Notes under the pieces: model-generated
The model's database searches: none
What the model saw: only the letters and a program-made list of their open reading frames with translations
What the model was told of the DNA's origin: nothing
Made by a program: the position numbers and the translations under genes
Origin: Canibacter zhuwentaonis
GTDB lineage: Bacteria > Actinomycetota > Actinomycetes > Actinomycetales > Microbacteriaceae
Assembly (NCBI RefSeq): GCF_018531145.1
Contig: NZ_JAHDSZ010000004.1
Span: 1 to 64,000 of the forward strand
Reading direction: 5' to 3'
DNA: 64,000 nt
Shown: positions 1 to 64,000 of the stretch, piece by piece
How the letters are laid out: the number at the start of each line of letters is the position of its first letter
Numbering within the stretch: position 1 is the first letter of the stretch

Positions 1-1150
1 GCTTACCCTGGCGAATAGCAAACCAGGCAATAACCGAAATGTTCATAAAGGTAAACGCGATTAGCGCACCGAAGTTAATAACCGACGCCACAGTATCTAG
101 GTCAAGGAAAATCGCACCAAGGCTCACCAGACCAACAATCAGCACGTTGGTCAGCGGGGTGTGAGTTTTCGGGCTAACGTGACCAAAGACGCGCTTTGGC
201 AGCACACCCTTGCGACCCATAACCATGAGCATCCGCGACACCGAAGCGTGTGAAGCAAGCCCTGAAGCCATCGTTGCCGCAAAACCAGCCGCAGTGAAGA
301 ACCACATAAACACGTCACCACCGGCAATAAAACCGAAGTGTGGCAGCGGATTGCCAGTGTACTCTGCAAACTCGCTCACATCTGGCCAGCGCTGCTGCGC
401 AAAATAGCTGCCGAGCAGAAAAATAGCGCCGCCAATCAAAACTGTGATCAGAATTGCGCGCGGCATCACGCGCTGATCTTTCGCCTCCTGCGCATACACT
501 GTGACCGCGTCAAAACCGATAAAAGAGAAGCATACGAGCGTTGCGCCGTAAATAATGTTGGTCATATCAAAATCAGTTCCCACAAACGGAGCACCGCTTA
601 ATAAACTACCTGTGCCACTTCCCTTAGAAATTTGCATCGAAATCAACACTGTGAAAATAACCATAACTGCCAGTGAATAGGCAAGCAGAATCTCGTTAAA
701 ATTAGAAGTACCGCGCATCGACAGCGCAACCGATCCCGTAATAATCACAGCGAACACCACCACGAACATCCACCCGGGCACATCCGGGAATACATATTCC
801 ATGTACAGACGCAGAATTAGCACGTTCGCCAGCGGAAATAGCAGGTGACCAAGCAGTGCTATCCAACCCACAAGGAAACCCACGTTCGGGTGAATTGCTT
901 CGCGCGTATAGGTGTATGCGGATCCCGCACCCGGAAAAGCACGCACCAATTTACCATAGCTAATAGCCGTAAACGTCATTACAACGAGCGCCATAAGATA
1001 TGCGGTTGGCACCGCGCCGTTAGTACGCTCAGAAACCAGGCCGAATGTGTTATAAACAACCATTGGGGTCATATATCCTAGACCCAGGAAAACAATCGCC
1101 CGAAGGTCGAGGCTGCGCTTCAGCTGCCCCTGTTGTGCTTGCTGTGACAT
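1..1150 (-). CDS. APC-family putrescine-type permease, copy 1 (3' end outside window)
   Basis: Polytopic amino acid/polyamine permease, open from ATG at 1150 to the window edge, so the C-terminus is missing. The N-terminus carries the GLGYMTP, DTFG-like (here NTFG), PTAYL, SYGKLVRAFP and GSAYTYT segments typical of PlaP/PuuP putrescine importers, which exchange or import putrescine across the inner membrane. An AGGAG ribosome site lies just before the ATG. The gene is a tandem duplicate of the permease at 2406-3788. Bases 1-493 are identical to 2639-3131, and divergence becomes strong only beyond about 598. The substrate is inferred from family resemblance only; another polyamine or amino acid is possible. 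Confidence 0.85.
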   Translation of the reverse strand, partial: MSQQAQQGQLKRSLDLRAIVFLGLGYMTPMVVYNTFGLVSERTNGAVPTAYLMALVVMTFTAISYGKLVRAFPGAGSAYTYTREAIHPNVGFLVGWIALLGHLLFPLANVLILRLYMEYVFPDVPGWMFVVVFAVIITGSVALSMRGTSNFNEILLAYSLAVMVIFTVLISMQISKGSGTGSLLSGAPFVGTDFDMTNIIYGATLVCFSFIGFDAVTVYAQEAKDQRVMPRAILITVLIGGAIFLLGSYFAQQRWPDVSEFAEYTGNPLPHFGFIAGGDVFMWFFTAAGFAATMASGLASHASVSRMLMVMGRKGVLPKRVFGHVSPKTHTPLTNVLIVGLVSLGAIFLDLDTVASVINFGALIAFTFMNISVIAWFAIRQGK

Positions 1151-1331
1151 CGTCACTCCTATTCTTGTAAACGCCTTTACCCTTTACTGAAAAGAGCAAT
1201 TACCATTTTTCACCACAGCTAATAGTAGTACCAGATTCACGGACATTTCTTATCGTTTTTAAGAAAACTCTAAGTATAGTTTTTAATTTTTCAATCTACT
1301 ATGAAGTTGGACGCGCTAGAGTTTATGCATT

Positions 1332-1412
1332 ATGACAAAATTATTATCTTTAGCGGATGCTAACAGCCGCGGTTACACTCGCGGCACGGTCAAACAGCAC
1401 CGGCAACGCTAA
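1332..1412 (+). pseudogene. remnant of GNAT gene (duplicate of 3972-4319)
   Basis: A 26-codon frame starting ATG at 1332 encodes a peptide whose first residues (MTKLLSLADANSRGYT) match the start of the GNAT protein at 3972 (MVKFSSLADANKHGYT). The similarity then ends and a TAA follows at 1410-1412. It sits divergently upstream of permease copy 1, exactly as the intact GNAT gene sits upstream of copy 2. This is best read as the broken end of a duplicated permease-GNAT pair. Confidence 0.75.
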
Positions 1413-1601
1413 ACCCAATCACGTACAATTGAGTTTAATAAGCGGATCACCCAGGCAGACTCCGTTTCCTAGTCGTATCACAGTAAATTGAGGGCGGTAC
1501 GGAGTCGATGCGCAACAGCGGCTGGCGGATTCGCTCAAAACACCGTCTAACTACCACGCAGTGCCGGATACGCCGGTTAATGCTAACTTTCGGAGGATAC
1601 A

Positions 1602-2042
1602 ATGCGAATTGCAGCGCTGATTATCGGAACAGCTTGTGCTGCGAGCATCGCGTTCGGCAGGCACACCTTCGGTTTTGCGGGAGCAACAGCGCCCTTGTAT
1701 TTTGCGATCGCCGCAGTGTATTTAGCGCTCACAATTATGCTCGTGTTGCGCCTGCACAAAAACGCTCGCGCGCAAATTAGGGCAAGGGGTCGCGCGCTAA
1801 CAATCTGGCTGCTGATTTCGTGGGGGTGCGCGCTCGCTTTCGCCGTAACTGCGCCCGATGCCCAAGCGGATCAGACCCTCGCCACAATCACTGCCCCGCC
1901 CGGAGCGAGTGCTTTTGCGCTGGATATGTCAATCGCGTTCAGTAATCCCGCTGCAATTATCTCTTTTTCCGCAATAATCGGCGCGAATATTGTGGCGTAT
2001 CTAAAAGGTCGCCAGGCGCAAAAACCGGGTAGCAATCTTTAA
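1602..2042 (+). CDS. small integral membrane protein, unknown function
   Basis: A 146-residue protein with about four hydrophobic stretches (roughly residues 3-25, 30-50, 65-88 and 112-135) separated by short basic loops (HKNARAQIRARGR near 51-63). A clear GGAGG ribosome site lies five bases before the ATG, which supports it being a real gene. I do not recognise the family. It lies alone between the GNAT remnant and tRNA-Ser and converges on the tRNA, so neighbours give no functional hint. Confidence 0.65.
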   Translation: MRIAALIIGTACAASIAFGRHTFGFAGATAPLYFAIAAVYLALTIMLVLRLHKNARAQIRARGRALTIWLLISWGCALAFAVTAPDAQADQTLATITAPPGASAFALDMSIAFSNPAAIISFSAIIGANIVAYLKGRQAQKPGSNL

Positions 2043-2046
2043 GTGG

Positions 2047-2131
2047 CGGAGGATAGGGGATTTGAACCCCTGAGGGCGTTAACCCAACACGCGTTCCAGG
2101 CGTGCGCCATAGGCCGCTAGGCGAATCCTCC
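2047..2131 (-). tRNA. tRNA-Ser (GGA anticodon)
   Basis: Read on the minus strand it begins GGAGGATTCGCC, pairs with the 3' ATCCTCC, has the long class II variable arm and a GGTTCAAATCC T-arm. The anticodon loop CTGGAAC gives GGA, which reads serine UCC/UCU codons. No CCA is encoded. Confidence 0.95.
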
Positions 2132-2350
2132 AGGTGGCGCAAAAAAGCGCCTCTCCTATTTTAGCCTAGTTTAGCGCCGGACGCGATGTGACAGACACCA
2201 CAGGGGCAACGTAGCAGGCGCGCAGATGCGATAAGAGCGCGTGCTGTAGGTGGTGCATCACAGCTCAGCGGCGATAACCAGCGCCACGGCTTAGATGTGA
2301 CAACCAGCGCAAATTATAGACCCCACGGCGGCGGGGTAATCCACTACACA
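2132..2350. other. intergenic, no gene seen
   Basis: Between tRNA-Ser and the permease terminator. No frame with a ribosome site or protein-like composition is visible on either strand. Confidence 0.5.
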
Positions 2351-2393
2351 AAAAGGGAGCGGGGGCTTGCACACCGTGCTCACCCCGCTCCCT
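2351..2393 (-). terminator. rho-independent terminator of permease copy 2
   Basis: An 11-bp stem (2354-2364 with 2383-2393, AGGGAGCGGGG/CCCCGCTCCCT) is followed on the minus strand by a T tract (the aaaa at 2350-2353). It lies 13 bases past the permease stop. Confidence 0.85.
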
Positions 2394-2405
2394 AACAGCG
2401 CTTAA

Positions 2406-3788
2406 CTAGGCTTCGTCAGCAACCTTATTAAAACCGGTCACAGGCTCCGACTCATCAAAACCCTTAGGCTGTTTGTTGAAACCACCGGTGATAAACGCCA
2501 AGTAAATCACACCAACTCCCAGCCAGATAAAACCAACCGTGAGCGAGATTTCATCAAGATTAACCCACAGCATAACCGTGAGCAGCGTTGCGATAACAGG
2601 CATCACGATGTAGTTGAAAATATCCTTGCCGTTTTTATGCTTACCCTGGCGAATAGCAAACCAGGCAATAACCGAAATGTTCATAAAGGTAAACGCGATT
2701 AGCGCACCGAAGTTAATAACCGACGCCACAGTATCTAGGTCAAGGAAAATCGCACCAAGGCTCACCAGACCAACAATCAGCACGTTGGTCAGCGGGGTGT
2801 GAGTTTTCGGGCTAACGTGACCAAAGACGCGCTTTGGCAGCACACCCTTGCGACCCATAACCATGAGCATCCGCGACACCGAAGCGTGTGAAGCAAGCCC
2901 TGAAGCCATCGTTGCCGCAAAACCAGCCGCAGTGAAGAACCACATAAACACGTCACCACCGGCAATAAAACCGAAGTGTGGCAGCGGATTGCCAGTGTAC
3001 TCTGCAAACTCGCTCACATCTGGCCAGCGCTGCTGCGCAAAATAGCTGCCGAGCAGAAAAATAGCGCCGCCAATCAAAACTGTGATCAGAATTGCGCGCG
3101 GCATCACGCGCTGATCTTTCGCCTCCTGCGCGTACATTGTGATCGCGTCAAAACCGATAAAAGAGAAGCATACGAGCGTTGCGCCGTAAATAATGTTGGT
3201 CATATCAAAATCAGTTCCCACAAACGGAGCACCGCTCAGCAGGGTGCCCGTGCCGCGTCCTTCAGAAACCTGCATTGAGATCAGCACCGTGAAAACAATC
3301 ATTACTGCCAGTGAGTAAATAAGCAAAATGCCGTTGAAGTTGGAGGTACCGCGCATCGACAGCGCAACCGATCCGGTAACAATCACGGTGAATACTACCG
3401 CGAACATCCACCCGGGCACGTCAGGGAATGCGTATTCCATGTACAGACGTAGAATTAGAATGTTCACCAGCGGCAACAGCAGATAGTCGAGCAACGCGAT
3501 CCAACCAACTATGAACCCCAGGTTTGGGTGAATTGCTTCTCGCGTATAAGTGTATGCAGATCCCGCGCTCGGGAAGGCACGCACCATTTTGCCATAGCTA
3601 ATAGCGGTGAACGCCATTACAACGAGCGCCACCAAATATGCGGTCGGCACCGCGCCGTTAGTACGCTCAGAAACCAACCCAAACGTGTCGTAAACAACCG
3701 TTGGGGTCATATAACCAAGACCCAAACCAACAATAGCCCAGAGACCGAGATTACGCTTCAGCGACCCCTGCCGTACCTGCTTTGACAT
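2406..3788 (-). CDS. APC-family putrescine-type permease, copy 2
   Basis: A 460-residue inner-membrane permease with about twelve hydrophobic segments. It keeps the landmarks of the PlaP/PuuP putrescine importers: YMTPTVVYDTFG, PTAYLVAL, ISYGKMVRAFPSAGSAYTYT, GFIVGWIALLDYLLLP, CFSFIGFDAI, QEAKDQRVMPRAI, INFGALIAFTFMN. I start it at ATG 3788 (MSKQVRQG) because AGGAG precedes it and copy 1 starts at the same point; the frame stays open 147 bases further upstream. Its last two thirds share a 493-bp identical block with copy 1, suggesting gene conversion. The divergent GNAT gene at 3972 shares its promoter region. Substrate is inferred. Confidence 0.9.
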   Translation of the reverse strand: MSKQVRQGSLKRNLGLWAIVGLGLGYMTPTVVYDTFGLVSERTNGAVPTAYLVALVVMAFTAISYGKMVRAFPSAGSAYTYTREAIHPNLGFIVGWIALLDYLLLPLVNILILRLYMEYAFPDVPGWMFAVVFTVIVTGSVALSMRGTSNFNGILLIYSLAVMIVFTVLISMQVSEGRGTGTLLSGAPFVGTDFDMTNIIYGATLVCFSFIGFDAITMYAQEAKDQRVMPRAILITVLIGGAIFLLGSYFAQQRWPDVSEFAEYTGNPLPHFGFIAGGDVFMWFFTAAGFAATMASGLASHASVSRMLMVMGRKGVLPKRVFGHVSPKTHTPLTNVLIVGLVSLGAIFLDLDTVASVINFGALIAFTFMNISVIAWFAIRQGKHKNGKDIFNYIVMPVIATLLTVMLWVNLDEISLTVGFIWLGVGVIYLAFITGGFNKQPKGFDESEPVTGFNKVADEA

Positions 3789-3971
3789 CAGCACTCCTAA
3801 TCTCTTGTAGACGCCTTTACCCTTTAGTGAGAAGACAACTATTAGTTTTGCCCCACAGTCACTATGATACCGCCTACGCAAACGTCTCTTAACCAATTTT
3901 AAGAAAACTAAATATAGTTTACTTAATTTTTCCAAAATATATAAAGTTTGGCAGGGTATGATTAGTATGTT

Positions 3972-4319
3972 ATGGTAAAATTCTCATCACTAGCGGATGC
4001 TAACAAGCACGGTTACACAATCACGCACGAGCCTGCGCAAAGTCGCTTTGCACTCTATGATCAGGCGGAAAACCTGCTCGGCGAGGCACACTACACGCTC
4101 CTTGGCGAAACTGAGATTGACTTCGATCACACTGTTATTTCCCCAAACCTACGTGGCACCGGGCTGAGCGCAATTCTAGCCGAGGTCGCAATCACCAGCG
4201 ATCTTGCTAAAACTCACAAAATCGCGGCCAGCTGCTGGTTTATCGCAAAATATCTAAACCGCGCTACACAGCAAAATGCTGTCGCTGCGCCAAATCACGA
4301 TACAGCGGAACGTTCTTAA
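3972..4319 (+). CDS. GNAT-like N-acetyltransferase (YjdJ type)
   Basis: A 115-residue protein resembling the small single-domain acetyltransferases of the YjdJ/GCN5-related group: a beta-rich N-terminal half (FALYDQAENLLGEAHYTLLGETEIDFDHTVISPNLRG pattern) and the acetyl-CoA loop region LRGTGLSAILAEVAI at about 77-91, followed by the helix and CWFIAKYL segment typical of the C-terminus. Substrate is unknown. It is divergent from permease copy 2 and its last 56 bases overlap the end of the convergent ABC exporter gene. A truncated copy of its start is found at 1332-1412. Confidence 0.75.
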   Translation: MVKFSSLADANKHGYTITHEPAQSRFALYDQAENLLGEAHYTLLGETEIDFDHTVISPNLRGTGLSAILAEVAITSDLAKTHKIAASCWFIAKYLNRATQQNAVAAPNHDTAERS

Positions 4320-6273
4320 TCAGCTCGTGATGAGTTCCCGAGCCAATAACTCGCCCGCCATCTATTACGATAATTAAATCCGAATCCACAACCGTAGCAA
4401 GCCGGTGCGCAACAACCAGCACCGTGCGATCGTTTGCGACCGCATCTATCGCTTCACGCATTTTCGCCTCATTAACACCGTCAAGGCTAGCGGTTGATTC
4501 GTCAAGCAGCAGCACAGGTGTCTGCGCCAACAGTGCGCGGGCAATTGCCAAGCGCTGCTTTTCACCGCCAGAAAGCATAATTCCATGCTCACCAACCTCC
4601 GCGTTAAGCGCCTCAGCTATGCTCTCAGAACGATCAAGCAACTTACCCAAATTCACCTCACTCAAAACGCGCTCGCATTCTGCATCCGATGCCTTAGGAT
4701 TCGCCAGCAGTAGATTCTCGCGCAGCGAGCCCGCCAAAACCGGCGCGTCCTGCTCAACATAGCCGAGCTGTGCACGCAAGTGCTCGCGCTGCAGGGCGCG
4801 GATGTCATAACCGGCAAAGCGGATTGTACCCGCATCGGGATCACTAAAGCGCTCGATCAGGTTTAGCACAGTTGATTTTCCCGAGCCAGACGGGCCGACA
4901 ATAGCCACGCGCTGGCCTTTTTTAACGGTGAAGGAAACCCCGTGTAAAACGGCTGTTTCAACGATTTTAGGGGGAACATAGACGTTTTTGGCCTTCCGGT
5001 CAACGATTTTACGCGCATCCACCCGATCGGGGGCAGCAGAGCGGTATGTGAAGTACACATCGTCGAACTCGATCAGCGTCTCACCCGACCGCATCTGGTT
5101 CACAGCCTCCCACACATCGAGCTGCAGCACCTGCTGTGGCACTGGAGACCGCGCAACCAGCGGCGCGGGAGCAGGTGTCACGTCAGGCAATGCGTCCGTT
5201 GCAACCGGCTCAACTGGCTGCGGCACAAACTCGGTCGCCACCTGTGACCGCGCGCTGTAAATATCGGTGCTCGCGTTAATCGCGTCAAGTTCTGGCTCGG
5301 TTTGCAGTCTAATAATCTCCTGGATTCTGCCGAGCGCACCCAGCGCCTGGCTCACCGCAGCAACCGCACCAAAAATCTGCCCGAGCGGCACTATTAAAAA
5401 AAACACGAAAATAATAAAGCTCACAAGCTGCGCAATCGTAATATGCCCAGCGGCAACGCGATAACCTCCTAGTCCCAGCACCACAAGAAAAGAAAGCTGC
5501 AGTGCAATAAACGACACCGGCACAACAAGCGCCGAGAGTTTTGCAACCCGCAGCCCCAAAAAGTAAGCCTTTTCCGCCTGCCCGTAAAGCACTTCCGCCT
5601 CACGCTCGCCAGCTCCGGCGGCGCGAATCGTGCGGATTCCACTCACGGTGCGATCCACGCTCGCAGCAAGGTCACCAACCTGCTGCTGCGTTTGCGCCAC
5701 CAGCGGGCGCATTTTAAGCGAAATCATAACAACCACGAGCGAGCCAAAAACAACCACGGCAATTGTGCTCGCAAACAGCGCCGGATCAATCACAGCCATC
5801 GCAATTAGCGCGCCAACCAGCAGCAACGAGCCGCCCAGGGCCTCCACAAGCCCCTGAGTTAGCACCGCGCGCAACAGGGTTGTATCACTACCGATCCGCG
5901 ACACAAGATCGCCGTTGCGCCGCCTGTCAAACTCCGGAATCGGTAAAAACACGAGCTTGCGGATCAGCGAGCGGCGCGAATACAGCACCACCGCCTCACC
6001 CATCCGCTGCAGCAAATAGTGCTGAAACCCACTTAACAGTGCGCTGCCAACAACACACAGCAAAAGCGCCACAATCAGCAGCCCCAGCGCCTGCTCGTGC
6101 TGCACGCGCCTAATAACCTCGCCCATAATAAGCGGCTGCAAAAGCGACACAACTGCGCCAATAACGCCCAGCGCAATCGCCAGCACAAGCACCTTGCGCT
6201 GCACAAACAAATACGGCAGCAGCTCCCGTAAACTAGCCTTTAACAGGTCGGGGCGAGCGGATTTTCTGGCCAT
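4264..6273 (-). CDS. ABC exporter, fused transmembrane and ATPase domains
   Basis: A 669-residue half-transporter of the MsbA/multidrug type. Six transmembrane helices occupy roughly residues 20-310, followed by a long Pro/Ala/Val-rich linker (about 345-395) that is unusual for the family. The nucleotide-binding domain has Walker A GPSGSGKST (about 460), signature LSGGEKQR (about 566), Walker B VLLLDES with D-loop SASLD, and an H-loop in VVAHR. It likely works as a homodimer moving a lipid or hydrophobic compound outward. It starts two bases beyond the ribH stop on the same strand, so it is probably co-transcribed with the riboflavin genes, although a direct link to flavins is not shown. Confidence 0.9.
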   Translation of the reverse strand: MARKSARPDLLKASLRELLPYLFVQRKVLVLAIALGVIGAVVSLLQPLIMGEVIRRVQHEQALGLLIVALLLCVVGSALLSGFQHYLLQRMGEAVVLYSRRSLIRKLVFLPIPEFDRRRNGDLVSRIGSDTTLLRAVLTQGLVEALGGSLLLVGALIAMAVIDPALFASTIAVVVFGSLVVVMISLKMRPLVAQTQQQVGDLAASVDRTVSGIRTIRAAGAGEREAEVLYGQAEKAYFLGLRVAKLSALVVPVSFIALQLSFLVVLGLGGYRVAAGHITIAQLVSFIIFVFFLIVPLGQIFGAVAAVSQALGALGRIQEIIRLQTEPELDAINASTDIYSARSQVATEFVPQPVEPVATDALPDVTPAPAPLVARSPVPQQVLQLDVWEAVNQMRSGETLIEFDDVYFTYRSAAPDRVDARKIVDRKAKNVYVPPKIVETAVLHGVSFTVKKGQRVAIVGPSGSGKSTVLNLIERFSDPDAGTIRFAGYDIRALQREHLRAQLGYVEQDAPVLAGSLRENLLLANPKASDAECERVLSEVNLGKLLDRSESIAEALNAEVGEHGIMLSGGEKQRLAIARALLAQTPVLLLDESTASLDGVNEAKMREAIDAVANDRTVLVVAHRLATVVDSDLIIVIDGGRVIGSGTHHELIKNVPLYRDLAQRQHFAV

Positions 6274-6275
6274 TA

Positions 6276-6755
6276 TCAGCGCGCAAACTGTGCAATGTTT
6301 TTTAACGTGCCGACCAGGTGCAGCGCGGCTGCCGCCGCCTCACGCCCTTTAGCTTCGGCGGATCCTGACGCACCCGAGCGCGCCACCGCCTGCTCCACGT
6401 TGTCAACCGTGAGCACGCCAAAACCAACCGGTTTGCCAAAATCAAGCTGTACACGGGTCAGTCCGCCTGTCACCGCGTCGCACACGTAGTCAAAGTGCGG
6501 CGTGCCACCGCGCACAATCACGCCGAGACACACAATCGCGTCAAATCCTGCCTGCGCGGCTGCCTGCGCGGCGAGCGGCAGCTCAAACGAGCCTGCCACA
6601 TGAAACAGCTCAGCTGTTGCCCCGGCTTCAGTAATCGTTGCGAGCGCATCCGCCACCATCGAATCGATAATGTGCGTATACCAGCTTCCCGCTATCACCG
6701 CGACATTCAAACCTGGCGCATGAACTTTCAACTCTGCCGCACCGGCACCTGACAT
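6276..6755 (-). CDS. ribH: 6,7-dimethyl-8-ribityllumazine synthase
   Basis: Condenses the ribityl-aminouracil intermediate with 3,4-dihydroxybutanone 4-phosphate in the penultimate riboflavin step. The 159-residue length fits the family, and the landmarks VAVIAGSWYTHIID, VAGSFELPLAAQ, VCLGVIVRGGTPHFDYVCDAVTGGL and GFGVLTVDN are present; in this family these hold the substrate and the catalytic His of the GxTxHFDYV loop. AGGGAG lies eight bases before the ATG. It is the last rib gene of the ribD-ribE-ribBA-ribH run, separated from ribBA by 68 bases. Confidence 0.97.
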   Translation of the reverse strand: MSGAGAAELKVHAPGLNVAVIAGSWYTHIIDSMVADALATITEAGATAELFHVAGSFELPLAAQAAAQAGFDAIVCLGVIVRGGTPHFDYVCDAVTGGLTRVQLDFGKPVGFGVLTVDNVEQAVARSGASGSAEAKGREAAAAALHLVGTLKNIAQFAR

Positions 6756-6823
6756 AGTAGGACTCCCTAAACCGTTTTGTTTTACACCATAAATCTAGTG
6801 CCATTATTTTTATAAAGCCTGAG

Positions 6824-8068
6824 TTAATTAGACAGCCGGTGGCGCATTTTTTCACCCTTAACACGCAGGTAATCTAGGCTCTCTGGCGGGGCTTCAACGA
6901 TTATCGGCAAACTCTGGGCAACTTTAATGCCGTGTTTTGTGAGCTGGTCTTCTTTATCTGGATTGTTTGTCATCAACCGCACCTCAAAAACTCCCAGGTT
7001 TGCGAGTATCGCAGCCGCCGTTTCGTAGTCGCGCCCGTCCACAGGAAGCCCCAGCTCCTCGTTTGCCTGCACGGTGTCAAAACCCCGCTCTTGCAGGCTG
7101 TACGCGCGCAGTTTGTTGCTCAGCCCGATACCGCGCCCCTCGTGCCCTCGCAGATAGAGCACGATACCGCCCTCGCTAGCAATTGTTTGCAACGCCGCGT
7201 CCAGCTGCCCCGCACACTCGCACTTTAGCGAGCCAAAAGCCTCGCCCGTCAAGCACTCCGAGTGCAGCCGCACCGCAGGCACAGCGCCAGATACAACCTC
7301 GTTAATAATGGCAACGCTGTCAATGCCGGTGCGCAAATCACGGAACGATTTCATACGCAGTTTGCCGTATTTTGTTGGCACTAGCGTATCCGCCTGCAGC
7401 GCAACCTTGCTGCGCAGGCGCACAAAATCAATATCGCTCACAGCCGCGACGACAGCCGGCTCGTTATCGCATAGGTAGGCGACCAAATCTTCAATAGTGA
7501 TCACCGGCACGCCCTCTGCCGCGCCAAACTCCAGCAACTGCGGCAGGCGCATCATTTCGCCGTCCGCGCCCACAATCTCGGCAATCACACCAACCTCAGC
7601 AAGCCCCGCTAATCGCATTAGCTCAACCGCCGCTTCCGTATGCCCGGCACGCGCACGCACCCCACCGGCGACCGCGCGCAGAGGCAGAATATGCCCCGGC
7701 CTGCGCAAATCATCCGCTGTTGCCTGCTCATTAGCAAGCACATGCAAAGTTGTCATCCTGTCGTGAGCGCTAATGCCTGTTGTAACACCTCGGGCGGCGT
7801 CAACCGTGACCGTGTACGCGGTTTGCCTGGTGTCTTGATTGTGCTGCACCATCATCGGCAGATCCAAGCGATCGGCGATTTCAGCGCTCATCGCCGCGCA
7901 CAGCAACCCCGAACTGTGCTTTACCATCCAGGCAATTAAATCGCGGCTGGCCAACTGCGCAGAAATTATAATATCGCCCTCGTTTTCACGGTCGGCGCTG
8001 TCAGCAACAATCACCGGATGCCCCGCAGCAATTTCGGCGATTGCCCGCTCAATTTTAGCAAGTGCCAC
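6824..8068 (-). CDS. ribBA: bifunctional DHBP synthase / GTP cyclohydrolase II
   Basis: A 414-residue two-domain enzyme. The N-terminal DHBP synthase (about 1-200) makes 3,4-dihydroxybutanone 4-phosphate from ribulose 5-phosphate; it shows DRENEGD (26-32) and AGHTEAAVELMRLAGL. The C-terminal GTP cyclohydrolase II (about 205-405) opens GTP; the zinc ligands are in SECLTGEAFGSLKCEC, followed by LRGHEGRGIGL and LMTNNPDK. The start is GTG at 8068, directly abutting the ribE stop, with GGGAGAA six bases before it, so translation is probably coupled to ribE. Confidence 0.97.
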   Translation of the reverse strand: MALAKIERAIAEIAAGHPVIVADSADRENEGDIIISAQLASRDLIAWMVKHSSGLLCAAMSAEIADRLDLPMMVQHNQDTRQTAYTVTVDAARGVTTGISAHDRMTTLHVLANEQATADDLRRPGHILPLRAVAGGVRARAGHTEAAVELMRLAGLAEVGVIAEIVGADGEMMRLPQLLEFGAAEGVPVITIEDLVAYLCDNEPAVVAAVSDIDFVRLRSKVALQADTLVPTKYGKLRMKSFRDLRTGIDSVAIINEVVSGAVPAVRLHSECLTGEAFGSLKCECAGQLDAALQTIASEGGIVLYLRGHEGRGIGLSNKLRAYSLQERGFDTVQANEELGLPVDGRDYETAAAILANLGVFEVRLMTNNPDKEDQLTKHGIKVAQSLPIIVEAPPESLDYLRVKGEKMRHRLSN

Positions 8069-8728
8069 TTATAATTCTCCCGTTTCTACTGAGTTTTCAC
8101 GCGCTTTAAACCCCGCGAGCCGGGCCAAATGCCGCGCAAAAATATCTGTTTCAATGTTCACACGATCACCGCAGCGCAACTGTCCCAGGGTGGTCGCGGT
8201 CAGGGTCTCTGGAATCAGTGCAACCTCAAACCACTGCTCTACCAATTCTGCTGCGCCGCCATTTTTTGGCGGATCAGCAACCGCCGCAACGGTGAGCGAA
8301 ACACCATCAACGCACACCGAGCCCTTATCAACCAGCAGCATACTAATTTCGGGCGCAACCGCGAAGCGGATAACCTGCCATTGATCTCCGAAGCGCACCT
8401 TACGCACCCGCGCTATGCCGTCAACGTGACCCTGCACAATATGCCCACCCAACCGCGTGTCAAGCTGCATTGCGCGCTCCAAATTCACACTGTCACCGAC
8501 GGTTAACCCGCCAAGCACCGACACGTCAAGGGTCTGTTGCATAACATCAGCACTAAAACACTCGCTATCGTAGTCAGCGACCGTGAGGCACACTCCAGAA
8601 GTTGATATTGAGTCACCACGCTTCACCTCCGCCACAATCTCCGGCGCTTGCACGGTTATCCGCGCGCCGTCACCTGCGGGCACAATCTCAACAACCCGCC
8701 CTATTTTTTCAACTAATCCTGTAAACAT
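8069..8728 (-). CDS. ribE: riboflavin synthase, alpha chain
   Basis: Dismutates two lumazine molecules to riboflavin. The 219-residue protein starts MFTGLVEKIGRV, the usual N-terminus, and contains two lumazine-binding repeats (about 1-95 and 96-200). Each carries the expected signature: GDSISTSGVCLTV and GGHIVQGHVDG, then GSVCVDGVSLTV and IETDIFARHLARL. It lies between ribD and ribBA; only 23 bases separate it from ribD. Confidence 0.97.
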   Translation of the reverse strand: MFTGLVEKIGRVVEIVPAGDGARITVQAPEIVAEVKRGDSISTSGVCLTVADYDSECFSADVMQQTLDVSVLGGLTVGDSVNLERAMQLDTRLGGHIVQGHVDGIARVRKVRFGDQWQVIRFAVAPEISMLLVDKGSVCVDGVSLTVAAVADPPKNGGAAELVEQWFEVALIPETLTATTLGQLRCGDRVNIETDIFARHLARLAGFKARENSVETGEL

Positions 8729-8751
8729 AATTCCCCCGCTAGTGAATAACT

Positions 8752-9801
8752 CTAGAGCACGAACCCTCTAATAAGTTCATCACCGTCGAGCAGTGTACGC
8801 TCAACTCGCTGCAGCCGCAGCATTTCAATGATACTGGCAACCCCGATGTCTGTGAGCGCCGTGCCAGCGCCGCCGAGCAGGGTGGGGCTCTGGTATATCA
8901 GCACCTCCGAAACCAGATTTTCCCGAAAAAACGCGCTTATCAGAGCCGGTCCGCCCTCGAGCAGCACTGAGTTAATGCCGTGCCGCTGCATATCTTGCAG
9001 GTGTGCGCGCAAATCTGCACCGCTATACTGCAGCGGATCTGCCGCTCCCGCGATGGTTTTAAGCGCCGGATGCTCTCGCACCCGAGCAGTTGCGGGGATT
9101 TTGGTCGCGCTGAAAACAACCGGCAACGGCTGCTGCCGCGCCGACACCAGCAGTTCACCGGCGCTGTTTCTTGCCGTTAGCGCCGGATTATCTGCGCGCA
9201 GCGTGCCACCACCAACGGCGATCGCGTCAAAGCGCGCGCGCTGCTGGTGCACGTTAGCGCGCGCGGCAGCACCCGTTATCCACTTGCTGCTGCCATCCGC
9301 CGCGAAAACCCGCCCGTCAAGACTCTGCGCCCACTTCGCCGTGACCTTCGGCAGTGTAATATTTTTGGCGAGCCACTGCTGCCAGTTGGCCAGCAGCGAG
9401 TCTGTTTGCACGCTTAAAACACCGCCCTGCGTTTTAATTCCGGCGCGTTGCAGGGTTGCTGCCCCGCCACCTGAGCGCCGCCCGGGGTCAGTGCTGCCGT
9501 AAACAACCCGCGCCACACCGGCGGCTATCACCGCATCCGTGCACGGGGGCGTTTCACCGTGATGGTTGCACGGCTCCATCGTCACAACCAGGGTCGCGCC
9601 GGGCGCTTTGTAATCAAGCAGCTCGAGCGCCTTAATTTCCGCGTGAGCCGTTCCCGCCCCGGCGTGATATCCGGTCGCCAGAGTGTTGCCCTGCGCGTCT
9701 AAAATAACGCACCCCACCTGCGGGTTTAGCCCTGCGCTTGGACCCTTAGCGGCCGCAGCGAGAGCATCCCGCATCGCAGTCTCTAACACGCAGTCTGGCA
9801 A
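8752..9801 (-). CDS. ribD: bifunctional riboflavin deaminase/reductase
   Basis: Carries out the deamination and ribosyl reduction steps after GTP ring opening. The N-terminal cytidine-deaminase-like domain (about 1-145) has the zinc ligands H53-A-E55 and C78/C87 in PCNHHGETPPC. The C-terminal reductase domain (about 147-349) has the KWAQSLDGR motif and the ITG, RADNP and LLEGG pieces expected for NADPH binding. The reading starts at TTG 9801, 15 bases after the trpS stop; a later ATG at 9774 is possible. No FMN riboswitch could be seen upstream, so expression probably follows the trpS transcript. Confidence 0.95.
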   Translation of the reverse strand: MPDCVLETAMRDALAAAAKGPSAGLNPQVGCVILDAQGNTLATGYHAGAGTAHAEIKALELLDYKAPGATLVVTMEPCNHHGETPPCTDAVIAAGVARVVYGSTDPGRRSGGGAATLQRAGIKTQGGVLSVQTDSLLANWQQWLAKNITLPKVTAKWAQSLDGRVFAADGSSKWITGAAARANVHQQRARFDAIAVGGGTLRADNPALTARNSAGELLVSARQQPLPVVFSATKIPATARVREHPALKTIAGAADPLQYSGADLRAHLQDMQRHGINSVLLEGGPALISAFFRENLVSEVLIYQSPTLLGGAGTALTDIGVASIIEMLRLQRVERTLLDGDELIRGFVL

Positions 9802-9816
9802 TACTATCTCGCTTGT

Positions 9817-10818
<1,002 letters not shown>

Positions 10819-10837
10819 TTAAGTCCTGCTTTAGAAA

Positions 10838-11683
10838 TTAGATTTTATAGTCTGCTATCACCGGAGCGTGATCTGACCAGCGCGCATCATAGTTTGGATA
10901 TCGTGCAACTTTATAGTCAACAACCACCGCCGCCAAAGCGGGAGTTACCACGTGATAGTCAATTCTCCAGCCGGTGTCGTTATCAAATGCCTGCCCGCGA
11001 TTTGACCACCAGGTATAGGGGCCGTCTACTTCGCCAGCGTATTTACGCCCCACATCGGTGTATCCAAGCCCCGTTTTCACAGTTCCGTCTACGCACGTTA
11101 TGTCTTCGCCTTTTGCACCAAAAAATGCGTCAAAATAGCTTCGCTCGGCAGGCAAAAAGCCACTTTTTTTGCAATTTCCGCGCCAGTTTTTAATATCAAG
11201 TTCGCGGTGCCCCACGTTTAAATCACCAACTATCGCAACGTAATCTGTAACACTGTAAAGCTCATTCAAGCGTGCAGTCATCGCCTCGAACATCGCCCAT
11301 TTTTGCTCCTGCCTTGGTGTATCCACCTCACCAGAGTGCATATAAACGCTCACAACCGTTACCGTTTTATCACCTATTTGATAATCCGCCTCAAGCCATC
11401 TACCACCCGCTGCCGCCGCTTCACCACCAATTCCACGTCTTACAAGCAGAGGTTTTGTTTTGCTTAACAACGCCACTCCGGCACGACCTTTTTCCTCAGC
11501 TTCATCGTGTTCAATATGCCAGCACGAATTAACTAATTCAATAAGCTGCTCCGTTGTAGCACGCACTTCTTGTAGCGCAACCACATCGGCTGCGCATTCA
11601 CTAAGCCAATCTGCCATGCCTTTGCGGTAGGCGGCACGCACACCGTTAACATTAACCGAAGCTAAACGAAACTGCTCTGACAT
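10838..11683 (-). CDS. xthA: exodeoxyribonuclease III
   Basis: AP endonuclease and 3'-5' exonuclease of base-excision repair. The 281-residue protein has the exonuclease/endonuclease/phosphatase fold motifs in order: LASVNVNGVRAA, LQEVR, SVYMHSG, GDLNVGHRELD, WRIDYHVVTP and WSDHAPVIADY, containing the metal-binding Glu, Asn/Asp pair and catalytic His. It is the first gene of the xthA-trpS-rib run; a parS site sits 50 bases before its start. Confidence 0.95.
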   Translation of the reverse strand: MSEQFRLASVNVNGVRAAYRKGMADWLSECAADVVALQEVRATTEQLIELVNSCWHIEHDEAEEKGRAGVALLSKTKPLLVRRGIGGEAAAAGGRWLEADYQIGDKTVTVVSVYMHSGEVDTPRQEQKWAMFEAMTARLNELYSVTDYVAIVGDLNVGHRELDIKNWRGNCKKSGFLPAERSYFDAFFGAKGEDITCVDGTVKTGLGYTDVGRKYAGEVDGPYTWWSNRGQAFDNDTGWRIDYHVVTPALAAVVVDYKVARYPNYDARWSDHAPVIADYKI

Positions 11684-11733
11684 ACGGTTAATTCTACCCG
11701 TGTCTTGCTTGAAAAAAGAACAAGAACCGCTTA

Positions 11734-11749
11734 TGTTTCACGTGAAACA
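11734..11749. promoter_or_regulatory. parS site 1
   Basis: Perfect TGTTTCACGTGAAACA, the ParB-binding palindrome. The dyad symmetry extends to 11729-11754. It lies in the gap before xthA and marks the left limit of the visible parS cluster. Confidence 0.97.
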
Positions 11750-11933
11750 TAAGCAATGATTTCTAAGTTGTTATCTGCGCTCTGGTATTAATTCACCCAC
11801 ACAAAAAGTCCACCAACCACAAACCCCTGAAAACACCTAATCAAACAGCGTTTGCAATGGTTCAATATCTGTCACACACCGCGCATCTGCTAAGACTACC
11901 CACCCAGCCACTTGAGGGAGATAAATAGCTCCC

Positions 11934-12116
11934 TCAACGTTTCCGCAGCAGAACAGCAGCGACCGCGCAGCCGACACCCAGCAGCACCAAGGACACAGTA
12001 TTCGCGAAACCGGTTATATCACTAACCACGTGCCGAGACCACAGCAGCCCAAAGACTCCTCCCGCGAGCAAAAACAACACCGCAACACCCAACAAAATTT
12101 TTGAAATTTTTGACAT
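11934..12116 (-). CDS. small two-helix membrane protein of the RiPP-like operon
   Basis: A 60-residue protein (MSKISKILLG...) with two hydrophobic helices (about 5-25 and 34-54) and a basic end (LLRKR). The ATG at 12116 is preceded by a GGGAAG purine run; a longer frame to 12146 would overlap the next gene. It is the last gene of the run from 17158 to 11934, 13 bases after the ABC permease. Its size and position are like those of bacteriocin immunity proteins, but this is inference from context. A 9-bp dyad (11912-11920 with 11929-11937) overlaps the stop codon and may act in termination, although no T tract follows. Confidence 0.6.
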   Translation of the reverse strand: MSKISKILLGVAVLFLLAGGVFGLLWSRHVVSDITGFANTVSLVLLGVGCAVAAVLLRKR

Positions 12117-12129
12117 GGCTTCCCTATTC

Positions 12130-12813
12130 CTACTTCCCAATCTCAATCAATCCTTGCCGCGACAGCCACCGCAAAACAAGTATAAAGCACGCCACAGTCG
12201 CAAGCACCGCAGAACCTGTAACGGACACAAGCACAATGAGTGATACACCCTGGGGCGAGTTAGCAAAACTGTTGACGCTCAACATAGAAAGACAGAATGC
12301 AACGAGCAGAGCTGTAGCGTCATTACTCCAGAAGACACCTGCCAGCAACGACAACAGATACAGCGCCGAAGCCAGTAGCCCGGTAAGCCCCGCAGCCACC
12401 ACAATCATCACCACAAACTCGCTTTCTGCCTGCAGCACTGTGAGAATCACCGCAGAGCCGCCCATTAACACGAGCAGGTTGGTCAACACGGAAGGCCAAG
12501 CTACGCTCATAACATCACGCGCGACGTAGTACCCAGCAGTGCGCGGATACGACAGATACATTGACCGATAACGCTTGTGATACAGGGTGAGTATGCCTTT
12601 GCGCTGCCAGAAAGTATCGGTAACCGTGAACACCCAGGCGCAAATGGCAAACGAAATAAACCAGGCTAACGGAGCAGTGACAATATTGCTCTCTGCTGCA
12701 AGCGAAAGCACCACACCAAAAAAGACAATCGCGAAGGCGAACACCCCAAGGCGCAGGGCAACCATAATTATCAGATGCTTGCGTGTCAGCCGCATCGGAT
12801 AGGTGATATTCAT
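12130..12813 (-). CDS. ABC-2-like permease subunit (transporter B)
   Basis: A 227-residue membrane protein with six hydrophobic segments (about 12-40, 46-64, 100-125, 132-160, 165-185 and 190-220). A short soluble loop with TFWQRKGILTLYHKRYRSMYLSYPRT lies near 65-90, resembling the coupling region of small ABC-2 permeases. It overlaps the upstream ATPase gene by four bases (12810-12813), so the pair is translationally coupled and most likely forms one transporter. It may expel a peptide product or protect the producer; the cargo is not shown. Confidence 0.7.
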   Translation of the reverse strand: MNITYPMRLTRKHLIIMVALRLGVFAFAIVFFGVVLSLAAESNIVTAPLAWFISFAICAWVFTVTDTFWQRKGILTLYHKRYRSMYLSYPRTAGYYVARDVMSVAWPSVLTNLLVLMGGSAVILTVLQAESEFVVMIVVAAGLTGLLASALYLLSLLAGVFWSNDATALLVAFCLSMLSVNSFANSPQGVSLIVLVSVTGSAVLATVACFILVLRWLSRQGLIEIGK

Positions 12814-13460
12814 GTGCGCTCCCTCACTGAAGTGTTGTCAATCATAAAAGTTGTATGCCTCACGCCCGCAAACATGGTTGGGTCATGCGTAACGATCAGG
12901 CTAATCCGACCTTCTGCCGCGTGGCTGTCAAGTATTTTAACAAGCAGTGTTTTGCTCTCAGCGTCTAGGGAATTTTCTGGCTCGTCAAGCAGCAACAGGC
13001 TTGGGGAATTAATCCATGCGCGCGCCAGCGCCAAACGCATCCGTTGTCCTGCAGACAGGCTTTCTGTCGCAGTATCAATCTGCTGTGTAAGATCAAAACG
13101 CTCAAGCGTTTCTGCTACTGAAACGCGCTGAGAAAAATGCGCCGCGTGATATTCTAGAGTTTTACGACAGGTCATACCTGGATAAAACACCGGATCACCA
13201 ATCAACGCACCCATATCCTCACGCGGATATCTCAATGGTGACTCTTTGCTAGGTGCCGCAGGCGATACCGCAAACGTGACGCGACCTGCGCTTGGTCGCA
13301 ACATACCCGCAACAACTTTCAAAAGAGTCGTTTTGCCAGACCCGTTCGCCCCGGTAAGCAACACAGTATCACCAGCAGACAAAGAGAGAGAAATATTCTT
13401 TAAAATCTGTTTGCCATTTACCGCACAAGACAAAGAGTCAACTTCAACACGTCCGATCAT
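12810..13460 (-). CDS. ABC transporter ATPase (transporter B)
   Basis: A 216-residue stand-alone nucleotide-binding domain: Walker A GANGSGKTT (about 37-45), a signature changed to LSAGQR (about 135), Walker B LLLLDEPENSLD and the H-loop in IVTHDP. Four-base overlaps on both sides join it to the permeases at 12130-12813 and 13457-14206. With its downstream permease it forms the second of two ABC systems in the operon. Confidence 0.85.
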   Translation of the reverse strand: MIGRVEVDSLSCAVNGKQILKNISLSLSAGDTVLLTGANGSGKTTLLKVVAGMLRPSAGRVTFAVSPAAPSKESPLRYPREDMGALIGDPVFYPGMTCRKTLEYHAAHFSQRVSVAETLERFDLTQQIDTATESLSAGQRMRLALARAWINSPSLLLLDEPENSLDAESKTLLVKILDSHAAEGRISLIVTHDPTMFAGVRHTTFMIDNTSVRERT

Positions 13461-14206
13461 TCTCTCTTCCTCAGTCTACTAATAGCTAACACAAAAGGCG
13501 CAACAAACCAGAAAAATAGAACGGAAAAGTCTCGCCATAATTCTGTATAGGTAACGTTTAATAATCCCTGAGACCATTCCAGAACTCGTAAACCAGGATA
13601 AAACGGTAGTAGCCAGTGAATTAAAACTAACCAATCAGGAAGCCTGTCGGCCGGATACAAAAGCGGCGTAAATAAAAATGCGATCAGGGCCAACGCTTGA
13701 CTAAGGAGCTGAACAAGCCCAAGTTTAAAATAGAGAGCCAACACGATACCAAGACCTACATAAATACAAACCAAAAGCATCGCGAATAGAAATGACTCTA
13801 AGCGAATTGGTGGAAGATTACGAAACTTTAACATAGCCACGAAAAAGCTAATGACAAATCCAAGCGATGACATAATTAACCAAACAAAAAGCTCAGATAA
13901 AAAGATCGTAGATCGACGAACAGGCAATGTTTTTACATAATCTACGTATCCGCTCAAATTGCTTTCGGAAATAATTTGGGGGCAAATAGAAAGACCGATT
14001 ATTATTGAGCTCAGTAACCAGACAGAACACAAAGTCTTACCACTGGTAATTGGTGATGAATCTTGAGAATGACCAGCAATTAAAGGTAATCCCCAAAAAA
14101 CTGCAAGACTAAAAAGTATTTGAACACCGGGGAGTACAACCCATAAAGCTTTGTATCGTAGGAAAGTAAACCATAGGATGCCCACGATTTGGTTGGCTGA
14201 AGTCAT
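13457..14206 (-). CDS. ABC-2-type permease subunit (transporter A)
   Basis: A 249-residue protein with six predicted membrane helices (about 17-40, 58-78, 103-128, 135-165, 170-190 and 222-243) and no soluble domain, as in ABC-2 permeases for drugs or peptides. Its start overlaps the stop of the ATPase at 14203 by four bases. The sequence is visibly richer in A+T than the rib genes nearby. Cargo is unknown; peptide export or self-protection fits the context. Confidence 0.75.
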   Translation of the reverse strand: MTSANQIVGILWFTFLRYKALWVVLPGVQILFSLAVFWGLPLIAGHSQDSSPITSGKTLCSVWLLSSIIIGLSICPQIISESNLSGYVDYVKTLPVRRSTIFLSELFVWLIMSSLGFVISFFVAMLKFRNLPPIRLESFLFAMLLVCIYVGLGIVLALYFKLGLVQLLSQALALIAFLFTPLLYPADRLPDWLVLIHWLLPFYPGLRVLEWSQGLLNVTYTELWRDFSVLFFWFVAPFVLAISRLRKRE

Positions 14207-15135
14207 TTTTCCAGCTCCCTTGTATTGAGCGCCTGCAAGCTTTCATAAATGTCGGCAAATCGGGGAGTAAAAGCAGCATTAAAATCGTGGATAGTTCCGG
14301 CGGTCATTTGATTCTCTATGGATCCCAAAAAAGAAATGATATCTTTTCGAGGAACGATATAAACAACTTTGTTTCCGACAGCCTCGGAGATATAATTCTT
14401 AGAATAATCCGGAATAAACCGAGTGTCGTAGACCACCTCAAAACGAACGTTATCGGTAAGTTTAGAAAGACTCTTTGTTTGACCGGAATAAACCAACTCT
14501 CCGTTATTAAGAACCAGAACATGGGAGGAATTAGCATCAATTTCATCCAAGTTGTGAGAGGTGACTATAAAAGTTCTCCCTTTATCGGTTTGAGTTCGCA
14601 AGAAATCCCACATTAAGGAACGTCGCTCAGGGTCAACATCATTAGTTGGCTCATCCAAGAGGGTGTAAGAAGCCCCTTGGATAAGAGCCATTCCCAGTGA
14701 CACAAGACGAAGTACGCCCCCGCTAAGGCTCTCTGAAGGAGATTTTGCCCAAGCGTCAAGTTTAAGAGCCTCGAAATATTCTGCAATGTTGCTTCGTGCT
14801 TGATTTCGAGATATTCCCCGAATCATAGCAGCGCTCATTAGAGCTTCCTGGGGCGTGACTCCACGCAAATAAGCATAGCTTTGAGTCATAAACGCGAAAG
14901 TTTCACGACATTTATTTGGGTGGCGCAAAATATTTTGTCCAGAATCTATACGAACTTCACCGTAACTGGGTTTGATATTTCCTGAGAGGATTCCCATCAA
15001 AGTCGATTTGCCAGCCCCATTATGTCCAGTCAAACCGATAATGTTACCGTCCTCACTCGACCAGCTGACTGAACGTAAGGCATATTTTCTTGATAGCCTG
15101 TAACGCTTACTAACCTCAAGTATCTCTAGAGCCAT
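14203..15135 (-). CDS. ABC transporter ATPase (transporter A)
   Basis: A 310-residue ATPase of the ABC-2 (CcmA/BcrA-like) group: Walker A GHNGAGKSTL (about 36-45), Q-loop near MTQSYAYLRG, signature LSGGVLRL (about 138), Walker B YTLLDEPTNDVDPE, H-loop TSHN. About 90 residues follow the ATPase core, as in BcrA-like exporters. It overlaps the M50-like gene by ten bases and its own permease gene by four, so all belong to one operon. Confidence 0.88.
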   Translation of the reverse strand: MALEILEVSKRYRLSRKYALRSVSWSSEDGNIIGLTGHNGAGKSTLMGILSGNIKPSYGEVRIDSGQNILRHPNKCRETFAFMTQSYAYLRGVTPQEALMSAAMIRGISRNQARSNIAEYFEALKLDAWAKSPSESLSGGVLRLVSLGMALIQGASYTLLDEPTNDVDPERRSLMWDFLRTQTDKGRTFIVTSHNLDEIDANSSHVLVLNNGELVYSGQTKSLSKLTDNVRFEVVYDTRFIPDYSKNYISEAVGNKVVYIVPRKDIISFLGSIENQMTAGTIHDFNAAFTPRFADIYESLQALNTRELEK

Positions 15136-15896
15136 CTGAAACCTCCTTGGGGTAAATCAACCAGGAGCGGAAACACCCAGCAAGCAAGGTAAATGGTATC
15201 ACAAAAAATAGCAAGACCAGATCTAACACGCCAATCTAACCTATGCAGAAACCCCTCGGGCTTGTCTAACAAAAAATTAATTGTTAGTGCAACATCTCGT
15301 TTTGCAAAAATATTGAATTGCCATAGTATTCGAAAGACTAAAACTGACCAAACAAACAAGGCAAATTGGATGCCTGTAGTTAAAAAGAATAAAACAGCGA
15401 CGCCCGCCAAGGCAAAGTCCAGAGCTATCCCCAAAAGCAATGCGTCTATAGCACAGAGTTTAGGCCACGACCAAATATGATTAAGCTTTGTTCGCATTAC
15501 AAAAGTTATAAGGTTACTAGACAGATGTATTGATCTTCCAAAAATCATGTGCATCAGTTCATGCGCCACTGTGCTCACAATAGCCACCAATACAAGTAAT
15601 AAGAAACTAATCAGTAGACTGTGGTCAAGCGAAGCCCATATCCTCGCTGAAGGCAATATGCTATGTGATAAAATAAATACCAATGTTAGGCAAAGACCTG
15701 CCGTACCGAGCAAACGAACAAGTAGGCGTGATATTTCCCAGAATATGCCTTCGGGTTGTCTAATGTCCTGGCTTTCATTCGCATCACTGTGAGAATGTTT
15801 CCAGTTGTTCCAATCCTCTAGACTATTAAAAATAAGCGGAGTCAACGATGCGTTCGTCACTACCACGCGACCATCTTTGAGAGTACGAAAACGCAT
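15126..15896 (-). CDS. M50-like membrane metalloprotease of the RiPP-like operon
   Basis: A 256-residue integral membrane protein with about six hydrophobic segments. The third carries HELMH (H112, E113, H116), the HExxH zinc site of site-2-type proteases. A later NIFAKRD segment supplies D201 at the place where peptide zinc metalloproteases of the YydH kind have N-x-x-P...D-G as third ligand. Such proteases cut modified precursor peptides within the membrane. A soluble N-terminal part of about 55 residues precedes the helices. I start it at ATG 15896, five bases after AGAGG; the TTG just before is possible. It follows the E1-like gene by eight bases. The proteolytic role is inferred. Confidence 0.7.
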   Translation of the reverse strand: MRFRTLKDGRVVVTNASLTPLIFNSLEDWNNWKHSHSDANESQDIRQPEGIFWEISRLLVRLLGTAGLCLTLVFILSHSILPSARIWASLDHSLLISFLLLVLVAIVSTVAHELMHMIFGRSIHLSSNLITFVMRTKLNHIWSWPKLCAIDALLLGIALDFALAGVAVLFFLTTGIQFALFVWSVLVFRILWQFNIFAKRDVALTINFLLDKPEGFLHRLDWRVRSGLAIFCDTIYLACWVFPLLVDLPQGGFRWL

Positions 15897-15904
15897 CAAT
15901 ACCT

Positions 15905-17032
15905 CTAGACATCCTCGTTATAGTACGAAAATATCTCCCAGTCTTCATACCTCCCATGACCGCATGTTGGGCATTTATCAAATTTTGACCAGTCGGGATG
16001 TGAAAAACTAGTGTAATTCACGTAATCTATTTCATGCTGGTGTCCCAGAGTTTTAGGTTCAGCAAAGTTTGTTACCAGCCGAACACACTCATCAACCATA
16101 ACGGATGCAATCTGCCATATTGAAGGACCATAAGCAATAGTTGGAGGCGTAAATCCAGATTCGTGAAAGCCTCTGAACTGAGCTACAAAATTTGCATCAT
16201 TTTTCGAGTAGTATAGATTCAGGCAATCGAAACAACCAGTATTCCCCGGGATTATTGTAAAAACACGACCGTGCGTAAGTTGTGTAGCTCCAAAAACGCA
16301 GGGCTTATTTAGATTCACAATTGCTTTATTAACTCTCCGTTGAGCCACAAACGGCGGCTCGTCAAGCGCGCATATAACTATATCTGCATCGCTTATAACT
16401 GCTTCAACATCACCCACTGAACTGATTCGCTTATTTACGCCTTCTACCTTCAAATCAGGATTCATATCGTTTAAAGCCGCCACAGCTGCTTCAACCTTTA
16501 GCTTTCCTATATCAGAAGACCGATATAGGAATTGTCTTCCCAGATTCGATAACTCAACTTTGTCATAATCCACAAGAGTTACCTTACCAAATCCAATACC
16601 AGAGAGGAGTGTTGCGATGTTAGACCCACCGCCGCCAAGACCCAGCAACGCTACTGTAGTTCTAGCTAATGTCTTATGCGCTATTTCTGCTTTTAAAGAA
16701 CTCCCACTAGGCTGCGCCGCGTAATATTCAACATTTGATAAATATCGCTCCGGGATGCTATCATACTCATGCTTGTCGTCTAATAGTCCGTACTGGGCGA
16801 GTATATCTAGCCCCTTGATAATATCTTGTGAAGATAGATCTGGGTGGACTAATTGGACTCGGTTAATCACATCACCTACTGAAGATCCGTCTAAAGCGTT
16901 CACGAGAGTTCTCATCTGACCTTTTGGATCTGTAAATTGTGCGGTAATGCCCAGCTGTGCCCCTATACGAAACACAGTATCCGTTAAATCATAAACAGGT
17001 AATGATTTCTTAATAAGCGGATTAGAATACAT
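15905..17032 (-). CDS. E1-like (ThiF/MccB/PaaA-type) peptide-modifying enzyme
   Basis: A 375-residue protein. Residues 1-115 form a small domain like the peptide-clamp/recognition part of MccB. Residues 116-375 are an E1-like adenylating domain: ATP loop GLGGGG (131-136), VDYDKVE with D157, SNLGRQFLY (162-170), DIGKLK, and two zinc Cys pairs (C267/C270 and C354/C357). In microcin C and pantocin A pathways such enzymes adenylate a short ribosomal peptide. Here the gene directly follows the 20-codon peptide gene, separated by a stem-loop, and precedes a metalloprotease and two ABC transporters. AAGGA stands five bases before the ATG. A role in ThiS-type sulfur transfer is less likely because no thi or moa genes adjoin it. 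Confidence 0.82.
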   Translation of the reverse strand: MYSNPLIKKSLPVYDLTDTVFRIGAQLGITAQFTDPKGQMRTLVNALDGSSVGDVINRVQLVHPDLSSQDIIKGLDILAQYGLLDDKHEYDSIPERYLSNVEYYAAQPSGSSLKAEIAHKTLARTTVALLGLGGGGSNIATLLSGIGFGKVTLVDYDKVELSNLGRQFLYRSSDIGKLKVEAAVAALNDMNPDLKVEGVNKRISSVGDVEAVISDADIVICALDEPPFVAQRRVNKAIVNLNKPCVFGATQLTHGRVFTIIPGNTGCFDCLNLYYSKNDANFVAQFRGFHESGFTPPTIAYGPSIWQIASVMVDECVRLVTNFAEPKTLGHQHEIDYVNYTSFSHPDWSKFDKCPTCGHGRYEDWEIFSYYNEDV

Positions 17033-17049
17033 AACAGTCCTTTATAACA

Positions 17050-17087
17050 GTAAGTACGGGTGTCCAAAAAAGTGAACCCGTACTTAC
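17050..17087 (-). terminator. stem-loop between peptide gene and E1-like gene
   Basis: A perfect 12-bp stem (17050-17061 with 17076-17087, GTAAGTACGGGT/ACCCGTACTTAC) closes a 14-base T-rich loop. It begins nine bases after the peptide stop and ends 18 bases before the enzyme start. No long T tract follows, so it looks like a leaky terminator or processing/stability hairpin that lets the peptide be made in excess of the enzyme. Confidence 0.7.
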
Positions 17088-17095
17088 CCTTTTAA

Positions 17096-17158
17096 TTAGA
17101 AGATGATCCACCATGCGGCGGCTTCTACCTCTTCAGCGCGTTCAACCTTCACGTCCAT
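17096..17158 (-). CDS. candidate 20-residue precursor peptide
   Basis: ATG at 17158 opens a 20-codon frame ending TAA: MDVKVERAEEVEAAAWWIIF. A near-perfect ribosome site (GAAGGAGG) lies six bases before it, and an in-frame TAA 18 bases upstream leaves no longer start. The first half is charged (Asp, Lys, Glu, Arg) and the end is hydrophobic (AAAWWIIF), as in a leader-core arrangement. It is the first gene before an MccB/PaaA-like enzyme, a protease and two exporters. The Glu-Glu pair at 9-10 recalls the Glu-Glu used by PaaA in pantocin, and the Trp-Trp recalls double-tryptophan pheromones; both are analogies only. Too short for ordinary gene callers. Confidence 0.72.
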   Translation of the reverse strand: MDVKVERAEEVEAAAWWIIF

Positions 17159-17245
17159 TTTTCCCTCCTTCGTTTACTACTTTTGATAGGGGATTGGGAG
17201 CTTTTGCAACTCCCAGCTTTATGATATCAGCCTACACAGAATTGG
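17159..17245 (-). promoter_or_regulatory. leader and putative promoter of the peptide operon
   Basis: On the minus strand TTGCGC and TATCAT lie 18 bases apart, ending near 17221, and could be -35/-10 boxes; a TTGACA farther up (near 17262) is an alternative -35. The leader holds a hairpin (TGGGAG/CTCCCA, 17195-17200 with 17210-17215) and the strong SD at about 17163-17170. Promoter boxes are by eye only. Confidence 0.45.
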
Positions 17246-17638
17246 CGCAAGCATTATTTTAATTGTCAACGTAGGGAGACTTTTGCCTAATTTGACTAGT
17301 GTGTCAATTGTTACAATATCCCGGCCATGCACTTTGCCATCACAGAGCGGACTGGAACTGTCTGTTGTGCAGAGGTAGTTCTTAGTTAGTTGCCTGACAA
17401 AAGGGTTTTTAAGCGACTTGCTGCTTAATTATTTTGCTTCCTGTTTCTAGGCGCGTCCGTAGAGAGCGCATCCGTTCTTGCCCAGTTCGATCACTGTGTG
17501 CTGCTCAGCCACTTTGAGCACATGAAAAGTGTACCGATTTACACGATCGAAGGCATGGGTATGCCAGGAAGCATACGCATACTTGCACCCCACCGCCCAG
17601 CATCTAAAAGAATATGTGCTAAAATAAGAAGTAGCTCA
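17246..17638. other. non-coding stretch, no intact gene
   Basis: About 390 bases between the peptide operon promoter and a decayed gene. Minus-strand frame 17539-17638 is open but joins no ribosome site and looks like chance. Probably remnants of older insertions near tRNA-Ala. Confidence 0.4.
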
Positions 17639-17917
17639 TCAGCCAGGTACTGAAGGAGTATCTGGAGTCGTCCTTTGGTGCGACTCTTGCTGTTCCTGCT
17701 TGCTCCAGTACGCATCATACTCAGCTTTGAGTTTTCGTTGACTGTGAGCGTACTCAACGTGCTACGCGGTGACAAGTACCGCGTAGCTTGGCTTTTCGTC
17801 AACAATTACCACATAACTAAAATCATCGAACGTAAGCAAGTATCGTCGCGTATTTCCACGTACTCGGGAACTAACCCACCAGAGAATCTCGTGTTTACGG
17901 GAAAATTGCAATATTTT
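17639..17917 (-). pseudogene. decayed small gene with in-frame TAG
   Basis: One minus-strand frame reads ILWWVSSRVRGNTRRYLLTF, then DDFSYVVIVDEKPSYAVLVTA, a TAG at 17762-17764, then HVEYAHSQRKLKAEYDAYWS and an Asp/Gln/Pro-rich end to TGA at 17639. Apart from the TAG (where TAC/TAT for Tyr would restore an LVTAYHVEY-like run) it reads like a real charged globular domain, and resembles proteins of phages and mobile elements with an R-x-Y-L-T-x-D-x-F-x-Y-V-V-I ... LVTAY pattern (RelE/barnase-like nucleases). No start codon with a ribosome site is left; the frame opens after TAA at 17918-17920. Family assignment is from memory and uncertain. Confidence 0.5.
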
Positions 17918-17931
17918 TTACCCCCTAGACA

Positions 17932-17969
17932 CAAAAACACTCTGGCACATAAATATATTAACGCCAGAG
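17932..17969 (-). terminator. terminator downstream of tRNA-Ala
   Basis: Stem CTCTGGC/GCCAGAG (17940-17946 with 17963-17969) followed on the minus strand by TGTTTTTG. It lies nine bases past the tRNA 3' end. Confidence 0.75.
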
Positions 17970-17978
17970 CACAACCAG

Positions 17979-18051
17979 TGGACCCTGGGAGAATCGAACT
18001 CCCGACATCTTGCTTGCAAAGCAAGCGCTCTACCAACTGAGCTAAGGGCCC
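17979..18051 (-). tRNA. tRNA-Ala (TGC anticodon)
   Basis: Minus-strand GGGCCCTTAGCTCAG, anticodon loop TTTGCAA (TGC), T-arm GGAGTTCGATTCTCC and 3' AGGGTCC plus A fold as a standard 73-base tRNA. CCA is not encoded. Accessory DNA borders its 3' side. Confidence 0.96.
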
Positions 18052-18114
18052 GTGTTTTACAACAACAAACACTATAGCAGGACATCTTGCAGAACACAAC
18101 TCAAACTAGAAAAA

Positions 18115-20850
18115 TTATCCAGCCCGGCTCGAGTTAAGCACGGCTTCGGCAACAACGCTCGCTTTTAATAGCATCTCTTCGTATTCCGCTGTTGGCTCAG
18201 AGTCCAGCACAACCGCGCCGCCCGCGCCGATCTCACAACTGCCATTCTGAATTACGGCGGTGCGAATTACGATATTGAGATCCGCTGCGCCGTTAAAGCT
18301 GAAAAACCCGAGCGACCCGGCGTAAACACCCCGCGCACGCCGCTCCAGATTTTCAATAATTCGCATTGTGCTGATTTTCGGCGCGCCGGTCATAGAGCCT
18401 CCCGGAAAACAAGCCCGCGCAGCAGCGGGAGCGCTCACATCCGCTCGCAATCTACCGGTTATCGTTGAAACCAGCTGGTGCACCGTCGCGTACGATTCAA
18501 CCCGCATAAACGCGGGCACCTGCACGCTGCCGCGCTCGCAAACACGGCTCAAATCGTTACGCAGCAAATCCACAATCATTAGGTTTTCTGCGCGCGTTTT
18601 CGCGTCTGCGCCAAGACGCGCGCGCAGTATTTCGTCTTCTGCTGCGGTACGCCCCCGCCTCACAGTGCCCTTAATCGGCTTGGTTTCGCACTCACCAAAA
18701 GCGCTGATTTTCAAAAAACGCTCCGGCGATGAGCACAAAACGCGCAGACCGTTAAGCTGCAAAAACGCCGCGTACGGTGCCGGATTCAAACTGCGCAAGC
18801 GCCGATAAGCCCGCCATGCAAACTCCGCCTCGTCGTATCCTGTTTCGTTATATCCTGCCGCATCCCGACCTGTGGCAGCACAACCTGCCGCACCAGTAAC
18901 GGGCATTTTAATCCTGCTGGTGAGGCACACTTCGTAACTGTCACCCGCCTGCAACACCCGCTGCGCACGTTCCACCAGCGCGGTGTAAGTTTGAGCGTCA
19001 TGCTCCACCAGCGCAGCTGTTGCAAGCGGATCGCGCCCGCCCGGTGCATCCGACCCGGGTGCACCAGGCTCAGCGGTAATTGACCCAGCAGAAACCTGCT
19101 TAAGCGCAACTCCCTCAAGCATAACCGACTCGGACAATAGCCCCTCGGGCGCAACCCTCGCTGTTTCACCCGCACTGTGCGAGTCTCTCAATGCGTCAGT
19201 ATCATACAAGCCACAAATCGTGTTTTTAGCGTTACTAATCCACTGCTCCGCACTTGCGATGTGAGCTGACCCTGTGAGCACTAAAATCCACAACTCGCAG
19301 GCGGCATGATCGTACACAAAAGTATGCGTTGCACGCACCCACACCGAGTCTTGCTCGGACGCCTTGTATTCATTAGCCGATCCACATTCAGCCTTCAACC
19401 CGTAGCCTAAATAACCAACGTATCCGCCCGCATAGTCAAAAGGAAACTCATCTCTTTGCGCAACTTTTGTTGTCGCGATTCGATGCTCCAAAACGCTGAA
19501 AATATCACCCTCAAGCGCAGTCGTTGCCGTGCGCTCACCCGCGCCGGTGTGACACAGCACCACCCCGCTACCGGCTCTGGCAGTCAGTGTTTCAGCAGCG
19601 TGCCCGATGCTGTGCCCCATTATGCTGAATTGCGAAAGACCCTCTATAACCCGGCTGCTGTCCAACCAGAACGCATTTTCGCTACCCCTAAAGAATTTTT
19701 CAAACAGCAGCTCGAGATTACCGCTGAACTCAATTTTAGAACTCACCAGCTCAAAATCGCACCCGCCCGGAGCGCGACCATCACTAAGCACAACAGCGCC
19801 GCGCGTATAAGCATCACAAAACTTTTTAAACCGCTGCTTATTAACGAAAACCCCGTAATTTTCACCCGCAGGCAGCAGCCCTACTCCCGTGAGCGCCTGC
19901 TCTCCAAGCCCGGACGCCCAGTTTTCAAGCTGCGACGCCAGTTCCCAACTCGTAAACGCCCCATTTTCGCCGGCGCGAGACCGGTTTTCGCTCACAGGCT
20001 TCCGCTCCCAAACCGCAGGGATCTCCTCCGCACGCCCGAGCACCCGCTCTGCACCCGCAGGCACGGCAACAGAATCAGCAAATTCACCGCAAATCTCCGT
20101 CACAACACGAATTCCGTGCAGAGCGTTCACAATCCACACCTCGCATTCGCGCAGCTCGTTGAGCGTCACCCACTCCCGAGCGACTTTATACCCAAGCAAC
20201 AGCGCGATATCCGCCACCGCCGCAACGGTCGTACTCGCCAGTGTTTTACCCGGAGGCACGCAGCAGAGGGTGTCACCGCGCCACCACAGCACAGCAGCGG
20301 TTGTTGTTTCGAGCACGCGACCATTTTCGCCCACGAGCAGGGCATCATCAGCGCCCCGCGCAGCAGCACGCCCACGTATTTCCGCCAGGGTTGCTAAATC
20401 TGGGCCCTTGATCGTGGGCTGCGTGCGCACATCAGCGCCCGTATACACCCAAAGTTTCGCACCGGTTTTAAGCGCCGGTGCCGGACGCAGCCAGCACGCC
20501 AACCGCGCAGCATTATCAGCTAGCGGATACGCCTCCACCCGCGGAAACCAGCTCCCGTTTTTAGGCAGCAGCTGCCAAACAGCGTCCCAAAACTGACGCA
20601 GCTCACTGTTTGTGATACTCGCCCCGAGCTGATTTAGCCCGGCACAAAACCTCTCTTCGTGCGCCTGTTTGCTGTGCACTCTGCCGTTTTGCACGAGCAG
20701 CGACTCAACAACACAAATGCTGCTTGTAGGCGGCACACCCTCACGCCAACAGTAATTGCTGCTCTGGCGCGGCGGCTGCTTTGCCGCGAATCCACGGTGT
20801 GTTTCATACAGGATAAAATCCGAGGTCCGTGACCAAAAAAGACGCTGCAA
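18115..20850 (-). CDS. PabC-PabB fusion: aminodeoxychorismate lyase-like + synthase component I
   Basis: A 911-residue protein joining two steps of p-aminobenzoate synthesis for folate. Residues about 40-290 match class IV PLP aminotransferases/lyases (DDALLVGENGRVLETTTAAVLWWRGDTLCCVPP, the cofactor-phosphate loop). Residues about 310-911 match PabB: SSPERFL, PIKGT near 723 with the Lys that marks PabB rather than TrpE, LMIVDLLRNDLSRVC, GGSMTGAPKISTMRIIE and AGGAVVLDSEPTAEYEE. The usual fusion order is PabB first; here it is reversed. A Gly/Ala-rich insert lies near 590-670. The start is TTG at 20850 with GGGGAG ten bases upstream. The amidotransferase PabA is not in the window. The fused first domain may have lost or kept lyase activity. 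Confidence 0.85.
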   Translation of the reverse strand: MQRLFWSRTSDFILYETHRGFAAKQPPRQSSNYCWREGVPPTSSICVVESLLVQNGRVHSKQAHEERFCAGLNQLGASITNSELRQFWDAVWQLLPKNGSWFPRVEAYPLADNAARLACWLRPAPALKTGAKLWVYTGADVRTQPTIKGPDLATLAEIRGRAAARGADDALLVGENGRVLETTTAAVLWWRGDTLCCVPPGKTLASTTVAAVADIALLLGYKVAREWVTLNELRECEVWIVNALHGIRVVTEICGEFADSVAVPAGAERVLGRAEEIPAVWERKPVSENRSRAGENGAFTSWELASQLENWASGLGEQALTGVGLLPAGENYGVFVNKQRFKKFCDAYTRGAVVLSDGRAPGGCDFELVSSKIEFSGNLELLFEKFFRGSENAFWLDSSRVIEGLSQFSIMGHSIGHAAETLTARAGSGVVLCHTGAGERTATTALEGDIFSVLEHRIATTKVAQRDEFPFDYAGGYVGYLGYGLKAECGSANEYKASEQDSVWVRATHTFVYDHAACELWILVLTGSAHIASAEQWISNAKNTICGLYDTDALRDSHSAGETARVAPEGLLSESVMLEGVALKQVSAGSITAEPGAPGSDAPGGRDPLATAALVEHDAQTYTALVERAQRVLQAGDSYEVCLTSRIKMPVTGAAGCAATGRDAAGYNETGYDEAEFAWRAYRRLRSLNPAPYAAFLQLNGLRVLCSSPERFLKISAFGECETKPIKGTVRRGRTAAEDEILRARLGADAKTRAENLMIVDLLRNDLSRVCERGSVQVPAFMRVESYATVHQLVSTITGRLRADVSAPAAARACFPGGSMTGAPKISTMRIIENLERRARGVYAGSLGFFSFNGAADLNIVIRTAVIQNGSCEIGAGGAVVLDSEPTAEYEEMLLKASVVAEAVLNSSRAG

Positions 20851-20973
20851 GGTGGATTCACTCCCCGTGATATTTAGGTAATAAGCTTAGCTAAAATCGA
20901 TAGTACAGCAAATACTCGCTGCGGTATCCGATTTGTCCAAAACTAAAAATTAGTGTACCCTTGATAAAGATCT

Positions 20974-21047
20974 GGGGCTATAGCTCAGGTGGTTAGAGCG
21001 CTTCACTGATAATGAAGAGGTCCCTGGTTCAAGTCCAGGTAGCCCCA
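20974..21047 (+). tRNA. tRNA-Ile (GAT anticodon)
   Basis: GGGGCTATAGCTCAGG start, anticodon loop CTGATAA (GAT), T-arm CTGGTTCAAGTCCAG, and 3' TAGCCCCA followed by an encoded CCA (21048-21050). Confidence 0.97.
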
Positions 21048-21050
21048 CCA

Positions 21051-21347
21051 GTTATTTTAAGCTTACTTACGCTTATCTCCTCTATTTTATTTTTAAGCTC
21101 TGTTTAAGTATAGGGCAAATAAAAGTCCTATATTGCAGTGGCTAGAATCTCCCGCGTTATTTTATTATTACACTAACGCTTGAAGTTCAATCACAAGCCG
21201 CTGTTTCAAACCCAAAAACGCTAAAGAATAAGCCCTAGCAAAACCGCTAAGCGTTCATGTATTCAAACCAGATAATTAAGACCGACTAGATCACAGAGCA
21301 TATACCAACGCCCGGAAACCAGCGCGCAAAAACCCGCCGAATAGGTA
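21051..21347. other. intergenic, no gene seen
   Basis: AT-rich near the tRNA-Ile end and then mixed. No start with a ribosome site, no tRNA and no strong hairpin found. Confidence 0.5.
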
Positions 21348-21998
21348 CTACAGCTCGCCGCGCACAAGCGTATACAACGGCTCATTCACCTCTACCGCCG
21401 GACGAATCACAATATCGGCAAGAGCCGCGCCGCCCTCGCACGCAATGTGTTCACGCTCCTGCTTCCCCCAGTGCTCCCAGTACGGCGCGTAAATATCTCC
21501 TCCGGCGCGCTGCTCCAAAGCCCTTTTACGGCGCGCATTATCATCTGTAACCTCAACCCAAACGCGCAGCGTTGACAGGGGCGCGGATCTTCTATTTAGC
21601 GCCGCAGAACCCTCAACTACAAGCCCCTGATCCGGCCGCACAAGCTGCCAACCGGCGGAAGCATTATTGTTCCAGTCCCAGTGCTCAGCTCGCCCGGTAA
21701 CACCGCGACTTAACGGCTCTAAAAGATGGAGAGCGATGTGCTGCCCCGCCGCGACCAAACCATCCCAGCTGGCATAAACGTGATCCATCTGCACAAGCTC
21801 AGCACCCATAATTTCGGCGAGCTTCCTGGCGAGAGTCGATTTACCGCTGCCAGAAGGACCGTCAATAATAACGCGCGGGTGCTCATCATTCAGCGCCCTG
21901 CGCGCCAGCAGCTCCAGTAAATTTGGCGGATCAGAAACGGTAAACTTCGCACCGCTCTCAACATCTCCAACATCTGTGAAAATACTCGTATCAGCCAT
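21348..21998 (-). CDS. P-loop nucleoside/nucleotide kinase-like protein
   Basis: A 216-residue ATP-binding protein with Walker A IDGPSGSGKSTLA (about 45-57), QMDHVYASWDGL (about 70-81) and a lid-like Arg-rich segment (TDDNARRKRALEQRAGGDIYAPYW) near 151-175. This architecture resembles the uridine-kinase/AAA kinase-like proteins common in actinobacteria, usually annotated only as ATP-binding. It lies 31 bases after the thiamine-transport ATPase on the same strand, so it may share that transcript and its TPP control; a role in vitamin salvage would then be possible but is not shown. Confidence 0.6.
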   Translation of the reverse strand: MADTSIFTDVGDVESGAKFTVSDPPNLLELLARRALNDEHPRVIIDGPSGSGKSTLARKLAEIMGAELVQMDHVYASWDGLVAAGQHIALHLLEPLSRGVTGRAEHWDWNNNASAGWQLVRPDQGLVVEGSAALNRRSAPLSTLRVWVEVTDDNARRKRALEQRAGGDIYAPYWEHWGKQEREHIACEGGAALADIVIRPAVEVNEPLYTLVRGEL

Positions 21999-22029
21999 AA
22001 TAAAACCTTATCAAGCCAGCGGCTTAAAA

Positions 22030-22830
22030 CTATGCGGCTAACGCGGCTAGTATTTGCTGCTTTGCCGCGTGATCCGCTCCCTCTGCCTGCTCAGCAAGCC
22101 GCCGCTGCGCAGGAGGGCGGCTAATACGCAAAATAATTTCCGCGGGAGCGGTCCCCAAAACCAGCACCTCATCGGCGAGCAACATCGCCTCACTCACGTC
22201 GTGGGTGATCAAAACCGTCGGGCGTCCGTCTGCAACAACGACTCGAAGCAACCACTGCTGCAGGGAGTGCCTGGTGAGCGCGTCTAGCGCCCCGAAGGGC
22301 TCATCCAGTAGCAAAACCTGCTGCGGCATTAAATACGTGCGCAGCAGAGCCACGCGCTGTCGCATTCCGCCCGAAAGCTGGTCAGGGTACAGCTGCTCAA
22401 CATCAGGACTCAAACCAAACTCTGCAAACAGCCCCCTAGCCCTGGCAGAAAGCTCCTTTTTGCGGGATGTTTCACGTGAAACATCTGACAGCCGCGCACC
22501 CAGTGTGATGTTATCTAGCACCCTAAGCCAGGGCAACAGTGCATCATTTTGCGGATGAAATGCAGCACTGCCGAGTTTCCCAGAAACTGAAGTATCCCCA
22601 ACTTTAACCTCGCCGGAGTCGGGTTGTAGCAGTCCCGCCGCAATCTGCAGCAGCGTGGATTTGCCACAACCCGATGCCCCAACAATAGCCGTTATTTGAC
22701 CGTGCGGCACGGCAAAACTAATCTCATTTAGAACCTGTTTTCTAGCAGACCCAGTTTTGCCCAAAAACCCTCGCTCTGCGGCATACGCATAGCTAACGCA
22801 CTCAACCACAAGCGCCGGTTTATCCGCCAC
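22030..22830 (-). CDS. thiamine-precursor ABC transporter, ATPase
   Basis: A 266-residue ATPase of the nitrate/sulfonate/taurine/thiamine-precursor (SsuB/ThiZ) group: Walker A GASGCGKST (about 55-63), PQNDALLPWLRVLDNI, signature LSGGMRQRV (about 155), Walker B LLLDEPFGALD, H-loop ITHDVSEA. It is last of the transport genes in the riboswitch-controlled unit, 41 bases after the binding-protein gene. A perfect parS site (22468-22483) lies inside the coding sequence, where it encodes part of DVSRETS. Confidence 0.88.
   Translation of the reverse strand: MADKPALVVECVSYAYAAERGFLGKTGSARKQVLNEISFAVPHGQITAIVGASGCGKSTLLQIAAGLLQPDSGEVKVGDTSVSGKLGSAAFHPQNDALLPWLRVLDNITLGARLSDVSRETSRKKELSARARGLFAEFGLSPDVEQLYPDQLSGGMRQRVALLRTYLMPQQVLLLDEPFGALDALTRHSLQQWLLRVVVADGRPTVLITHDVSEAMLLADEVLVLGTAPAEIILRISRPPAQRRLAEQAEGADHAAKQQILAALAA
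22468..22483. promoter_or_regulatory. parS site 2 (inside ATPase gene)
   Basis: Perfect TGTTTCACGTGAAACA within the thiamine-transport ATPase coding sequence, read there as Val-Ser-Arg-Glu-Thr codons. Confidence 0.95.
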
Positions 22831-22871
22831 AGCATTTCTCCTTTAGGCTATCTCAACGTCTTAACTAGCGA

Positions 22872-23906
22872 CTACTTGACTATGAAATCGTTGGTCCAGG
22901 CACCCTCAAGAGCTTTATTGTCTTTCAGCATTCCCGCTTTTACCAAAAACTCTGTGAACGGTGTCCAGTCTTCTGCTGCCATCTCGCCAAACTTGCCCTG
23001 CTGTTTAAACTTCGGAGCGTAGTAGCGCCCGGCCTCGTAAACCAGTTTCTCGTCAAGCTCAGGCGCAAGTTTCAAAAGCGCAGCAGATCCCGCATCGGGA
23101 TCTTTCACAACCGCGTCATAGCCCTTGCTTGTCGCCTCCATAAACCGCTTTACCAGATCACTGTTTTCTTTGATCAGCTTATCGCTGGTTACAATAATCG
23201 GGGTGTACCAGTTTGGAATGCAGTTTTTATGGTCAGAGAAATTAACCGTTGCAACGTCTTTGCCCTTAAGTTTCGCTTCAACTCCGCTCCAGCCTTCAAA
23301 AACCCAGGTTGTGTCAAAGCGCTTCTGCTCCATGGCAGCCAACGCATCAACGTTGCCAACATCAACAAACTTCACCGTGCTCGGATCGCCACCGCCACAC
23401 TCAACCAGTTTAGAAATAATCTCGGTCTCTAGAGCACCGCCAAACCCGGCGTATGTTTTGTTTTCAAGACTCTTTGGATCCGCCATAATGCCGCTGCTCT
23501 TAAGCGCAAGCAGCCCAGAATCATTGTCTTTCAAAATAGTTGCGATGGTTGTCACATCAAAACCCTCAGCACGAGCTGGCAAAAGAGATTCAGCCTGCGA
23601 AATACCAAACTCCACACGCCCTCTGGCGACGGCGTGATCCGCTCCCAGATCCGCCCCCGGCTCAATAATTTTCAGATCGATTCCGGCATCTTTATAGAGC
23701 CCGCGCTCTTTTGCGTAGTAAATACCCGCATGATGCGAGTTGGGTGTCCAGTTCAGCATGAGCGTAACCGGTGTCAGCTCGGGCTTAGACTGATTAGCCT
23801 CCGCCGCTTTTTGATCAGCGCTGCAGCCGCTCAAAACCAGCGCCGCAGCGGACACAACCGCGCCAACTTTTAGCGCCGTCTGCAACCACTTTTTATTGTT
23901 TTTCAT
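22872..23906 (-). CDS. thiamine-precursor (NMT1/THI5-like) binding lipoprotein
   Basis: A 344-residue substrate-binding protein. A signal peptide ends in the lipobox LVLSGC (Cys about 28), so it is membrane-anchored outside the cell. The mature part has the NMT1/THI5 landmarks: LMLNWTPNSHHAGIYYAKERGLYKDAGIDLKI, GADHAVARGRVEFGISQAE, YAGFGGALETEII. These are typical of ThiY-like receptors for pyrimidine precursors of thiamine. It overlaps the permease stop by four bases. The TPP riboswitch upstream of the operon makes the ligand assignment strong, though the exact pyrimidine is not known. Confidence 0.88.
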   Translation of the reverse strand: MKNNKKWLQTALKVGAVVSAAALVLSGCSADQKAAEANQSKPELTPVTLMLNWTPNSHHAGIYYAKERGLYKDAGIDLKIIEPGADLGADHAVARGRVEFGISQAESLLPARAEGFDVTTIATILKDNDSGLLALKSSGIMADPKSLENKTYAGFGGALETEIISKLVECGGGDPSTVKFVDVGNVDALAAMEQKRFDTTWVFEGWSGVEAKLKGKDVATVNFSDHKNCIPNWYTPIIVTSDKLIKENSDLVKRFMEATSKGYDAVVKDPDAGSAALLKLAPELDEKLVYEAGRYYAPKFKQQGKFGEMAAEDWTPFTEFLVKAGMLKDNKALEGAWTNDFIVK

Positions 23907-24679
23907 CCTGTTACCTTTCGAGATGATAGTTGTCTAGTTTTACGTAAAATCAAGTTACCAATAAGAGAAACCACCGTAAACAGAATCAAGCCCGTTACGG
24001 CGATCAGAATAACCGCGGCAAACATCTGTGCCGTTTGGTACGACGCCTGCGAGCGCTGCAAATACACGCCCAGACCCGCGGTTGAACCCATCCACTCAGC
24101 TACAATCGCGCTAAACACGACATAACTAGCGGATATTTTAAGCCCCGCAATAAGTGCGGGGAACGCGCTAGGAAACCGCACCCACCAGAGCATCTGAAAG
24201 CGGTTAGCGCCCATCGCGCGCAGCAGGTTAATTTTCGCGCTGTCCGCGTTCCTGAGCGCCTGCGCGCCCCCGATCACAATTGGGAAGAACACCGTCAAAG
24301 CCACAACCGTGATTTTAGGATACACGCCGAATCCATAAAGGGTGATTACCAACGGCGCAATAATCACGGGCGGAATCGCCTGCGTTGCAACCAGCAACGG
24401 CTCTAGAGCGCGCCTGAGCGGATCAACCAACCCAAACAGCATTGACACCACAACCCCCTGTACCGCGCCTACAATAAACCCCGCAGTAGCAATAAACAGG
24501 GTTGATTTTAGGTGTGGCGCAAGCACCGCATAGTCTTCGTACAGCACCGCTGCAACTCTGCCGGGAGAGGGCAACAGATACTCTGGTAAATCAGAGAATC
24601 TGGTCACTAAATCCCACGCCAGTATGACGAGCAGCACGGCGACAAATGCGGGCAGGTACTGCCGCATAAACCGTTTCAT
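23903..24679 (-). CDS. thiamine-precursor ABC transporter, permease
   Basis: A 258-residue permease of the SsuC/ThiX type with about six helices. The ATPase-contacting EAA loop is seen as GGAQALRNADSAKINLLRAMGANRFQMLWWVRFPSAFPAL (about 137-175). It lies between the thiamine-binding protein gene and the receptor lipoprotein, overlapping the latter by four bases, and forms the membrane channel of this importer. Confidence 0.88.
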   Translation of the reverse strand: MKRFMRQYLPAFVAVLLVILAWDLVTRFSDLPEYLLPSPGRVAAVLYEDYAVLAPHLKSTLFIATAGFIVGAVQGVVVSMLFGLVDPLRRALEPLLVATQAIPPVIIAPLVITLYGFGVYPKITVVALTVFFPIVIGGAQALRNADSAKINLLRAMGANRFQMLWWVRFPSAFPALIAGLKISASYVVFSAIVAEWMGSTAGLGVYLQRSQASYQTAQMFAAVILIAVTGLILFTVVSLIGNLILRKTRQLSSRKVTG

Positions 24680-24690
24680 TAATAAAACAG

Positions 24691-24987
24691 TTAGTCGATA
24701 TTGCGTGCCGCGAGATCCGCCATTTTATGCTCTAGGGCGGGATCTTTTTTCTGCATAATCAAAAAGCTTGTGCTCACCGAGTTTGCCCCCGACTCAAGAG
24801 TCGCCTCGTGTAGTTTGCGCATCAGCGCCCAGCATTCGTCAGGATCCCCTTGAATGCTTGTGCCCAACGCTCCCACCATATAATCAAGACCGCTGGTCTC
24901 AATTATTCTCAGTGCAGCTTCAACGTGCTCGTACGTGCCGCGCTCGTCACCACTCGGTGACGGCTCGACGTGTGCTTGGATCAACAT
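24691..24987 (-). CDS. MTH1187/YkoF-type thiamine-binding protein
   Basis: A 98-residue small alpha-beta protein (MLIQAHVEPSPSGDERGTYE...) of the MTH1187 (DUF77) family, members of which bind thiamine or its pyrimidine moiety. I start it at ATG 24987 because the upstream codons of a longer frame lie inside the TPP riboswitch. The riboswitch 3' strand supplies the ribosome site (GGAGGGA). It is the first gene of the thiamine uptake operon, 11 bases before the permease. Confidence 0.85.
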   Translation of the reverse strand: MLIQAHVEPSPSGDERGTYEHVEAALRIIETSGLDYMVGALGTSIQGDPDECWALMRKLHEATLESGANSVSTSFLIMQKKDPALEHKMADLAARNID

Positions 24988-24991
24988 ATGA

Positions 24992-25076
24992 TCGCTTCCC
25001 TCCGCTCGCATTATCGAGATCAGGTCCGGGGTGGTCCGCTTCAATTAGCAGATCTCAGCCTCTTGGCCCCCCCAGC
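24992..25076 (-). promoter_or_regulatory. TPP riboswitch
   Basis: The minus strand shows the thi-box pieces in order: GGGG run, GGCTGAGATC, then GGACCTGATCTCGATAATGCGAGCGGAGGGA. This matches the conserved CTGAGA and ACCTGATCTGGATAATGCCAGCGTAGGGA elements. It ends directly at the start of the thiamine-binding gene; its 3' strand contains the SD, pointing to translational control. Confidence 0.93.
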
Positions 25077-25157
25077 GAATTAACAATTGCAGAACAATCA
25101 TAGCACAGCAAAAAGCGGTGTCGAGAATATCGCCACCGCTTGCCCGCTAATAAAAGG

Positions 25158-25565
25158 TTAGCTGCTTGTAAACCCGAGTTGGAAACCTCCGAGCGCACGC
25201 GCCAGCAGGTTATAAATCAAACTCGCAATAGCGCCCAGCGCGGTGCCAACAACGATTGTGAGTAAACCGCACACAACTGCCGCGCCTAGAACCTGCGGCA
25301 GGCCAACAATGCTAAGAATATTTAAGTCACCGCCTGCAACGTCGCTGAGCAGGGTGTTTAGCTGGTGCAAAACACCCGTCTGCAACAGAATCAAGTAAAT
25401 CAGCAGCGATAAAACAACGTTCATAACAGCCAGGCACATTGAAACAACAAATGAAAACTTTACTGCTGACCAAAAATCAACGTAAACCAGTTTCAATCTA
25501 ACCTGTTTTATGGGAGCTTTTCTACCTGCTTTGCGCTCGAGTTGTTCGGCAACAATATTTCTCAT
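25158..25565 (-). CDS. DUF3566 transmembrane protein
   Basis: A 135-residue membrane protein of the DUF3566 family, which sits downstream of gyrA across Actinobacteria. Residues 1-20 are basic (EQLERKAGRKAP); VRLKLVYVDFWSAVKFSFVVS leads into helix 1 (about 35-65); a second long hydrophobic segment with Gly-rich turns follows (about 90-125). I start at ATG 25565; an open frame extends to a TTG at 25604 with no ribosome site. A TATAAT hexamer ends about six bases before this ATG, suggesting a leaderless mRNA. Function is unknown. Confidence 0.8.
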   Translation of the reverse strand: MRNIVAEQLERKAGRKAPIKQVRLKLVYVDFWSAVKFSFVVSMCLAVMNVVLSLLIYLILLQTGVLHQLNTLLSDVAGGDLNILSIVGLPQVLGAAVVCGLLTIVVGTALGAIASLIYNLLARALGGFQLGFTSS

Positions 25566-25742
25566 AGTTTCATTATATGCATCTAAGGTCGTAAATTGCC
25601 ACAAGCAGGCGCTTGCCGCGTTAGAGATGCCCCTAAAACCTCTTGGTGGCGCTCTCTCACCTGTGCTGTTTCATTCCCCCGTCGACTCTGCTTCCGACGA
25701 TCCCACAGGCTCAGCTGCCGCTGCGGACTCTGCCACCGCTGC

Positions 25743-28274
25743 TTACGCGTTATCGGCGGTAACTGCCGCAGCATCCGCCGTATCATCGCTAATCTCAAGG
25801 TTACGCTCCGGGTTGCGCGCAATGCCGATAATCTTATCTTTCGCATCAAAGCGCGCAAACACAACTCCCATTGTGTTGCGTCCCTTCGCAGGAACTCCGT
25901 TTACAGCGGATCTAACAACCTTGCCACTGGTAAGCACCACTAGCACTTCATCGCTTTCATCAACGATGCACGCGCCCACAAGATCACCGCGGGACTCATC
26001 GAGCTTGGCAACTTTAATTCCAAAACCACCGCGCTGCTGCACCCGGTACTCGGCCACCGCGCTGCGCTTAGCGTATCCACCCTCTGTGACAACAAAAACA
26101 AAGCCCCTATCGCTAACCGAGGACGCGCTCAAAAGCGAGTCCTGGTCGCGGAACTTCATGCCGCGCACGCCACTGGTAGCTCGCCCAAGCGGACGTAACG
26201 CCTCGTCTGACGCGGTAAACCGTACCGACATACCCTGCCGTGAAACAAGCAAAACATCATCGTCAGTGCCGATTACAAGCGCCGACACAAGCTCGTCAGA
26301 TTCGCGAAGTCTAATTGCGATAATACCACCCGTGCGATTCGTGTCGTACTCCGCAAGAGCTGTTTTTTTAACAAGCCCGTCTTTAGTTGCGAGCAGCAGA
26401 TATTTATCCTCGTGATAGGCGTCAAGTTCGAGAATCTGCGTCACAGACTCCTCCGGTGTCAGCGCCAGCAGATTAGCAAGATGCTGACCCTTCGCCTCAC
26501 GACCGCCCTCCGGTGTCTCCCACGCTTTAGTGCGGTACACCCGACCCGTGTTCGTGAAGAACAGCAGCCAGTGGTGGGTTGTTGTGACAAAGAAATGCTC
26601 GATCACATCGTCAGCGCGCAAACTCGCGCCACGCACGCCCTTACCACCACGGTGCTGTGAGCGGTAGTTGTCAATCTTAGTGCGCTTAATGTATCCGCCG
26701 CGGGTAACGGTGATTACCATTTCTTCCTCGGGGATCAGATCTTCAATTGACATATCGCCGTCGTGCCAGCGCACAATCTCGGTGCGCCTGTTATCACCGT
26801 AGCGGTCAACGATCTCACCCAGTTCCTGCACGATAATTGCACGCTGCTGCATTGGATTCGCCAAAATCTGCTTAAAATCAGCGATCAAGTTTTGCAGCTT
26901 GGTCGCCAGATCCATGATTTTCTGGCGCTCAAGAGCCGCCAGCCTGCGCAGCTGCAACGCCAGAATCGCTTCCGCCTGCACCTCGTCAATATCGAGCAGG
27001 CTCATCAGCCCCCGCTTAGCCTCTTCAACCGTTGGGGAGCGACGGATCAGGGCGATAACCTCGTCGATTGCGTCGAGCGCTTTGAGATACCCCAGCTGAA
27101 TATGCAGATCAGCGGTCGCTTTTTTGAGTCGGAACTCGGTGCGGCGCACAATCACGCTAATCTGGTGCGTTGTCCACTCGGTAATAAAGCCAGCAAGCGA
27201 GAGCGTGCGCGGCACACCGTCCACAATTGTAAGCATATTCGCGCTGAAATTATCTTGCAGCTGGGTGTGCTTGTAAAGATTGTTCAGCACAACCTTAGCA
27301 ACCGCATCACGCTTCAGCACGATCACGAGTCGCTGCCCTGTACGCCCGGAGCTTTCATCGCGGATGTCTGCAATGCCCTGTATTTTCTGCTCTTTTACAA
27401 GATCGGCAATTTTAATTGCCAGATTATCCGGGTTCACCTGGTACGGCAGTTCTGTTACCACGAGACAGGTACGACCCTGAATTTCCTCGGTGTTAACAAC
27501 CGCGCGCATGGTGATTGATCCGCGCCCTGTGCGATACGCCTCGCGAATCCCCTTGGTGCCCAGAATCTGTGCGCCCGTTGGGAAATCAGGACCGGGCACG
27601 CGCTCCATCAGCCCTTCAAGTAGCTCTTCGCCTTTAATATTGGGGTTTTCAAGATGCCATTTAGCAGCTGCGGCAACCTCGCACAGATTGTGCGGCGGAA
27701 TGTTCGTCGCCATACCAACTGCGATACCAACCGATCCGTTAACCAAAAGGTTTGGAAACCTGCTTGTAAGCACTGTTGGCTCTTGGGTGCGACCGTCGTA
27801 GTTATCTTGGAAATCAACGGTGTCTTCTTCAATGTCGCGCACCATTTCCATTGCCAAATGAGCCATTTTTGACTCTGTGTAACGCGGAGCGGCGGCGCCA
27901 TCATTGCCCGGGCTACCAAAATTACCCTGCCCGAGCACAAGCGGATACCTCAGCGACCACGGCTGCACAAGCCGCACCAGCGTGTCATAAACAGCGCTGT
28001 CACCGTGCGGGTGATACTGACCCATAACCTCGCCGACCACACGGCTTGATTTTGAGAATGATTTATCCGGGCGGTATCCGCCATCGTACATTGCGTAGAT
28101 AACCCGGCGGTGCACCGGCTTCAAACCGTCACGCACATCAGGCAGGGCACGCCCCACGATTACGCTCATCGCGTAATCAAGGTAGCTGCGCTGCATTTCC
28201 GACTGCAGATCTACCCGTGAAATATTGCCGTGGTTATGCTCCGGCTCTGCTCTGCTGCTGTTGTTAGATGTCAA
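25743..28274 (-). CDS. gyrA: DNA gyrase subunit A
   Basis: An 843-residue subunit cutting and rejoining DNA. Catalytic Tyr is Y132 in [11 protein letters not shown]; the quinolone-resistance region reads [10 protein letters not shown] with Ser93 and Asp97, the usual sensitive-type residues. The C-terminal beta-pinwheel follows about residue 500, with the GyrA-box-like QHRGGKG. The TTG start at 28274 lies inside the gyrB 3' end (11-base overlap), so translation is coupled. DUF3566 follows. Confidence 0.98.
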
Positions 28275-30264
28275 GGAATCGCACGTCCTTCGCGTTCTGT
28301 TGGATAAAATTACGGCGAGCTTCTACATCTTCTCCCATAAGCGTTGTGAAAATCTGATCCGCTGCTGCTGCGTCATCGATGCTAACCTGCATTAGAGTAC
28401 GGCTTTCAGGATCCATTGTGGTTTCCCAAAGCTCTTCGTGGTTCATCTCGCCCAAACCTTTGTAGCGCTGCACTCCGCTATCTTTAGCCAGACGCTTACC
28501 ATTGACAAGCCCCTCGCGCAGTTTTTCGTCACGCTCACTATCGCTAAAAACAAAATCGTGTGCCGAGTTTGTCCATTTTAGGCGGTAAAGTGGCGGCTGC
28601 GCGAGATACACATAGCCCTGCTCGATCAGTTTACGCATATACCTAAACAGCAGCGTGAGTAGCAGGGTTGTGATATGTTGCCCGTCGACGTCAGCATCCG
28701 CCATTAAAACGATTTTATGATACCGGGCTTTTTCAACGTTAAAATCTTCGCCTATACCCGCACCAAACGCGGTTATCATAGCTTGAATTTCAGTGTTACC
28801 AAGAATCCTGTCGAGCCTTGATTTTTCAACGTTCAGAATCTTACCGCGCAACGGCAAAATCGCCTGGGTTGCGGGGTTTCGCCCCATTTTCGCTGAACCA
28901 CCGGCGGAATCACCCTCAACAATAAAAATCTCTGAAATAGTTGGGTCTTTGCTCGAGCAGTCAGAAAGCTTGCCCGGCATTCCACCAGACTCTAACAATC
29001 CTTTGCGCCTTGCTGTTTCGCGCGCTTTTCGCGCCGCTAAACGAGCGGTTGCTGCAGAAATCGCCTTGTTAATAATTGCGCGGGTTTCTGTTGGATGGCT
29101 GTTAAACCAGTCACCCAGCTGATCCGCCACAACGCGCTGCACAAAGCCTTTAGCTTCGGTGTTGCCAAGCTTTGTTTTTGTTTGTCCCTCAAACTGCGGC
29201 TCGCGGAGTTTAACCGAAATTACTGCGGTTAGACCCTCTCGTACGTCTTCGCCTAAGAGATTACTGTCTTTCTCCTTCAGCATATTTCGCTCGCGCGCGT
29301 ACTTATTAACCAGGGTTGTTAAAGCCGCTCTAAAACCCTCTTCGTGAGTTCCGCCTTCGTGTGTGTTGATTGTGTTTGCGTAGGTGTGCACACTGTCTGA
29401 GTACGCACCCGTCCACTGCATTGCAATTTCTGCTGAAATAGTGCTGCCGGTATCTTCCAGCTCAAAAGCAATAATTTCGTTGTGCACAAGCTCTGTTTTC
29501 TTCGCAGAATTAAGGTACTCAACATAGTCTTTAATGCCGTTTTCATAGTAAAATTCATCATGTGGCGGATCAGGCATAACCAATTCCCCAGCAGCATTTT
29601 CTACCGCTTCTTGTGGACGCAGATCAGTAAGTTTGATCCGTAGACCCTTGTTAAGGAACGCCATTTGTTGGAATCTTGTGCGGAGTGTTTGGTAATCAAA
29701 CTCAACGGTTTCAAAAATGTCGGCGCTCGGCCAGAAAGTGATTGTGGTGCCCGTTTCGTCACTGGCTTCTCCTCGCGACAGGGGCGCATCGGGAATACTT
29801 TTTGTAAACGACATTCCCCATTTATAGCCCTGGCGCTTAACCTCCACCTCAAATTTTTCAGAAAGTGCATTTACAACGGATGAGCCAACACCGTGCAAAC
29901 CGCCTGAAACCGCGTATCCGCCACCGCCGAATTTACCGCCGGCGTGCAGCACCGTAAGCACAACCTCAACCGTTGATTTACCCTCGGTTGGGTGCATATC
30001 CACTGGAATGCCACGTCCATTATCAGTAACTTTAACCCCGCCATCAACCAGAATTGTAACGGTTATTGTATTGCAGTAGCCAGCAAGCGCTTCATCAACA
30101 GAGTTATCCACAATCTCGTAGACAAGGTGATGTAAGCCTCTTGGCCCGGTAGAGCCAATATACATACCGGGACGCTTACGTACCGCTTCAAGACCCTCAA
30201 GCACTTGAATTTCATTTGCACCATACTCGGTATTTGTTTTGCTGCTCTGTGAATTACCGCTCAT
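28264..30264 (-). CDS. gyrB: DNA gyrase subunit B
   Basis: A 666-residue ATPase subunit of gyrase. The GHKL ATP site has [33 protein letters not shown] and [15 protein letters not shown]. The TOPRIM domain has [15 protein letters not shown] (about 445) and DADVDGQHI. The C-terminal [16 protein letters not shown] and [11 protein letters not shown] end are typical. It follows dciA by 98 bases. The consensus DnaA-box-like TTATCCACA at about 30106 lies in codons for VDNSVD and is probably coincidental. Confidence 0.98.
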
Positions 30265-30362
30265 CTGTTTTCCCCCATACTGAAGTCAGCACGAGGTAAG
30301 TGCTGCACACCAATAATTATCTAAGTTTACCAATAAACCCTAGGTCTTTCATGTTTTCCACA

Positions 30363-30872
30363 CTATCCATAGGTATCACGCAGACCTCTGCCACCCTGCA
30401 CGCGCCATACGCCTCTAGGAAAAGTTACATTACTAACCGGAACAAATTTAAAATCGTAAATCTTAGCTTCCGGATACTTCTCTTGGATAATACACAAATA
30501 CTCGCTTTTTACCCTTCTTATTTGAGCTTGCCAAGCTGTTGTATCACATTTAATGTGTAATATCCCGTTTTGAATTCCTAAAATAGTTGTGTGCAAAGCA
30601 ACGGTTTCGCCCACAATATTTGCCCATTCCAAAATTAACCTGTTCTGGCTAAGCTCTTTACCCCAGTTTTGTTCTCGAATAAACTGCTCCATCACCCAGT
30701 CAAGAGGTTTTGCATCTCTTCCCTTTGTAAAAGGGAGATTGTTTTTATTACTCCGACTTTTTAGGTTGCGTAAAACCTCCTCATAAGATTTGGATTTTGC
30801 CCCCCAGGATTGTTTATGTTCGTCAAGAATCTCAAATAAAAACTTATTCTGCTCTTTATCACTGCCGCTCAC
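30363..30872 (-). CDS. dciA: DciA-like helicase loader (DUF721)
   Basis: A 169-residue protein of the DUF721/DciA family, which aids loading of the DnaB replicative helicase in bacteria lacking DnaC. The core WANIVGETVALHTTILGIQNGILHIKCDTTAWQAQIRRVKSEYL (about 83-125) is the recognisable part. The charged N-terminal stretch is typical of actinobacterial members. Start is GTG at 30872 after AGGAG. It lies between recF and gyrB as in other Actinobacteria. Confidence 0.88.
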   Translation of the reverse strand: MSGSDKEQNKFLFEILDEHKQSWGAKSKSYEEVLRNLKSRSNKNNLPFTKGRDAKPLDWVMEQFIREQNWGKELSQNRLILEWANIVGETVALHTTILGIQNGILHIKCDTTAWQAQIRRVKSEYLCIIQEKYPEAKIYDFKFVPVSNVTFPRGVWRVQGGRGLRDTYG

Positions 30873-30881
30873 ACTAAGCTC

Positions 30882-32114
30882 CTACTCGACAACATCAGAA
30901 TTTACATTCTGGAAGAACTCTGTCGGATTTTCACTACTTCCAACAGCTATTAATTGACCCTTTTTAATCACGTAAATATGCCAGAGCTGATCTTTTGGAA
31001 TATCATCGGCAACCGCTGCTGTTACCAGTATCTGTTCATAATCGGAAATAACGTTCATTAACCGTTTGCGCCGTTCGGTGTCAAGCTCCGCAAAAACATC
31101 ATCAAGAATCAACACCGGATCTTCCGGAGCAAAATCTTTCCTGAGCAAATTAGCAAGAGCAAGTTTTAGCGCGAGCACAATCGACCACGATTCGCCATGA
31201 CTCGCATACCCTTTAACGGGCAACGCGTTCAATTCAAGTTTCAAATCATCACGATGCGCACCGATTAAAGTTTGCCCCCGCTCTATTTCCGCTCTGCGTA
31301 GTTCTTGTAACCTCTCTCTGAAATCTTGCATCAGAGCAGTGGCAGATTCATTCCCCAAATGATCAAACGCAACACTTTCTGTTACAAAGGAGTTTGCAGC
31401 ATATGTTTCACGTGAAACATTGCTACCTGTTTCATGTAATGCAAGCTTAGGAGCGTGATCCGCTCCAACAAGCAGAAAGTAAGCAAGCTCTAATTCTGGC
31501 TGCAATTCATCAATTAATTTTCGTCGTTCCGCCATAATTCTAGTACTGAAATTGGTGAAATTCTGATCCCAAAAATCTAATTCTTCGCTATTAATATCAG
31601 CTCTGCCCAATTTTATATTTTTAAGCAAAGCGGATCGCTGTTTTACAATCTGCTCGTAATCTTTATAAATAGCTGCAAATAACGGATTTCGCGTCACAAT
31701 TGCCGAATATAAAAAATCCCTTCGTGCTCCTGGTTCACCACTCGCAATAAGCAAATCTTCGGGTGCAAACAAAACAGACGTGAAATATCTCGTAAGTTCT
31801 CTAGGCCTTACTCCGTTACCGTTTATCTGAGCACGCTTAGCACTCCCCCGCTTAAACTCCAGCTCTAAACTAACAGTTGCCTGTTTATTAATAACCCGGG
31901 ATCTAACAACACTGCTCTGTTCATCAGCTTTTAATAATGGCGCATCTGCGCTTACTCTGTGCGATGATAACTCATTGAAATAAGCAATTGCCTCAACAAA
32001 GTTAGTTTTCCCCTGCCCGTTACGACCCAAGATCAATACTTTACCCGGTTTTAAATCCGCTTCTAACTCAGAATAGTTCCTGAAATTGAGGAGCGAGAGT
32101 TTATCTACCCTCAC
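30882..32114 (-). CDS. recF: DNA replication and repair protein RecF
   Basis: A 410-residue SMC-like ATPase that helps RecA load at gaps. Walker A is GRNGQGKT (30-37); the signature region lies near SHGESWSIVLALKLA; Walker B is PVLILDDVFAELD. GTG start at 32114 lies nine bases after the dnaN stop. A perfect parS site is embedded at 31404-31419 and reads there as NVSRET; the surrounding segment is otherwise variable in the family. Confidence 0.97.
   Translation of the reverse strand: MRVDKLSLLNFRNYSELEADLKPGKVLILGRNGQGKTNFVEAIAYFNELSSHRVSADAPLLKADEQSSVVRSRVINKQATVSLELEFKRGSAKRAQINGNGVRPRELTRYFTSVLFAPEDLLIASGEPGARRDFLYSAIVTRNPLFAAIYKDYEQIVKQRSALLKNIKLGRADINSEELDFWDQNFTNFSTRIMAERRKLIDELQPELELAYFLLVGADHAPKLALHETGSNVSRETYAANSFVTESVAFDHLGNESATALMQDFRERLQELRRAEIERGQTLIGAHRDDLKLELNALPVKGYASHGESWSIVLALKLALANLLRKDFAPEDPVLILDDVFAELDTERRKRLMNVISDYEQILVTAAVADDIPKDQLWHIYVIKKGQLIAVGSSENPTEFFQNVNSDVVE
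31404..31419. promoter_or_regulatory. parS site 3 (inside recF)
   Basis: Perfect TGTTTCACGTGAAACA within recF coding sequence, encoding Val-Ser-Arg-Glu-Thr. Confidence 0.96.
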
Positions 32115-32123
32115 GCGAAACCA

Positions 32124-33275
32124 CTATCTCATAAGCAGAATTGGCTGTTGCAGATACTTGAACGATTTTTCATCGTGTTCGTCTTTGCTGCGCTGACCAG
32201 TTACCAGAATAGCTCCTGGGCGTTTTGTATTGCTTTTGAAAAATGAAATTCTAATAAACTCGCTTTTTGCGCCGTTCAATCCGTCTTTCAGATACTTGGG
32301 AGTTAGCCCAACGGTAACCTCGTCACCGACCAGATTTGCAAAAACTTCGTCAGTAGCCTGTGAAGCCTCGCCGCCCTGCCCATTAAGTGTAATTTTGTTC
32401 TCTTGAAAAGTGAACTTAATTGCTGAATCGCCATCAATAACAGCCGACACAATATCAATTGTGCGGCGTAAATCATCGGTATTTACAACCGCATAGTGAT
32501 CGAGTGGGATATTCTCAAAGTACTTATGCACGGGCGGAAAAATGCCAGAAATCAGCTTGGTTGTAATAATCTTATTATCACCGATAAAGCCGATAACCTG
32601 CTTATCATCCTCGTTTTTAATAACGAACTGTATTTTTTCAGCGTGTGAAAACTGCTTGCTCACATCACTCACAACTTTAGCCGGCACCAAAAAACTAACA
32701 TCAGGCTGCCCGTTAAGCGGTTGCCAATTAATACCAGTTATTGCGATACGATACCTGTCAGTAGCGCTGAGAGTCATAATGTTATCTTTGATATCAAAGT
32801 TTATGCCGCGCAGAACCGGGGTCACATCATCATTTGATGCCGCTGCGTGAACCTGCAAAATAGCATTTACAAAGTCTTGCCCAACAACTTCGCCAGAAAC
32901 CGTGTCAAGGGTCGGGATTTCAGGATATTCTGCCACCGGCATAGCTGGGAGTTTAAAAACAGCGGATCCGTTACGGATTTCCACCTGATTGTCACTGTCG
33001 TATTCATCAAAGCTAACCTCAACTTCTCTAACAGATAGCTTCTTAGCAATATTTGCAAGTAGTTTGCCCGGCACTAGCACTCGCCCTGGCTTACTGACAT
33101 CAGCCGTGATCTGCATTTTGGCTGACACCTCATAGTTGAAAACAGTAAAGGTTACTTTATCTGAAATAGCTTCAATCAGCACCCCACTAAGAATCGGCTG
33201 CGTGGGTTTATAAAGCATTGACACAGTAAATGAAACTGCTTCATTAAAAACATATGGATTAACAGTGAATCGCAC
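32124..33275 (-). CDS. dnaN: DNA polymerase III beta sliding clamp
   Basis: A 383-residue clamp of three repeated domains that rings DNA and tethers polymerase. Visible landmarks include PTQPILSGVLIEA, LRGINFDIKDNIMTLSATDRYRIAI, FLVPAKVVSDVSKQF and the C-terminal YLQQPILLMR (usually PVR/MR at the end). I choose GTG 33275 (VRFTVNPYVF) because AAGGAG stands seven bases before it; the frame is open to 33320. It is next to oriC. Confidence 0.96.
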   Translation of the reverse strand: MRFTVNPYVFNEAVSFTVSMLYKPTQPILSGVLIEAISDKVTFTVFNYEVSAKMQITADVSKPGRVLVPGKLLANIAKKLSVREVEVSFDEYDSDNQVEIRNGSAVFKLPAMPVAEYPEIPTLDTVSGEVVGQDFVNAILQVHAAASNDDVTPVLRGINFDIKDNIMTLSATDRYRIAITGINWQPLNGQPDVSFLVPAKVVSDVSKQFSHAEKIQFVIKNEDDKQVIGFIGDNKIITTKLISGIFPPVHKYFENIPLDHYAVVNTDDLRRTIDIVSAVIDGDSAIKFTFQENKITLNGQGGEASQATDEVFANLVGDEVTVGLTPKYLKDGLNGAKSEFIRISFFKSNTKRPGAILVTGQRSKDEHDEKSFKYLQQPILLMR

Positions 33276-33621
33276 TGACAGGCTCCTTAGTAAAGGTGAC
33301 AAAGTAGTATCATCAATCATCGCACATAATCTTTAATATCTGCTAGAAATTTGTTTTTGGTGCGAGACCTTAGCAATTTTTATAATTTTAAAATCTTTCT
33401 TATTATTTAAAACCTAATAACAATAAGAACTGTGGAAAATGTGGAAAACTTTGGAATGCGTTAAAATCATTAAAAACTACAGTTTTGTTATTTGTGAATT
33501 GCGATTTGGAAAAGCTGTGTACAGCATAATTACGCGGATGTAATTACAAAGTATGGATCAACAGCCTCGTTTGAGTTACTAACAAAAATTATTGGGTTAT
33601 CCATAATTATCCACAGGCAAA
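33276..33621. other. replication origin region (oriC), dnaA-dnaN gap
   Basis: A gene-free stretch between dnaN and dnaA. DnaA-box-like nonamers: TGTGGAAAA at 33431-33439 and 33440-33448 (adjacent, same direction), TTATCCATA at 33597-33605 and the consensus TTATCCACA at 33607-33615. A run of A/T from about 33376 to 33430 could be the unwinding element. Gene orientation on both sides and the location agree with an origin. Confidence 0.85.
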
Positions 33622-35163
33622 CTATTTTTTGCGTGAACTGTTGCGGCGCAACCGTTCAATTAACTCAGCTATCTGGTCGTACAGGTTTTTATCTGCTGTC
33701 AATAGTTTTTGTATTTTTTGAGTTGAGTGCAAAACTGTTGTGTGATCTCTCCCACCAAACAGGTTACCAATTTTGGGTAACGACAGATTTGTTAACTCTC
33801 TGCACAGGTGCATTGCAACCTGTCGGGGTAAAACAATGTTCTGATTCCTTGACTTGCCTGTGATATCGGTTTCTAAGATCCTAAAGTAATTGGCGGTTTC
33901 AGAAATAATATCCTCAGCTGTGATTTCCTGGTTGCTCTCATTCACTAAGAAATTTTTTAGCACGGTAGCAGCAAACTCCTGAGTGATTTCTTTTTTTCGC
34001 ATATTTGCGTACGTTACTACGTTAAGCAAGGCACCTTCCAATTGTCGCACATTAGAAGTGCACTTAGTTGCTATGTATTCCAAAATTTTAGGCGGGATAC
34101 TAATTTGATCGCGTTTAGATTTAAGCCGTAGTATTGCGATCCGCGTTTCTATGTCAGGGGCTTGAATGTCCGCAGAAAGTCCTGATTGAAAACGCGAGAC
34201 TAGCCGTTCGGTGAGGTTCGTGAGGTTTTTTGCGGGCACGTCACTTGTTGCAACTATCTGCTTATTTCGGCTATACAGCTCATTAAAAATATTGAAAAAA
34301 GCGTCAATCGTGGATTGTTTATTTTCCAGAAACTGAATGTCATCAATTAGTAGAATATCAATTTTACACAGGTCTTCTTTAAACTTTGCAGCTGTGCTGG
34401 TTTGCACCGAATTAATAAATTGATTCGTGAACTCTTCAGATGTTATATACCTAACTTTAATGCCGGGGTGTAGTTGGATCGTGTAATTTCCAATCGCGTG
34501 TAGTAGATGCGTTTTGCCTAGCCCAGAATCCCCGTATATGAACAGTGGTTGATAGGCAGCGCCGGGCATTTCCGCAACTGCAACGGCGGTTGCGTGCGCA
34601 AGATCATTTGTGCCACCGGTTACAAAACCCTCAAAAACAAGCTTTGGATTGAGCATTGTAGTTTTGTTTACAACCGGAGTTCTGCTTGATAATTGCAAGC
34701 TGATATCAGAGTTTTCATAGTGTGAGCTATCAAAATAAGCAGCCTCTGTGTAAACAGGTTCCGGCGCATTCCGGTTTGTTAGCGGATCAACTTCCGGGTT
34801 TGTTAATGCTGTATTCTCATTTACCAGCGAATCCGCTTTCTGTTTTGTAACATTTTGTTCGGTTATTTCAGTGTAATTCTGGGGAGTTAGGATGTCGGGC
34901 TGCACAGTTTCATTAACTAGCACAACAAAATCACTAATATCGCTTGCCTCGGGGATTTGTTGCAGAGCGGAAATAATATTTTCGCGTAACTTGGTTTCAA
35001 GAAGTTGTTGGGTGTAATTGTGCGATACGGTTAAGTAAAGCAACCCGTTTATTATTTCGGCAGGCACAGTTATATTGAGCTGTGCACTGATACCGCTTGA
35101 AACGTTAGAATCGTTTCGCACAATCTGGGTGACACAGTCCCAAATATAATCATGTTTTGTCAT
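33622..35163 (-). CDS. dnaA: chromosomal replication initiator DnaA
   Basis: A 513-residue initiator. Domain I is about 1-90; a low-complexity Asn/Thr/Glu-rich linker spans about 90-165; the AAA+ domain has Walker A YGDSGLGKTH (210-219) and Walker B ILLIDDIQFLENK; domain IV ends with GRDHTTVLHSTQKI, the box-binding signature. I use ATG at 35163 (MTKHDYIW), with GGTGG three bases before it; the frame continues 11 codons upstream without a better site. Confidence 0.97.
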   Translation of the reverse strand: MTKHDYIWDCVTQIVRNDSNVSSGISAQLNITVPAEIINGLLYLTVSHNYTQQLLETKLRENIISALQQIPEASDISDFVVLVNETVQPDILTPQNYTEITEQNVTKQKADSLVNENTALTNPEVDPLTNRNAPEPVYTEAAYFDSSHYENSDISLQLSSRTPVVNKTTMLNPKLVFEGFVTGGTNDLAHATAVAVAEMPGAAYQPLFIYGDSGLGKTHLLHAIGNYTIQLHPGIKVRYITSEEFTNQFINSVQTSTAAKFKEDLCKIDILLIDDIQFLENKQSTIDAFFNIFNELYSRNKQIVATSDVPAKNLTNLTERLVSRFQSGLSADIQAPDIETRIAILRLKSKRDQISIPPKILEYIATKCTSNVRQLEGALLNVVTYANMRKKEITQEFAATVLKNFLVNESNQEITAEDIISETANYFRILETDITGKSRNQNIVLPRQVAMHLCRELTNLSLPKIGNLFGGRDHTTVLHSTQKIQKLLTADKNLYDQIAELIERLRRNSSRKK

Positions 35164-35428
35164 AAGCCACCGGTGTAATTTCGGACAGGTTTGCACAATT
35201 TAAATTGCCTAATAAGCATACAGCACACGTCTAGATATTTACTTTTTGTGCGAATGATTTCACAGCTGTTGATAGTAGCTTAATAACTTCTGTGCTGTAG
35301 GGTGTTGAGTGCAGTAACTTTGCGCAGAGAGGGTAATTCGGGTAAAGTGTTAAAATCGTATGACTGCACTGTGTGTTAGTCTTAATTGTTTGAGCGGAAT
35401 AGCCGCAAGTGAATATTGGAGAATATAA
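35164..35428. promoter_or_regulatory. dnaA-rpmH divergent promoter region
   Basis: A 265-base region that must hold promoters for dnaA (minus) and rpmH (plus). No consensus DnaA box was found here. GGAG before ATG at 35429 serves rpmH. Confidence 0.5.
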
Positions 35429-35566
35429 ATGAGTAAACGTACTTTCCAACCAAATAACCGTCGTCGCGCTAAGAAACATGGTTTTCGGTTGCGGATGAGG
35501 ACCCGTGCCGGTCGTGCGATCCTTGCTGCCCGCCGGCGTAAAGGGCGTGTAAAACTTAGCGCATAG
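35429..35566 (+). CDS. rpmH: ribosomal protein L34
   Basis: A 45-residue very basic protein of the large ribosomal subunit ([20 protein letters not shown]...). The whole length matches L34, with the [21 protein letters not shown] core. TTGGAG lies nine bases before the ATG. It starts the rpmH-rnpA-yidD-yidC run on the plus strand. Confidence 0.97.
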
Positions 35567-35605
35567 TTTTGCTTTGATCTAAAGTAATCAAACAAAATTG
35601 TCGGT

Positions 35606-35965
35606 ATGAGGGCAATAAATCGTGTCAAACGTGGTGCTGATTATCGCTATATTGTAAAGTACGGCAAATGTGTTTACAGTAAGCACTGCATTGTGTATGC
35701 GATTAAATCTGAGGTTTTGGATTCCAGCTGTGCGGATTCTAAGTTCGGGTTTATTATTACCAGGGCAGTTGGTAATGCGATTGTACGTAACCTAATGAGA
35801 AGACGGTTTAAGGCAATTGCACGTGGTATAATTAACTCCGGTTTAACCGGAGTATGTGTTGTTGTGCGTGTTTTGCCAGCAGCAACTGCTACAGATTACC
35901 AAGAGTTAGAAGTCACTGTTTTGCAGCAGCTTAAACGGATACGTGAAAAACTTGAAAATGCTTAA
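35606..35965 (+). CDS. rnpA: ribonuclease P protein component
   Basis: A 119-residue basic protein that partners RNase P RNA in 5' tRNA maturation. The signature RNxxRRxxR is seen as AVGNAIVRNLMRRRFKAI (about 53-70). It follows rpmH by 39 bases and its end overlaps yidD by eight bases. The RNA partner gene is not in the window. Confidence 0.95.
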   Translation: MRAINRVKRGADYRYIVKYGKCVYSKHCIVYAIKSEVLDSSCADSKFGFIITRAVGNAIVRNLMRRRFKAIARGIINSGLTGVCVVVRVLPAATATDYQELEVTVLQQLKRIREKLENA

Positions 35966-36257
35966 TTATTTATTGTTGTTGCCACGTAATATTGCGATCG
36001 CGGTTTTGCGCTGTTACCGCTTACTTATCTCCCCTTTTTACGGGGAAGTTTGTCGTTATTATCCAAGTTGTTCTAGGTATGCGTTAGAAGCATACCAAAA
36101 AAGATCTTTTACCGTGGCAACATTTCTTGTTATATGGCGTTTGTTGCGGTGTAACCCTTTTACATCCGGTGGCATTGATGATGTTCCCCAACCGGTAAAA
36201 AACACTTCAAAACTAACTGATTGTGGTTATATGCGTCCAATCAAATCCGAAAGGTAA
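35958..36257 (+). CDS. yidD: membrane protein insertion efficiency factor YidD
   Basis: A 99-residue inner-membrane-associated protein assisting YidC. Landmarks: LPRNIAIAVLRCYRLLISP, YYPSCSRYALEAYQKRSF and RLLRCNPFTSGGIDDVP, including the usual Cys residues. I start at ATG 35958, inside the rnpA end; a GTG at 35943 is an alternative. Confidence 0.93.
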   Translation: MLNYLLLLPRNIAIAVLRCYRLLISPFYGEVCRYYPSCSRYALEAYQKRSFTVATFLVIWRLLRCNPFTSGGIDDVPQPVKNTSKLTDCGYMRPIKSER

Positions 36258-36263
36258 TCAGCC

Positions 36264-37223
36264 ATGGAGAATTTTTTCGAACTTATTTTATGGCCTTTGA
36301 AATGGGCGATTGAAGCGTTACTTGCGCTGTGGCATAACCTGTTTACAGGGCTTGGGCTTGAAACAAACAGCGGCGCTGTGTGGGTGCTTTCTATTCTGGG
36401 TGTTGTGCTTGTTGTACGTGCGGTTTTGATTCCGCTAACGATTAAGCAGATTAAGAGTCAGCGTAAAATGCTGGAGGTTGCGCCGAAGATTCGTAAAATT
36501 CAGGGAAAATACAAGAACAAAAAGGATCAGTACTCGCGCGAGGCGATGAACCGCGAAGTAATGGCGATGTACAAAGAAACGGGCACTAACCCGTTTACTT
36601 CCTGCCTGCCAATTCTTGTGCAGATGCCGGTGTTCTTTTCGATGTACTTTGTTTTAAAAGGTGCTTCTGAGGGGCAGAACGGAATTGGGTTTCTAACTCA
36701 CGAGCTTGCTCAAAGTTTTAGTGAGGCGGTGTTTTTAGGCGCTCCTATTCGGATGACTTTTAGTCAGGGAATTGAAACGGGTAATGTGCTGGTGGCAATT
36801 TTTCTTGGTGTGATTATGGCGCTGATGGTTGTTTCGCAGTTCTTTTCGCAGAAACAGATCCTGTCTAAAAACATTTCTGATGAAACAAAACAGTCGCCTA
36901 TGTATCGGCAACAGCAGATGCTGATGTATATTTTGCCTTTTATGTTCTTAATTTCGGGCTTTGTTTTTCCGCTGGCGCTAAATATTTACTGGCTGCTTTC
37001 AAATATGTGGACGATCGGGCAGCAAGCAATTGTAATTAACGCTATGCCGAACCCGGGTAGCGAGGCCTGGCGTAAACGCGAGGCACGGCTAAGGGCCAAG
37101 GGTAAACTACCCGCAAACACTGCTGAAATTGCTGCTGGTGATACTGAGCAGCAGGTTAAAAGCGGACAGCGGCAACAGCCGGTGAGTGGTAAACGAGCTA
37201 AGAAGAAGAGGGATAAAAAATAA
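36264..37223 (+). CDS. yidC: membrane protein insertase YidC
   Basis: A 319-residue insertase for inner-membrane proteins. The first helix (about 40-60) is followed by the cytoplasmic coiled loop QRKMLEVAPKIRKIQGKYKNKKDQYSREAMNREVMAMYKETGTNPFTSCLPILVQMPVFFSMYFVL. The hydrophilic-groove Arg lies in VLVVRAVLIPLT. A basic C-terminal tail (KSGQRQQPVSGKRAKKKRDKK) is likely ribosome-binding. It overlaps the jag start by one base. Confidence 0.96.
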   Translation: MENFFELILWPLKWAIEALLALWHNLFTGLGLETNSGAVWVLSILGVVLVVRAVLIPLTIKQIKSQRKMLEVAPKIRKIQGKYKNKKDQYSREAMNREVMAMYKETGTNPFTSCLPILVQMPVFFSMYFVLKGASEGQNGIGFLTHELAQSFSEAVFLGAPIRMTFSQGIETGNVLVAIFLGVIMALMVVSQFFSQKQILSKNISDETKQSPMYRQQQMLMYILPFMFLISGFVFPLALNIYWLLSNMWTIGQQAIVINAMPNPGSEAWRKREARLRAKGKLPANTAEIAAGDTEQQVKSGQRQQPVSGKRAKKKRDKK

Positions 37224-37702
37224 TGGGTGAGAGCGAAAAATCAGTTGCAGATCTAGAACGCGAAGGTGATATTGCGGCCGACTATCTAGAGGGGTTTTTG
37301 GACCTGGCCGATCTTGATGGAAACTTGGATATTGGAGTGGTTAACGGTCGCTCTAACGTTGCAATCACGGGTGGTGGCGAAGACCTCAATCTGCTAGGAG
37401 TTGCGGTCGTTGTTAATGCGCTCCAAGATCTAACAAGGCAGGTGGTGCAACGAGAGACCGGGCAATTTTGTAGGCTGATTCTTGATATTGAGGGCTCACG
37501 CAGTTTACGAGAACAGGAGTTGCGGCGTGAAGTAGATCACGCTATCGCGCAGCTTATTGCGGGACGCGAGAGCATTAAGTTGGCACAGATGTCATCCTAT
37601 GAGCGCAAAATCGTGCATGATTATGTTAGCGAGCGTGGGTTTAGCTCGGTTTCCTTCGGTGAGGGCATAAATCGACGGTTAGTTATTTCAAAATCAGAGT
37701 AG
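37223..37702 (+). CDS. jag: Jag/KhpB RNA-binding protein
   Basis: A 159-residue protein with a KH domain (about 45-95, DLDGNLDIGVVNGRSNVAITG then GEDLNLLGVAVVVNALQDLT) and a C-terminal R3H domain (LAQMSSYERKIVHDYVSERGFSSVSFGEGINRRLVIS). Members act with RNA and cell-envelope control. The Jag N-terminal domain is absent, as in other actinobacterial forms. The ATG overlaps the yidC stop. Confidence 0.93.
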   Translation: MGESEKSVADLEREGDIAADYLEGFLDLADLDGNLDIGVVNGRSNVAITGGGEDLNLLGVAVVVNALQDLTRQVVQRETGQFCRLILDIEGSRSLREQELRREVDHAIAQLIAGRESIKLAQMSSYERKIVHDYVSERGFSSVSFGEGINRRLVISKSE

Positions 37703-37718
37703 TGTTTCACGTGAAACA
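37703..37718. promoter_or_regulatory. parS site 4
   Basis: Perfect TGTTTCACGTGAAACA in the 33-base gap between jag and rsmG, near parAB. Confidence 0.97.
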
Positions 37719-37735
37719 TTGCGGTTAGAGTTATT

Positions 37736-38362
37736 TTGAACAGTGTAAATTGCGAGGCAGCGCCGGAGTATATCGCCGATTTTGCCGGTGACAATCTCGG
37801 CAAACTGAGGCTATTTGCTGACGCTCTTGTGGCGCAAGGAACAGAGCTCGGACTAATCGGTCCGTTTGAATTGCCGCGGCTCTGGACTCGACACATTGTT
37901 AATTCCGGGCTGCTTGCACCCTTGCTGCGACCGCAGGCTAGCGTTGTTGATATCGGCACGGGTGGCGGGTTCCCCGGTATTGTGCTTGCGATTATGCGTC
38001 CGGATGTTACAATTAAAATGATCGAGCCGATGGAAAGGCGATGCACCTGGTTGCATGGGCAAATAGCAAATTTGGAGCTGAGCAATGCGCAGGTTATGCG
38101 CGGTCGTGCCGAAGAATATCACGGAGCGGTTGAAGTTGATCAGGTTACTGCGCGAGCGGTAACGGCACTGCGCAAACTAATTCCAATCACAGCCCCGCTG
38201 CTGAAGCCCGGCGGCGAAATGCTTTTTCTGAAGGGTGAAAGTGTTGAAGCGGAAATTGAGGCGGCCTTAAAAGTAATCAGGAAGTATAAAATAACTAATT
38301 ACAGAGTAGCTGTTTTGGGTGCGGATTTTACCGAGCCAACGCGAGTTTTTATTGCGGGATAA
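37736..38362 (+). CDS. rsmG: 16S rRNA (guanine527-N7) methyltransferase
   Basis: A 208-residue SAM-dependent methyltransferase acting on the 16S rRNA 530 loop. The SAM site is VDIGTGGGFPGIVLAIMRPD (about 78-97); WTRHIVNSGLLAPLL and VTARAVTALRKLIPITAPLLKPGG fit the family. Read from TTG at 37736; no clear ribosome site is present, and a parS site lies just upstream. It sits between jag and parA in the usual place. Confidence 0.95.
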   Translation: MNSVNCEAAPEYIADFAGDNLGKLRLFADALVAQGTELGLIGPFELPRLWTRHIVNSGLLAPLLRPQASVVDIGTGGGFPGIVLAIMRPDVTIKMIEPMERRCTWLHGQIANLELSNAQVMRGRAEEYHGAVEVDQVTARAVTALRKLIPITAPLLKPGGEMLFLKGESVEAEIEAALKVIRKYKITNYRVAVLGADFTEPTRVFIAG

Positions 38363-38385
38363 CAATACTTTAACAATAGGAGAAT

Positions 38386-38415
38386 TTGACGCGAGTTATC
38401 CACAGCTTGTGTTAC
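38386..38415 (+). promoter_or_regulatory. parA promoter with DnaA box in the spacer
   Basis: A possible -35 TTGACG (38386-38391) and -10-like TGTTAC (38410-38415) are 18 bases apart. Exactly between them lies the consensus DnaA box TTATCCACA (38396-38404). The promoter is a visual call; the box is exact. Confidence 0.5.
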
Positions 38416-38478
38416 GCTCCAGGCATTTTAAGTGCATTCTTAGTAGTATTGATTTATTGATTGTAAGAAAGGCGCGGT

Positions 38479-39402
38479 GTGAGTAACACTCCTCTAGCGG
38501 TAGAAATTGCCGAAAAAATTGAAAGACGTAAAAAATTAGAGCGTACGTCAACACCGCTGCCTGAAAATACCCGTATTTTAACGGTGTCTAATCAAAAAGG
38601 CGGGGTTGGTAAAACCACAACAGCGGTGAATCTTGCCGCTGCGTTTGCGCGGCGTGGTGCACGAGTGCTGGTGATTGATCTTGATCCGCAGGGTAATACG
38701 TCCACCGCAATGGGGGTTATGCGCCGCGAAGACACTGAGAGTATTTACGAGGTGTTACTTGGTGAGTGCACAATTTCTGAGGCCATTCAACAGAGCACAG
38801 ATCACGAAAATCTCTTTTGTGTGCCTGCCACGATTCACCTTGCGGGCGCAGAAATTGAGCTGGTTGCCGTTGCGGAGCGTGAAACACTTTTGCGGCAGGC
38901 GCTGTTTGAGTTTTTAGAGGCGAGCGATAAGCCGTACCACTACGTGATTATCGACTGCCCGCCATCGCTCGGAATGCTCACAATCAACGCCTTTGTTGCG
39001 GCAACTGAAGTTTTAATCCCGATTCAGTGCGAATACTACGCGCTTGAGGGGCTGTCGCAGCTGATTAGCAATATTGAGCTGATTAGAAATCACCTAAACC
39101 CAAATCTTGTGCTGAGCACACTGCTGTTAACAATGTATGCGGGGCGCACGAATCTTTCTGCTGAGGTTGCAAAAGAGGTGCGAGATCATTTTCCAGAACA
39201 GACGCTTAGCACAGTAATTCCGCGTTCTGTGCGGATTAGTGAGGCTCCGAGTTTCGGACAAACCGTGCTTGCTTATGACTCGTTGAATGTTGGAGCGCTG
39301 GCATATTTTGAGGCGGCGCACGAAATGGCAGAGCGTTTTGAAGCGGCAACAAACGCTGCAACTTCACGTGACGAGGTTATAGATAGCGGAGAGGAAAGCT
39401 AA
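38479..39402 (+). CDS. parA: chromosome-partitioning ATPase ParA
   Basis: A 307-residue MinD/ParA ATPase that moves origins apart with ParB. Deviant Walker A is KGGVGKTT (40-47), Walker A' VLVIDLDPQGNTS, Walker B YVIIDCPPSLG. Start is GTG 38479 behind an AAAGG site. It overlaps parB by one base. Confidence 0.97.
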   Translation: MSNTPLAVEIAEKIERRKKLERTSTPLPENTRILTVSNQKGGVGKTTTAVNLAAAFARRGARVLVIDLDPQGNTSTAMGVMRREDTESIYEVLLGECTISEAIQQSTDHENLFCVPATIHLAGAEIELVAVAERETLLRQALFEFLEASDKPYHYVIIDCPPSLGMLTINAFVAATEVLIPIQCEYYALEGLSQLISNIELIRNHLNPNLVLSTLLLTMYAGRTNLSAEVAKEVRDHFPEQTLSTVIPRSVRISEAPSFGQTVLAYDSLNVGALAYFEAAHEMAERFEAATNAATSRDEVIDSGEES

Positions 39403-40568
39403 TGGCTAAAAAAAGAAAAGGTTTGGGTCGGGGGATTAGCGCGCTAATCCCGCAGGCAAGCAATCAGGCAAATCGCCCTGTTGATGTGTTCTTCCCGACT
39501 GGGAATAAACAAAAAGACAGTGAGCAGGGTGCTAAAACTCCAGAAAGCGCTCCTGAGACTGTTTTTACAGGAACATTCTCATCTGGTATCGAAAATAATG
39601 CAAACGCGTCTCAGATTGGCGCACAGGAGCCCAGCTTTTCCGGTGACGAGCAGAAAAATATGGGTGTTGCCGCAGTGGTGGCTGCAGCGGCTAAAAACTA
39701 CGCTAAGTCCGTGCAAGCAAACAGCGAGCAGACCTTGCAGCAGGTGCCTGGCGCGTATCTCACGGAACTACCGGTTGCAGAAATTTGTGTAAACAGGGTT
39801 AACCCTCGCACTAATTTCGACGAAGACGCGCTCGCCGAATTAACTCACAGCGTTAAAGAGTTTGGTGTGCTCCAGCCGATTGTCGTCAGAAAGCTGAGTG
39901 ACACAGAGTTTAACACTGCGCTGGGAGTTAAATACGAAATAATTATGGGCGAGCGTCGTTTTAGAGCGAGCAAAGGCGCCGGGCTTGATTTAATTCCGGC
40001 GATTGTGCGCGAAACAGATGACGAAAATATGCTGCGTGATGCGCTGCTTGAGAATTTGCATCGGGTCGATCTTAATCCGCTTGAAGAGGCTTCTGCTTAT
40101 CAGCAGTTGATGAGTGATTTTGGCATTACTCAGGAAGAACTCTCTCAAAAAATAGGGCGTAGTCGTTCGCAAATAAGTAACACCGTTAGGCTCTTGCGAT
40201 TGCCCGAGACTGTGCAAGAGTTGCTCGTTAGCGGTGATTTGAGTTCGGGTCACGCAAGGGCAATTTTAGGCTTGCAGGAGCAGAGTGCGATGCAGGAGCT
40301 GGCTCAAAAAACCATTGCGCAGAACTTAACCGTGCGTCAGGTTGAAGAGCTGGTTGCTGGAAGCTATAAAAAACCCCGACATAAAAGGCGGCTGGGTTCG
40401 AAGACAATTAAACTTGACGCGGTAGCTAAGCGCCTGAGTTCTCGTTTTGAAACCAAAGTTCAGATCAAACTAGGGGTTAAGAAGGGTCAGGTGATCATCG
40501 ATTTTAATAACATTGCGGAGCTCAACAGGGTTCTAAGCGAGCTGGGTGACGAAGGATACAGCTTATAA
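39402..40568 (+). CDS. parB: chromosome-partitioning protein ParB
   Basis: A 388-residue CTP-dependent parS-binding clamp. The N-terminal part (about 1-120) is long and low-complexity (Gln/Ala/Ser-rich). The CTP-binding motifs are GERRFRA (about 184) and ENLHRVDLNPLEEA (about 218). The HTH for parS lies about 232-272 (GITQEELSQKIGRSRSQISNTVRLL), with the dimerisation end following. Seven parS sites are in this window. Confidence 0.97.
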   Translation: MAKKRKGLGRGISALIPQASNQANRPVDVFFPTGNKQKDSEQGAKTPESAPETVFTGTFSSGIENNANASQIGAQEPSFSGDEQKNMGVAAVVAAAAKNYAKSVQANSEQTLQQVPGAYLTELPVAEICVNRVNPRTNFDEDALAELTHSVKEFGVLQPIVVRKLSDTEFNTALGVKYEIIMGERRFRASKGAGLDLIPAIVRETDDENMLRDALLENLHRVDLNPLEEASAYQQLMSDFGITQEELSQKIGRSRSQISNTVRLLRLPETVQELLVSGDLSSGHARAILGLQEQSAMQELAQKTIAQNLTVRQVEELVAGSYKKPRHKRRLGSKTIKLDAVAKRLSSRFETKVQIKLGVKKGQVIIDFNNIAELNRVLSELGDEGYSL

Positions 40569-40576
40569 AAGGGGAA

Positions 40577-40592
40577 TGTTTCACGTGAAACA
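40577..40592. promoter_or_regulatory. parS site 5
   Basis: Perfect TGTTTCACGTGAAACA eight bases after the parB stop and before the ABC ATPase gene. Confidence 0.97.
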
Positions 40593-40609
40593 TTTTGGGA
40601 AGGATAATA

Positions 40610-41575
40610 GTGTTAGAGATTAAAAATATCACTAAAAAATACGGTAATAAAACAGTCCTTGATGACGTAACTTTCACCGTTCAAGATGGCACGGTTACGG
40701 GTTTCTTGGGTCCAAACGGCGCCGGTAAATCGACAACCATGCGAATCTTGCTCGAGCTGGAATCAGCGAATTTTGGCGAAGCTTTCATTGATGGTAGAAA
40801 GCACAACCAGAGCGGATCTCCAATGCAGAGTGTTGGCGCTTTGCTAGACGCTAGAGCGGTGCATCCAAAGCGCAGCGCTGTAAACTATTTGCGCGCGCTT
40901 GCTTACACGCACAGGATGCCCCAGAAGCGTGTTGATGAGGTGCTGGAAATAGTAGGTCTTATTGATGTGGCAAAGAAGAAAGTGAAATCATTCTCGCTCG
41001 GTATGTTACAGCGCCTGGGAATTGCGGCGGCTTTGCTCGGAAATCCGCGTAACGTAATTTTAGATGAGCCGATTAATGGTTTAGATCCCGAGGGTGTTAT
41101 TTGGGTGCGTAATTTAGCTCGAACTCTTGCAGCGGAAGGGCGAGCGGTTTTGATCTCGTCTCATCTAATGAGCGAGATGGCACAGACGGCCGATAACCTT
41201 GTCGTTATTGGTAAGGGTAAGCTGCTAGCGCAGAACTCTATGAGAGGCTTTTTAGAGAGCTCAGGGGTTCGCAGAACACTCGTGCGTACTGATAAACGTG
41301 AGCTGCTGGCACAGAAACTTGCGGCCGTAGGTGTGCAAAGCACGATATTTGAGCATGATGGGTTACTGGTAGATCAGTTAGAAGGACCAGATCTCGCTGT
41401 TTTTGCCCTGGAGTCAGGCGTGATTTTGTATGAAATAACGCCGCAGCTGGCAAGTCTGGAGCAGGTTTATATGCAGATGACAAATGAATCTCTAGAGTAT
41501 GTTTCTAAAGATTTTGACTCATCTGCTGCTGCCACGGAGTCGAATCCCACACCGCCTTTAGCAGTGAATAACTAG
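40610..41575 (+). CDS. ABC-2 transporter ATPase (BcrA-like)
   Basis: A 321-residue ATPase: Walker A GPNGAGKSTTM (about 35-45), the degenerate signature SLGMLQRLG (about 131) usual in BcrA-type ATPases, Walker B NVILDEPINGLDPE, H-loop SSHLM. A C-terminal extension of about 100 residues is typical of the group. I start at GTG 40610 because AAGGA lies six bases before it; the frame is open upstream to 40595. It pairs with the permease 21 bases downstream. A parS site lies just upstream. Confidence 0.88.
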   Translation: MLEIKNITKKYGNKTVLDDVTFTVQDGTVTGFLGPNGAGKSTTMRILLELESANFGEAFIDGRKHNQSGSPMQSVGALLDARAVHPKRSAVNYLRALAYTHRMPQKRVDEVLEIVGLIDVAKKKVKSFSLGMLQRLGIAAALLGNPRNVILDEPINGLDPEGVIWVRNLARTLAAEGRAVLISSHLMSEMAQTADNLVVIGKGKLLAQNSMRGFLESSGVRRTLVRTDKRELLAQKLAAVGVQSTIFEHDGLLVDQLEGPDLAVFALESGVILYEITPQLASLEQVYMQMTNESLEYVSKDFDSSAAATESNPTPPLAVNN

Positions 41576-41596
41576 GATAATTAAGGATATTTCATT

Positions 41597-42460
41597 ATGA
41601 ACATTATTGAAACTATGCCACATATACAGTACAAGCTGTCTTTCTGGGGTGTTCTGCGCTCAGAAACATTAAAGTTTAGCTCCTTTATAAGCAACTGGGT
41701 TCTCCTCGTGATTGTTTTAGCTATGGGTATTCTCTTTAACTTCGCTGTGCAATTTACTATTAATGAGCCTTTGAAAAAAGCTGAAACTCAGGTTAATGAA
41801 GAGGGTCTAGGAAAGTTTATTGAGTCTGATATCGTTCCCAATGTTTATCAGTCAGTGGGATCTTTGCCAATCGGTGTTGTGGCAATGTTGTTAATGCCTC
41901 TTGCAGTGCTCTTTATAACAAACGAGTTCACCAGCAGAGCAATTATGCCGGCTTTAATCACTGTGCCTAATCGTACCGTTTTCTACTTTGTAAAATTGCT
42001 GGTGATATCTCTTGTATCGTTTATTAGCGGGGTGATTATCAGTGTGATTACGTACCTTGTGCTTTTGCTAATGATCGACAAAAGAGTGGTTGCAGAACTA
42101 GAGCTCCCAAAAGAACTTATATTCAACTTCCTGCTAGTGGGGCTTGTGTTTATGCTCCTGTGCTGGATTGGATACGGGGTAGGCGCAATCGTTAAAAACA
42201 GCGCAGGAGGCATAGTAGCAGTGCTATTTCTGACATTTGGTATGTACCTTATGTTAGGAATTCTGTCGAATTTCTTTGATTGGGCAGTTAATATTGCTAA
42301 GTACTTGCCTACGGAGCTGGCTCAAAAGGTAATTTCCTACGAGCTGATAACGGGGGACACTCTCTCTGAACATCTGGCATCCACCGGGATTTTAGCGGCT
42401 CTGTCTGCGCTAATTGTTGTGCTCGGATACATCCGATTCAGAACAACAACGGTAAGCTAA
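41597..42460 (+). CDS. ABC-2 permease subunit
   Basis: A 287-residue protein with about six helices (about 32-52, 88-110, 125-160, 170-195, 205-230 and 255-280). A large extracellular loop (INEPLKKAETQVNEEG...) lies between helices 1 and 2, as in BcrB/NatB-like permeases. AGGATA before the ATG is a fair ribosome site. It forms a transporter with the preceding ATPase; cargo unknown. Confidence 0.8.
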   Translation: MNIIETMPHIQYKLSFWGVLRSETLKFSSFISNWVLLVIVLAMGILFNFAVQFTINEPLKKAETQVNEEGLGKFIESDIVPNVYQSVGSLPIGVVAMLLMPLAVLFITNEFTSRAIMPALITVPNRTVFYFVKLLVISLVSFISGVIISVITYLVLLLMIDKRVVAELELPKELIFNFLLVGLVFMLLCWIGYGVGAIVKNSAGGIVAVLFLTFGMYLMLGILSNFFDWAVNIAKYLPTELAQKVISYELITGDTLSEHLASTGILAALSALIVVLGYIRFRTTTVS

Positions 42461-42464
42461 CACA

Positions 42465-42520
42465 CTAAAAAAAAAAAGGGGGGGGGGCTTAAGGCGTAAC
42501 TGCCTTAAGCCCCCCCTTAG
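42465..42520 (-). terminator. strong terminator of trxA, with A11 and G10 runs
   Basis: A long stem (about 42478-42495 with 42502-42519, centred on GGGCTTAAGGC/GCCTTAAGCCC) is followed on the minus strand by 11 T's (plus-strand A run 42467-42477). It ends trxA; in the other direction no T run follows, although it may also slow transcripts from the ABC-2 permease. Confidence 0.9.
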
Positions 42521-42530
42521 TAACTATAAA

Positions 42531-42854
42531 TTACTTGGTGTACTCGCTAAGCTCGTTTAGCAGGTGCTCTTTCGAGCCACTGGCTATTTCACGAGCCACG
42601 CTGCCACCCTTAATAACTTTAAGGGCAGGAATGGATGTGATTTTGTACTCCGCTGAAAGATTAGGGTTCTCATCAACGTTTACTTTTACAACGCGAACTT
42701 TGCCCTCTAGCTCACCGGTAATCTCATCGATAACAGGACCCAGGGCGCGGCAAGGACCGCACCACGGTGCCCAAAAATCAACGAGAACAGGTAGTTCGCT
42801 TTCAAGAACTTCGCTCTTGAAATCAGCCTCTGTTACATTCTGTGCGTTTGACAT
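42531..42854 (-). CDS. trxA: thioredoxin
   Basis: A 107-residue dithiol oxidoreductase with the WCGPC active site (C32, C35) in [16 protein letters not shown], then [28 protein letters not shown], including the cis-Pro. It follows trxB on the same strand, as a reductase-thioredoxin pair. Confidence 0.98.
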
Positions 42855-42951
42855 ATTTTCCTTTCATGTTATGCAGTTTATGCCAGATACAGGCCGTAAA
42901 CGCAACATTACCGATAGATAACGTTTCCATTGTAAATACTAGTGAGTAAAA

Positions 42952-43875
42952 CTAATTATTTTCTGCGAGATAGTGCTCAGCATCAAGAGCGGCAGCGCAT
43001 CCGCTTCCTGCCGCTGTGATTGCTTGCCGATACTTAGAGTCAATAACGTCCCCGGCGGCAAAAACCCCTGGAATGCTTGTGTGCGAGGAGCGCCCCGCAA
43101 CTGCGATTGTGCCTTCCTTAGTTAGCTCAAGCTGCTGGTGCACGAGGTGCGTGCGCGGATCATTGCCAATTGCAATAAAAAGCCCGTCTAGCTTAAGCCT
43201 GGTGTGCTCTCCGCTCTCAAGATTACCAACCGTGACAGCGCTGAGCGCGTCGTCACCGTGCAGCTCGGTTATTTCTGAGTTCCAGATAAACTCGATCTTC
43301 TCGTTGGAAAAAGCGCGTTCCTGCATGATTTTTGAGGCGCGCAAGCTGCCGCGCCGGTGAATAACATAAACCTTTTTCGCGAATCTGGTCAAGAATGTGG
43401 CCTCTTCCATGGCAGAATCACCGCCGCCAATAACCGCAACGGTTTTGTCGCGGAAAAAAAACCCGTCGCAGGTTGCGCACCAGGAAACCCCGTGCCCGGA
43501 AAGTCGGTCTTCGTGCTCAAGATTCAGCTTGCGGTAGGCAGAGCCGGTCGCGAAAATAACCGCATCAGCTTCGTGCTTGCCCGAGTTGGTGGTGATGACC
43601 TTGCGGGCATCGCTCAACTCCAGCTCAGTAACATCCTCATAACGGATCTGCGTGCCAAAGCGCTCTGCCTGCGCCTGGATTTTTTCCATCAGTTCTGGCC
43701 CCTGAATACCCTCGGGGAAACCTGGAAAATTCTCAACCTCCGTGGTGTTCATAAGCTCGCCGCCGGGGGTTATCGAGCTTGCAAAAAGCACCGGTTCAAG
43801 CCCTGCTCGTGCCGTATAAATTGCGGCGGTTAAAGCCGCCGGGCCTGAGCCAATAATGGCTATTTTATGATTCAT
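42952..43875 (-). CDS. trxB: thioredoxin-disulfide reductase
   Basis: A 307-residue flavoprotein passing electrons from NADPH to thioredoxin. FAD loop IIGSGPAALTAA (7-18), redox pair CATC (C133, C136) in WCATCDGFF, NADPH loop VIGGGDSAMEEA, C-terminal FAD segment GVFAAGDVIDSKYRQAITAAGSGCAAALDAE. trxA follows 97 bases downstream. Confidence 0.98.
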   Translation of the reverse strand: MNHKIAIIGSGPAALTAAIYTARAGLEPVLFASSITPGGELMNTTEVENFPGFPEGIQGPELMEKIQAQAERFGTQIRYEDVTELELSDARKVITTNSGKHEADAVIFATGSAYRKLNLEHEDRLSGHGVSWCATCDGFFFRDKTVAVIGGGDSAMEEATFLTRFAKKVYVIHRRGSLRASKIMQERAFSNEKIEFIWNSEITELHGDDALSAVTVGNLESGEHTRLKLDGLFIAIGNDPRTHLVHQQLELTKEGTIAVAGRSSHTSIPGVFAAGDVIDSKYRQAITAAGSGCAAALDAEHYLAENN

Positions 43876-44085
43876 AGTTACTCCCAGAACAAAATAAGTG
43901 TCACATTAATTTTTGTGCCTTACTTTGTGTGTTTACTGTGTTTTAGCAGATATTTGGGTTTGTGCGACCTTAGCTTGTCACCTGCGCGGGTTTACTTCTC
44001 TACTATTTAGATTCGTGCGGATTCCCAGGCAGGTTTAGCTCGCCGCTATTTAGGCTTGTGTGTGACCTTAATGCCATTATTCGGG
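43876..44085. other. intergenic; no murJ, imperfect repeats
   Basis: In most Actinobacteria murJ lies between this DUF6049 gene and trxB; none is here. The stretch contains three imperfect copies of a TATTTRG-TTYGTGYG-like motif (near 43950, 44005 and 44050). Confidence 0.45.
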
Positions 44086-46536
44086 CTACGTGGTTCTTTT
44101 TCGCTGTGCGTGGCTCTGATCCGCCGCCTGTGAAACTCTAGCCCGTCGCCTGCGCACACTGCGATAAACCCCAAAAACAATAAGGGAAGCCGCGATCAGA
44201 GAGAAAATAATAATGCCGAAAGTTTCCACCGTGCTGGAAATAAAAAGCCTAATAGTTGCCGTGTGCAGCGTGTGTTTTTCTGTGACATCGGTGATATTCA
44301 GCACTATGCTTGAGTCGGCGTGAGTGATTCTGCTTTGCAGTGGCACAATAACCGTTGAGGTTTGCCCCGGCGCAAGATACTTCTCCTGCACTTTCTCGCC
44401 CTGCAGCGCAATTGCCGGCGACCCGGCGGTGGCGTGGATGCGTATTCGTGCCCCAAAAGGTAGATTATTGTGCAGTTGCACGGGCAGATTTGTGCTGCTC
44501 CCAAAAAGATACGTGTGCGTGGCAGAAACCACCGTCACAGAGCTGCTGAGCTGGTTGTTGTAGTTTTGAAAAGTGGTTGCAACGCTCTTGTAGTTTGTGT
44601 GCTGCGCGTATTTTGCGCTCATTAGGTTAAGAATTCGCGCGCGCTGATAGTGGGAGAGGTATTGCGGATCGGTAAGTATCGTGCTGCCGCGCAAGATTGC
44701 GGCTTCCTGATTGAGCGCCCTGGTTGCGCTTGCGGCGCGTAATTCCAGGTTTTTTAGCTTTGTATTATTTTGCTGATGGCTGCTCGCGGGTTGTAGTTGC
44801 TGCGTGAAATGCGGCTGCGCGGTTTCTGCGCGACCTGTTCCCTGATTCGCCCGCACAAACTCAACGTGCTCCAGAATGGCTAGCTGGTGCAGCAGATTTA
44901 CTGTTTCTGTGCCGTCTGCGGCTCCGCTGCGATCGAGCGCAAATATTGTGTGCCCGAAACTTTTCGCCCTGATTGCAAGCTCGTTGATAATCCGTGCTAG
45001 CGCGTGCGCCCGCTGTTCTGCGGTGCCTGTTGCGGCGCGTTGTGCGGCATCTGTGAGCGCGCCGTTTAGCAGGGTTGCGTTGAACTGCGACAGCTCTGCA
45101 ACGCTAACGCCGTTTGTGCTATCTGCGCTGTTATTCTGTGAGCTATCTTCGCCGCCACTCTGAGAGTTAGGCTCGGTAATGCTGCTGTCTGCGAGAAAAA
45201 TATTTTTGTAGCCGTGATTCGCTAAAAATTGTAGTGTCTCGTTGTTTGTTGTGGCAGAATCAAGCCATGCCGTGCGCGCGCTGGCATCGATCGCGGTGTT
45301 AGAAATGTTGGGAATAGCGGTGTTTTGCCACGCGGTGAGCTTCTCTATGCTGGGAACTTTTGCGGGCTTTAAGTTTTGCCCGAGATCTGCTCCGGCGACG
45401 AGATTGCTCAGAAAATCAGAGTTGTGCGCCGGTTCGGGAGCGGGAGCGGTATTGTTAAAAGAGGGCGAGCCTGTGAAACTCGCGCCGGGGCTTGCCAGCG
45501 GCGATGGCACTTTGATTTTCGCCTGCAGCCCCAGATCCGCATCGGCATACTGCAGCAAAAAACTGGGAAGGGGGCTGGTTTCGAGGCGATCCAAAAACTC
45601 CCGCGCGACGGGTGGAGTGTTTGCGCCGTAGCAGCGCAGGGCGATCAGGATTCGCGGATCAATTGCGAGCGTGGCATCTAGCGCCTCTGCCGCGTATAAC
45701 AGCTGCGATAGCGGGCCTGTGACCCTGAAGATTTCTGCTGTTTCTGCGAGGCTCGGGATGGTTTCTGTTGTTTCGGGCAGCAGCAGCGGCACGATTATGC
45801 CCAGTTGCGCATTTGTTGTGGGGTTTCCGAAGGTTACTGTTGTTGTTGAGTAGTTGTCGGCGGGTAGGGTTTGCGCGCTTGTGGTTGGCTTGGCAGCGCT
45901 GCCGCCCGGGCTAAAAACGGCCTGAAACAGGTATGTTGCGCCGCCCAGTGTTGTGGCATCAGTTATTCCTAGTTGCGCGAGCTGCTCGACCGGGACGGTT
46001 ACAGTCTGGCGTGTTTGCGCGTCGGGCTCGAGCGCATCGATGCCTATGGTTTTTAAGAGGAGCGGATTTTCACCCACCCCGCGGTTTAGCAGGTCAGGAT
46101 CGAGCACCGCTTCGGGTCGCATAAACAGCTTCACAGTCCCGACCGGCAGGGTTTGTTCGCCCCTGTTTTTAATATATACGGTAAAAGCCACTTCGCTAGC
46201 GGTGTGTTTTTGAGGGGTGTCGGGGCTTAGTGTAACGATGGCTTCGCTGTTTTGGGTCGTGTTTGTTTGCGCGCGCGCGAGGGGGTTTGCGCGGTTGCTT
46301 GTGTCTGCCTGCGCGTTTGTGAGATTGCTAGTTCTTACCTGGGTGTTTGGCTGATTTTGTGCGTGACCGGTCGCATCCGCTGGCTTGTTTTGTGCGGTTT
46401 TCGCGTGGCTGTTTGTGCTCGCCTGTGTGTTTTGCGCATTTTTTACGAGAGTGGGCGGGCTAATAGCTGCGCCAAAAATATTTAGCAGCAGTGCACAGCT
46501 GAGTGCGGTGCTGCTAATTAAGCGCAGTTTTTTCAT
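44086..46536 (-). CDS. DUF6049-family secreted/membrane-anchored protein
   Basis: An 816-residue envelope protein. It starts with a signal peptide (about 1-28). A long Asn/Gln/Thr/Ala-rich spacer (about 32-100) follows, then an extracellular domain (about 100-745) with immunoglobulin-like and alpha/beta segments, and a single C-terminal helix (FGIIIFSLIAASLIVFGVY, near 775-795) with a basic tail. This layout and its place beside pcnA identify the DUF6049 family; function is unknown, possibly linked to cell-wall synthesis through its usual murJ neighbour. The spacer is richer in repeats than usual. Confidence 0.78.
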   Translation of the reverse strand: MKKLRLISSTALSCALLLNIFGAAISPPTLVKNAQNTQASTNSHAKTAQNKPADATGHAQNQPNTQVRTSNLTNAQADTSNRANPLARAQTNTTQNSEAIVTLSPDTPQKHTASEVAFTVYIKNRGEQTLPVGTVKLFMRPEAVLDPDLLNRGVGENPLLLKTIGIDALEPDAQTRQTVTVPVEQLAQLGITDATTLGGATYLFQAVFSPGGSAAKPTTSAQTLPADNYSTTTVTFGNPTTNAQLGIIVPLLLPETTETIPSLAETAEIFRVTGPLSQLLYAAEALDATLAIDPRILIALRCYGANTPPVAREFLDRLETSPLPSFLLQYADADLGLQAKIKVPSPLASPGASFTGSPSFNNTAPAPEPAHNSDFLSNLVAGADLGQNLKPAKVPSIEKLTAWQNTAIPNISNTAIDASARTAWLDSATTNNETLQFLANHGYKNIFLADSSITEPNSQSGGEDSSQNNSADSTNGVSVAELSQFNATLLNGALTDAAQRAATGTAEQRAHALARIINELAIRAKSFGHTIFALDRSGAADGTETVNLLHQLAILEHVEFVRANQGTGRAETAQPHFTQQLQPASSHQQNNTKLKNLELRAASATRALNQEAAILRGSTILTDPQYLSHYQRARILNLMSAKYAQHTNYKSVATTFQNYNNQLSSSVTVVSATHTYLFGSSTNLPVQLHNNLPFGARIRIHATAGSPAIALQGEKVQEKYLAPGQTSTVIVPLQSRITHADSSIVLNITDVTEKHTLHTATIRLFISSTVETFGIIIFSLIAASLIVFGVYRSVRRRRARVSQAADQSHAQRKRTT

Positions 46537-46604
46537 ACGATAAGTTTAGTTTGGGGTTATTGGAGATTAACTAAAAATAAGTAAATCGCGATAGCCTGGA
46601 TTAT

Positions 46605-48035
46605 ATGGTTTCTATCGCGCAGGCAACGGTTGAGCTCTCCCGAATCGCAGAATCTCCAACAGTGGCTACCCTTTCTCGAGCCTTTGCACAGGCGGGGTAT
46701 GAGTTGGCTCTTGTTGGTGGCTCTGTGCGAGATGCGCTGCTGGGCAGAGAGGTTACCGATCTTGATTTTGCGACAAACGCTAGACCCGACAAAACCCGCG
46801 AAATACTGCAAACTATTACCTCAAACACCCGGGATTTGGGCGTTAGATTCGGCACTATTGCAGCAAAGGTTAAGGGCGAAATGGTTGAGATAACAACGTA
46901 TCGCGCAGAAATATACCGCAGTACTTCACGCAAACCCGAGGTGACATACAGCGACGCTATCGAAAATGACCTGGTGCGGCGCGATTTCACGGTGAACGCG
47001 CTTGCGCTGATGCTCCCCGAAAAGAAACTCGTTGATGTTGCCGGCGGGGTTGAGCACCTGCTAGCCGGGGTGCTAGATACGCCAGATACCCCTGAAAAGT
47101 CGTTCACAGATGATCCGCTGCGCATGATGCGTGCGGCTCGATTTGCTGCGCAGCTGGGATTCACGCCTGTGCCCCGGGTAATTACCGCGATGCGGGAGTT
47201 GTCTGCGCGGTTGGAAATAATTTCGGCAGAGCGGATCCGCGATGAACTAGTGAAAACTCTCGCCAGTGATGATCCTGTGTCCGGAGTGCGGCTGCTTGTT
47301 GAAACCGGGCTTTGCGGTCGGTTTTTGCCCGAGCTTACAGCGCTTGTGAAGGCTCAGGACGATCAGAACCGTCACAAGGACGTTTACGAGCACAGTTTGA
47401 CGGTTCTGGCGCAGGCAATTGAGCTGGAGAATGCGCGCCGCGCGGCGGGTGTCGCGGCTAACCCCGACGTGGTTTTGCGCTTGGCAGCGCTGCTGCACGA
47501 TATTGGGAAGCCGGCAACTCGCAAATTCGAGCAGGGCGCGGTTACTTTTCACAATCACGATCTGGTGGGCGCGCGGCTCGCGAAAAAAAGACTGCGTAGT
47601 TTGCGGTTCGATAATGACATGATTAATCAGGTGACGCGCCTAATCGAACTGCATATGCGGTTTTTTGGCTACAACGAGGGTGTTTGGAGTGACTCTGCGG
47701 TGCGCCGATATGTGCGTGATGCGCAAGATCAGCTGGAGCAGCTGCACATTCTCACGCGCGCTGATGTTACGACCAAAGATCGCAGAAAAGCCGTGCGTCT
47801 TGCACGCGCCTACGACGATTTGGAGCGGCGGATCGAGGTGCTCGCCGAGCAGGAGGAGCTGGCGGCTGTGCGACCCGAGCTGAACGGTGAGCAGATTATG
47901 CAGATTTTGGGCATTAAGCCGGGGCGGACGGTTGGAGCCGCATATAAGTTTCTGCTGGATTTACGGCTTGACGAGGGGGAGCTCGGGCAGGAAGAGGCAA
48001 CCCGGCGACTACTTGAGTGGTATCAAAAGTTCTAA
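46605..48035 (+). CDS. CCA tRNA nucleotidyltransferase / HD-domain protein
   Basis: A 476-residue enzyme that adds or repairs the tRNA 3' CCA. Nucleotidyltransferase motif VGGSVRDALLGREVTDLDFATNA (about 37-59), RRDFTVNAL (about 126), arm residues in DDPLRMMRAARFAAQLGF, and an HD domain LAALLHDIGKPATRKF (about 288) with HxxxG downstream. It is divergent from the DUF6049 gene and shares a 68-base promoter gap. Often called pcnA or cca in Actinobacteria. Most tRNAs here lack encoded CCA, so the enzyme is needed. Confidence 0.94.
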   Translation: MVSIAQATVELSRIAESPTVATLSRAFAQAGYELALVGGSVRDALLGREVTDLDFATNARPDKTREILQTITSNTRDLGVRFGTIAAKVKGEMVEITTYRAEIYRSTSRKPEVTYSDAIENDLVRRDFTVNALALMLPEKKLVDVAGGVEHLLAGVLDTPDTPEKSFTDDPLRMMRAARFAAQLGFTPVPRVITAMRELSARLEIISAERIRDELVKTLASDDPVSGVRLLVETGLCGRFLPELTALVKAQDDQNRHKDVYEHSLTVLAQAIELENARRAAGVAANPDVVLRLAALLHDIGKPATRKFEQGAVTFHNHDLVGARLAKKRLRSLRFDNDMINQVTRLIELHMRFFGYNEGVWSDSAVRRYVRDAQDQLEQLHILTRADVTTKDRRKAVRLARAYDDLERRIEVLAEQEELAAVRPELNGEQIMQILGIKPGRTVGAAYKFLLDLRLDEGELGQEEATRRLLEWYQKF

Positions 48036-48126
48036 AATCGAGCCGTCTTAATTTAGTTTAGGTGCTCGCTACGTCCCTGCTGTGAGCTTGTTGGGCGCTA
48101 GCTGTGCGCGGGGAGAAGCTGATGAA

Positions 48127-48158
48127 GGGGTGGATGTTTCACGTGAAACATCCACCCC
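48127..48158. promoter_or_regulatory. parS site 6 within a 32-bp perfect palindrome
   Basis: TGTTTCACGTGAAACA at 48135-48150 is the centre of a perfect palindrome from 48127 to 48158 (arms GGGGTGGA/TCCACCCC). It lies between two convergent genes, so it could also form a terminator hairpin for both. Confidence 0.95.
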
Positions 48159-48164
48159 CGGTGC

Positions 48165-48860
48165 TTATCTTGTTATCTCTTGGCGCGGGCGTACCGCGAT
48201 ATCGGTGAGCTGAGTGTCCGCAGGAGCGTCCACAACAAACCGCACAACCCGCGCAATTGTTGCGGGCTGGATGTACTGATCCGGGTGGTAGTCTTCGGGT
48301 TTGAAGGACTCGCGCAGCATTTTCGTGTCGGTTGGTCCGGGAGCAACTGTGACAACGCGAACGCTGTGGGCAGACTCGTCAATGCGGAGCGTGTCAGCCA
48401 GACCCTTTAGTGCGTGCTTAGTTGCTGTGTAGAGCGCGCTTCCGGGTGATGGTTTTGTGCTCGCCCCGGAGCCGATGAAAATAATTGTGCCCTGGCTCTT
48501 GCGTAAGAGCGGAAGCGCGGCGCTTGTAATCATGCCGTGCCCGATAACGTTCACCGAGAAATATTTTTCCCAGTGTTCAGCGCTTGCGTTATCAACGCTG
48601 TAGCCAAGCCCGATTGCGGCTCCGTTCACAAGCACGTCAAGGCTTTTAAGCGCGGCAACTTTTGTTTGTAATTCTGCGTAGTCGGTAATGTCCTGCTGCC
48701 ACGTGATAGCGCCGAAATCTGCTGCAAGAGCGGCGAGCTTCTGTGCATCCCTGCCAACGACGATAACCTGATGGCTCCGCGAGAGATCGCGCACTATTTC
48801 ATAACCCATCCCGCCTGTGGCGCCGGTTACAAGCGCAACTGGTTTAGCTGTGTTTTTCAA
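48165..48860 (-). CDS. short-chain dehydrogenase/reductase
   Basis: A 231-residue SDR oxidoreductase: nucleotide site TGATGGMGYEI (about 11-21), catalytic Ser in GSGASTKPSPGSALYTATKHAL with Tyr-x-x-x-Lys (YTATK). The NxxG-like segment is NGAAIGLGY. I start at TTG 48860 because AAGGAG lies seven bases before it; the frame is open to 48905. Substrate is unknown. Confidence 0.88.
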   Translation of the reverse strand: MKNTAKPVALVTGATGGMGYEIVRDLSRSHQVIVVGRDAQKLAALAADFGAITWQQDITDYAELQTKVAALKSLDVLVNGAAIGLGYSVDNASAEHWEKYFSVNVIGHGMITSAALPLLRKSQGTIIFIGSGASTKPSPGSALYTATKHALKGLADTLRIDESAHSVRVVTVAPGPTDTKMLRESFKPEDYHPDQYIQPATIARVVRFVVDAPADTQLTDIAVRPRQEITR

Positions 48861-49035
48861 AAGAATCTCCTTCTTATTTGTTTCAGGCAACAAATCCTGC
48901 CGCATTTTGGTTCTGTGCCGATCTTAACGAATCGGCAGTAAATTTTGCTGAAGTTTTGCGCGGCGCGGCTGTTGCGTGGCGGTGAAGCTGGGCGGTGCTG
49001 TTGTTAAACAGCACTATTTTCAAGCAACACCATTT

Positions 49036-51129
49036 TTAGGCAGTGCCATCCGCAAACTCTGCCGCAGCAAACGCAACCGCGAGTAGACTTTGCGCAACCG
49101 CATCCGTTTCGCGTAGCATCGGAGGGTTAGCCCCCGGCATCGGGCTAATAATTGTCTCGTGCCGGGTTGCATCCAGCGGAATCCCTGCAATGTGAAAGCG
49201 TTGATCCGCTCCCCGCTCCCCGCGCAGCCTGCCCGTTGCCGCCTCAATATCAAAGCCCGTGGTTGCAACTTCGGTGCCGTCGTTCGCCCGCACGGTGAAG
49301 GGTCGCGCGCGCTTGGCTGTCACCAGCGATTGGGTTAGCGGATCGGCGCTCTGCGCAACACTGTGCGGATGCATCCAGGCGTCGATAAGCGCGGTTGCGG
49401 TTATTTTTGACCCGTGCACGACCGGTGATTCCGCCACAAAACCGGTCTGTGTGACGGTGACTGAGGATGCCGGACCGATAAACTTAACAAGCCTGGCATC
49501 TGCCAGCGCGAGCAGTTGTTCACTGCGGAAAGCCGGCGGCCCCGACCCGAGCATCGAGCCTAGTGAGGCTAGTAGGGCGTGTCCTGTGGCGCGAGATTCC
49601 GCAGTAAACGCGCCCATGGTGCCAATTCCGTTAGCAACTGCGCGGGCGGCGCTGATCGACCACAGCATTGCTTTTATTGCGCTTTCCAGACCTTTATTTG
49701 CCTCTGCAATATCGCTAGCAACCCGCGCAACAACCCACTCTTGGAATGATTCTGGGTTGCTGAACTCTAACCCCGCGGCGGGGTTTAGCTCGGCAGTGAG
49801 ATTAAACCTGTGTTCAGCGTTTGCCACAAAACGCATTGTCGCCGCGGTTATTTCAGCTGTGGTTTGCCGCAACAGCGCGTGACCCTGCAGGTCTTTGGTC
49901 GCGCTGGTAGCGGTGTTGTTCACAACCTTTTGCACTGCGTCATTAATTGCGGTGTGAATTACAGTAACGCTTGCAGTTAGTGCGTTTGCCGGATGTGTTT
50001 GGGCATAGGTGGTGATGAAGTCGCGGCAGGCGTCGCCGATGATCCGAGGCCATAACTGGCGGTTAAAATCAATCGGGCGCGGTGCTTGTGATTGCGCAAA
50101 TTCGCGCAGCAGTTTTTGCGGCGCGCGCGGTGGAAGCGCGTGATAGCGTGTTTTTGCGCGGTAGGGCACCCCGCGGTGGCTTGTGACGTATATAACCGGT
50201 TCTGCGCCGCTCGGTCTGTACCGCAGACCGTGCGGTATGGCGTTACCTGCGACAAACTCGCCGCCGCGCCCGATTGTGAGCAGAGCCATTGTGTCAAAAA
50301 ACCCCATTCCCATACCCCGCACAATTACGGGCTTACGCGGCTTAATTTCGCTGAGATCTTGATCCGCTGGGCTTGCTGGCGGCACCCACACCAGTTTTTG
50401 TGCGGATGCTTTAATTTGCCCGCTGAGCTGCTCTTCTGCCTGGGTCTTTTGGCGCGGCAGCCAGCCGGCCGCGTAGACTGTCGCATCCGCTGTTATTTTG
50501 TCGCCGTTATCGAGCGTTAGCTCGTCTGAATCGCCCCGTTCAGTAACGCTCAGCACCTGCGCGCTGTGCTGCACAATGGTGGCTTTTTGTGCGAGCTTAG
50601 CTATTGCGAGGTTGTAGCACCAGCGGATATACTCCCCGTAGAGTGCCCGGCTTGGGTGAGATTCTGGGCGCATTTGCGTGATTTCCGCCGCGTATTTAGC
50701 GATGCTGGGCTGCGGTTTTTGCTGTTCAAAAACTTTTGCGATATTCTGCGCGACGGTGAAGTTTGTTACGGTAGTTTTGGGTGATACCCGAGTGAGCGCG
50801 AGTTTTGCCCACTGGTACAGGTTAGGTCCGGGTCTGATCGGGCCTGTGATCTGGCACGAGCTGTCGGTGAACAGCGTGACTGCCGCAGCAAGGGTGTTCA
50901 TGCACAGCTCGCGGTGTTGGTTTGTGCGCCAAATTGCGCCCGCGCCGGGCTGTGATTTCTCGATTATATGGATCGTGAGAGCTTGTTTGCTGCTGTGCTG
51001 TGTTAGGCGCGCGTTGATCCGCTCGAGAATGCTTGTGCCGCGCGGGCCGGCTCCGATAATTGCGATGTGCCGGCTGTTTCCCTTTGGTTTTAAGGGTTCT
51101 TGGTGTTTTCCGGTGCCCGTGTGAGACAT
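49036..51129 (-). CDS. large FAD/NAD(P)-binding protein
   Basis: A 697-residue protein. The N-terminal Rossmann motif IAIIGAGPRGTSILERI (about 21-37) and following LCMNTLAA, YGEYIRWCYN and AAGWLPR segments match the FAD-NAD(P)-binding (NAD_binding_9) family, which includes relatives of lysine/ornithine N-monooxygenases. The C-terminal half (about 400-697) lacks a recognisable catalytic motif to my eye. It lies divergent from a peptide-type ABC importer, an association known for the KPN_01854-type transporter group. It may modify or process the imported compound; this is inference. Confidence 0.7.
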   Translation of the reverse strand: MSHTGTGKHQEPLKPKGNSRHIAIIGAGPRGTSILERINARLTQHSSKQALTIHIIEKSQPGAGAIWRTNQHRELCMNTLAAAVTLFTDSSCQITGPIRPGPNLYQWAKLALTRVSPKTTVTNFTVAQNIAKVFEQQKPQPSIAKYAAEITQMRPESHPSRALYGEYIRWCYNLAIAKLAQKATIVQHSAQVLSVTERGDSDELTLDNGDKITADATVYAAGWLPRQKTQAEEQLSGQIKASAQKLVWVPPASPADQDLSEIKPRKPVIVRGMGMGFFDTMALLTIGRGGEFVAGNAIPHGLRYRPSGAEPVIYVTSHRGVPYRAKTRYHALPPRAPQKLLREFAQSQAPRPIDFNRQLWPRIIGDACRDFITTYAQTHPANALTASVTVIHTAINDAVQKVVNNTATSATKDLQGHALLRQTTAEITAATMRFVANAEHRFNLTAELNPAAGLEFSNPESFQEWVVARVASDIAEANKGLESAIKAMLWSISAARAVANGIGTMGAFTAESRATGHALLASLGSMLGSGPPAFRSEQLLALADARLVKFIGPASSVTVTQTGFVAESPVVHGSKITATALIDAWMHPHSVAQSADPLTQSLVTAKRARPFTVRANDGTEVATTGFDIEAATGRLRGERGADQRFHIAGIPLDATRHETIISPMPGANPPMLRETDAVAQSLLAVAFAAAEFADGTA

Positions 51130-51168
51130 AATTTTCAGCCTAAACTTTCAATTTTGTTAATTCAGGTA

Positions 51169-51186
51169 TAACATTATCTAATGTTA
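51169..51186. promoter_or_regulatory. palindromic operator candidate
   Basis: A perfect inverted repeat TAACATTA-TC-TAATGTTA in the 99-base gap between the divergent FAD protein and transporter genes. It follows a TATAAC-like -10. Candidate regulator site; regulator unknown. Confidence 0.55.
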
Positions 51187-51228
51187 AACTATTATCGCGT
51201 AACATCATCTAAACACACAAGGAGAAAA

Positions 51229-52869
51229 ATGAATAAGCGATTTCATGTGTTACTGGCTGCACTAGTAGCTGCGACGATAACCTTGACTGGTTGCGCCACA
51301 GAAAAAGGCGAGGCGGCGAGCGCCAAAAGCGAGGCTGGCGGAACAGTAACCTACCTAGAGCCACAGACCTGGAAAACCCTTTACCCACCAGCCGGAGGCT
51401 TCTACCCTAACGGTGGCGTGATCAACCAGATCACAGACAGGTTACTATACCAAAACCCGGAAACGCTAGAATTAGAACCGTGGATCGCGAGCGAGCTGCC
51501 ACAGATTAACTCTGATGCGACCGAATACACTTTTAAGATCCGTGACGGAGTGACATACTCTGATGGCAGTGTGCTAGATGCTGCTAACGTTGCAAAAAAC
51601 TTTGATCTTTTTGGAAAGGGCGATAAAGACCGCACACTTAACAAGTCTGAAGCTATTACAAACTATGATCACAGCGAGGTTATTGATCCGCACACTGTAA
51701 AGTTTTACTTTAGTGCGCCCGCGCCGGGATTCACGCAGGCTGTTTCAACGATTAACTCGGGACTGGTTTCAAACGCAACCCTTGACCGCACCGGCAATGA
51801 GTTCGGTCCGGGCAATGCCAAAGAAATTATTGGCAGCGGCCCGTTTGTTGTGAGCGATGAGAAGCTCGAAACCGAGCTGCACCTTACCGCGCGCAAAGAT
51901 TACAACTGGGCTCCTCCAAGTAGAAAGCACCAGGGAGCGCCGCTGATTGACGGCGTGAAATTCATTGTTTCCGGTGAGGCTAGTGTGCGCGTTGGCAGTG
52001 TCGTTGCAGGACAGGCGCACATTGCCCGGCAGATTGATGCGCCAGATGAGAAACAGTTCGATAAAAATGGGCTGCAGTTGCTTGCGGCACCAACCAACGG
52101 CGTTACCAACAGCCTGAGCTTCCGGATCGAGCATCCGCTGCTGCGCGATGTGAGGGTGCGGCAGGCACTGATTGCCGGCATTAACCGGAACGAGATTGTT
52201 AACACCCTGTTCAGCAAGAATTATCCGCTGGCTACCGGCATTCTCGCGAAAACAGCGCTCGGATACACCGACACTTCGAGCTACTACAAACACGATCCAG
52301 CGCGCGCGGCAAAACTGCTTGACGAGGTCGGATTTGTTCTGGGAACTGATGGAATCAGAGAAAAAGACGGTCAGAAGCTAAAGCTCACCTTCAACGAGGC
52401 ACTGCCACAGCCGCGCTCAAAAGAGGTTGTAACGCTGATTCAGCAGCAGCTGAAAAAGATCGGTGTGCAGGTTGAAATCTTCAGCGGCGACCAGACCGCG
52501 CAAGACAGCGCTCGCAAAGATATTAACTCTATCCAGGTGTATCACTCAATGGTTGGACGCGCGGATTATGACGTGTTGAAGTCACAGTTCTTCAGCACCA
52601 ATCGCAACGCGCTGCTAAATTACAACCCGGAGACAAAAGAGCTGGTGGATCCGAAACTCGACGAGCTAATGCAGCTCATCGCGTCGGTGGCAACCGAGGC
52701 TGAACGCCAGGCAGCAAGTGCTGATGCGCAAAAACAACTGGCTGATAATGCCTATGTTTTGCCTTTGTTTGAGGAGCCACAGGTGTTTGGTTACAGCGCT
52801 AAACTCCAAAACTTCAAAACGGAATCCGTCGGGCGTCCATCATTCTACGAGGTTAGCCTAACCGAGTAG
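51229..52869 (+). CDS. peptide/nickel-type ABC importer, binding lipoprotein
   Basis: A 546-residue solute-binding protein of the SBP_bac_5 (oligopeptide/nickel) family. Signal peptide with lipobox ITLTGC (Cys about 20). Landmarks: TLYPPAGGFYPNGGVINQITDRLLYQNPETLELEPWIASELPQ and YTFKIRDGVTYSDGSVLDAANVAKNF. I start at ATG 51229, ten bases after AAGGAG. It resembles the KPN_01854-type group often encoded next to flavin proteins. Ligand unknown. Confidence 0.88.
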   Translation: MNKRFHVLLAALVAATITLTGCATEKGEAASAKSEAGGTVTYLEPQTWKTLYPPAGGFYPNGGVINQITDRLLYQNPETLELEPWIASELPQINSDATEYTFKIRDGVTYSDGSVLDAANVAKNFDLFGKGDKDRTLNKSEAITNYDHSEVIDPHTVKFYFSAPAPGFTQAVSTINSGLVSNATLDRTGNEFGPGNAKEIIGSGPFVVSDEKLETELHLTARKDYNWAPPSRKHQGAPLIDGVKFIVSGEASVRVGSVVAGQAHIARQIDAPDEKQFDKNGLQLLAAPTNGVTNSLSFRIEHPLLRDVRVRQALIAGINRNEIVNTLFSKNYPLATGILAKTALGYTDTSSYYKHDPARAAKLLDEVGFVLGTDGIREKDGQKLKLTFNEALPQPRSKEVVTLIQQQLKKIGVQVEIFSGDQTAQDSARKDINSIQVYHSMVGRADYDVLKSQFFSTNRNALLNYNPETKELVDPKLDELMQLIASVATEAERQAASADAQKQLADNAYVLPLFEEPQVFGYSAKLQNFKTESVGRPSFYEVSLTE

Positions 52870-52962
52870 CAGCTCATATGAGCGTAAGCGGCGGTGTTTA
52901 CTCGGCTGAGTAGGTGTCGCCACTTACGCACCCTAGACCATATTTTTGCAGGAAAGAAAATC

Positions 52963-53958
52963 ATGTTTTTGAGCGGATTCAAACGCTTTGGGCAGGCCCT
53001 GTTGGTGTTGTTAAGCGCATACACAGCAGCATTTCTATTGCTCGCCGCGCTTCCCTCTGACGGAGTATTAGCGCGCTACGGCAATCCCGAGCTGGGTTTA
53101 AGCCCTGAGCAACTGCAGGAGATCCGCGCGGTTTATGGCATAGATGAGCTGCTGTCTGTGCGGTATCTAAAATCTTTCGGTTCTTTTTTGCAGGGCGATC
53201 TGGGCTATTCTGTGCAGTCGGGGGTGAAAGTGGCGGATCTGCTAGCGCAGGCGCTGCCGGCAACGCTGCTCCTGGCGGGGCTCGGTTTGCTTGGCGCGCT
53301 AGTGCTGGCGCTGATAATAGCGGTTGCTGCTAGTTACAACCGCGGCGGTATCGTCAGCAGTTTTTTCCGCAACCTGCCCCCGCTTTTTGTGTCGCTGCCC
53401 GTTTTTTGGGTGGGAATTGTTTTTATTCAGATTTTTTCTTTTAAGCTGGGGCTGGTGCCGGCAATCGGAGCGACAGAAACGCAGGCGCTGGTGCTGCCCG
53501 TGCTCACGCTTATGATTCCAATAGCTGCCCCGCTGGCGCAGGTGTTTTTGCGCAGCATTGACGATGTTAATCGCCTGCCGTTTGTGCGGGTTGTGGAAAC
53601 CCGTGGCGCAACCCAAAGCTGGGTGCTGTGGCGAAATGTGATTCCGAACGCGCTGCTGCCCGTGCTCACGGTTGCGGGCGTGCTGTTTGGTGAGCTAGTT
53701 GGTGGCGCGATAGTCACAGAAACGGTGTTTGGCCGCACGGGACTCGGCAGTCTCACTGCGCAAGCTGTTGCAAATCGGGACACTCCCGTTTTGCTCGCGG
53801 TGGTAGTGATAGTGGCGGCTGTTTACGTTGTAATTAATTTTTTGGTTGATTTAATCTACCCGATACTCGATCCGCGATTGCGCAATTCCGCAGCTAACAG
53901 CAGAGATGCCGTGCAAAAACCGATGCCCATCGCGGTGCCCGGGGAGGAGCTTGCTTAG
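52963..53958 (+). CDS. peptide-type ABC importer permease (DppB-like)
   Basis: A 331-residue permease with six helices. The N-terminal LLAALPSDGVLARYG... EQLQEIRAVYGIDELLSVRYLKSFGSFLQGDLGYSV is typical of DppB/OppB, and the EAA loop is VVETRGATQSWVLWRNVIPNALLPVLTV. I start at ATG 52963 after AGGAAAG; 93 bases separate it from the binding-protein gene. Its stop overlaps the next start region. Confidence 0.9.
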   Translation: MFLSGFKRFGQALLVLLSAYTAAFLLLAALPSDGVLARYGNPELGLSPEQLQEIRAVYGIDELLSVRYLKSFGSFLQGDLGYSVQSGVKVADLLAQALPATLLLAGLGLLGALVLALIIAVAASYNRGGIVSSFFRNLPPLFVSLPVFWVGIVFIQIFSFKLGLVPAIGATETQALVLPVLTLMIPIAAPLAQVFLRSIDDVNRLPFVRVVETRGATQSWVLWRNVIPNALLPVLTVAGVLFGELVGGAIVTETVFGRTGLGSLTAQAVANRDTPVLLAVVVIVAAVYVVINFLVDLIYPILDPRLRNSAANSRDAVQKPMPIAVPGEELA

Positions 53959-53959
53959 T

Positions 53960-54811
53960 ATGAACAAGCAGAAGAACACGGCGCGCGCCGATTTTAGGAG
54001 TAAACTTTTTATTTTGCGGCGGATCGGGATGGCCGCTGCCGTGCTGGTTTTAGTGACCGTGTTTTTGTGGGCACTGTTTCCGGGGCTGTTTACACAGTTC
54101 AGCCCGACCGAGTCGGTTGGTGCGTCACTGCAGGATCCCAGCGCGGCGCACCTGTTCGGCACCGACGCAACCGGGCGCGATCTTTTTACGCGCGCTGTTT
54201 ACGGTGCCGCTAATTCGCTTGTTGCTGCGGTTGTTGCTGTCGCTGTTGGTTTCACCGTTGGAGTGAGTTTGGGTGTTGGTGCTGGCGCGGCGGGCGGCTG
54301 GTTTGACACTTTGATTATGCGGTTGGTTGAAGTTCTGCTTGCCGTGCCGAGCCTGTTGCTGTCGCTAAGTGTTGTAATATTGCTTGGGTTTGGCACTGTG
54401 AACGCGGCTATTGCGGTTGGTGTTACCTCGGTTGCGATCTTTGCGCGGCTGGCGCGGGCGCAGGTTTTACAGGTGCGCGCAAGTGAGTATGTGGAGGCGG
54501 CCTACGGTTCCGGTGGAAACTTTCTAGGGGTGCTCTGGCGTCATATTCTGCCAAACTCAATGACACCCGTTGTGGCGCTTGCAACACTGCAGCTGGGATC
54601 CGCTATTTTGCAAATATCAACGCTCGGGTTTTTGGGCTATGGCGCGCCGCCACCAACACCCGAGTGGGGTTTGCTGATTGCCGAGGGGCGCGATTATGTT
54701 GCTACTGCGTGGTGGCTTACGGTGCTGCCGGGGTTGTTGGTGGTTGCGGTGGTGCTGGCAACCAATAAGTTGAGTCGGGCTATTGGAGGCGAGAATAAAA
54801 ATGAGCAATAA
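53960..54811 (+). CDS. peptide-type ABC importer permease (DppC-like)
   Basis: A 283-residue permease. N-terminal helix near 17-40, then the DppC-type sequence SVGASLQDPSAAHLFGTDATGRDLFTRAVYGAANSL. EAA loop RASEYVEAAYGSGGNFLGVLWRHILPNSMTPV. I start at ATG 53960, one base past the DppB-like stop, with GGGGAGGAG upstream. It forms the channel together with the previous permease. Confidence 0.9.
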   Translation: MNKQKNTARADFRSKLFILRRIGMAAAVLVLVTVFLWALFPGLFTQFSPTESVGASLQDPSAAHLFGTDATGRDLFTRAVYGAANSLVAAVVAVAVGFTVGVSLGVGAGAAGGWFDTLIMRLVEVLLAVPSLLLSLSVVILLGFGTVNAAIAVGVTSVAIFARLARAQVLQVRASEYVEAAYGSGGNFLGVLWRHILPNSMTPVVALATLQLGSAILQISTLGFLGYGAPPPTPEWGLLIAEGRDYVATAWWLTVLPGLLVVAVVLATNKLSRAIGGENKNEQ

Positions 54812-56552
54812 CGCACAAGAATCGACCAGATCACTGCTTAGCATTAAGGATCTGGGGGTTTCGTACGCGAGCCGTGACGGTCTGACCGCAGCTGTTAAAA
54901 ACGTTAGCTTCACGGTGCGCCGCGGCGAAGTTACTGCGTTGGTGGGCGAGTCGGGGTCGGGTAAATCAACCGTTGCAAACACGGTAATGGGGATTTTGCC
55001 GTATTCCGCGCTGGTGCAGGGCGAGGCACTATTACAATTGGACAGCGGATCGCTTGCTCTAAACCGCCTTGGTTTGCGGCAGCTGCAGCGTGTGCGCGGT
55101 CGGGAGGTGGCGCTTGTGCCGCAGGATCCGGGCAATTCTTTGAACCCGGTGAGCACCGTCGGAGGCAGTATTGCCGAGGCGATGCGCGTGCACGGTGTGC
55201 GTGATAAGAGAAAACTACGCACCCGGGTTTTAGAGCTGCTCGAGCTGGTGGGCATTGACAATCCTACGCGCCGCATTGAGCAGTATCCGCACGAGTTTTC
55301 AGGAGGTATGCGGCAGCGGGTTTTGATTGCCGCGGCGGTTGCTAATAACCCTCGCCTGCTGGTGGCGGATGAGCCGACGAGTGCGCTGGACGTGACAGCC
55401 CAGCGCACTGTGCTTGATCTGCTTGATAGCTTGCGTCTCGAGACTGGCATGGGCGTGCTTTTAATCACGCACGATTTAGCGGCTGCGGCGGATCGTGCAA
55501 GTAGTTTTGTTGTGATGCGAGCCGGGCAGGTTGTTGAGAGCGGCGCTGCTGAGGAGGTTATAGGCAACCCCCAAAGTGATTACACGCGCCAGTTACTGGC
55601 GGATTCCGGGCTCGGGTTTGCACAGAAACTACATGGTTTGCAACGCATCGAGGTGAGCGCCGTGACGGATGTTTCACGTGAAACATTCGCGCTGCCTGTG
55701 CTGCACGCGCAGGACTCAGTGCGACCCATGCAGCTTGCCTTGCCTACCCATGAATCTGCGCAATTTTTGATGGTTGAGAAGCTGCGCCAAGAGTATAAAA
55801 TCCGTGGTCAAAAAGAGCCGTTTGTTGCCGCTGATAACATTTCATTCAGTGTTGCGCGGTCTAAAACGCACGCAATAGTGGGCGAATCTGGCTCCGGCAA
55901 AACAACGGTCGGCAGAATCATTGCGGGCTTTGTTGCTCCGGTTGCGGGCAGTGTGCGACTTAACGGTGATCCGCTGAGCGGGTTGCACAGCGCAGATTTG
56001 GCGCGAATGCGCCGGCGAGTGCAGCTCGTGTACCAAAATCCCTATGGTTCGCTCGATCCGCGAATGCGAATCGGCAAAACCCTTGCCGAGCCGCTGCGCA
56101 ATTTTAAGCTGTGCAAGTCTGGCGAGATTAGCGAGCAAGTTACCGAGGCGCTTGAACGTGTAGGCCTGCCCGCCAATTTTGCTAAGCGTATGCCGCACGA
56201 GCTCTCCGGCGGACAGCGACAGCGGATCGCCATTGCCCGTGCGCTGATACCAAATCCCGAGTTGGTTGTGCTCGATGAGGCTGTGAGCGCGCTGGATGTG
56301 ACCGTGCAGGCGCAGATTCTGCGACTATTGCAGCGGTTGCAGCAGGAGTTTGGCCTGACCTACGTTTTTATTTCGCACGATCTCTCGGTTGTGCATCGCA
56401 TCGCGGACACGGTTTCTGTTATGCAGCATGGGCGGCAGGTTGAAACGGGGAATGTGGCGGATATTTTTGCGCGCCCGTCTCACGCCTACACAAAGCAACT
56501 GCTGGAGGCGATTCCGGGCAAAAACCTTGCTAGCTATGCTGTCGCTAGTTAG
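54801..56552 (+). CDS. fused dual-ATPase (DppD-DppF) of the importer
   Basis: A 583-residue protein with two complete ATPase domains. First: Walker A GESGSGKST (about 49-57), LSGGMRQR-like FSGGMRQRV, VADEPTSALD. Second: GESGSGKTT (about 360), LSGGQRQRIAIARAL, VVLDEAVSALDV. OppC-motif-like tails after each domain suit oligopeptide systems. The linker between domains contains a perfect parS site (55670-55685) read as DVSRET. The start is ATG 54801, eleven bases before the previous stop. Confidence 0.93.
   Translation: MSNNAQESTRSLLSIKDLGVSYASRDGLTAAVKNVSFTVRRGEVTALVGESGSGKSTVANTVMGILPYSALVQGEALLQLDSGSLALNRLGLRQLQRVRGREVALVPQDPGNSLNPVSTVGGSIAEAMRVHGVRDKRKLRTRVLELLELVGIDNPTRRIEQYPHEFSGGMRQRVLIAAAVANNPRLLVADEPTSALDVTAQRTVLDLLDSLRLETGMGVLLITHDLAAAADRASSFVVMRAGQVVESGAAEEVIGNPQSDYTRQLLADSGLGFAQKLHGLQRIEVSAVTDVSRETFALPVLHAQDSVRPMQLALPTHESAQFLMVEKLRQEYKIRGQKEPFVAADNISFSVARSKTHAIVGESGSGKTTVGRIIAGFVAPVAGSVRLNGDPLSGLHSADLARMRRRVQLVYQNPYGSLDPRMRIGKTLAEPLRNFKLCKSGEISEQVTEALERVGLPANFAKRMPHELSGGQRQRIAIARALIPNPELVVLDEAVSALDVTVQAQILRLLQRLQQEFGLTYVFISHDLSVVHRIADTVSVMQHGRQVETGNVADIFARPSHAYTKQLLEAIPGKNLASYAVAS
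55670..55685. promoter_or_regulatory. parS site 7 (inside dual-ATPase gene)
   Basis: Perfect TGTTTCACGTGAAACA in the segment coding for the linker between the two ATPase domains. It is the rightmost parS seen. Confidence 0.96.
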
Positions 56553-56710
56553 TGTTTGTTGCGCTACTTCTGCGAGGCATTGAACCGCGCGGGGTATGCT
56601 GTGCGACGCAAAACTGCGCGACGGCAGCCAGCTGGCGGAATACGCCGTTTTGTGCTACGATGTTGATGTTGTATGCCCTATATAGGCTATTAAGCAACAG
56701 GCACATTTGC

Positions 56711-56753
56711 CCTCCTGTCACGGAGATACCGTGGCCGTAGAGTCCGAAGGAGG
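56711..56753 (+). promoter_or_regulatory. S6:S18-type autoregulatory leader of rpsF
   Basis: CCTCCT (56711-56716) can pair with the SD AGGAGG (56748-56753). Inside are a hairpin CACGG-AGATA-CCGTG (56719-56733) and two CCG triplets (56735-56737, 56744-56746) in an asymmetric bulge. This matches the S6:S18-binding motif found before rpsF, which represses translation. Pairings are by eye. Confidence 0.65.
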
Positions 56754-56762
56754 TGGGTCTTA

Positions 56763-57098
56763 GTGCATCCATACGAGTTAATGGTAATTCTCGATCCAAG
56801 CACTGATGAGCGCACAGTGCAGAGCACAATAGAAAAGTACCTTTCTGTTGTGACTGCTAATGGCGGTTCAATTGACAACCTAGACATCTGGGGAAAGCGT
56901 CGCTTGGCTTATGAGATCAAGAAGCAGAGCGAAGGTATTTACGTTGTGGCTGAGTTTACAGCTACTCCTGCTGCTACCGCAGAGCTAGATCGTCAGCTTG
57001 GTTTGCTCGAGTCGGTTTTGCGCACAAAAGTTTTGCGTAATGACGAACTTTTGGCACAAAAAGCATCGCGTCGCAATCGTGAGCAAGTGAAGGCTTAA
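56763..57098 (+). CDS. rpsF: ribosomal protein S6
   Basis: A 111-residue small-subunit protein ([23 protein letters not shown] ... [27 protein letters not shown]), full-length for the family. The start is GTG at 56763, nine bases after AGGAGG. It binds S18 in the ribosome and may bind its own leader. First gene of rpsF-ssb-rpsR-rplI. Confidence 0.97.
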
Positions 57099-57103
57099 CT
57101 ACT

Positions 57104-57658
57104 ATGTACGAACCTCAAATCACAGTGGTTGGAAACCTTGTTGCTGATCCAGAGCTACGTGTTTCTCAGGGTTCTGGCAATGAGTGGGTTACTTTCCGTG
57201 TTGCGGCAACACCGCGCATTAAAGATCGCCAGACTCAGGCTTGGACTGACGGCGAAACATTATGGTTAGGATGCCGTGCATACGGTGAAATGGCTCAGAA
57301 TATCGCCAAGTCGATTAGAAAAGGTGATCGCGTACTAGTTCAGGGTCGCCTCAGCGCCCGCACCTACACCGACAGCCAGGGGCAGCAGCGTACCAGTCTT
57401 GATCTTGATGTTGACGAGATTGGTCCGTCACTGTGGCGTGCAGTTGCGCAGGTAACTCGCATTAAATCGGGCGGTCAGTCCGGGCAGTTTGGTGCTGCAC
57501 CGGTGAATCATATTCAGCCACAGGGGCAAAGCGGGTGGGTTGCAGCTGAGAGCACTCCGTGGAATCCCTCGGCTGGTGGAGCTATTCCGCCGCAGCGGGC
57601 ACAGGGTGATCTTAACGGAGCACAGTCGGGTGGTTTGAATTCCGACCTTGATTTTTAG
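57104..57658 (+). CDS. ssb: single-stranded DNA-binding protein
   Basis: A 184-residue protein with an N-terminal OB fold (ITVVGNLVADPELRVSQGSGNEWVTFRVAATPR, WLGCRAYGEMAQNIAKSIRKGDRVLVQGRLSARTYTD). The Gly/Gln/Pro-rich tail ends in DLDF, the acidic tip by which SSB recruits partners. It follows rpsF by five bases. Confidence 0.96.
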   Translation: MYEPQITVVGNLVADPELRVSQGSGNEWVTFRVAATPRIKDRQTQAWTDGETLWLGCRAYGEMAQNIAKSIRKGDRVLVQGRLSARTYTDSQGQQRTSLDLDVDEIGPSLWRAVAQVTRIKSGGQSGQFGAAPVNHIQPQGQSGWVAAESTPWNPSAGGAIPPQRAQGDLNGAQSGGLNSDLDF

Positions 57659-57728
57659 ATAGCTCGTCAATTAGGCAGGCTAAATAGGTTCAATATGCCC
57701 ATTTGGGCGCGATTAGAAAGATTTTAAA

Positions 57729-57983
57729 ATGGCAGGAAAAGCAAGCGGAGCCCGAAAGGGTCGCAGTAAAGCAGCTAAGCTGCTTGCACCAGTAAAAAAG
57801 CAGACTGTTGGCGTTATTGATTATAAAGACGTTGCAATGCTAAGGAAGTTCATTTCAGAGCGCGGCAAAATTCGTTCACGCCGGATTACAGGTGTTTCGG
57901 TTCAGGAACAGCGTCTGCTCGCAAAAGCGATTAAAAACGCTCGCGAGATGGCATTGCTCCCATATTCAGGCTCAGGTCGCTAA
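57729..57983 (+). CDS. rpsR: ribosomal protein S18
   Basis: An 84-residue basic protein with the S18 core [49 protein letters not shown]. It pairs with S6 on the 30S platform. It lies 70 bases after ssb. Confidence 0.97.
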
Positions 57984-57996
57984 GGGGGAGATGATC

Positions 57997-58446
57997 ATGG
58001 CGAAAATTATTCTTACAAACGAAGTACAGGGTCTCGGTTCAGCCGGTGACGTTGCAGAGGTGAAGAACGGCTACGCGCGTAACTATCTTGTGCCGCAGGG
58101 GTTCGCTGTTATGTGGACTCGCGGTGGTGCAGCGCAGGTTGAGCAGATCTGCAGGGCTCGTGAGGCACGCGCCCTGGCGACTGTTGAAGAGGCTCAGGAG
58201 CTCAAAGCTAAGCTTGAGGCTCAGAAGATTAAGCTCTACGTTAAAACCGGTGCTGCTGGGCGTATGTTTGGCTCTGTAAAACCTGCTCACGTGGCGGGCG
58301 CTGTTACGGAATCCGGTATCGGCGAGGTTGATAAGCGTAAAATCACCGTGCCAACTATCAAGCGGACTGGCGACCACAGTGCTGTTATCCACCTCCATGA
58401 GGGCGTGGATGCAAACATTGTGCTGCAGGTAATTTCAGCTAAATAA
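57997..58446 (+). CDS. rplI: ribosomal protein L9
   Basis: A 149-residue large-subunit protein. N-terminal domain [37 protein letters not shown], then the helical linker (about 50-75) and RNA-binding C-terminal domain. I start at ATG 57997 after GGGGAG; 13 bases separate it from rpsR. In related genomes dnaB follows; here the operon ends. Confidence 0.97.
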
Positions 58447-58464
58447 CGGCTGTAACGCTACATT

Positions 58465-58505
58465 AGGGGTACTTGCGGGGTTTCCATACGCACCCAAGTA
58501 CCCCT
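58465..58505 (+). terminator. terminator after rplI
   Basis: Stem AGGGGTACTTG/CAAGTACCCCT (58465-58475 with 58495-58505). Only a weak T tract follows (TTGGCTTAAATT). Confidence 0.6.
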
Positions 58506-58697
58506 TGGCTTAAATTACGTCGTTGTGGTGCTTGCTGTGATTGCAAAGCGGATCGCGAGTGCTGGGACGCTGGAGTACTGGGCAAACTCCGGAGCGCGGT
58601 CGAGCAGCCGCTCTGCACCGGCAGGTGTGCATCGTCGCGTATTTAATTTGCAAAACTATCGTGTTTGATGTTAAACTGCTTTAGTTGTAAAACACGC
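58506..58697. other. intergenic, possible gene tail remnant on minus strand
   Basis: A minus-strand frame ending TAA at 58515-58517 reads AERLLDRAPEFAQYSSVPAL and is protein-like, but it has no start and is cut after about 40 codons. Probably a decayed end of a lost gene. Confidence 0.25.
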
Positions 58698-58769
<72 letters not shown>

Positions 58770-58803
58770 CCAGGTCTTATTATTTAATAATTTAGGCTTA
58801 TGC

Positions 58804-58877
58804 GGCTGAGTAGCTCAGGTGGTTAGAGCGCACGACTCATAATCGTGAGGTCGCGGGTTCGAGTCCCGCTTCAGCTA
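58804..58877 (+). tRNA. tRNA-Met (CAT anticodon, elongator type)
   Basis: GGCTGAGTAGCTCAGG start, anticodon loop CTCATAA (CAT), T-arm GCGGGTTCGAGTCCCGC, 3' TTCAGCT plus A. The first pair is G-T and no CCA is encoded. The lack of the initiator C-A mismatch with three GC pairs suggests the elongator. Confidence 0.92.
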
Positions 58878-58944
58878 CGGCTTAAAAGCTTGATCTTGCA
58901 GAGAATTTAGGGTTTCTTTTCATTTTCTTTTGCTAGTAGTTGCC

Positions 58945-59169
58945 TTAAGGAATCCCAAATATATTCCTGCCGCTCGCTATCATGTATTCGACCGCCACTT
59001 CAGCAGCTGCTTCGTGTAAAGAAAGAGGTAATAAAGCGACACAAGCATTAGCATCGTTACTAAAACTCAACTCCAGGCTTGCTCCTAATTTTTGCAAATA
59101 ATCCCCCAAGCAAAGCCATATAAGACCAGTACTTCACAAGCTCTCGGTTGGTTCGGTTAAGGTTTTCAA
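58945..59169 (-). pseudogene. degraded small gene
   Basis: On the minus strand AGGAGG precedes TTG (59169); the frame begins MKTLTEPTESL and is then stopped by TGA. The same frame further on is open and protein-like (LQKLGASLELSFSNDANACV, then ALLPLSLHEAAAEVAVEYMI) to TAA at 58945. A neighbouring frame over the first part also reads naturally (NRTNRELVKYWSYMALLGGL), suggesting frameshifts as well. I do not recognise the family. Confidence 0.4.
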
Positions 59170-59290
59170 GGTAGCACCTCCTATGAGACTAAGAATCTTG
59201 TTAAAATCCTGTCCGTATCTACCTATTCTTAGAATACAGCGGATTTTTTTGCGTGTTTATCATAACCAATGATTGCGCTTCTGCGGGTTG

Positions 59291-59659
59291 CTAGTTTTTC
59301 TTAACCACTTGAGATTTGAGATAGATCTGACCCACACCTGGTATTTTGGCTTCAATATCGTGACCGTTGACCGGGGTTGAGAGCAGACGAATGCCGCGCA
59401 CTTTTGTGCCGGCTTTAATTGAGTCTGAGCCTTTTAGTTTTAGTGATTTTACAACCGTGACACTGTCGCCGTCGCGCAGTTCATTGCCCACAGAGTCGCG
59501 CAGCGTATCCGCTTCCCATTGCAAGGCAGAGCCGGTTTCGACAGCGCCCTGCGGTATCCACTCGTGCGCGCACACGGGGCAAACTAGGAGTGCGCCGTTT
59601 TCGTAGGTGTAATTCTCGTGGCACTCGGGGCAGGCTTGCAGGGTGGTGGTGTCAGACAT
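59291..59659 (-). CDS. YjdM/PhnA-family zinc-ribbon protein
   Basis: A 122-residue protein. The N-terminal zinc ribbon has CPECHENYTYENGALLVCPVC (Cys at about 9, 12, 27, 30); the C-terminal YjdM domain has LRDGDSVTVVKSLKLKGSDSIKAGTKVRGIRL and GHDIEAKIPGVGQIYLKSQVVKK. Although called PhnA in older annotations, the family is not essential for phosphonate use and its role is unclear. It follows hemD by 16 bases. Confidence 0.88.
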   Translation of the reverse strand: MSDTTTLQACPECHENYTYENGALLVCPVCAHEWIPQGAVETGSALQWEADTLRDSVGNELRDGDSVTVVKSLKLKGSDSIKAGTKVRGIRLLSTPVNGHDIEAKIPGVGQIYLKSQVVKKN

Positions 59660-59675
59660 ATAATCTCGTTTCGTT

Positions 59676-60467
59676 CTAATCCATCATATCGGCGGGATTT
59701 AGAGCTCCCAGAACTGTTTGCACGAGTGCGTGCCGCTGCGCTTCTATGAGCTCATTTTCGCTGCGTTCGGGCAGCTCTAGCGCGGCCGCTTCGGCCCGTG
59801 CTTTTTTGCCGATACACGCGATAAGAGTTGTCTCTGGCCTGTTAGCGAACTGTTTTGCTACCTCACGGGCGATTTGCGGGGACGAAATCAGCAGGGCGTT
59901 TATTTCACCTTTGGCGATATCCTCGCGGATGTGAATGGACGCAGGAACCCCCACAGTGCGATATGCGACCAGCTGGGTTACGTCGTGCCCGCGCTCTATT
60001 AAACCGAGTGACAGCACGGGTTTTGCGGCGTCTGAGCGCAGTGTTAGAACCCGCAGGGTTTTGGTTTGGTTGATTTCGGGCCAGGATTTCAACAGCCCTT
60101 GTGTTGTGGGGTCAGAATCATCGGTTGTGCGTGCCACCTCGTAGCCGGCCTCAACAAAAGCGGCGTGGGTTGTTTCGCCAACAACGGCAACTTGTGTGCG
60201 CTTTGCGATTTTAATGTTGTGATGGTTGAGAATATCTACAATTGTCGGGTTTGTTGCGGTGACCCAGTCAAAATAGCCGGCCTCTAGTTTTGACAGGCTT
60301 TCACGCAGCCGCTCTTGCTCGCTCGTGTGAGCAAAATCAATCAGGGGTGAGATAACCGGTGCGGCGCCTTGCATGCGAAGAGCTTTTGCCACCACATGCC
60401 CCCATGCTCCGCCACGAGGCACAAGCACGCTCAGTCCGGCGAGGCTAGTATCTTCTTGTTTAGTCAT
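59676..60467 (-). CDS. hemD: uroporphyrinogen-III synthase-like protein
   Basis: A 263-residue HemD-family protein with two similar alpha/beta halves: GLSVLVPRGGAWGHVVAKALRMQGAAPVISPLIDF and DWVTATNPTIVDIL; then RVLTLRSDAAKPVLSLGLIERGHDVTQLVAYRTV and ALLISSPQIAREVAKQF. HemD enzymes have little strict conservation, so the call rests on overall pattern. I start at ATG 60467 (GGAG just before); GTG 60476 is the open alternative. No other haem genes are in the window. Confidence 0.8.
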   Translation of the reverse strand: MTKQEDTSLAGLSVLVPRGGAWGHVVAKALRMQGAAPVISPLIDFAHTSEQERLRESLSKLEAGYFDWVTATNPTIVDILNHHNIKIAKRTQVAVVGETTHAAFVEAGYEVARTTDDSDPTTQGLLKSWPEINQTKTLRVLTLRSDAAKPVLSLGLIERGHDVTQLVAYRTVGVPASIHIREDIAKGEINALLISSPQIAREVAKQFANRPETTLIACIGKKARAEAAALELPERSENELIEAQRHALVQTVLGALNPADMMD

Positions 60468-60496
60468 AGACTCCACTTAGTTTCCAATAAACAAGA

Positions 60497-60531
60497 CCAA
60501 CAAAACAATCTGCAAAAGATGATTTTGTTGG
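60497..60531 (-). terminator. stem-loop downstream of DUF3618 gene
   Basis: Stem CCAACAAAA/TTTTGTTGG (60497-60505 with 60523-60531), with a T-rich sequence past it on the minus strand. It could end the 61.6-60.6 kb minus-strand operon. Confidence 0.5.
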
Positions 60532-60614
60532 CCTCGGTGCACAAACAGATGCTCTGCTATTTTCGTTTGTTATCGGAAAATATGCAAATAAGACATCGCT
60601 AACATCGTAAATGT

Positions 60615-60878
60615 TTAGTTGAGTTTCTCAATTATTGCTTTGATCCCAAAACACATGGCAACTGCGGTTGTAACAGCAGCAGCCCCAATCAGAGCTGTAA
60701 ATCCGAGCGGATTTTTACGGCGAAAATCAATCACCTGCTGTTTTCTGTGAGCAATTTCTTGATCGATCCGCTTTGGAATATCAAGGCGCTGCTCGAGTAA
60801 ATTGAGGGTTTGCTGCAGATCCATATGCGCGGCGCGTGCCTGTGCTAGATCTGAAGGTGATGTTTTGTTCTCTGACAT
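60615..60878 (-). CDS. DUF3618-like membrane-anchored protein
   Basis: An 87-residue protein. Its soluble helical part (about 1-55; LEQRLDIPKRIDQEIAHRKQQ) is followed by one membrane helix (NPLGFTALIGAAAVTTAVAMCFGIKAI). This is the pattern of DUF3618 proteins, which in Actinobacteria sit beside Holin-X proteins. ATG 60878 follows GGGAG and overlaps the upstream stop. Function unknown. Confidence 0.7.
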   Translation of the reverse strand: MSENKTSPSDLAQARAAHMDLQQTLNLLEQRLDIPKRIDQEIAHRKQQVIDFRRKNPLGFTALIGAAAVTTAVAMCFGIKAIIEKLN

Positions 60879-61333
60879 TACTCCCAAACTCCTTTATTGC
60901 CCGGTTTTGTTCCGGCCTTGCCCGGCTGAGTGAAAACCTGTTCGGCGCTTGCTTTAACGTTTTTTGCTGCCCGCAGGTCTTGTTTAACGCGCGCGATTGT
61001 TTGATGCGGTACGGGATTGCCCTTTTTGAGCAGCAGAATCCCGACTATTACGAGGACGACAACCGTTAAGAAGCCGGTGCCACCGATAATCAACGCTGCT
61101 AGCCATACCGGTAGCGCCTCGCTAATGCCCGCAACCGCAGACGCAAGAAGCACTGCTGTGCTCCAGAAAAGCACCACGAGCGAAATAATAAACAGCACTA
61201 ACCCGATAACAAGGTTGCGCATACGACCAGAAACCTCGGCTTTAGCGTTTTTTGCTTCGGTCTCGATGATCCGCCCGATTTGACCCGGAAGGCGCGCAAG
61301 AAGTTTAAGCGTGCTAGGTGATTTTTTAACCAC
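60878..61333 (-). CDS. phage-holin-like (Holin-X family) membrane protein
   Basis: A 151-residue protein with two long hydrophobic helices (about 44-72 and 78-102) after an N-terminal basic/amphipathic region, and a charged tail. This is the actinobacterial Holin-X pattern. Despite the family name it is a normal chromosomal envelope gene, not evidence for a prophage. It overlaps the DUF3618 gene by one base. Confidence 0.75.
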   Translation of the reverse strand: MVKKSPSTLKLLARLPGQIGRIIETEAKNAKAEVSGRMRNLVIGLVLFIISLVVLFWSTAVLLASAVAGISEALPVWLAALIIGGTGFLTVVVLVIVGILLLKKGNPVPHQTIARVKQDLRAAKNVKASAEQVFTQPGKAGTKPGNKGVWE

Positions 61334-61370
61334 GACTAATCCTTATTGAAATTTGTTGAGGGCTGGTCTA

Positions 61371-61637
61371 TTACGATTTGCGGCTGGTTTTGCGGGCTTT
61401 TTTGGGGGTGCGCGGCGCAGCTATCATATCGTCGATTTTCTTGCCGATTAGGCGTCGTACATCGTCAGTGCGATCGAGCGCAAACTCTTGTGCTTGATCT
61501 ACGCTGCCCTGCACGATTTTTGTCTGCCATACTTTATTAGCTGCGCTTTTAATTTGCGCATAGCGTTTTTCTCCAGCGCGTGCTCCGAGGATGTACCCCA
61601 CTGTAAGCCCTGTTAAAAGGGTTAATTTGCATCTCAT
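61371..61637 (-). CDS. small YtxH-like membrane-associated protein
   Basis: An 88-residue protein: one N-terminal helix (KLTLLTGLTVGYILGARAG), then a charged amphipathic region and a Lys/Arg-rich end (TPKKARKTSRKS). The GYxLGARAGEKRY motif is found in actinobacterial proteins near Holin-X genes. I start at ATG 61637 after TTTGGAG. First gene of the three-gene minus-strand run. Confidence 0.65.
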   Translation of the reverse strand: MRCKLTLLTGLTVGYILGARAGEKRYAQIKSAANKVWQTKIVQGSVDQAQEFALDRTDDVRRLIGKKIDDMIAAPRTPKKARKTSRKS

Positions 61638-61723
61638 TTTATGCTCCAAATCGTTAAAATGCATTTATGATTAAAATCTTAGTGGTTTTTTCTGTGCACT
61701 AAATACACAAATTGGCAGAGGTT

Positions 61724-62179
61724 ATGAGCATAAGAGTTCTTGCGGTGGGCAAGAAGCATGAAAGCTGGGTTAGCGGTGGAATCTCCAGGTACGAGAGTAG
61801 GCTGCGCAAACCCTGGCTCGTGAAGTGGGAGTTTATGGCGCATTCGGCGCTGCAGAAGGAGCAGGCGCGTGCCTTTGAATCACGCCGCTTGCTGGACAAA
61901 ATCACAGTAAATGATTGGGTTGTGCTACTCGATGAGCGCGGTAAAAATATGACCTCGCCGCAGCTTAGCGCGGTGCTTGCAAAGGAGCTCGCCGGCAGGC
62001 AGGTTGTGGTTATTATCGGCGGTGCATACGGGGTTGATGAGCACGTTAGAGCACGCGCAAACTTGGTCTGGTCGTTATCTAATCTTGTTTTTCCGCACCA
62101 GCTTGTGCGCTTAATTCTTGCCGAGCAGATTTATCGCGCGCAGGAGATTTACGGCGGCAGCCCGTATCACCATGGGTAA
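61724..62179 (+). CDS. rlmH: 23S rRNA (pseudouridine1915-N3) methyltransferase RlmH
   Basis: A 151-residue SPOUT methyltransferase. Landmarks: LAVGKKHESWVSGGISRYESRL, VVLLDERGKNMTSPQLSAVL, VVIIGGAYGVDEHVR, and the C-terminal FPHQLVRLILAEQIYRAQEIYGGSPYHHG with the catalytic-type Tyr-His-His. I start at ATG 61724 (MSIRVL); an upstream TTG at 61712 has no ribosome site. Confidence 0.95.
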   Translation: MSIRVLAVGKKHESWVSGGISRYESRLRKPWLVKWEFMAHSALQKEQARAFESRRLLDKITVNDWVVLLDERGKNMTSPQLSAVLAKELAGRQVVVIIGGAYGVDEHVRARANLVWSLSNLVFPHQLVRLILAEQIYRAQEIYGGSPYHHG

Positions 62180-62197
62180 GTGACCTCTCGTGTTATA

Positions 62198-62320
62198 GCA
62201 GATAAGCTGCTGCCTGTGCCGCCAAACATAAGTGTCCGCCCGTAACGCCATGGATAAGCCGTTGCCTGCACCGCCACGGACAAGTTGCCGCCTATATCGC
62301 TGCGGATAAGCGGTAATACG
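62198..62320. repeat. degenerate tandem repeat, unit about 26-27 bases
   Basis: About four and a half imperfect units of the form GATAAGCCGTTGCCTGCACC-GCCACG, e.g. beginning near 62201, 62227, 62253, 62280 and 62306. It lies just after rlmH. No gene runs through it. Confidence 0.45.
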
Positions 62321-62366
62321 CAGGGTAAAATTTTTAGTGTCCCACCCCCGTCGTATGCTGTTTGGT

Positions 62367-62744
62367 ATGAAACTACAGCACTTATTTTTAATTTTGAAGC
62401 CGGCTAGTTTACTGGCCTTTCTGAGGCTCGTCAGAAGCGCGCACACGGATTCTTCGCGGATTACGGGCACAGCTGTCTACCAGTCCCCTTTTGCAACCTT
62501 GCGCGACGCAACAGGCGAGCTGAGGGCGGTTGAGAACGCCACCGCGGAGCCACTCTCACAGGTGCGATTAGCGGTTGCCGGTGACTTCGCGTTTGCGCAG
62601 TCACTGCCGGTTGATCTGCACCCCGGAGAAAGACTCCGCCTCTGTCGGCACAGCGTCTCGCGGTGCCAGTTTGCTGACACTGCGGTGTTGCGCTGGTTTG
62701 ATAAGCAGGGCGCTGAGAGGCTGTGGGCGGTACCTGTGCGTTAG
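62367..62744 (+). CDS. hypothetical protein with N-terminal hydrophobic segment
   Basis: A 125-residue protein. A hydrophobic N-terminus (LQHLFLILKPASLLAFLRLV) is followed by a soluble, Arg/Ala/Leu-rich domain with several short beta-like stretches. I do not recognise it. The ATG at 62367 has no strong ribosome site, so the call is moderate. It ends four bases into the convergent regulator gene. Confidence 0.45.
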   Translation: MKLQHLFLILKPASLLAFLRLVRSAHTDSSRITGTAVYQSPFATLRDATGELRAVENATAEPLSQVRLAVAGDFAFAQSLPVDLHPGERLRLCRHSVSRCQFADTAVLRWFDKQGAERLWAVPVR

Positions 62745-63055
62745 TTCTTGTTTTTCAGCGCCTGCTGTTTTTCTATAGCTTCTATCAGGTGGCGAGCTGT
62801 GATCCTGCGATCCTTTGGCGAGGTGTACTCGCTAGTTATGTACTTGGTTAAATCAGACACGGTGGTGTTGAGCGCGTTAGCTATCCGGGTTAGTGTTTCA
62901 AGATTCGGATTGGTTTTACCGCGCTCGATCCGCCCGTAATTGCTGATATCGATGTTCGAGAGGTGGGCAACATCCTGCTGGGTTAATTGTAGCTCGTGGC
63001 GTACTTCTCGGATGCGCTTACTTAAGGGCACTGCTGGTGATAAAACTTCATCCAT
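62741..63055 (-). CDS. XRE-family transcriptional regulator
   Basis: A 104-residue DNA-binding protein. The helix-turn-helix lies about 14-70: LSKRIREVRHELQLTQQDVAHLSNIDISNYGRIERGKTNPNLETLTRIANAL, in the lambda-repressor style. ATG 63055 (MDEVLSPAV) is chosen because the domain begins soon after; the frame is open further without a site. A short C-terminal part (about 75-104) is helical. Target unknown; the nrdH promoter lies just beyond. Confidence 0.85.
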   Translation of the reverse strand: MDEVLSPAVPLSKRIREVRHELQLTQQDVAHLSNIDISNYGRIERGKTNPNLETLTRIANALNTTVSDLTKYITSEYTSPKDRRITARHLIEAIEKQQALKNKN

Positions 63056-63166
63056 ACATTCTATGCTCGCAAGCCTGCGGATTTTCCGCCACGTGCTAAT
63101 ACACCCTGGGCTTAAAAGCAAGGGCATAAACACCCTATTCGGGTGGTAAATGCGACACGCCGAGCT

Positions 63167-63198
63167 TGTGGATAACGACTTTTTTCGGCTGTGGATAA
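63167..63198. promoter_or_regulatory. pair of DnaA boxes upstream of nrdH
   Basis: Two exact TGTGGATAA nonamers (63167-63175 and 63190-63198), same direction, 23 bases apart, between the XRE gene and the nrdH promoter. Confidence 0.7.
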
Positions 63199-63287
63199 AG
63201 AATGAAATTGTCATGTTTTTTGGGAGGAGAAATGCTTGTTTGTTCACAATCTGCGGATTTTCTTGTTGATAACTACAAACTTGTAAT

Positions 63288-63335
63288 TATCTATATGTTG
63301 TGGTCGGGTATGATTGTTATCACTACATATAGTGA
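63288..63335 (+). promoter_or_regulatory. pair of NrdR-box-like sites, nrdH promoter
   Basis: TATCTATATGTTGTGG (63288-63303) and TCACTACATATAGTGA (63320-63335) resemble the 16-base NrdR box ACACWATATATWGTGT. Their centres are 32 bases apart (three helical turns), the spacing seen for NrdR pairs before nrd operons. Confidence 0.7.
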
Positions 63336-63400
63336 TTTGCCAGTTTACGGCGAGCACTGTGTTTATTCTAAGCAAACAGCACAACGAGAAAGAGCCCAAG

Positions 63401-63631
63401 ATGACAGTTACTGTTTACACAAAACCATCGTGCGTGCAGTGCACCGCGACATATCGTGCGCTTGATAGTCAGGGTATTGAGTATGATGTGCTTGATCTGT
63501 CACAGGATGAAGCTGCGCTCGCCGCTGTTAAAGAGCTTGGTTACCTACAGGCGCCGGTTGTTGTTGCCGACGATGATCACTGGTCAGGTTTCCGGCCTGA
63601 CAAAATCGCAGAACTAGCTGCACGTGGATAA
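63401..63631 (+). CDS. nrdH: glutaredoxin-like NrdH redoxin
   Basis: A 76-residue small redoxin supplying electrons to class Ib ribonucleotide reductase. Active site CVQC (C11, C14) in VYTKPSCVQCTATYRAL; the C-terminal WSGFRPDKI is the NrdH hallmark. ATG 63401 follows AAAGAG. It lies before nrdI with a large hairpin between. Confidence 0.96.
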   Translation: MTVTVYTKPSCVQCTATYRALDSQGIEYDVLDLSQDEAALAAVKELGYLQAPVVVADDDHWSGFRPDKIAELAARG

Positions 63632-63645
63632 TTCTCCGCTAGCGC

Positions 63646-63687
63646 CACTGCTGTGGCTGCCTCTGTAAAGAGGCAGCCACAGCAGTG
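63646..63687 (+). terminator. 18-bp stem-loop between nrdH and nrdI
   Basis: Perfect 18-bp stem (63646-63663 with 63670-63687) with a six-base loop. No T run follows, so it is more likely an attenuating or RNA-processing hairpin than a full terminator. Confidence 0.7.
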
Positions 63688-63726
63688 AGGGGGCAACTTT
63701 ACTCAATTTAAGTGGAGGCATACTGT

Positions 63727-64000
63727 ATGTCCGGGCTTGTTTACTTTTCAAGTGTTTCAGGTAACACCCACAGATTTGTTGAAAAACTTGGGTTACCCGC
63801 GCAACGCATTCCGCTGACTCGCGTAGCGGATTCGCTTGAAATGAATGCCCCCTTTGTGCTGATTGTGCCCACGTACGGTGGCGGACCAGAAACAAAAGCG
63901 GTTCCTAAACAGGTTATTAAATTTTTAAACAATCCGACTAACCGACAGCACCTGCGCGGGGTTATTGCCGCAGGAAACACTAACTTTGGTGACGCTTACG
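63727..64000 (+). CDS. nrdI: NrdI flavodoxin-like protein (3' end outside window)
   Basis: Start of NrdI, the flavoprotein that helps form the metal-tyrosyl cofactor of class Ib ribonucleotide reductase. Visible: [19 protein letters not shown] (FMN phosphate loop SGNTHRF), [41 protein letters not shown] 63727 has GGAGG eight bases upstream. The nrdE/nrdF genes probably follow beyond the window. Confidence 0.95.

Follow-up and report, generated by a model that had tools for sequence, protein, structure and literature searches.

Taken together, the comparisons of genes and proteins described below suggest that the window (the whole 64,000-nucleotide stretch of Canibacter zhuwentaonis DNA that was analysed) probably contains a genuine RiPP operon of the enterofaecin/indolylamide kind, in which a 20-residue precursor would be closed into an indolylamide ring between Trp17 and Phe20, trimmed and exported. 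The components that are conserved in related clusters are a mini-gene encoding a leader and a W-x-x-hydrophobic C-terminus; an RRE-ThiF enzyme of the IndF clade whose ATP-site residues are intact; an HExxH membrane protease; and one ABC exporter pair. The preliminary description, made from the window alone, had proposed a RiPP operon in which a peptide substrate is bound and modified by an enzyme of the MccB/PaaA fold, matured by a protease and exported, the enzyme having an additional domain for peptide binding; in these respects it is supported. It had also considered the combination unfamiliar, a claim that has to be abandoned: such clusters have been described as 'WWIII-type' enterofaecin clusters from lactic acid bacteria (ACS Omega 2024, as summarised in PMC12250964) and as the ind cluster (PMC12150305). 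Since both the precursor and the gene order match those given for the 'WWIII-type' in that summary, the window cluster appears to be an actinobacterial member of the enterofaecin kind. The actinobacterial member is new; the kind itself was described in 2024-2025. The features of the run are as follows.

17163..17169 (-), Shine-Dalgarno AGGAGGG of the precursor gene (from the sequence; a ribosome site also precedes the orthologous mini-ORFs)
17158..17096 (-), precursor peptide gene, 20 aa MDVKVERAEEVEAAAWWIIF and stop (from the sequence and the orthologous mini-ORFs)
17050..17087 (-), perfect 12-bp hairpin in the precursor/ThiF interval (RNA fold z -3.9)
17032..15905 (-), predicted RRE-ThiF (E1-like) adenylating cyclase, 375 aa (Pfam ThiF, PDB matches, tree, ATP-site residues)
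16763..17032 (-), predicted N-terminal leader-binding (RRE) domain, enzyme residues 1 to about 90 (AlphaFold, Foldseek)
15899..15126 (-), HExxH membrane protease, distant YydH/LiaK relative (invariant residues, NF058609 matches)
14203..15135 (-), ABC ATPase 1, drrA-like, conserved in related clusters
13457..14206 (-), ABC-2 permease 1, conserved in related clusters
12810..13460 (-), ABC ATPase 2, CcmA-like, in the position of the second ATPase of related clusters, with generic ABC similarity only
12130..12813 (-), membrane protein (permease 2), without detectable homology to the permease that is second in related clusters
11934..12116 (-), small membrane protein of 60 aa, last in the run (ORF only; membership uncertain)

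The precursor gene and its tryptophan

The 20-codon gene behind a strong ribosome site that was noticed at the outset is indeed present, with AGGAGGG located 4 nt 5' of the ATG, and the encoded peptide ends in WWIIF, which places Trp17 three residues before the last residue, Phe20. The tight spacing ascribed to the whole run holds from the ThiF gene on, where the genes overlap by 4-10 bp or are separated by gaps of 5-13 bp, but not for the precursor gene, which is separated from the ThiF gene by 63 bp, with the hairpin inside. Most of the relatives have a hairpin in the equivalent interval, with differing sequences; this element is possibly an attenuator or a processing site and would probably keep precursor synthesis above enzyme synthesis.

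The preliminary description hinged on a conserved mini-ORF in front of homologous enzymes, and such an ORF is kept: a mini-ORF of 15-30 codons with a ribosome site and Trp at position -4 lies upstream of the enzyme gene in 28 of the 29 family loci with enough upstream sequence, the window included, in both Actinomycetota and Bacillota, compared with 0.8 loci expected by chance from dinucleotide shuffles of the same upstream regions. The initial scan demanded Trp within the last eight residues, and the shuffle control gauged the chance yield of that filter. All 24 distinct precursors conform to the pattern W-x-x-[F/I/V/A], with the last residue being F (12), I (6), V (5) or A (1); the residue preceding Trp(-4) is W, S, K, N or L, positions -3 and -2 vary among I, V, G and F, and Trp at -4 is the sole invariant residue of the core. 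The WW-type accounts for 13 of the 24, and among 13 WW-type 21-mers, changes at codon positions 1, 2 and 3 number 240, 185 and 873, respectively, a concentration at the third position that bears the mark of translated genes.

The exception among the 29 loci is that of Faecalicatena absiana (L061), where a possible frame-broken candidate ending in VWTVF can be seen by eye within some 120 bases ahead of the match. Two precursor genes, ending in KWVIF and SWIIF, stand in tandem in Nonomuraea cypriaca (L060), 346 and 233 bases ahead of the start of the match. Outgroup ThiF enzymes encoded on Macrococcus and Sporosarcina plasmids (L032:6875-8092 and L033:6861-9601) come with the mini-ORFs MSLKMETIKNKAALLGGVPG and MKIRKLSNKQVSKTAVEPR, which have no Trp; these loci possibly represent further ThiF-RiPP kinds. 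A larger Actinomycetota sample yielded no additional members on which to test the Trp rule independently.

Protease, transporters and the role of the product

The protease of the window carries the motif HELMH, and H113, E114, H117, D161 and D202 are invariant among the 16 aligned protease sequences. The original assignment to the M50 type retains validity for the HExxH motif and the membrane location, but not for the family: no Pfam M50 model matches the protein, and the label was dropped. The YydH/LiaK model NF058609 matches six of the 16 orthologues (best E 1.3e-6; also 25.7 bits, E 7.9e-6) but not the window protease itself, and the orthologues reach a few tens of bits at most against a cut-off of 225 bits; judging by these matches, the protease is only a distant relative of the YydH/LiaK family. 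A Foldseek search with the good model of the protease found no PDB relative, so that fold comparison is neutral with respect to an S2P-like site. The proposed role would be to cut off the leader at the membrane. Release of the mature epipeptide is attributed to YydH (PMC7026026). The yydFGHIJ operon resembles the window cluster in that a precursor, a modifying enzyme, an HExxH membrane protease (distantly related) and an ABC pair are joined in one operon, but its modifying enzyme is a radical SAM epimerase whereas that of the window is of the ThiF type; no radical SAM match was found among the proteins of the run. The protease is present in 16 of 16 WW-type loci and in none of the 12 single-Trp loci, but this association with the second Trp(-5) is not significant given that only 2-3 independent changes occurred on the tree. 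In a Microbacterium cluster with a single Trp (SWGII; L036:13155-14477), an MFS protein replaces the protease and the ABC genes.

Both ATPase-permease pairs that had been recognized in the run are there (15135..12130), but the first alone is conserved in related clusters, with orthologues at about 30-40% identity; it would export the product or protect the producer from it. Permease 2 produced no blastp match to the second permease of related clusters and an hhalign probability of 0.14%. Although the genes of pair 2 overlap the run, their GC content of 49-52% is native and their permease bears no relation to its counterpart in the other clusters, so that this pair looks like an added or replaced transporter; the non-homology of permease 2 rules the pair out as part of the conserved set. 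The 60-aa ORF at the end of the run matches no family above the cut-off.

This pathway would yield a cyclic peptide, small and hydrophobic, that acts either as a signal or against close relatives of the producer. The suggestion that the cyclised peptide is a signalling pheromone and not an antagonist pertains to the role only and is compatible with the ring chemistry favored here; we entertain it tentatively. Two-component genes stand beside several clusters (L031:6510-8512, L048:4579-6575, L058:4670-6608 and L040:3209-5021): in Niallia and at two Streptococcus loci, a GHKL kinase and a LytTR regulator are encoded upstream in divergent orientation, which points to density control in some Bacillota relatives, and Mobiluncus has an HK/RR pair, a histidine kinase with a LuxR-type regulator. 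There is, however, no regulator beside the window cluster, and an antimicrobial is the product of the yydFGHIJ operon, which is laid out similarly and includes a protease and an ABC pair (PMC7026026).

The putative adenylating enzyme and the proposed bond

The 375-residue E1-like enzyme with an extra N-terminal domain, as initially described, is borne out by the match to Pfam PF00899 (E 6e-56) and by a confident AlphaFold model (pLDDT 92.6), in which the N-terminal domain consists of strands, three helices and a strand and is of the RRE kind. MccB heads the list of a PDB sequence search, in which PaaA also matches over almost the entire length. In Foldseek, the whole chain aligns to full-length MccB over 357-368 columns (TM 0.75-0.79 by query length; for the best match, E 5e-25, TM is 0.77 by query and 0.86 by target length) and to PaaA with TM 0.67, compared with 0.78 for MccB; the similarity to ThiF and MoeB is confined to the catalytic part. 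The enzyme scores far below the NCBIfam ThiF/MoeB cut-offs and falls outside ThiF/MoeB in the tree, thus escaping the grouping that would have undermined the initial reading; this position, along with the N-terminal domain, rules out a sulfur-carrier role. Hence the MccB/PaaA assignment applies to the fold, but the mechanism appears to be closest to those of IndF and the enterofaecin enzyme EnfB. In the tree, the family and IndF form a single clade (support 96/93, with long branches joined and both IndF rows partial) that leaves MccB outside, and a topology test rejects the grouping of IndF with MccB (p 0.032); the window enzyme pairs with that of Mobiluncus porci (55% identity, support 100/96). 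The ATP-site residues R166, Q167, K179 and D224 are in place, with R166, K179 and D224 invariant among 22 homologues, and the motif DEPP[F/Y]-x-AQR is common to nearly all members of the clade, IndF included.

In S. pneumoniae, the bond that IndF forms in EDTTNWYFI links N1 of the Trp with the C-terminal Ile (Trp6 to Ile9, by NMR), and the W6A substitution in IndA abolishes conversion (PMC12150305). The ind cluster shares with the window the W-x-x-hydrophobic C-terminus and a sister-clade enzyme of about 30% identity with the same motif and with Q167 and K179, which are kept in the family enzymes at identical residue numbers. It differs in the longer, acidic leader of IndA, in its protease, IndP, which is of the M16 type and takes the place of the HExxH membrane protease, and in Tyr228 and Lys256 of IndF, residues near the Trp that are replaced by Phe (F228) and Arg (R256) in the window enzyme. 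Tyr228, one of the two candidates for indole activation, is retained in one Streptococcus relative, the other family enzymes having Phe, and residue 256 is basic throughout the compared enzymes. Streptococcus sp. Marseille-Q5986 carries the IndA core next to an IndF-like gene that is cut by the contig end; IndA peptides ending in NTTNWYFI or DTTNWYFI accompany IndF-like genes in Streptococcus sp. 121 and Marseille-Q5986 (L070:1426-2776, L071:1-1179), with IndF of Streptococcus sp. 121 being frame-broken.

In the reaction that we envisage for the window, the RRE domain would bind the leader, the catalytic domain would adenylate the Phe20 carboxylate, and Trp17, which precedes Phe20 by three residues, would attack the acyl-AMP through its indole N1 to yield a four-residue indolylamide ring with a mass change of -18 Da. 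For the whole group, the indolylamide is favored by the invariance of Trp(-4) at the IndA spacing, the common clade with IndF, and the shared motif, Q167 and K179. In that case, general activation of the indole cannot depend on Tyr228 and is better assigned to residue 256 as a candidate. The initial notion that the peptide is adenylated or crosslinked is thereby narrowed: a ring from Trp to the C-terminus seems to be favored, and a nucleotide adduct or a Glu-Glu bicycle disfavored.

Enterofaecin is the closest point of reference for an alternative bond. EnfA of Enterococcus faecalis, of 21 residues and ending in WWIVI, is processed by EnfB, which is encoded beside four transporter genes (ACS Omega 2024, doi 10.1021/acsomega.4c03760, as summarised in PMC12250964); for EnfB, the summary gives two proposed routes: either the backbone N of Ile19 attacks and an imide results, or the C-terminus is amidated when amines are present. 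As far as that summary goes, the two systems share a 20-21-residue precursor ending in WWI-x-x, an RRE-ThiF enzyme, ABC transporter genes and a mobile, patchy spread, and R167/K180/D225 of EnfB, by description, correspond to R166/K179/D224 of the window with a +1 offset. The window differs in its actinobacterial host, the C-terminal Phe, the non-conserved second ABC pair and the proposed ring chemistry. The enterofaecin leader motif there is (V/I)RKA, compared to VERA at the aligned place in the window and to VRRA or VRKA in many relatives; against the four enterofaecin transporter proteins stand the two ABC pairs of the window, of which pair 1 is homologous to that of the relatives and permease 2 is not. 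The same operon and peptide might, then, give an enterofaecin-type backbone imide or a C-terminal amide with a free amine, but we deem this unlikely. The MS and NMR results summarised for EnfB with its closely similar substrate (PMC12250964) support the imide, and both the substitution of Phe for Tyr228 and the VERA leader count against the reading favored here; but backbone attack leaves the invariance of Trp(-4) beside the varied -3 and -2 positions unexplained, the sister enzyme IndF makes an indolylamide, and, according to the authors of the IndF study, the enterofaecin structure needs further NMR (PMC12150305). Given the invariant Trp(-4), the enterofaecin imide should be re-examined. We are inclined to favor the broader proposition that four-residue indolylamide rings are formed throughout the clade, enterofaecin included, in which case the published backbone imide would be wrong, and that the Trp(-5) of the WW-type is paired with the YydH/LiaK-like protease.

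Distribution and implications

Plasmids and 297 genomes of the order were searched, and close relatives turned up on a Niallia megaplasmid and in two genomes, one from the order (G062) and one from the family to which the window belongs (G097). A contig scan with the alignment of the relatives gave 27 loci, in Mobiluncus, Actinomyces, Corynebacterium, Tessaracoccus, Nonomuraea, Microbacterium, Streptococcus, Lactococcus, lactobacilli and Clostridia. A set of genes for precursor, ThiF enzyme, protease and ABC pair recurs in Actinomycetota and Bacillota. The mixture of phyla, the patchy presence (one of five genomes of the genus, two of 300 of the family and one of 397 in the phylum sample) and the low GC of the core genes (39.5-43.3% vs 50.7% for the window) point to horizontal acquisition of the operon. 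Four genomes of the genus lack the cluster and have trpS and xth side by side. A tRNA-Ala(TGC) gene, a possible insertion-site neighbour, is located at 17978-18051 of the window, about 0.8 kb upstream of the precursor gene. A viral or phage origin was rejected, the viral scans and phage records having given remote ThiF matches only.

The same patchiness and the low-GC island could reflect a cluster that is decayed or silent in this genome, as could the lack of a sigma-70-like promoter above chance at the window cluster and the interrupted ThiF frames of two relatives, Streptococcus sp. LQJ-218 and S. thoraltensis (L057, L066), where the precursor ORFs are intact; but with every reading frame of the window cluster intact, tight translational coupling and a strong ribosome site, decay seems quite improbable. 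Least credible of all is a microcin C-like pathway in which the enzyme would leave a nucleotide on the peptide to create a Trojan-horse antibiotic: MccB is the best PDB match in both sequence and fold, but it lies outside the clade, none of the 24 precursors has the C-terminal Asn, which rules out membership, and the run has no mccE/F-type genes. The resemblance to microcin C7 otherwise lies in the short precursor behind a strong ribosome site and the hairpin between the precursor and enzyme genes, a terminator between mccA and mccB in microcin C (PMC6495379); the difference is that MccA ends in Asn and acquires a P-N linked nucleotide, whereas the window peptide ends in Phe. Pantocin A shares the RRE-ThiF fold and the logic of intramolecular dehydration, but PaaA acts on a Glu-Glu inside its substrate and requires a follower peptide; the window precursor has no follower, and the EE at its positions 9-10 is not conserved among the 24 distinct precursors, so that membership in the pantocin kind is ruled out as well.

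N-acylindole bonds, of which the predicted indolylamide of the window would be one, are chemically hard to make, and in the RiPP literature cited here, a single enzyme is credited with making them. The comparative signature extends this kind to Actinomycetota, and the combination of Trp at -4, a hydrophobic C-terminus and an enzyme with DEPP[F/Y]-x-AQR provides a simple rule for finding more indolylamide candidates. What the present analysis adds is this comparative precursor rule and the challenge to the published enterofaecin bond, a disputed structure that now becomes directly testable on small, easily expressed gene pairs.

Follow-up and report, generated by a model that had tools for sequence, protein, structure and literature searches.

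A 20-residue peptide of Canibacter zhuwentaonis as a probable precursor of an enterofaecin-type RiPP

Within a 64,000-nucleotide stretch of the Canibacter zhuwentaonis genome (the whole of the DNA analysed, hereafter the window) we find a 63-bp gene whose 20-residue product, we think on balance, gives rise to an enterofaecin-type RiPP: a peptide that would be closed into a ring by an indolylamide between indole N1 of the tryptophan at position -4 and the C-terminus, following the mechanism proposed below, and whose product would be antibacterial. Sequence comparison establishes that the peptide gene is conserved, that it is linked to a ThiF enzyme with the MccB/PaaA fold and a leader-binding domain, to a HExxH membrane protein and to two ABC systems, and that these lie in a region of low GC content missing from four sister species.

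Results

A conserved peptide gene heads the operon

The gene lies on the minus strand only, where 17158..17096 translates to MDVKVERAEEVEAAAWWIIF followed by a stop codon (20 residues); the plus-strand reading of 17096-17158 contains no ORF with a start codon. We annotate it as an EnfA-like precursor peptide gene, with a leader half, MDVKVERAEEVEA, and a core half ending in AWWIIF. The sequence 5' of the start reads ...TAAACGAAGGAGGGAAAA-ATG and includes a strong Shine-Dalgarno element, AAGGAGGG (17159..17172, minus strand), whose AGGAGG core sits 5 nt ahead of the ATG. An in-frame TAA lies immediately 5' of this element and, because no start codon intervenes, a longer start for the peptide is impossible; a good ribosome-binding site and the lack of a longer in-frame start had both been noted in the first-pass annotation. 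The ORF is the first of the operon and lies 63 nt 5' of the ThiF gene.

Might so short an ORF simply have arisen by chance ahead of an unrelated ThiF gene? Its length is very small and no sigma-70 consensus promoter was found 5' of it. However, the peptide is conserved across phyla and carries the marks of purifying selection. In pairwise counts, the peptide genes of the window and of locus L041 differ at 8.5 of 12.0 synonymous (pS 0.71) and 7.5 of 45.0 non-synonymous sites (pN 0.17); the corresponding figures are 3/14 (pS 0.21) and 0/46 (pN 0.00) for L024 versus L026, and 13.5/14.3 (pS 0.94) and 4.5/45.7 (pN 0.10) for L025 versus L028. Synonymous change greatly exceeds non-synonymous change in all three pairs, which answers the check on coding constraint suggested at first pass, and the gene is under clear purifying selection. 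Chance is thereby already refuted by conservation, and we give it virtually no credence. Since orthologous WW peptides with a good Shine-Dalgarno element occupy the same place at 14 other ThiF loci, in addition to three of the SWG type, the comparative evidence confirms the 63-bp ORF as a real gene, far from chance. The earlier suggestion of a real but uncalled peptide gene heading the operon is borne out.

Related loci in Bacillota and Actinomycetota

A peptide of 18-21 residues is encoded 5' of a homologous ThiF gene at 17 further loci from Bacillota and Actinomycetota. Fourteen of them encode WW peptides of 20-21 residues, most fitting MKxVTVRRAxKVEATxWWI[IV]x; the other three encode single-Trp SWG[IV]x peptides (18-19 residues) and belong to the window's own family, Microbacteriaceae. 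Searching plasmids for relatives of the ThiF protein led to a Niallia taxi megaplasmid, where a ThiF with 51% identity to the window enzyme is preceded by the short ORF MKKVTVRRATKVEATTWWIII and followed by homologous genes in conserved order, with the exception of the last permease, which has no sequence similarity. A genome scan contributed loci from Lactococcus ileimucosae, L. garvieae, Falcatimonas, Amphibacillus and Acetivibrio, and further ones from Corynebacterium oculi, Actinomyces israelii, Tessaracoccus, an actinomycete MAG, Nonomuraea and an Intrasporangium MAG; the peptide is present at every one of these but the last, whose contig begins too near. Whole-genome searches yielded three more WW loci in the window's order (L040, L041 and L042), two of which, L041 and L042, are the nearest kin, with ThiF identities of 57-58% and the peptide MDVEIERAETVEATSWWILF/L. 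Within the window's family, three genomes of a single further genus carry MSFTVNRVPTDKKISWGII, MAFTVNRVPTDIKVSWGVI and MSFTVRATKERDISWGVL, each ahead of a ThiF gene.

The HExxH protein and the ATPase/permease genes are retained in WW clusters, and a transporter-like ORF follows the ThiF gene at two SWG loci (L036 and L065). Strongly matching ThiF proteins are rare. Among sampled genomes, the phylum yields 1 in 396, the family 2 in 299 and the order 5 in 396, the window's own genome being counted each time. Viral contigs scanned with the ThiF profile gave no relative, and phage records gave only short and distant ThiF matches.

Some loci deserve separate mention. In L. garvieae EP01 (L033, 3765-5512) the peptide gene is intact but ThiF can be matched over only some 105 residues and there is no HExxH gene, indicative of a decayed cluster. 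In C. oculi an in-frame TGA (L027, 9072-9074) terminates ThiF just past the second CxxC, with homology resuming behind it. On a Priestia koreensis plasmid (L021, 4591-4900), two to three tandem copies of MKKIVVRKLATVTVPQLRPGT, a different candidate RiPP precursor, stand 5' of a ThiF gene that has ABC substrate-binding and MFS genes behind it. Short ORFs with a good Shine-Dalgarno element but no Trp also precede ThiF genes in Macrococcus, Sporosarcina and Nonomuraea (L017, position 4875; L019, 4861; L020, 4880); these ORFs, MSLKMETIKNKAALLGGVPG, MKIRKLSNKQVSKTAVEPR and MIKKSTKRYSVAGGTQKG, may represent further ThiF RiPP subgroups.

The enzyme and its neighbours

The ThiF-like RiPP adenylyltransferase/cyclase (EnfB-like; 15905..17032, minus strand; Pfam ThiF E 6e-56) has an N-terminal leader-binding (RRE) domain, and phmmer matches it over residues 4-333 to MccB (E 8e-22) and PaaA. 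Its AlphaFold2 model (mean pLDDT 82.5) aligns with MccB (3h5n) at Z 32.4 and rmsd 2.4 over 328 residues, a span that includes the leader-binding domain, and with PaaA at Z 27.4. R166, K179 and D224 are invariant in 22 ThiF sequences and correspond, as matched by numbering, to R167, K180 and D225 of EnfB; both CxxC pairs are retained. Enzymes paired with a Trp(-4) peptide all fall into one well-supported ThiF clade (98/96), which stands separate from those ThiF loci where the candidate peptide has no such residue. The latter (Sporosarcina, Macrococcus, Nocardia, Priestia and N. gerenzanensis, all with candidate short peptides without Trp(-4)) served as outgroups; note that their branches are long and their order in the tree correspondingly unreliable. 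Among the 22 sequences compared, F228 is confined to the Trp(-4) clade; IndF residues Y228, K256 and T298 can be likened to F228, R256 and T298 of the window by matching residue numbers only.

The remaining genes of the operon are likewise on the minus strand. The ThiF gene is followed by a membrane protein with a HExxH motif (15126..15899), a candidate leader peptidase in which an alignment of 11 family members shows H113-E114-H117, H141, D161 and D212 to be invariant. The evidence was too thin for us to call it an M50 (site-2) protease, an identity left as a candidate: a single one of the 11 members matched Pfam M50, at no better than E 0.18; there is no Pfam M16 match, and fold searches with Foldseek and VIA-align returned no convincing fold (best Z 4.3 over 45 residues). 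Next come ABC transporter ATPase 1 (14203..15135; Pfam ABC_tran E 1e-23; retained in relatives), ABC-2 type permease 1 (13457..14206; Pfam ABC2_membrane; 31% identity to the Niallia gene), ABC transporter ATPase 2 (12810..13460; Pfam ABC_tran E 3e-29; retained in most relatives) and putative permease 2 (12130..12813), the last named for its hydrophobicity and equal position in relatives and having neither a Pfam match nor sequence similarity to its Niallia counterpart. The cluster's transporter proteins number four: two ABC ATPases and one permease by Pfam, and a second permease by position only. Between this second permease and xth lies a 70-residue hydrophobic ORF (11934-12146), which could be a small immunity-type protein or a chance ORF.

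Conservation of core and leader

Across all 18 loci, the sole invariant feature of the core is a Trp at position -4 with exactly three residues after it. Position -5 is Trp at 15 loci and Ser at three (SWG loci of Microbacteriaceae), position -3 is Ile at 15 and Gly at three, and the C-terminal residue is variously F, I, V, L or A (Phe in the window). The leader reads V-E-R-A in the window, I-E-R-A in its nearest kin and VRRA in most relatives. As to which half is conserved, a comparison that the first-pass annotation had called for, the V-x-R-A motif of the leader and the core are both kept, SWG leaders being different, whereas the Glu-Glu pair is not.

This bears on the idea of a pantocin-like toxin with a Glu-Glu core, to which the pair had given rise. 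PaaA is indeed a fold relative of the ThiF enzyme, so that the hint was sound insofar as the enzyme downstream has the MccB/PaaA fold. However, the pair sits in the leader half, and the site reads EE in the window alone, ET in the nearest relatives and EK, TK or VK in most others. With the alignment showing such variation we rejected an EE core, and a product of this kind strikes us as scarcely credible.

The three enzymes whose peptides have Glu for the first Arg of VRRA (window, L041 and L042) carry Arg at position 58 of the leader-binding domain and lack Glu81, which is found in all other WW-clade enzymes but one; position 65 is Arg in L041 and L042, and Asp in the window. The leader Glu together with the changes at 58, 65 and 81 fits charge compensation, seen here in a single clade and as one evolutionary event.

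A stem-loop between peptide and enzyme

The intercistronic gap (17033..17095, minus strand) contains a perfect 12-bp inverted repeat, GTAAGTACGGGT...ACCCGTACTTAC, which we propose to be a leaky terminator or RNA-processing site, and folds with a dG of -23.4 (z -4.0). The corresponding gap (63-138 nt) forms a strong stem-loop at 18 of 18 loci, with z between -2.3 and -7.2 relative to shuffled sequences (shuffled by mononucleotide for L065 and L066), and for the most part the stems are unrelated in sequence. In microcin C biosynthesis, peptide transcript is made in excess owing to a terminator that separates mccA from mccB (PMC6495379); by analogy, we propose that the stem-loop in the gap may serve the same purpose.

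No regulator gene was recognised beside the operon in the list of ORFs. Regulators do adjoin several related clusters. Niallia has LytTR/GHKL two-component genes, and response regulators also occur close to the clusters of Lactococcus and Nonomuraea; L042 has a response regulator of the LuxR type, and Corynebacterium and Falcatimonas have TetR genes.

Genomic setting

The first four enzyme/transporter genes have a GC content of 0.40-0.43, versus 0.507 for the window, and the ThiF gene has no match in the genomes of four sister species. In all four, trpS and xth lie together and the region upstream of xth is different in each, so that the site is a variable one. Given the distribution of the cluster across phyla and the placement of its nearest kin in another family, sequence comparisons point to acquisition by horizontal transfer. 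Between tRNA-Ala and the island, no attachment-site repeat was found beyond a 10-mer.

The roughly 800 bp between the peptide gene and tRNA-Ala (17173-17977) contain no convincing gene; an 11-bp hairpin followed by T-rich sequence lies at 17761-17787 on the plus strand. Further along, 18115-20850 encodes a 911-residue ORF, apparently a fusion of class IV aminotransferase-like and chorismate-binding (PabB-like) parts, with no full-length match turning up in the sister species. ORFs resembling gyrA, gyrB, recF, dnaN and dnaA are grouped at 25743-35196, and the sign of the GC skew switches at about 34 kb; this region is very likely the replication origin, which would place the RiPP operon about 17 kb from it.

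Discussion

On sequence evidence the cluster matches the enterofaecin type of RiPP (EnfA/EnfB), a type known in lactic acid bacteria. Enterofaecin, from Enterococcus faecalis, belongs to the WWIII-type group of Wang et al. 2024 and is made from a 21-residue EnfA with the core WWIVI, the enzyme EnfB and four transporters; EnfB requires both Trp residues and the (V/I)RKA leader, with R167, K180 and D225 as its ATP residues (PMC12250964). The two systems share a precursor of about 21 residues ending in WWI(V/I)x, an RRE-ThiF enzyme with equal ATP residues and four transporter proteins; in the leader, V-x-R-A may be a common element. They differ in that the window's host is an actinomycete, in that its leader has VERA rather than (V/I)RKA, and in the HExxH membrane protein, which goes unmentioned for enf in the review (PMC12250964). 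Regulatory genes, which we judge not to be defining for the type, are reported for enf; none was recognised beside the window operon in the list of ORFs.

What kind of ring should we expect? For enterofaecin, a macrocyclic imide to the backbone nitrogen of Ile19 has been proposed, with MS and NMR cited (PMC12250964), and the WWIVI core of EnfA is nearly identical to that of the window. An imide to the Ile backbone nitrogen would, however, leave unexplained why Trp(-4) is the sole invariant core residue, even in SWG peptides with Gly at -3. The pneumococcal IndA/IndF system suggests otherwise: it too has an RRE-ThiF enzyme and a Trp exactly at -4 with three residues behind it, and in its NWYFI core NMR shows indole N1 of this Trp joined to the C-terminal carboxylate, W6A being inactive (PMC12150305). 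The variable positions -5 and -3 accord with IndA too, where Asn and Tyr flank Trp(-4). Similarity to IndA has its limits, as it has the NWYFI core where the window has AWWIIF, together with a longer leader, an M16 protease and no Trp-Trp pair (PMC12150305). Rajput et al. add that the exact structure of enterofaecin still calls for detailed NMR (PMC12150305). Because no core residue other than Trp(-4) is invariant and the same Trp is the nucleophile in IndF, we favour an indolylamide over the enterofaecin imide for the whole Trp-peptide clade and regard the imide as unlikely for the window, though well short of negligible. The broader claim, that all WW and SWG peptides of the clade, enterofaecin included, are closed from Trp(-4) indole N1 to the C-terminus, we consider an even bet.

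Two further scenarios do away with the ring altogether. ThiF might add a nucleotide to the C-terminus and so create a Trojan-horse antibiotic, as in microcin C: MccB is the top structural match and its fold covers nearly the entire enzyme, and both operons run from peptide gene to stem-loop to enzyme gene. MccA, however, has seven residues ending in the Asn that is modified, and is nucleotidylated rather than cyclised, whereas the C-terminal residue in the window family is F, I, V, L or A and EnfB, the closest characterised homologue, is reported to cyclise (PMC12250964); we therefore see little prospect for this reading. We think similarly poorly of a linear pheromone with a tryptophan pair, like XIP or SHP, acting on an intracellular Rgg-type receptor, which the WW tail and the short gene had suggested and for which the two-component genes beside the Niallia cluster leave a signalling role possible. 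The peptide is constantly paired with a RiPP-type ThiF enzyme, its SWG relatives lack the WW pair, and no Rgg/ComR-type receptor was recognised among the ORFs adjoining the operon, where the neighbours are xth, tRNA-Ala and the 911-residue ORF. What survives of the idea is that the tail is conserved and important, as a substrate for a ThiF-type cyclase to judge by the neighbourhood. Pantocin A (PaaP/PaaA), finally, is related through its enzyme, distantly in fold and sequence, but its Glu-Glu core has no conserved counterpart in the window family.

Returning to the indolylamide, we envisage the following route. The leader-binding domain would grip the leader through V-x-R-A; ThiF most likely adenylates the C-terminal carboxylate, here that of Phe20, using ATP and Mg, and then closes the ring, with indole N1 of Trp17 (position -4) attacking to give a four-residue W-I-I-F ring. 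The HExxH protein may cut off the leader, one ABC pair would export the product and the other provide immunity, and the stem-loop would restrict read-through so that peptide exceeds enzyme. Two ABC pairs make us lean towards an antibacterial peptide: a small hydrophobic cyclic product that would act on other bacteria, possibly as its own inducer too, so that a role of the finished product as a signal is possible. Several observations sit uneasily with this account: the imide is the structure published for EnfB, the closest characterised enzyme; the peptidase identity is weak; the window leader has Glu where others have Arg; and no regulator is recognised beside the operon.

For the organism, an unannotated 63-bp ORF becomes the precursor of a biosynthetic pathway. 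For the family of clusters, the enterofaecin type now reaches into Actinomycetota, among them a bacterium whose genome measures 1.4 Mb; Trp at -4, its constant spacing and the single-Trp relatives provide a comparative argument between two ring chemistries. If the indolylamide does hold clade-wide, it would be an old chemistry spread over Bacillota and Actinomycetota, the imide structure published for enterofaecin would have to be revised, and Microbacteriaceae, with their single-Trp SWG[IV]x peptides, would harbour an undescribed subgroup.
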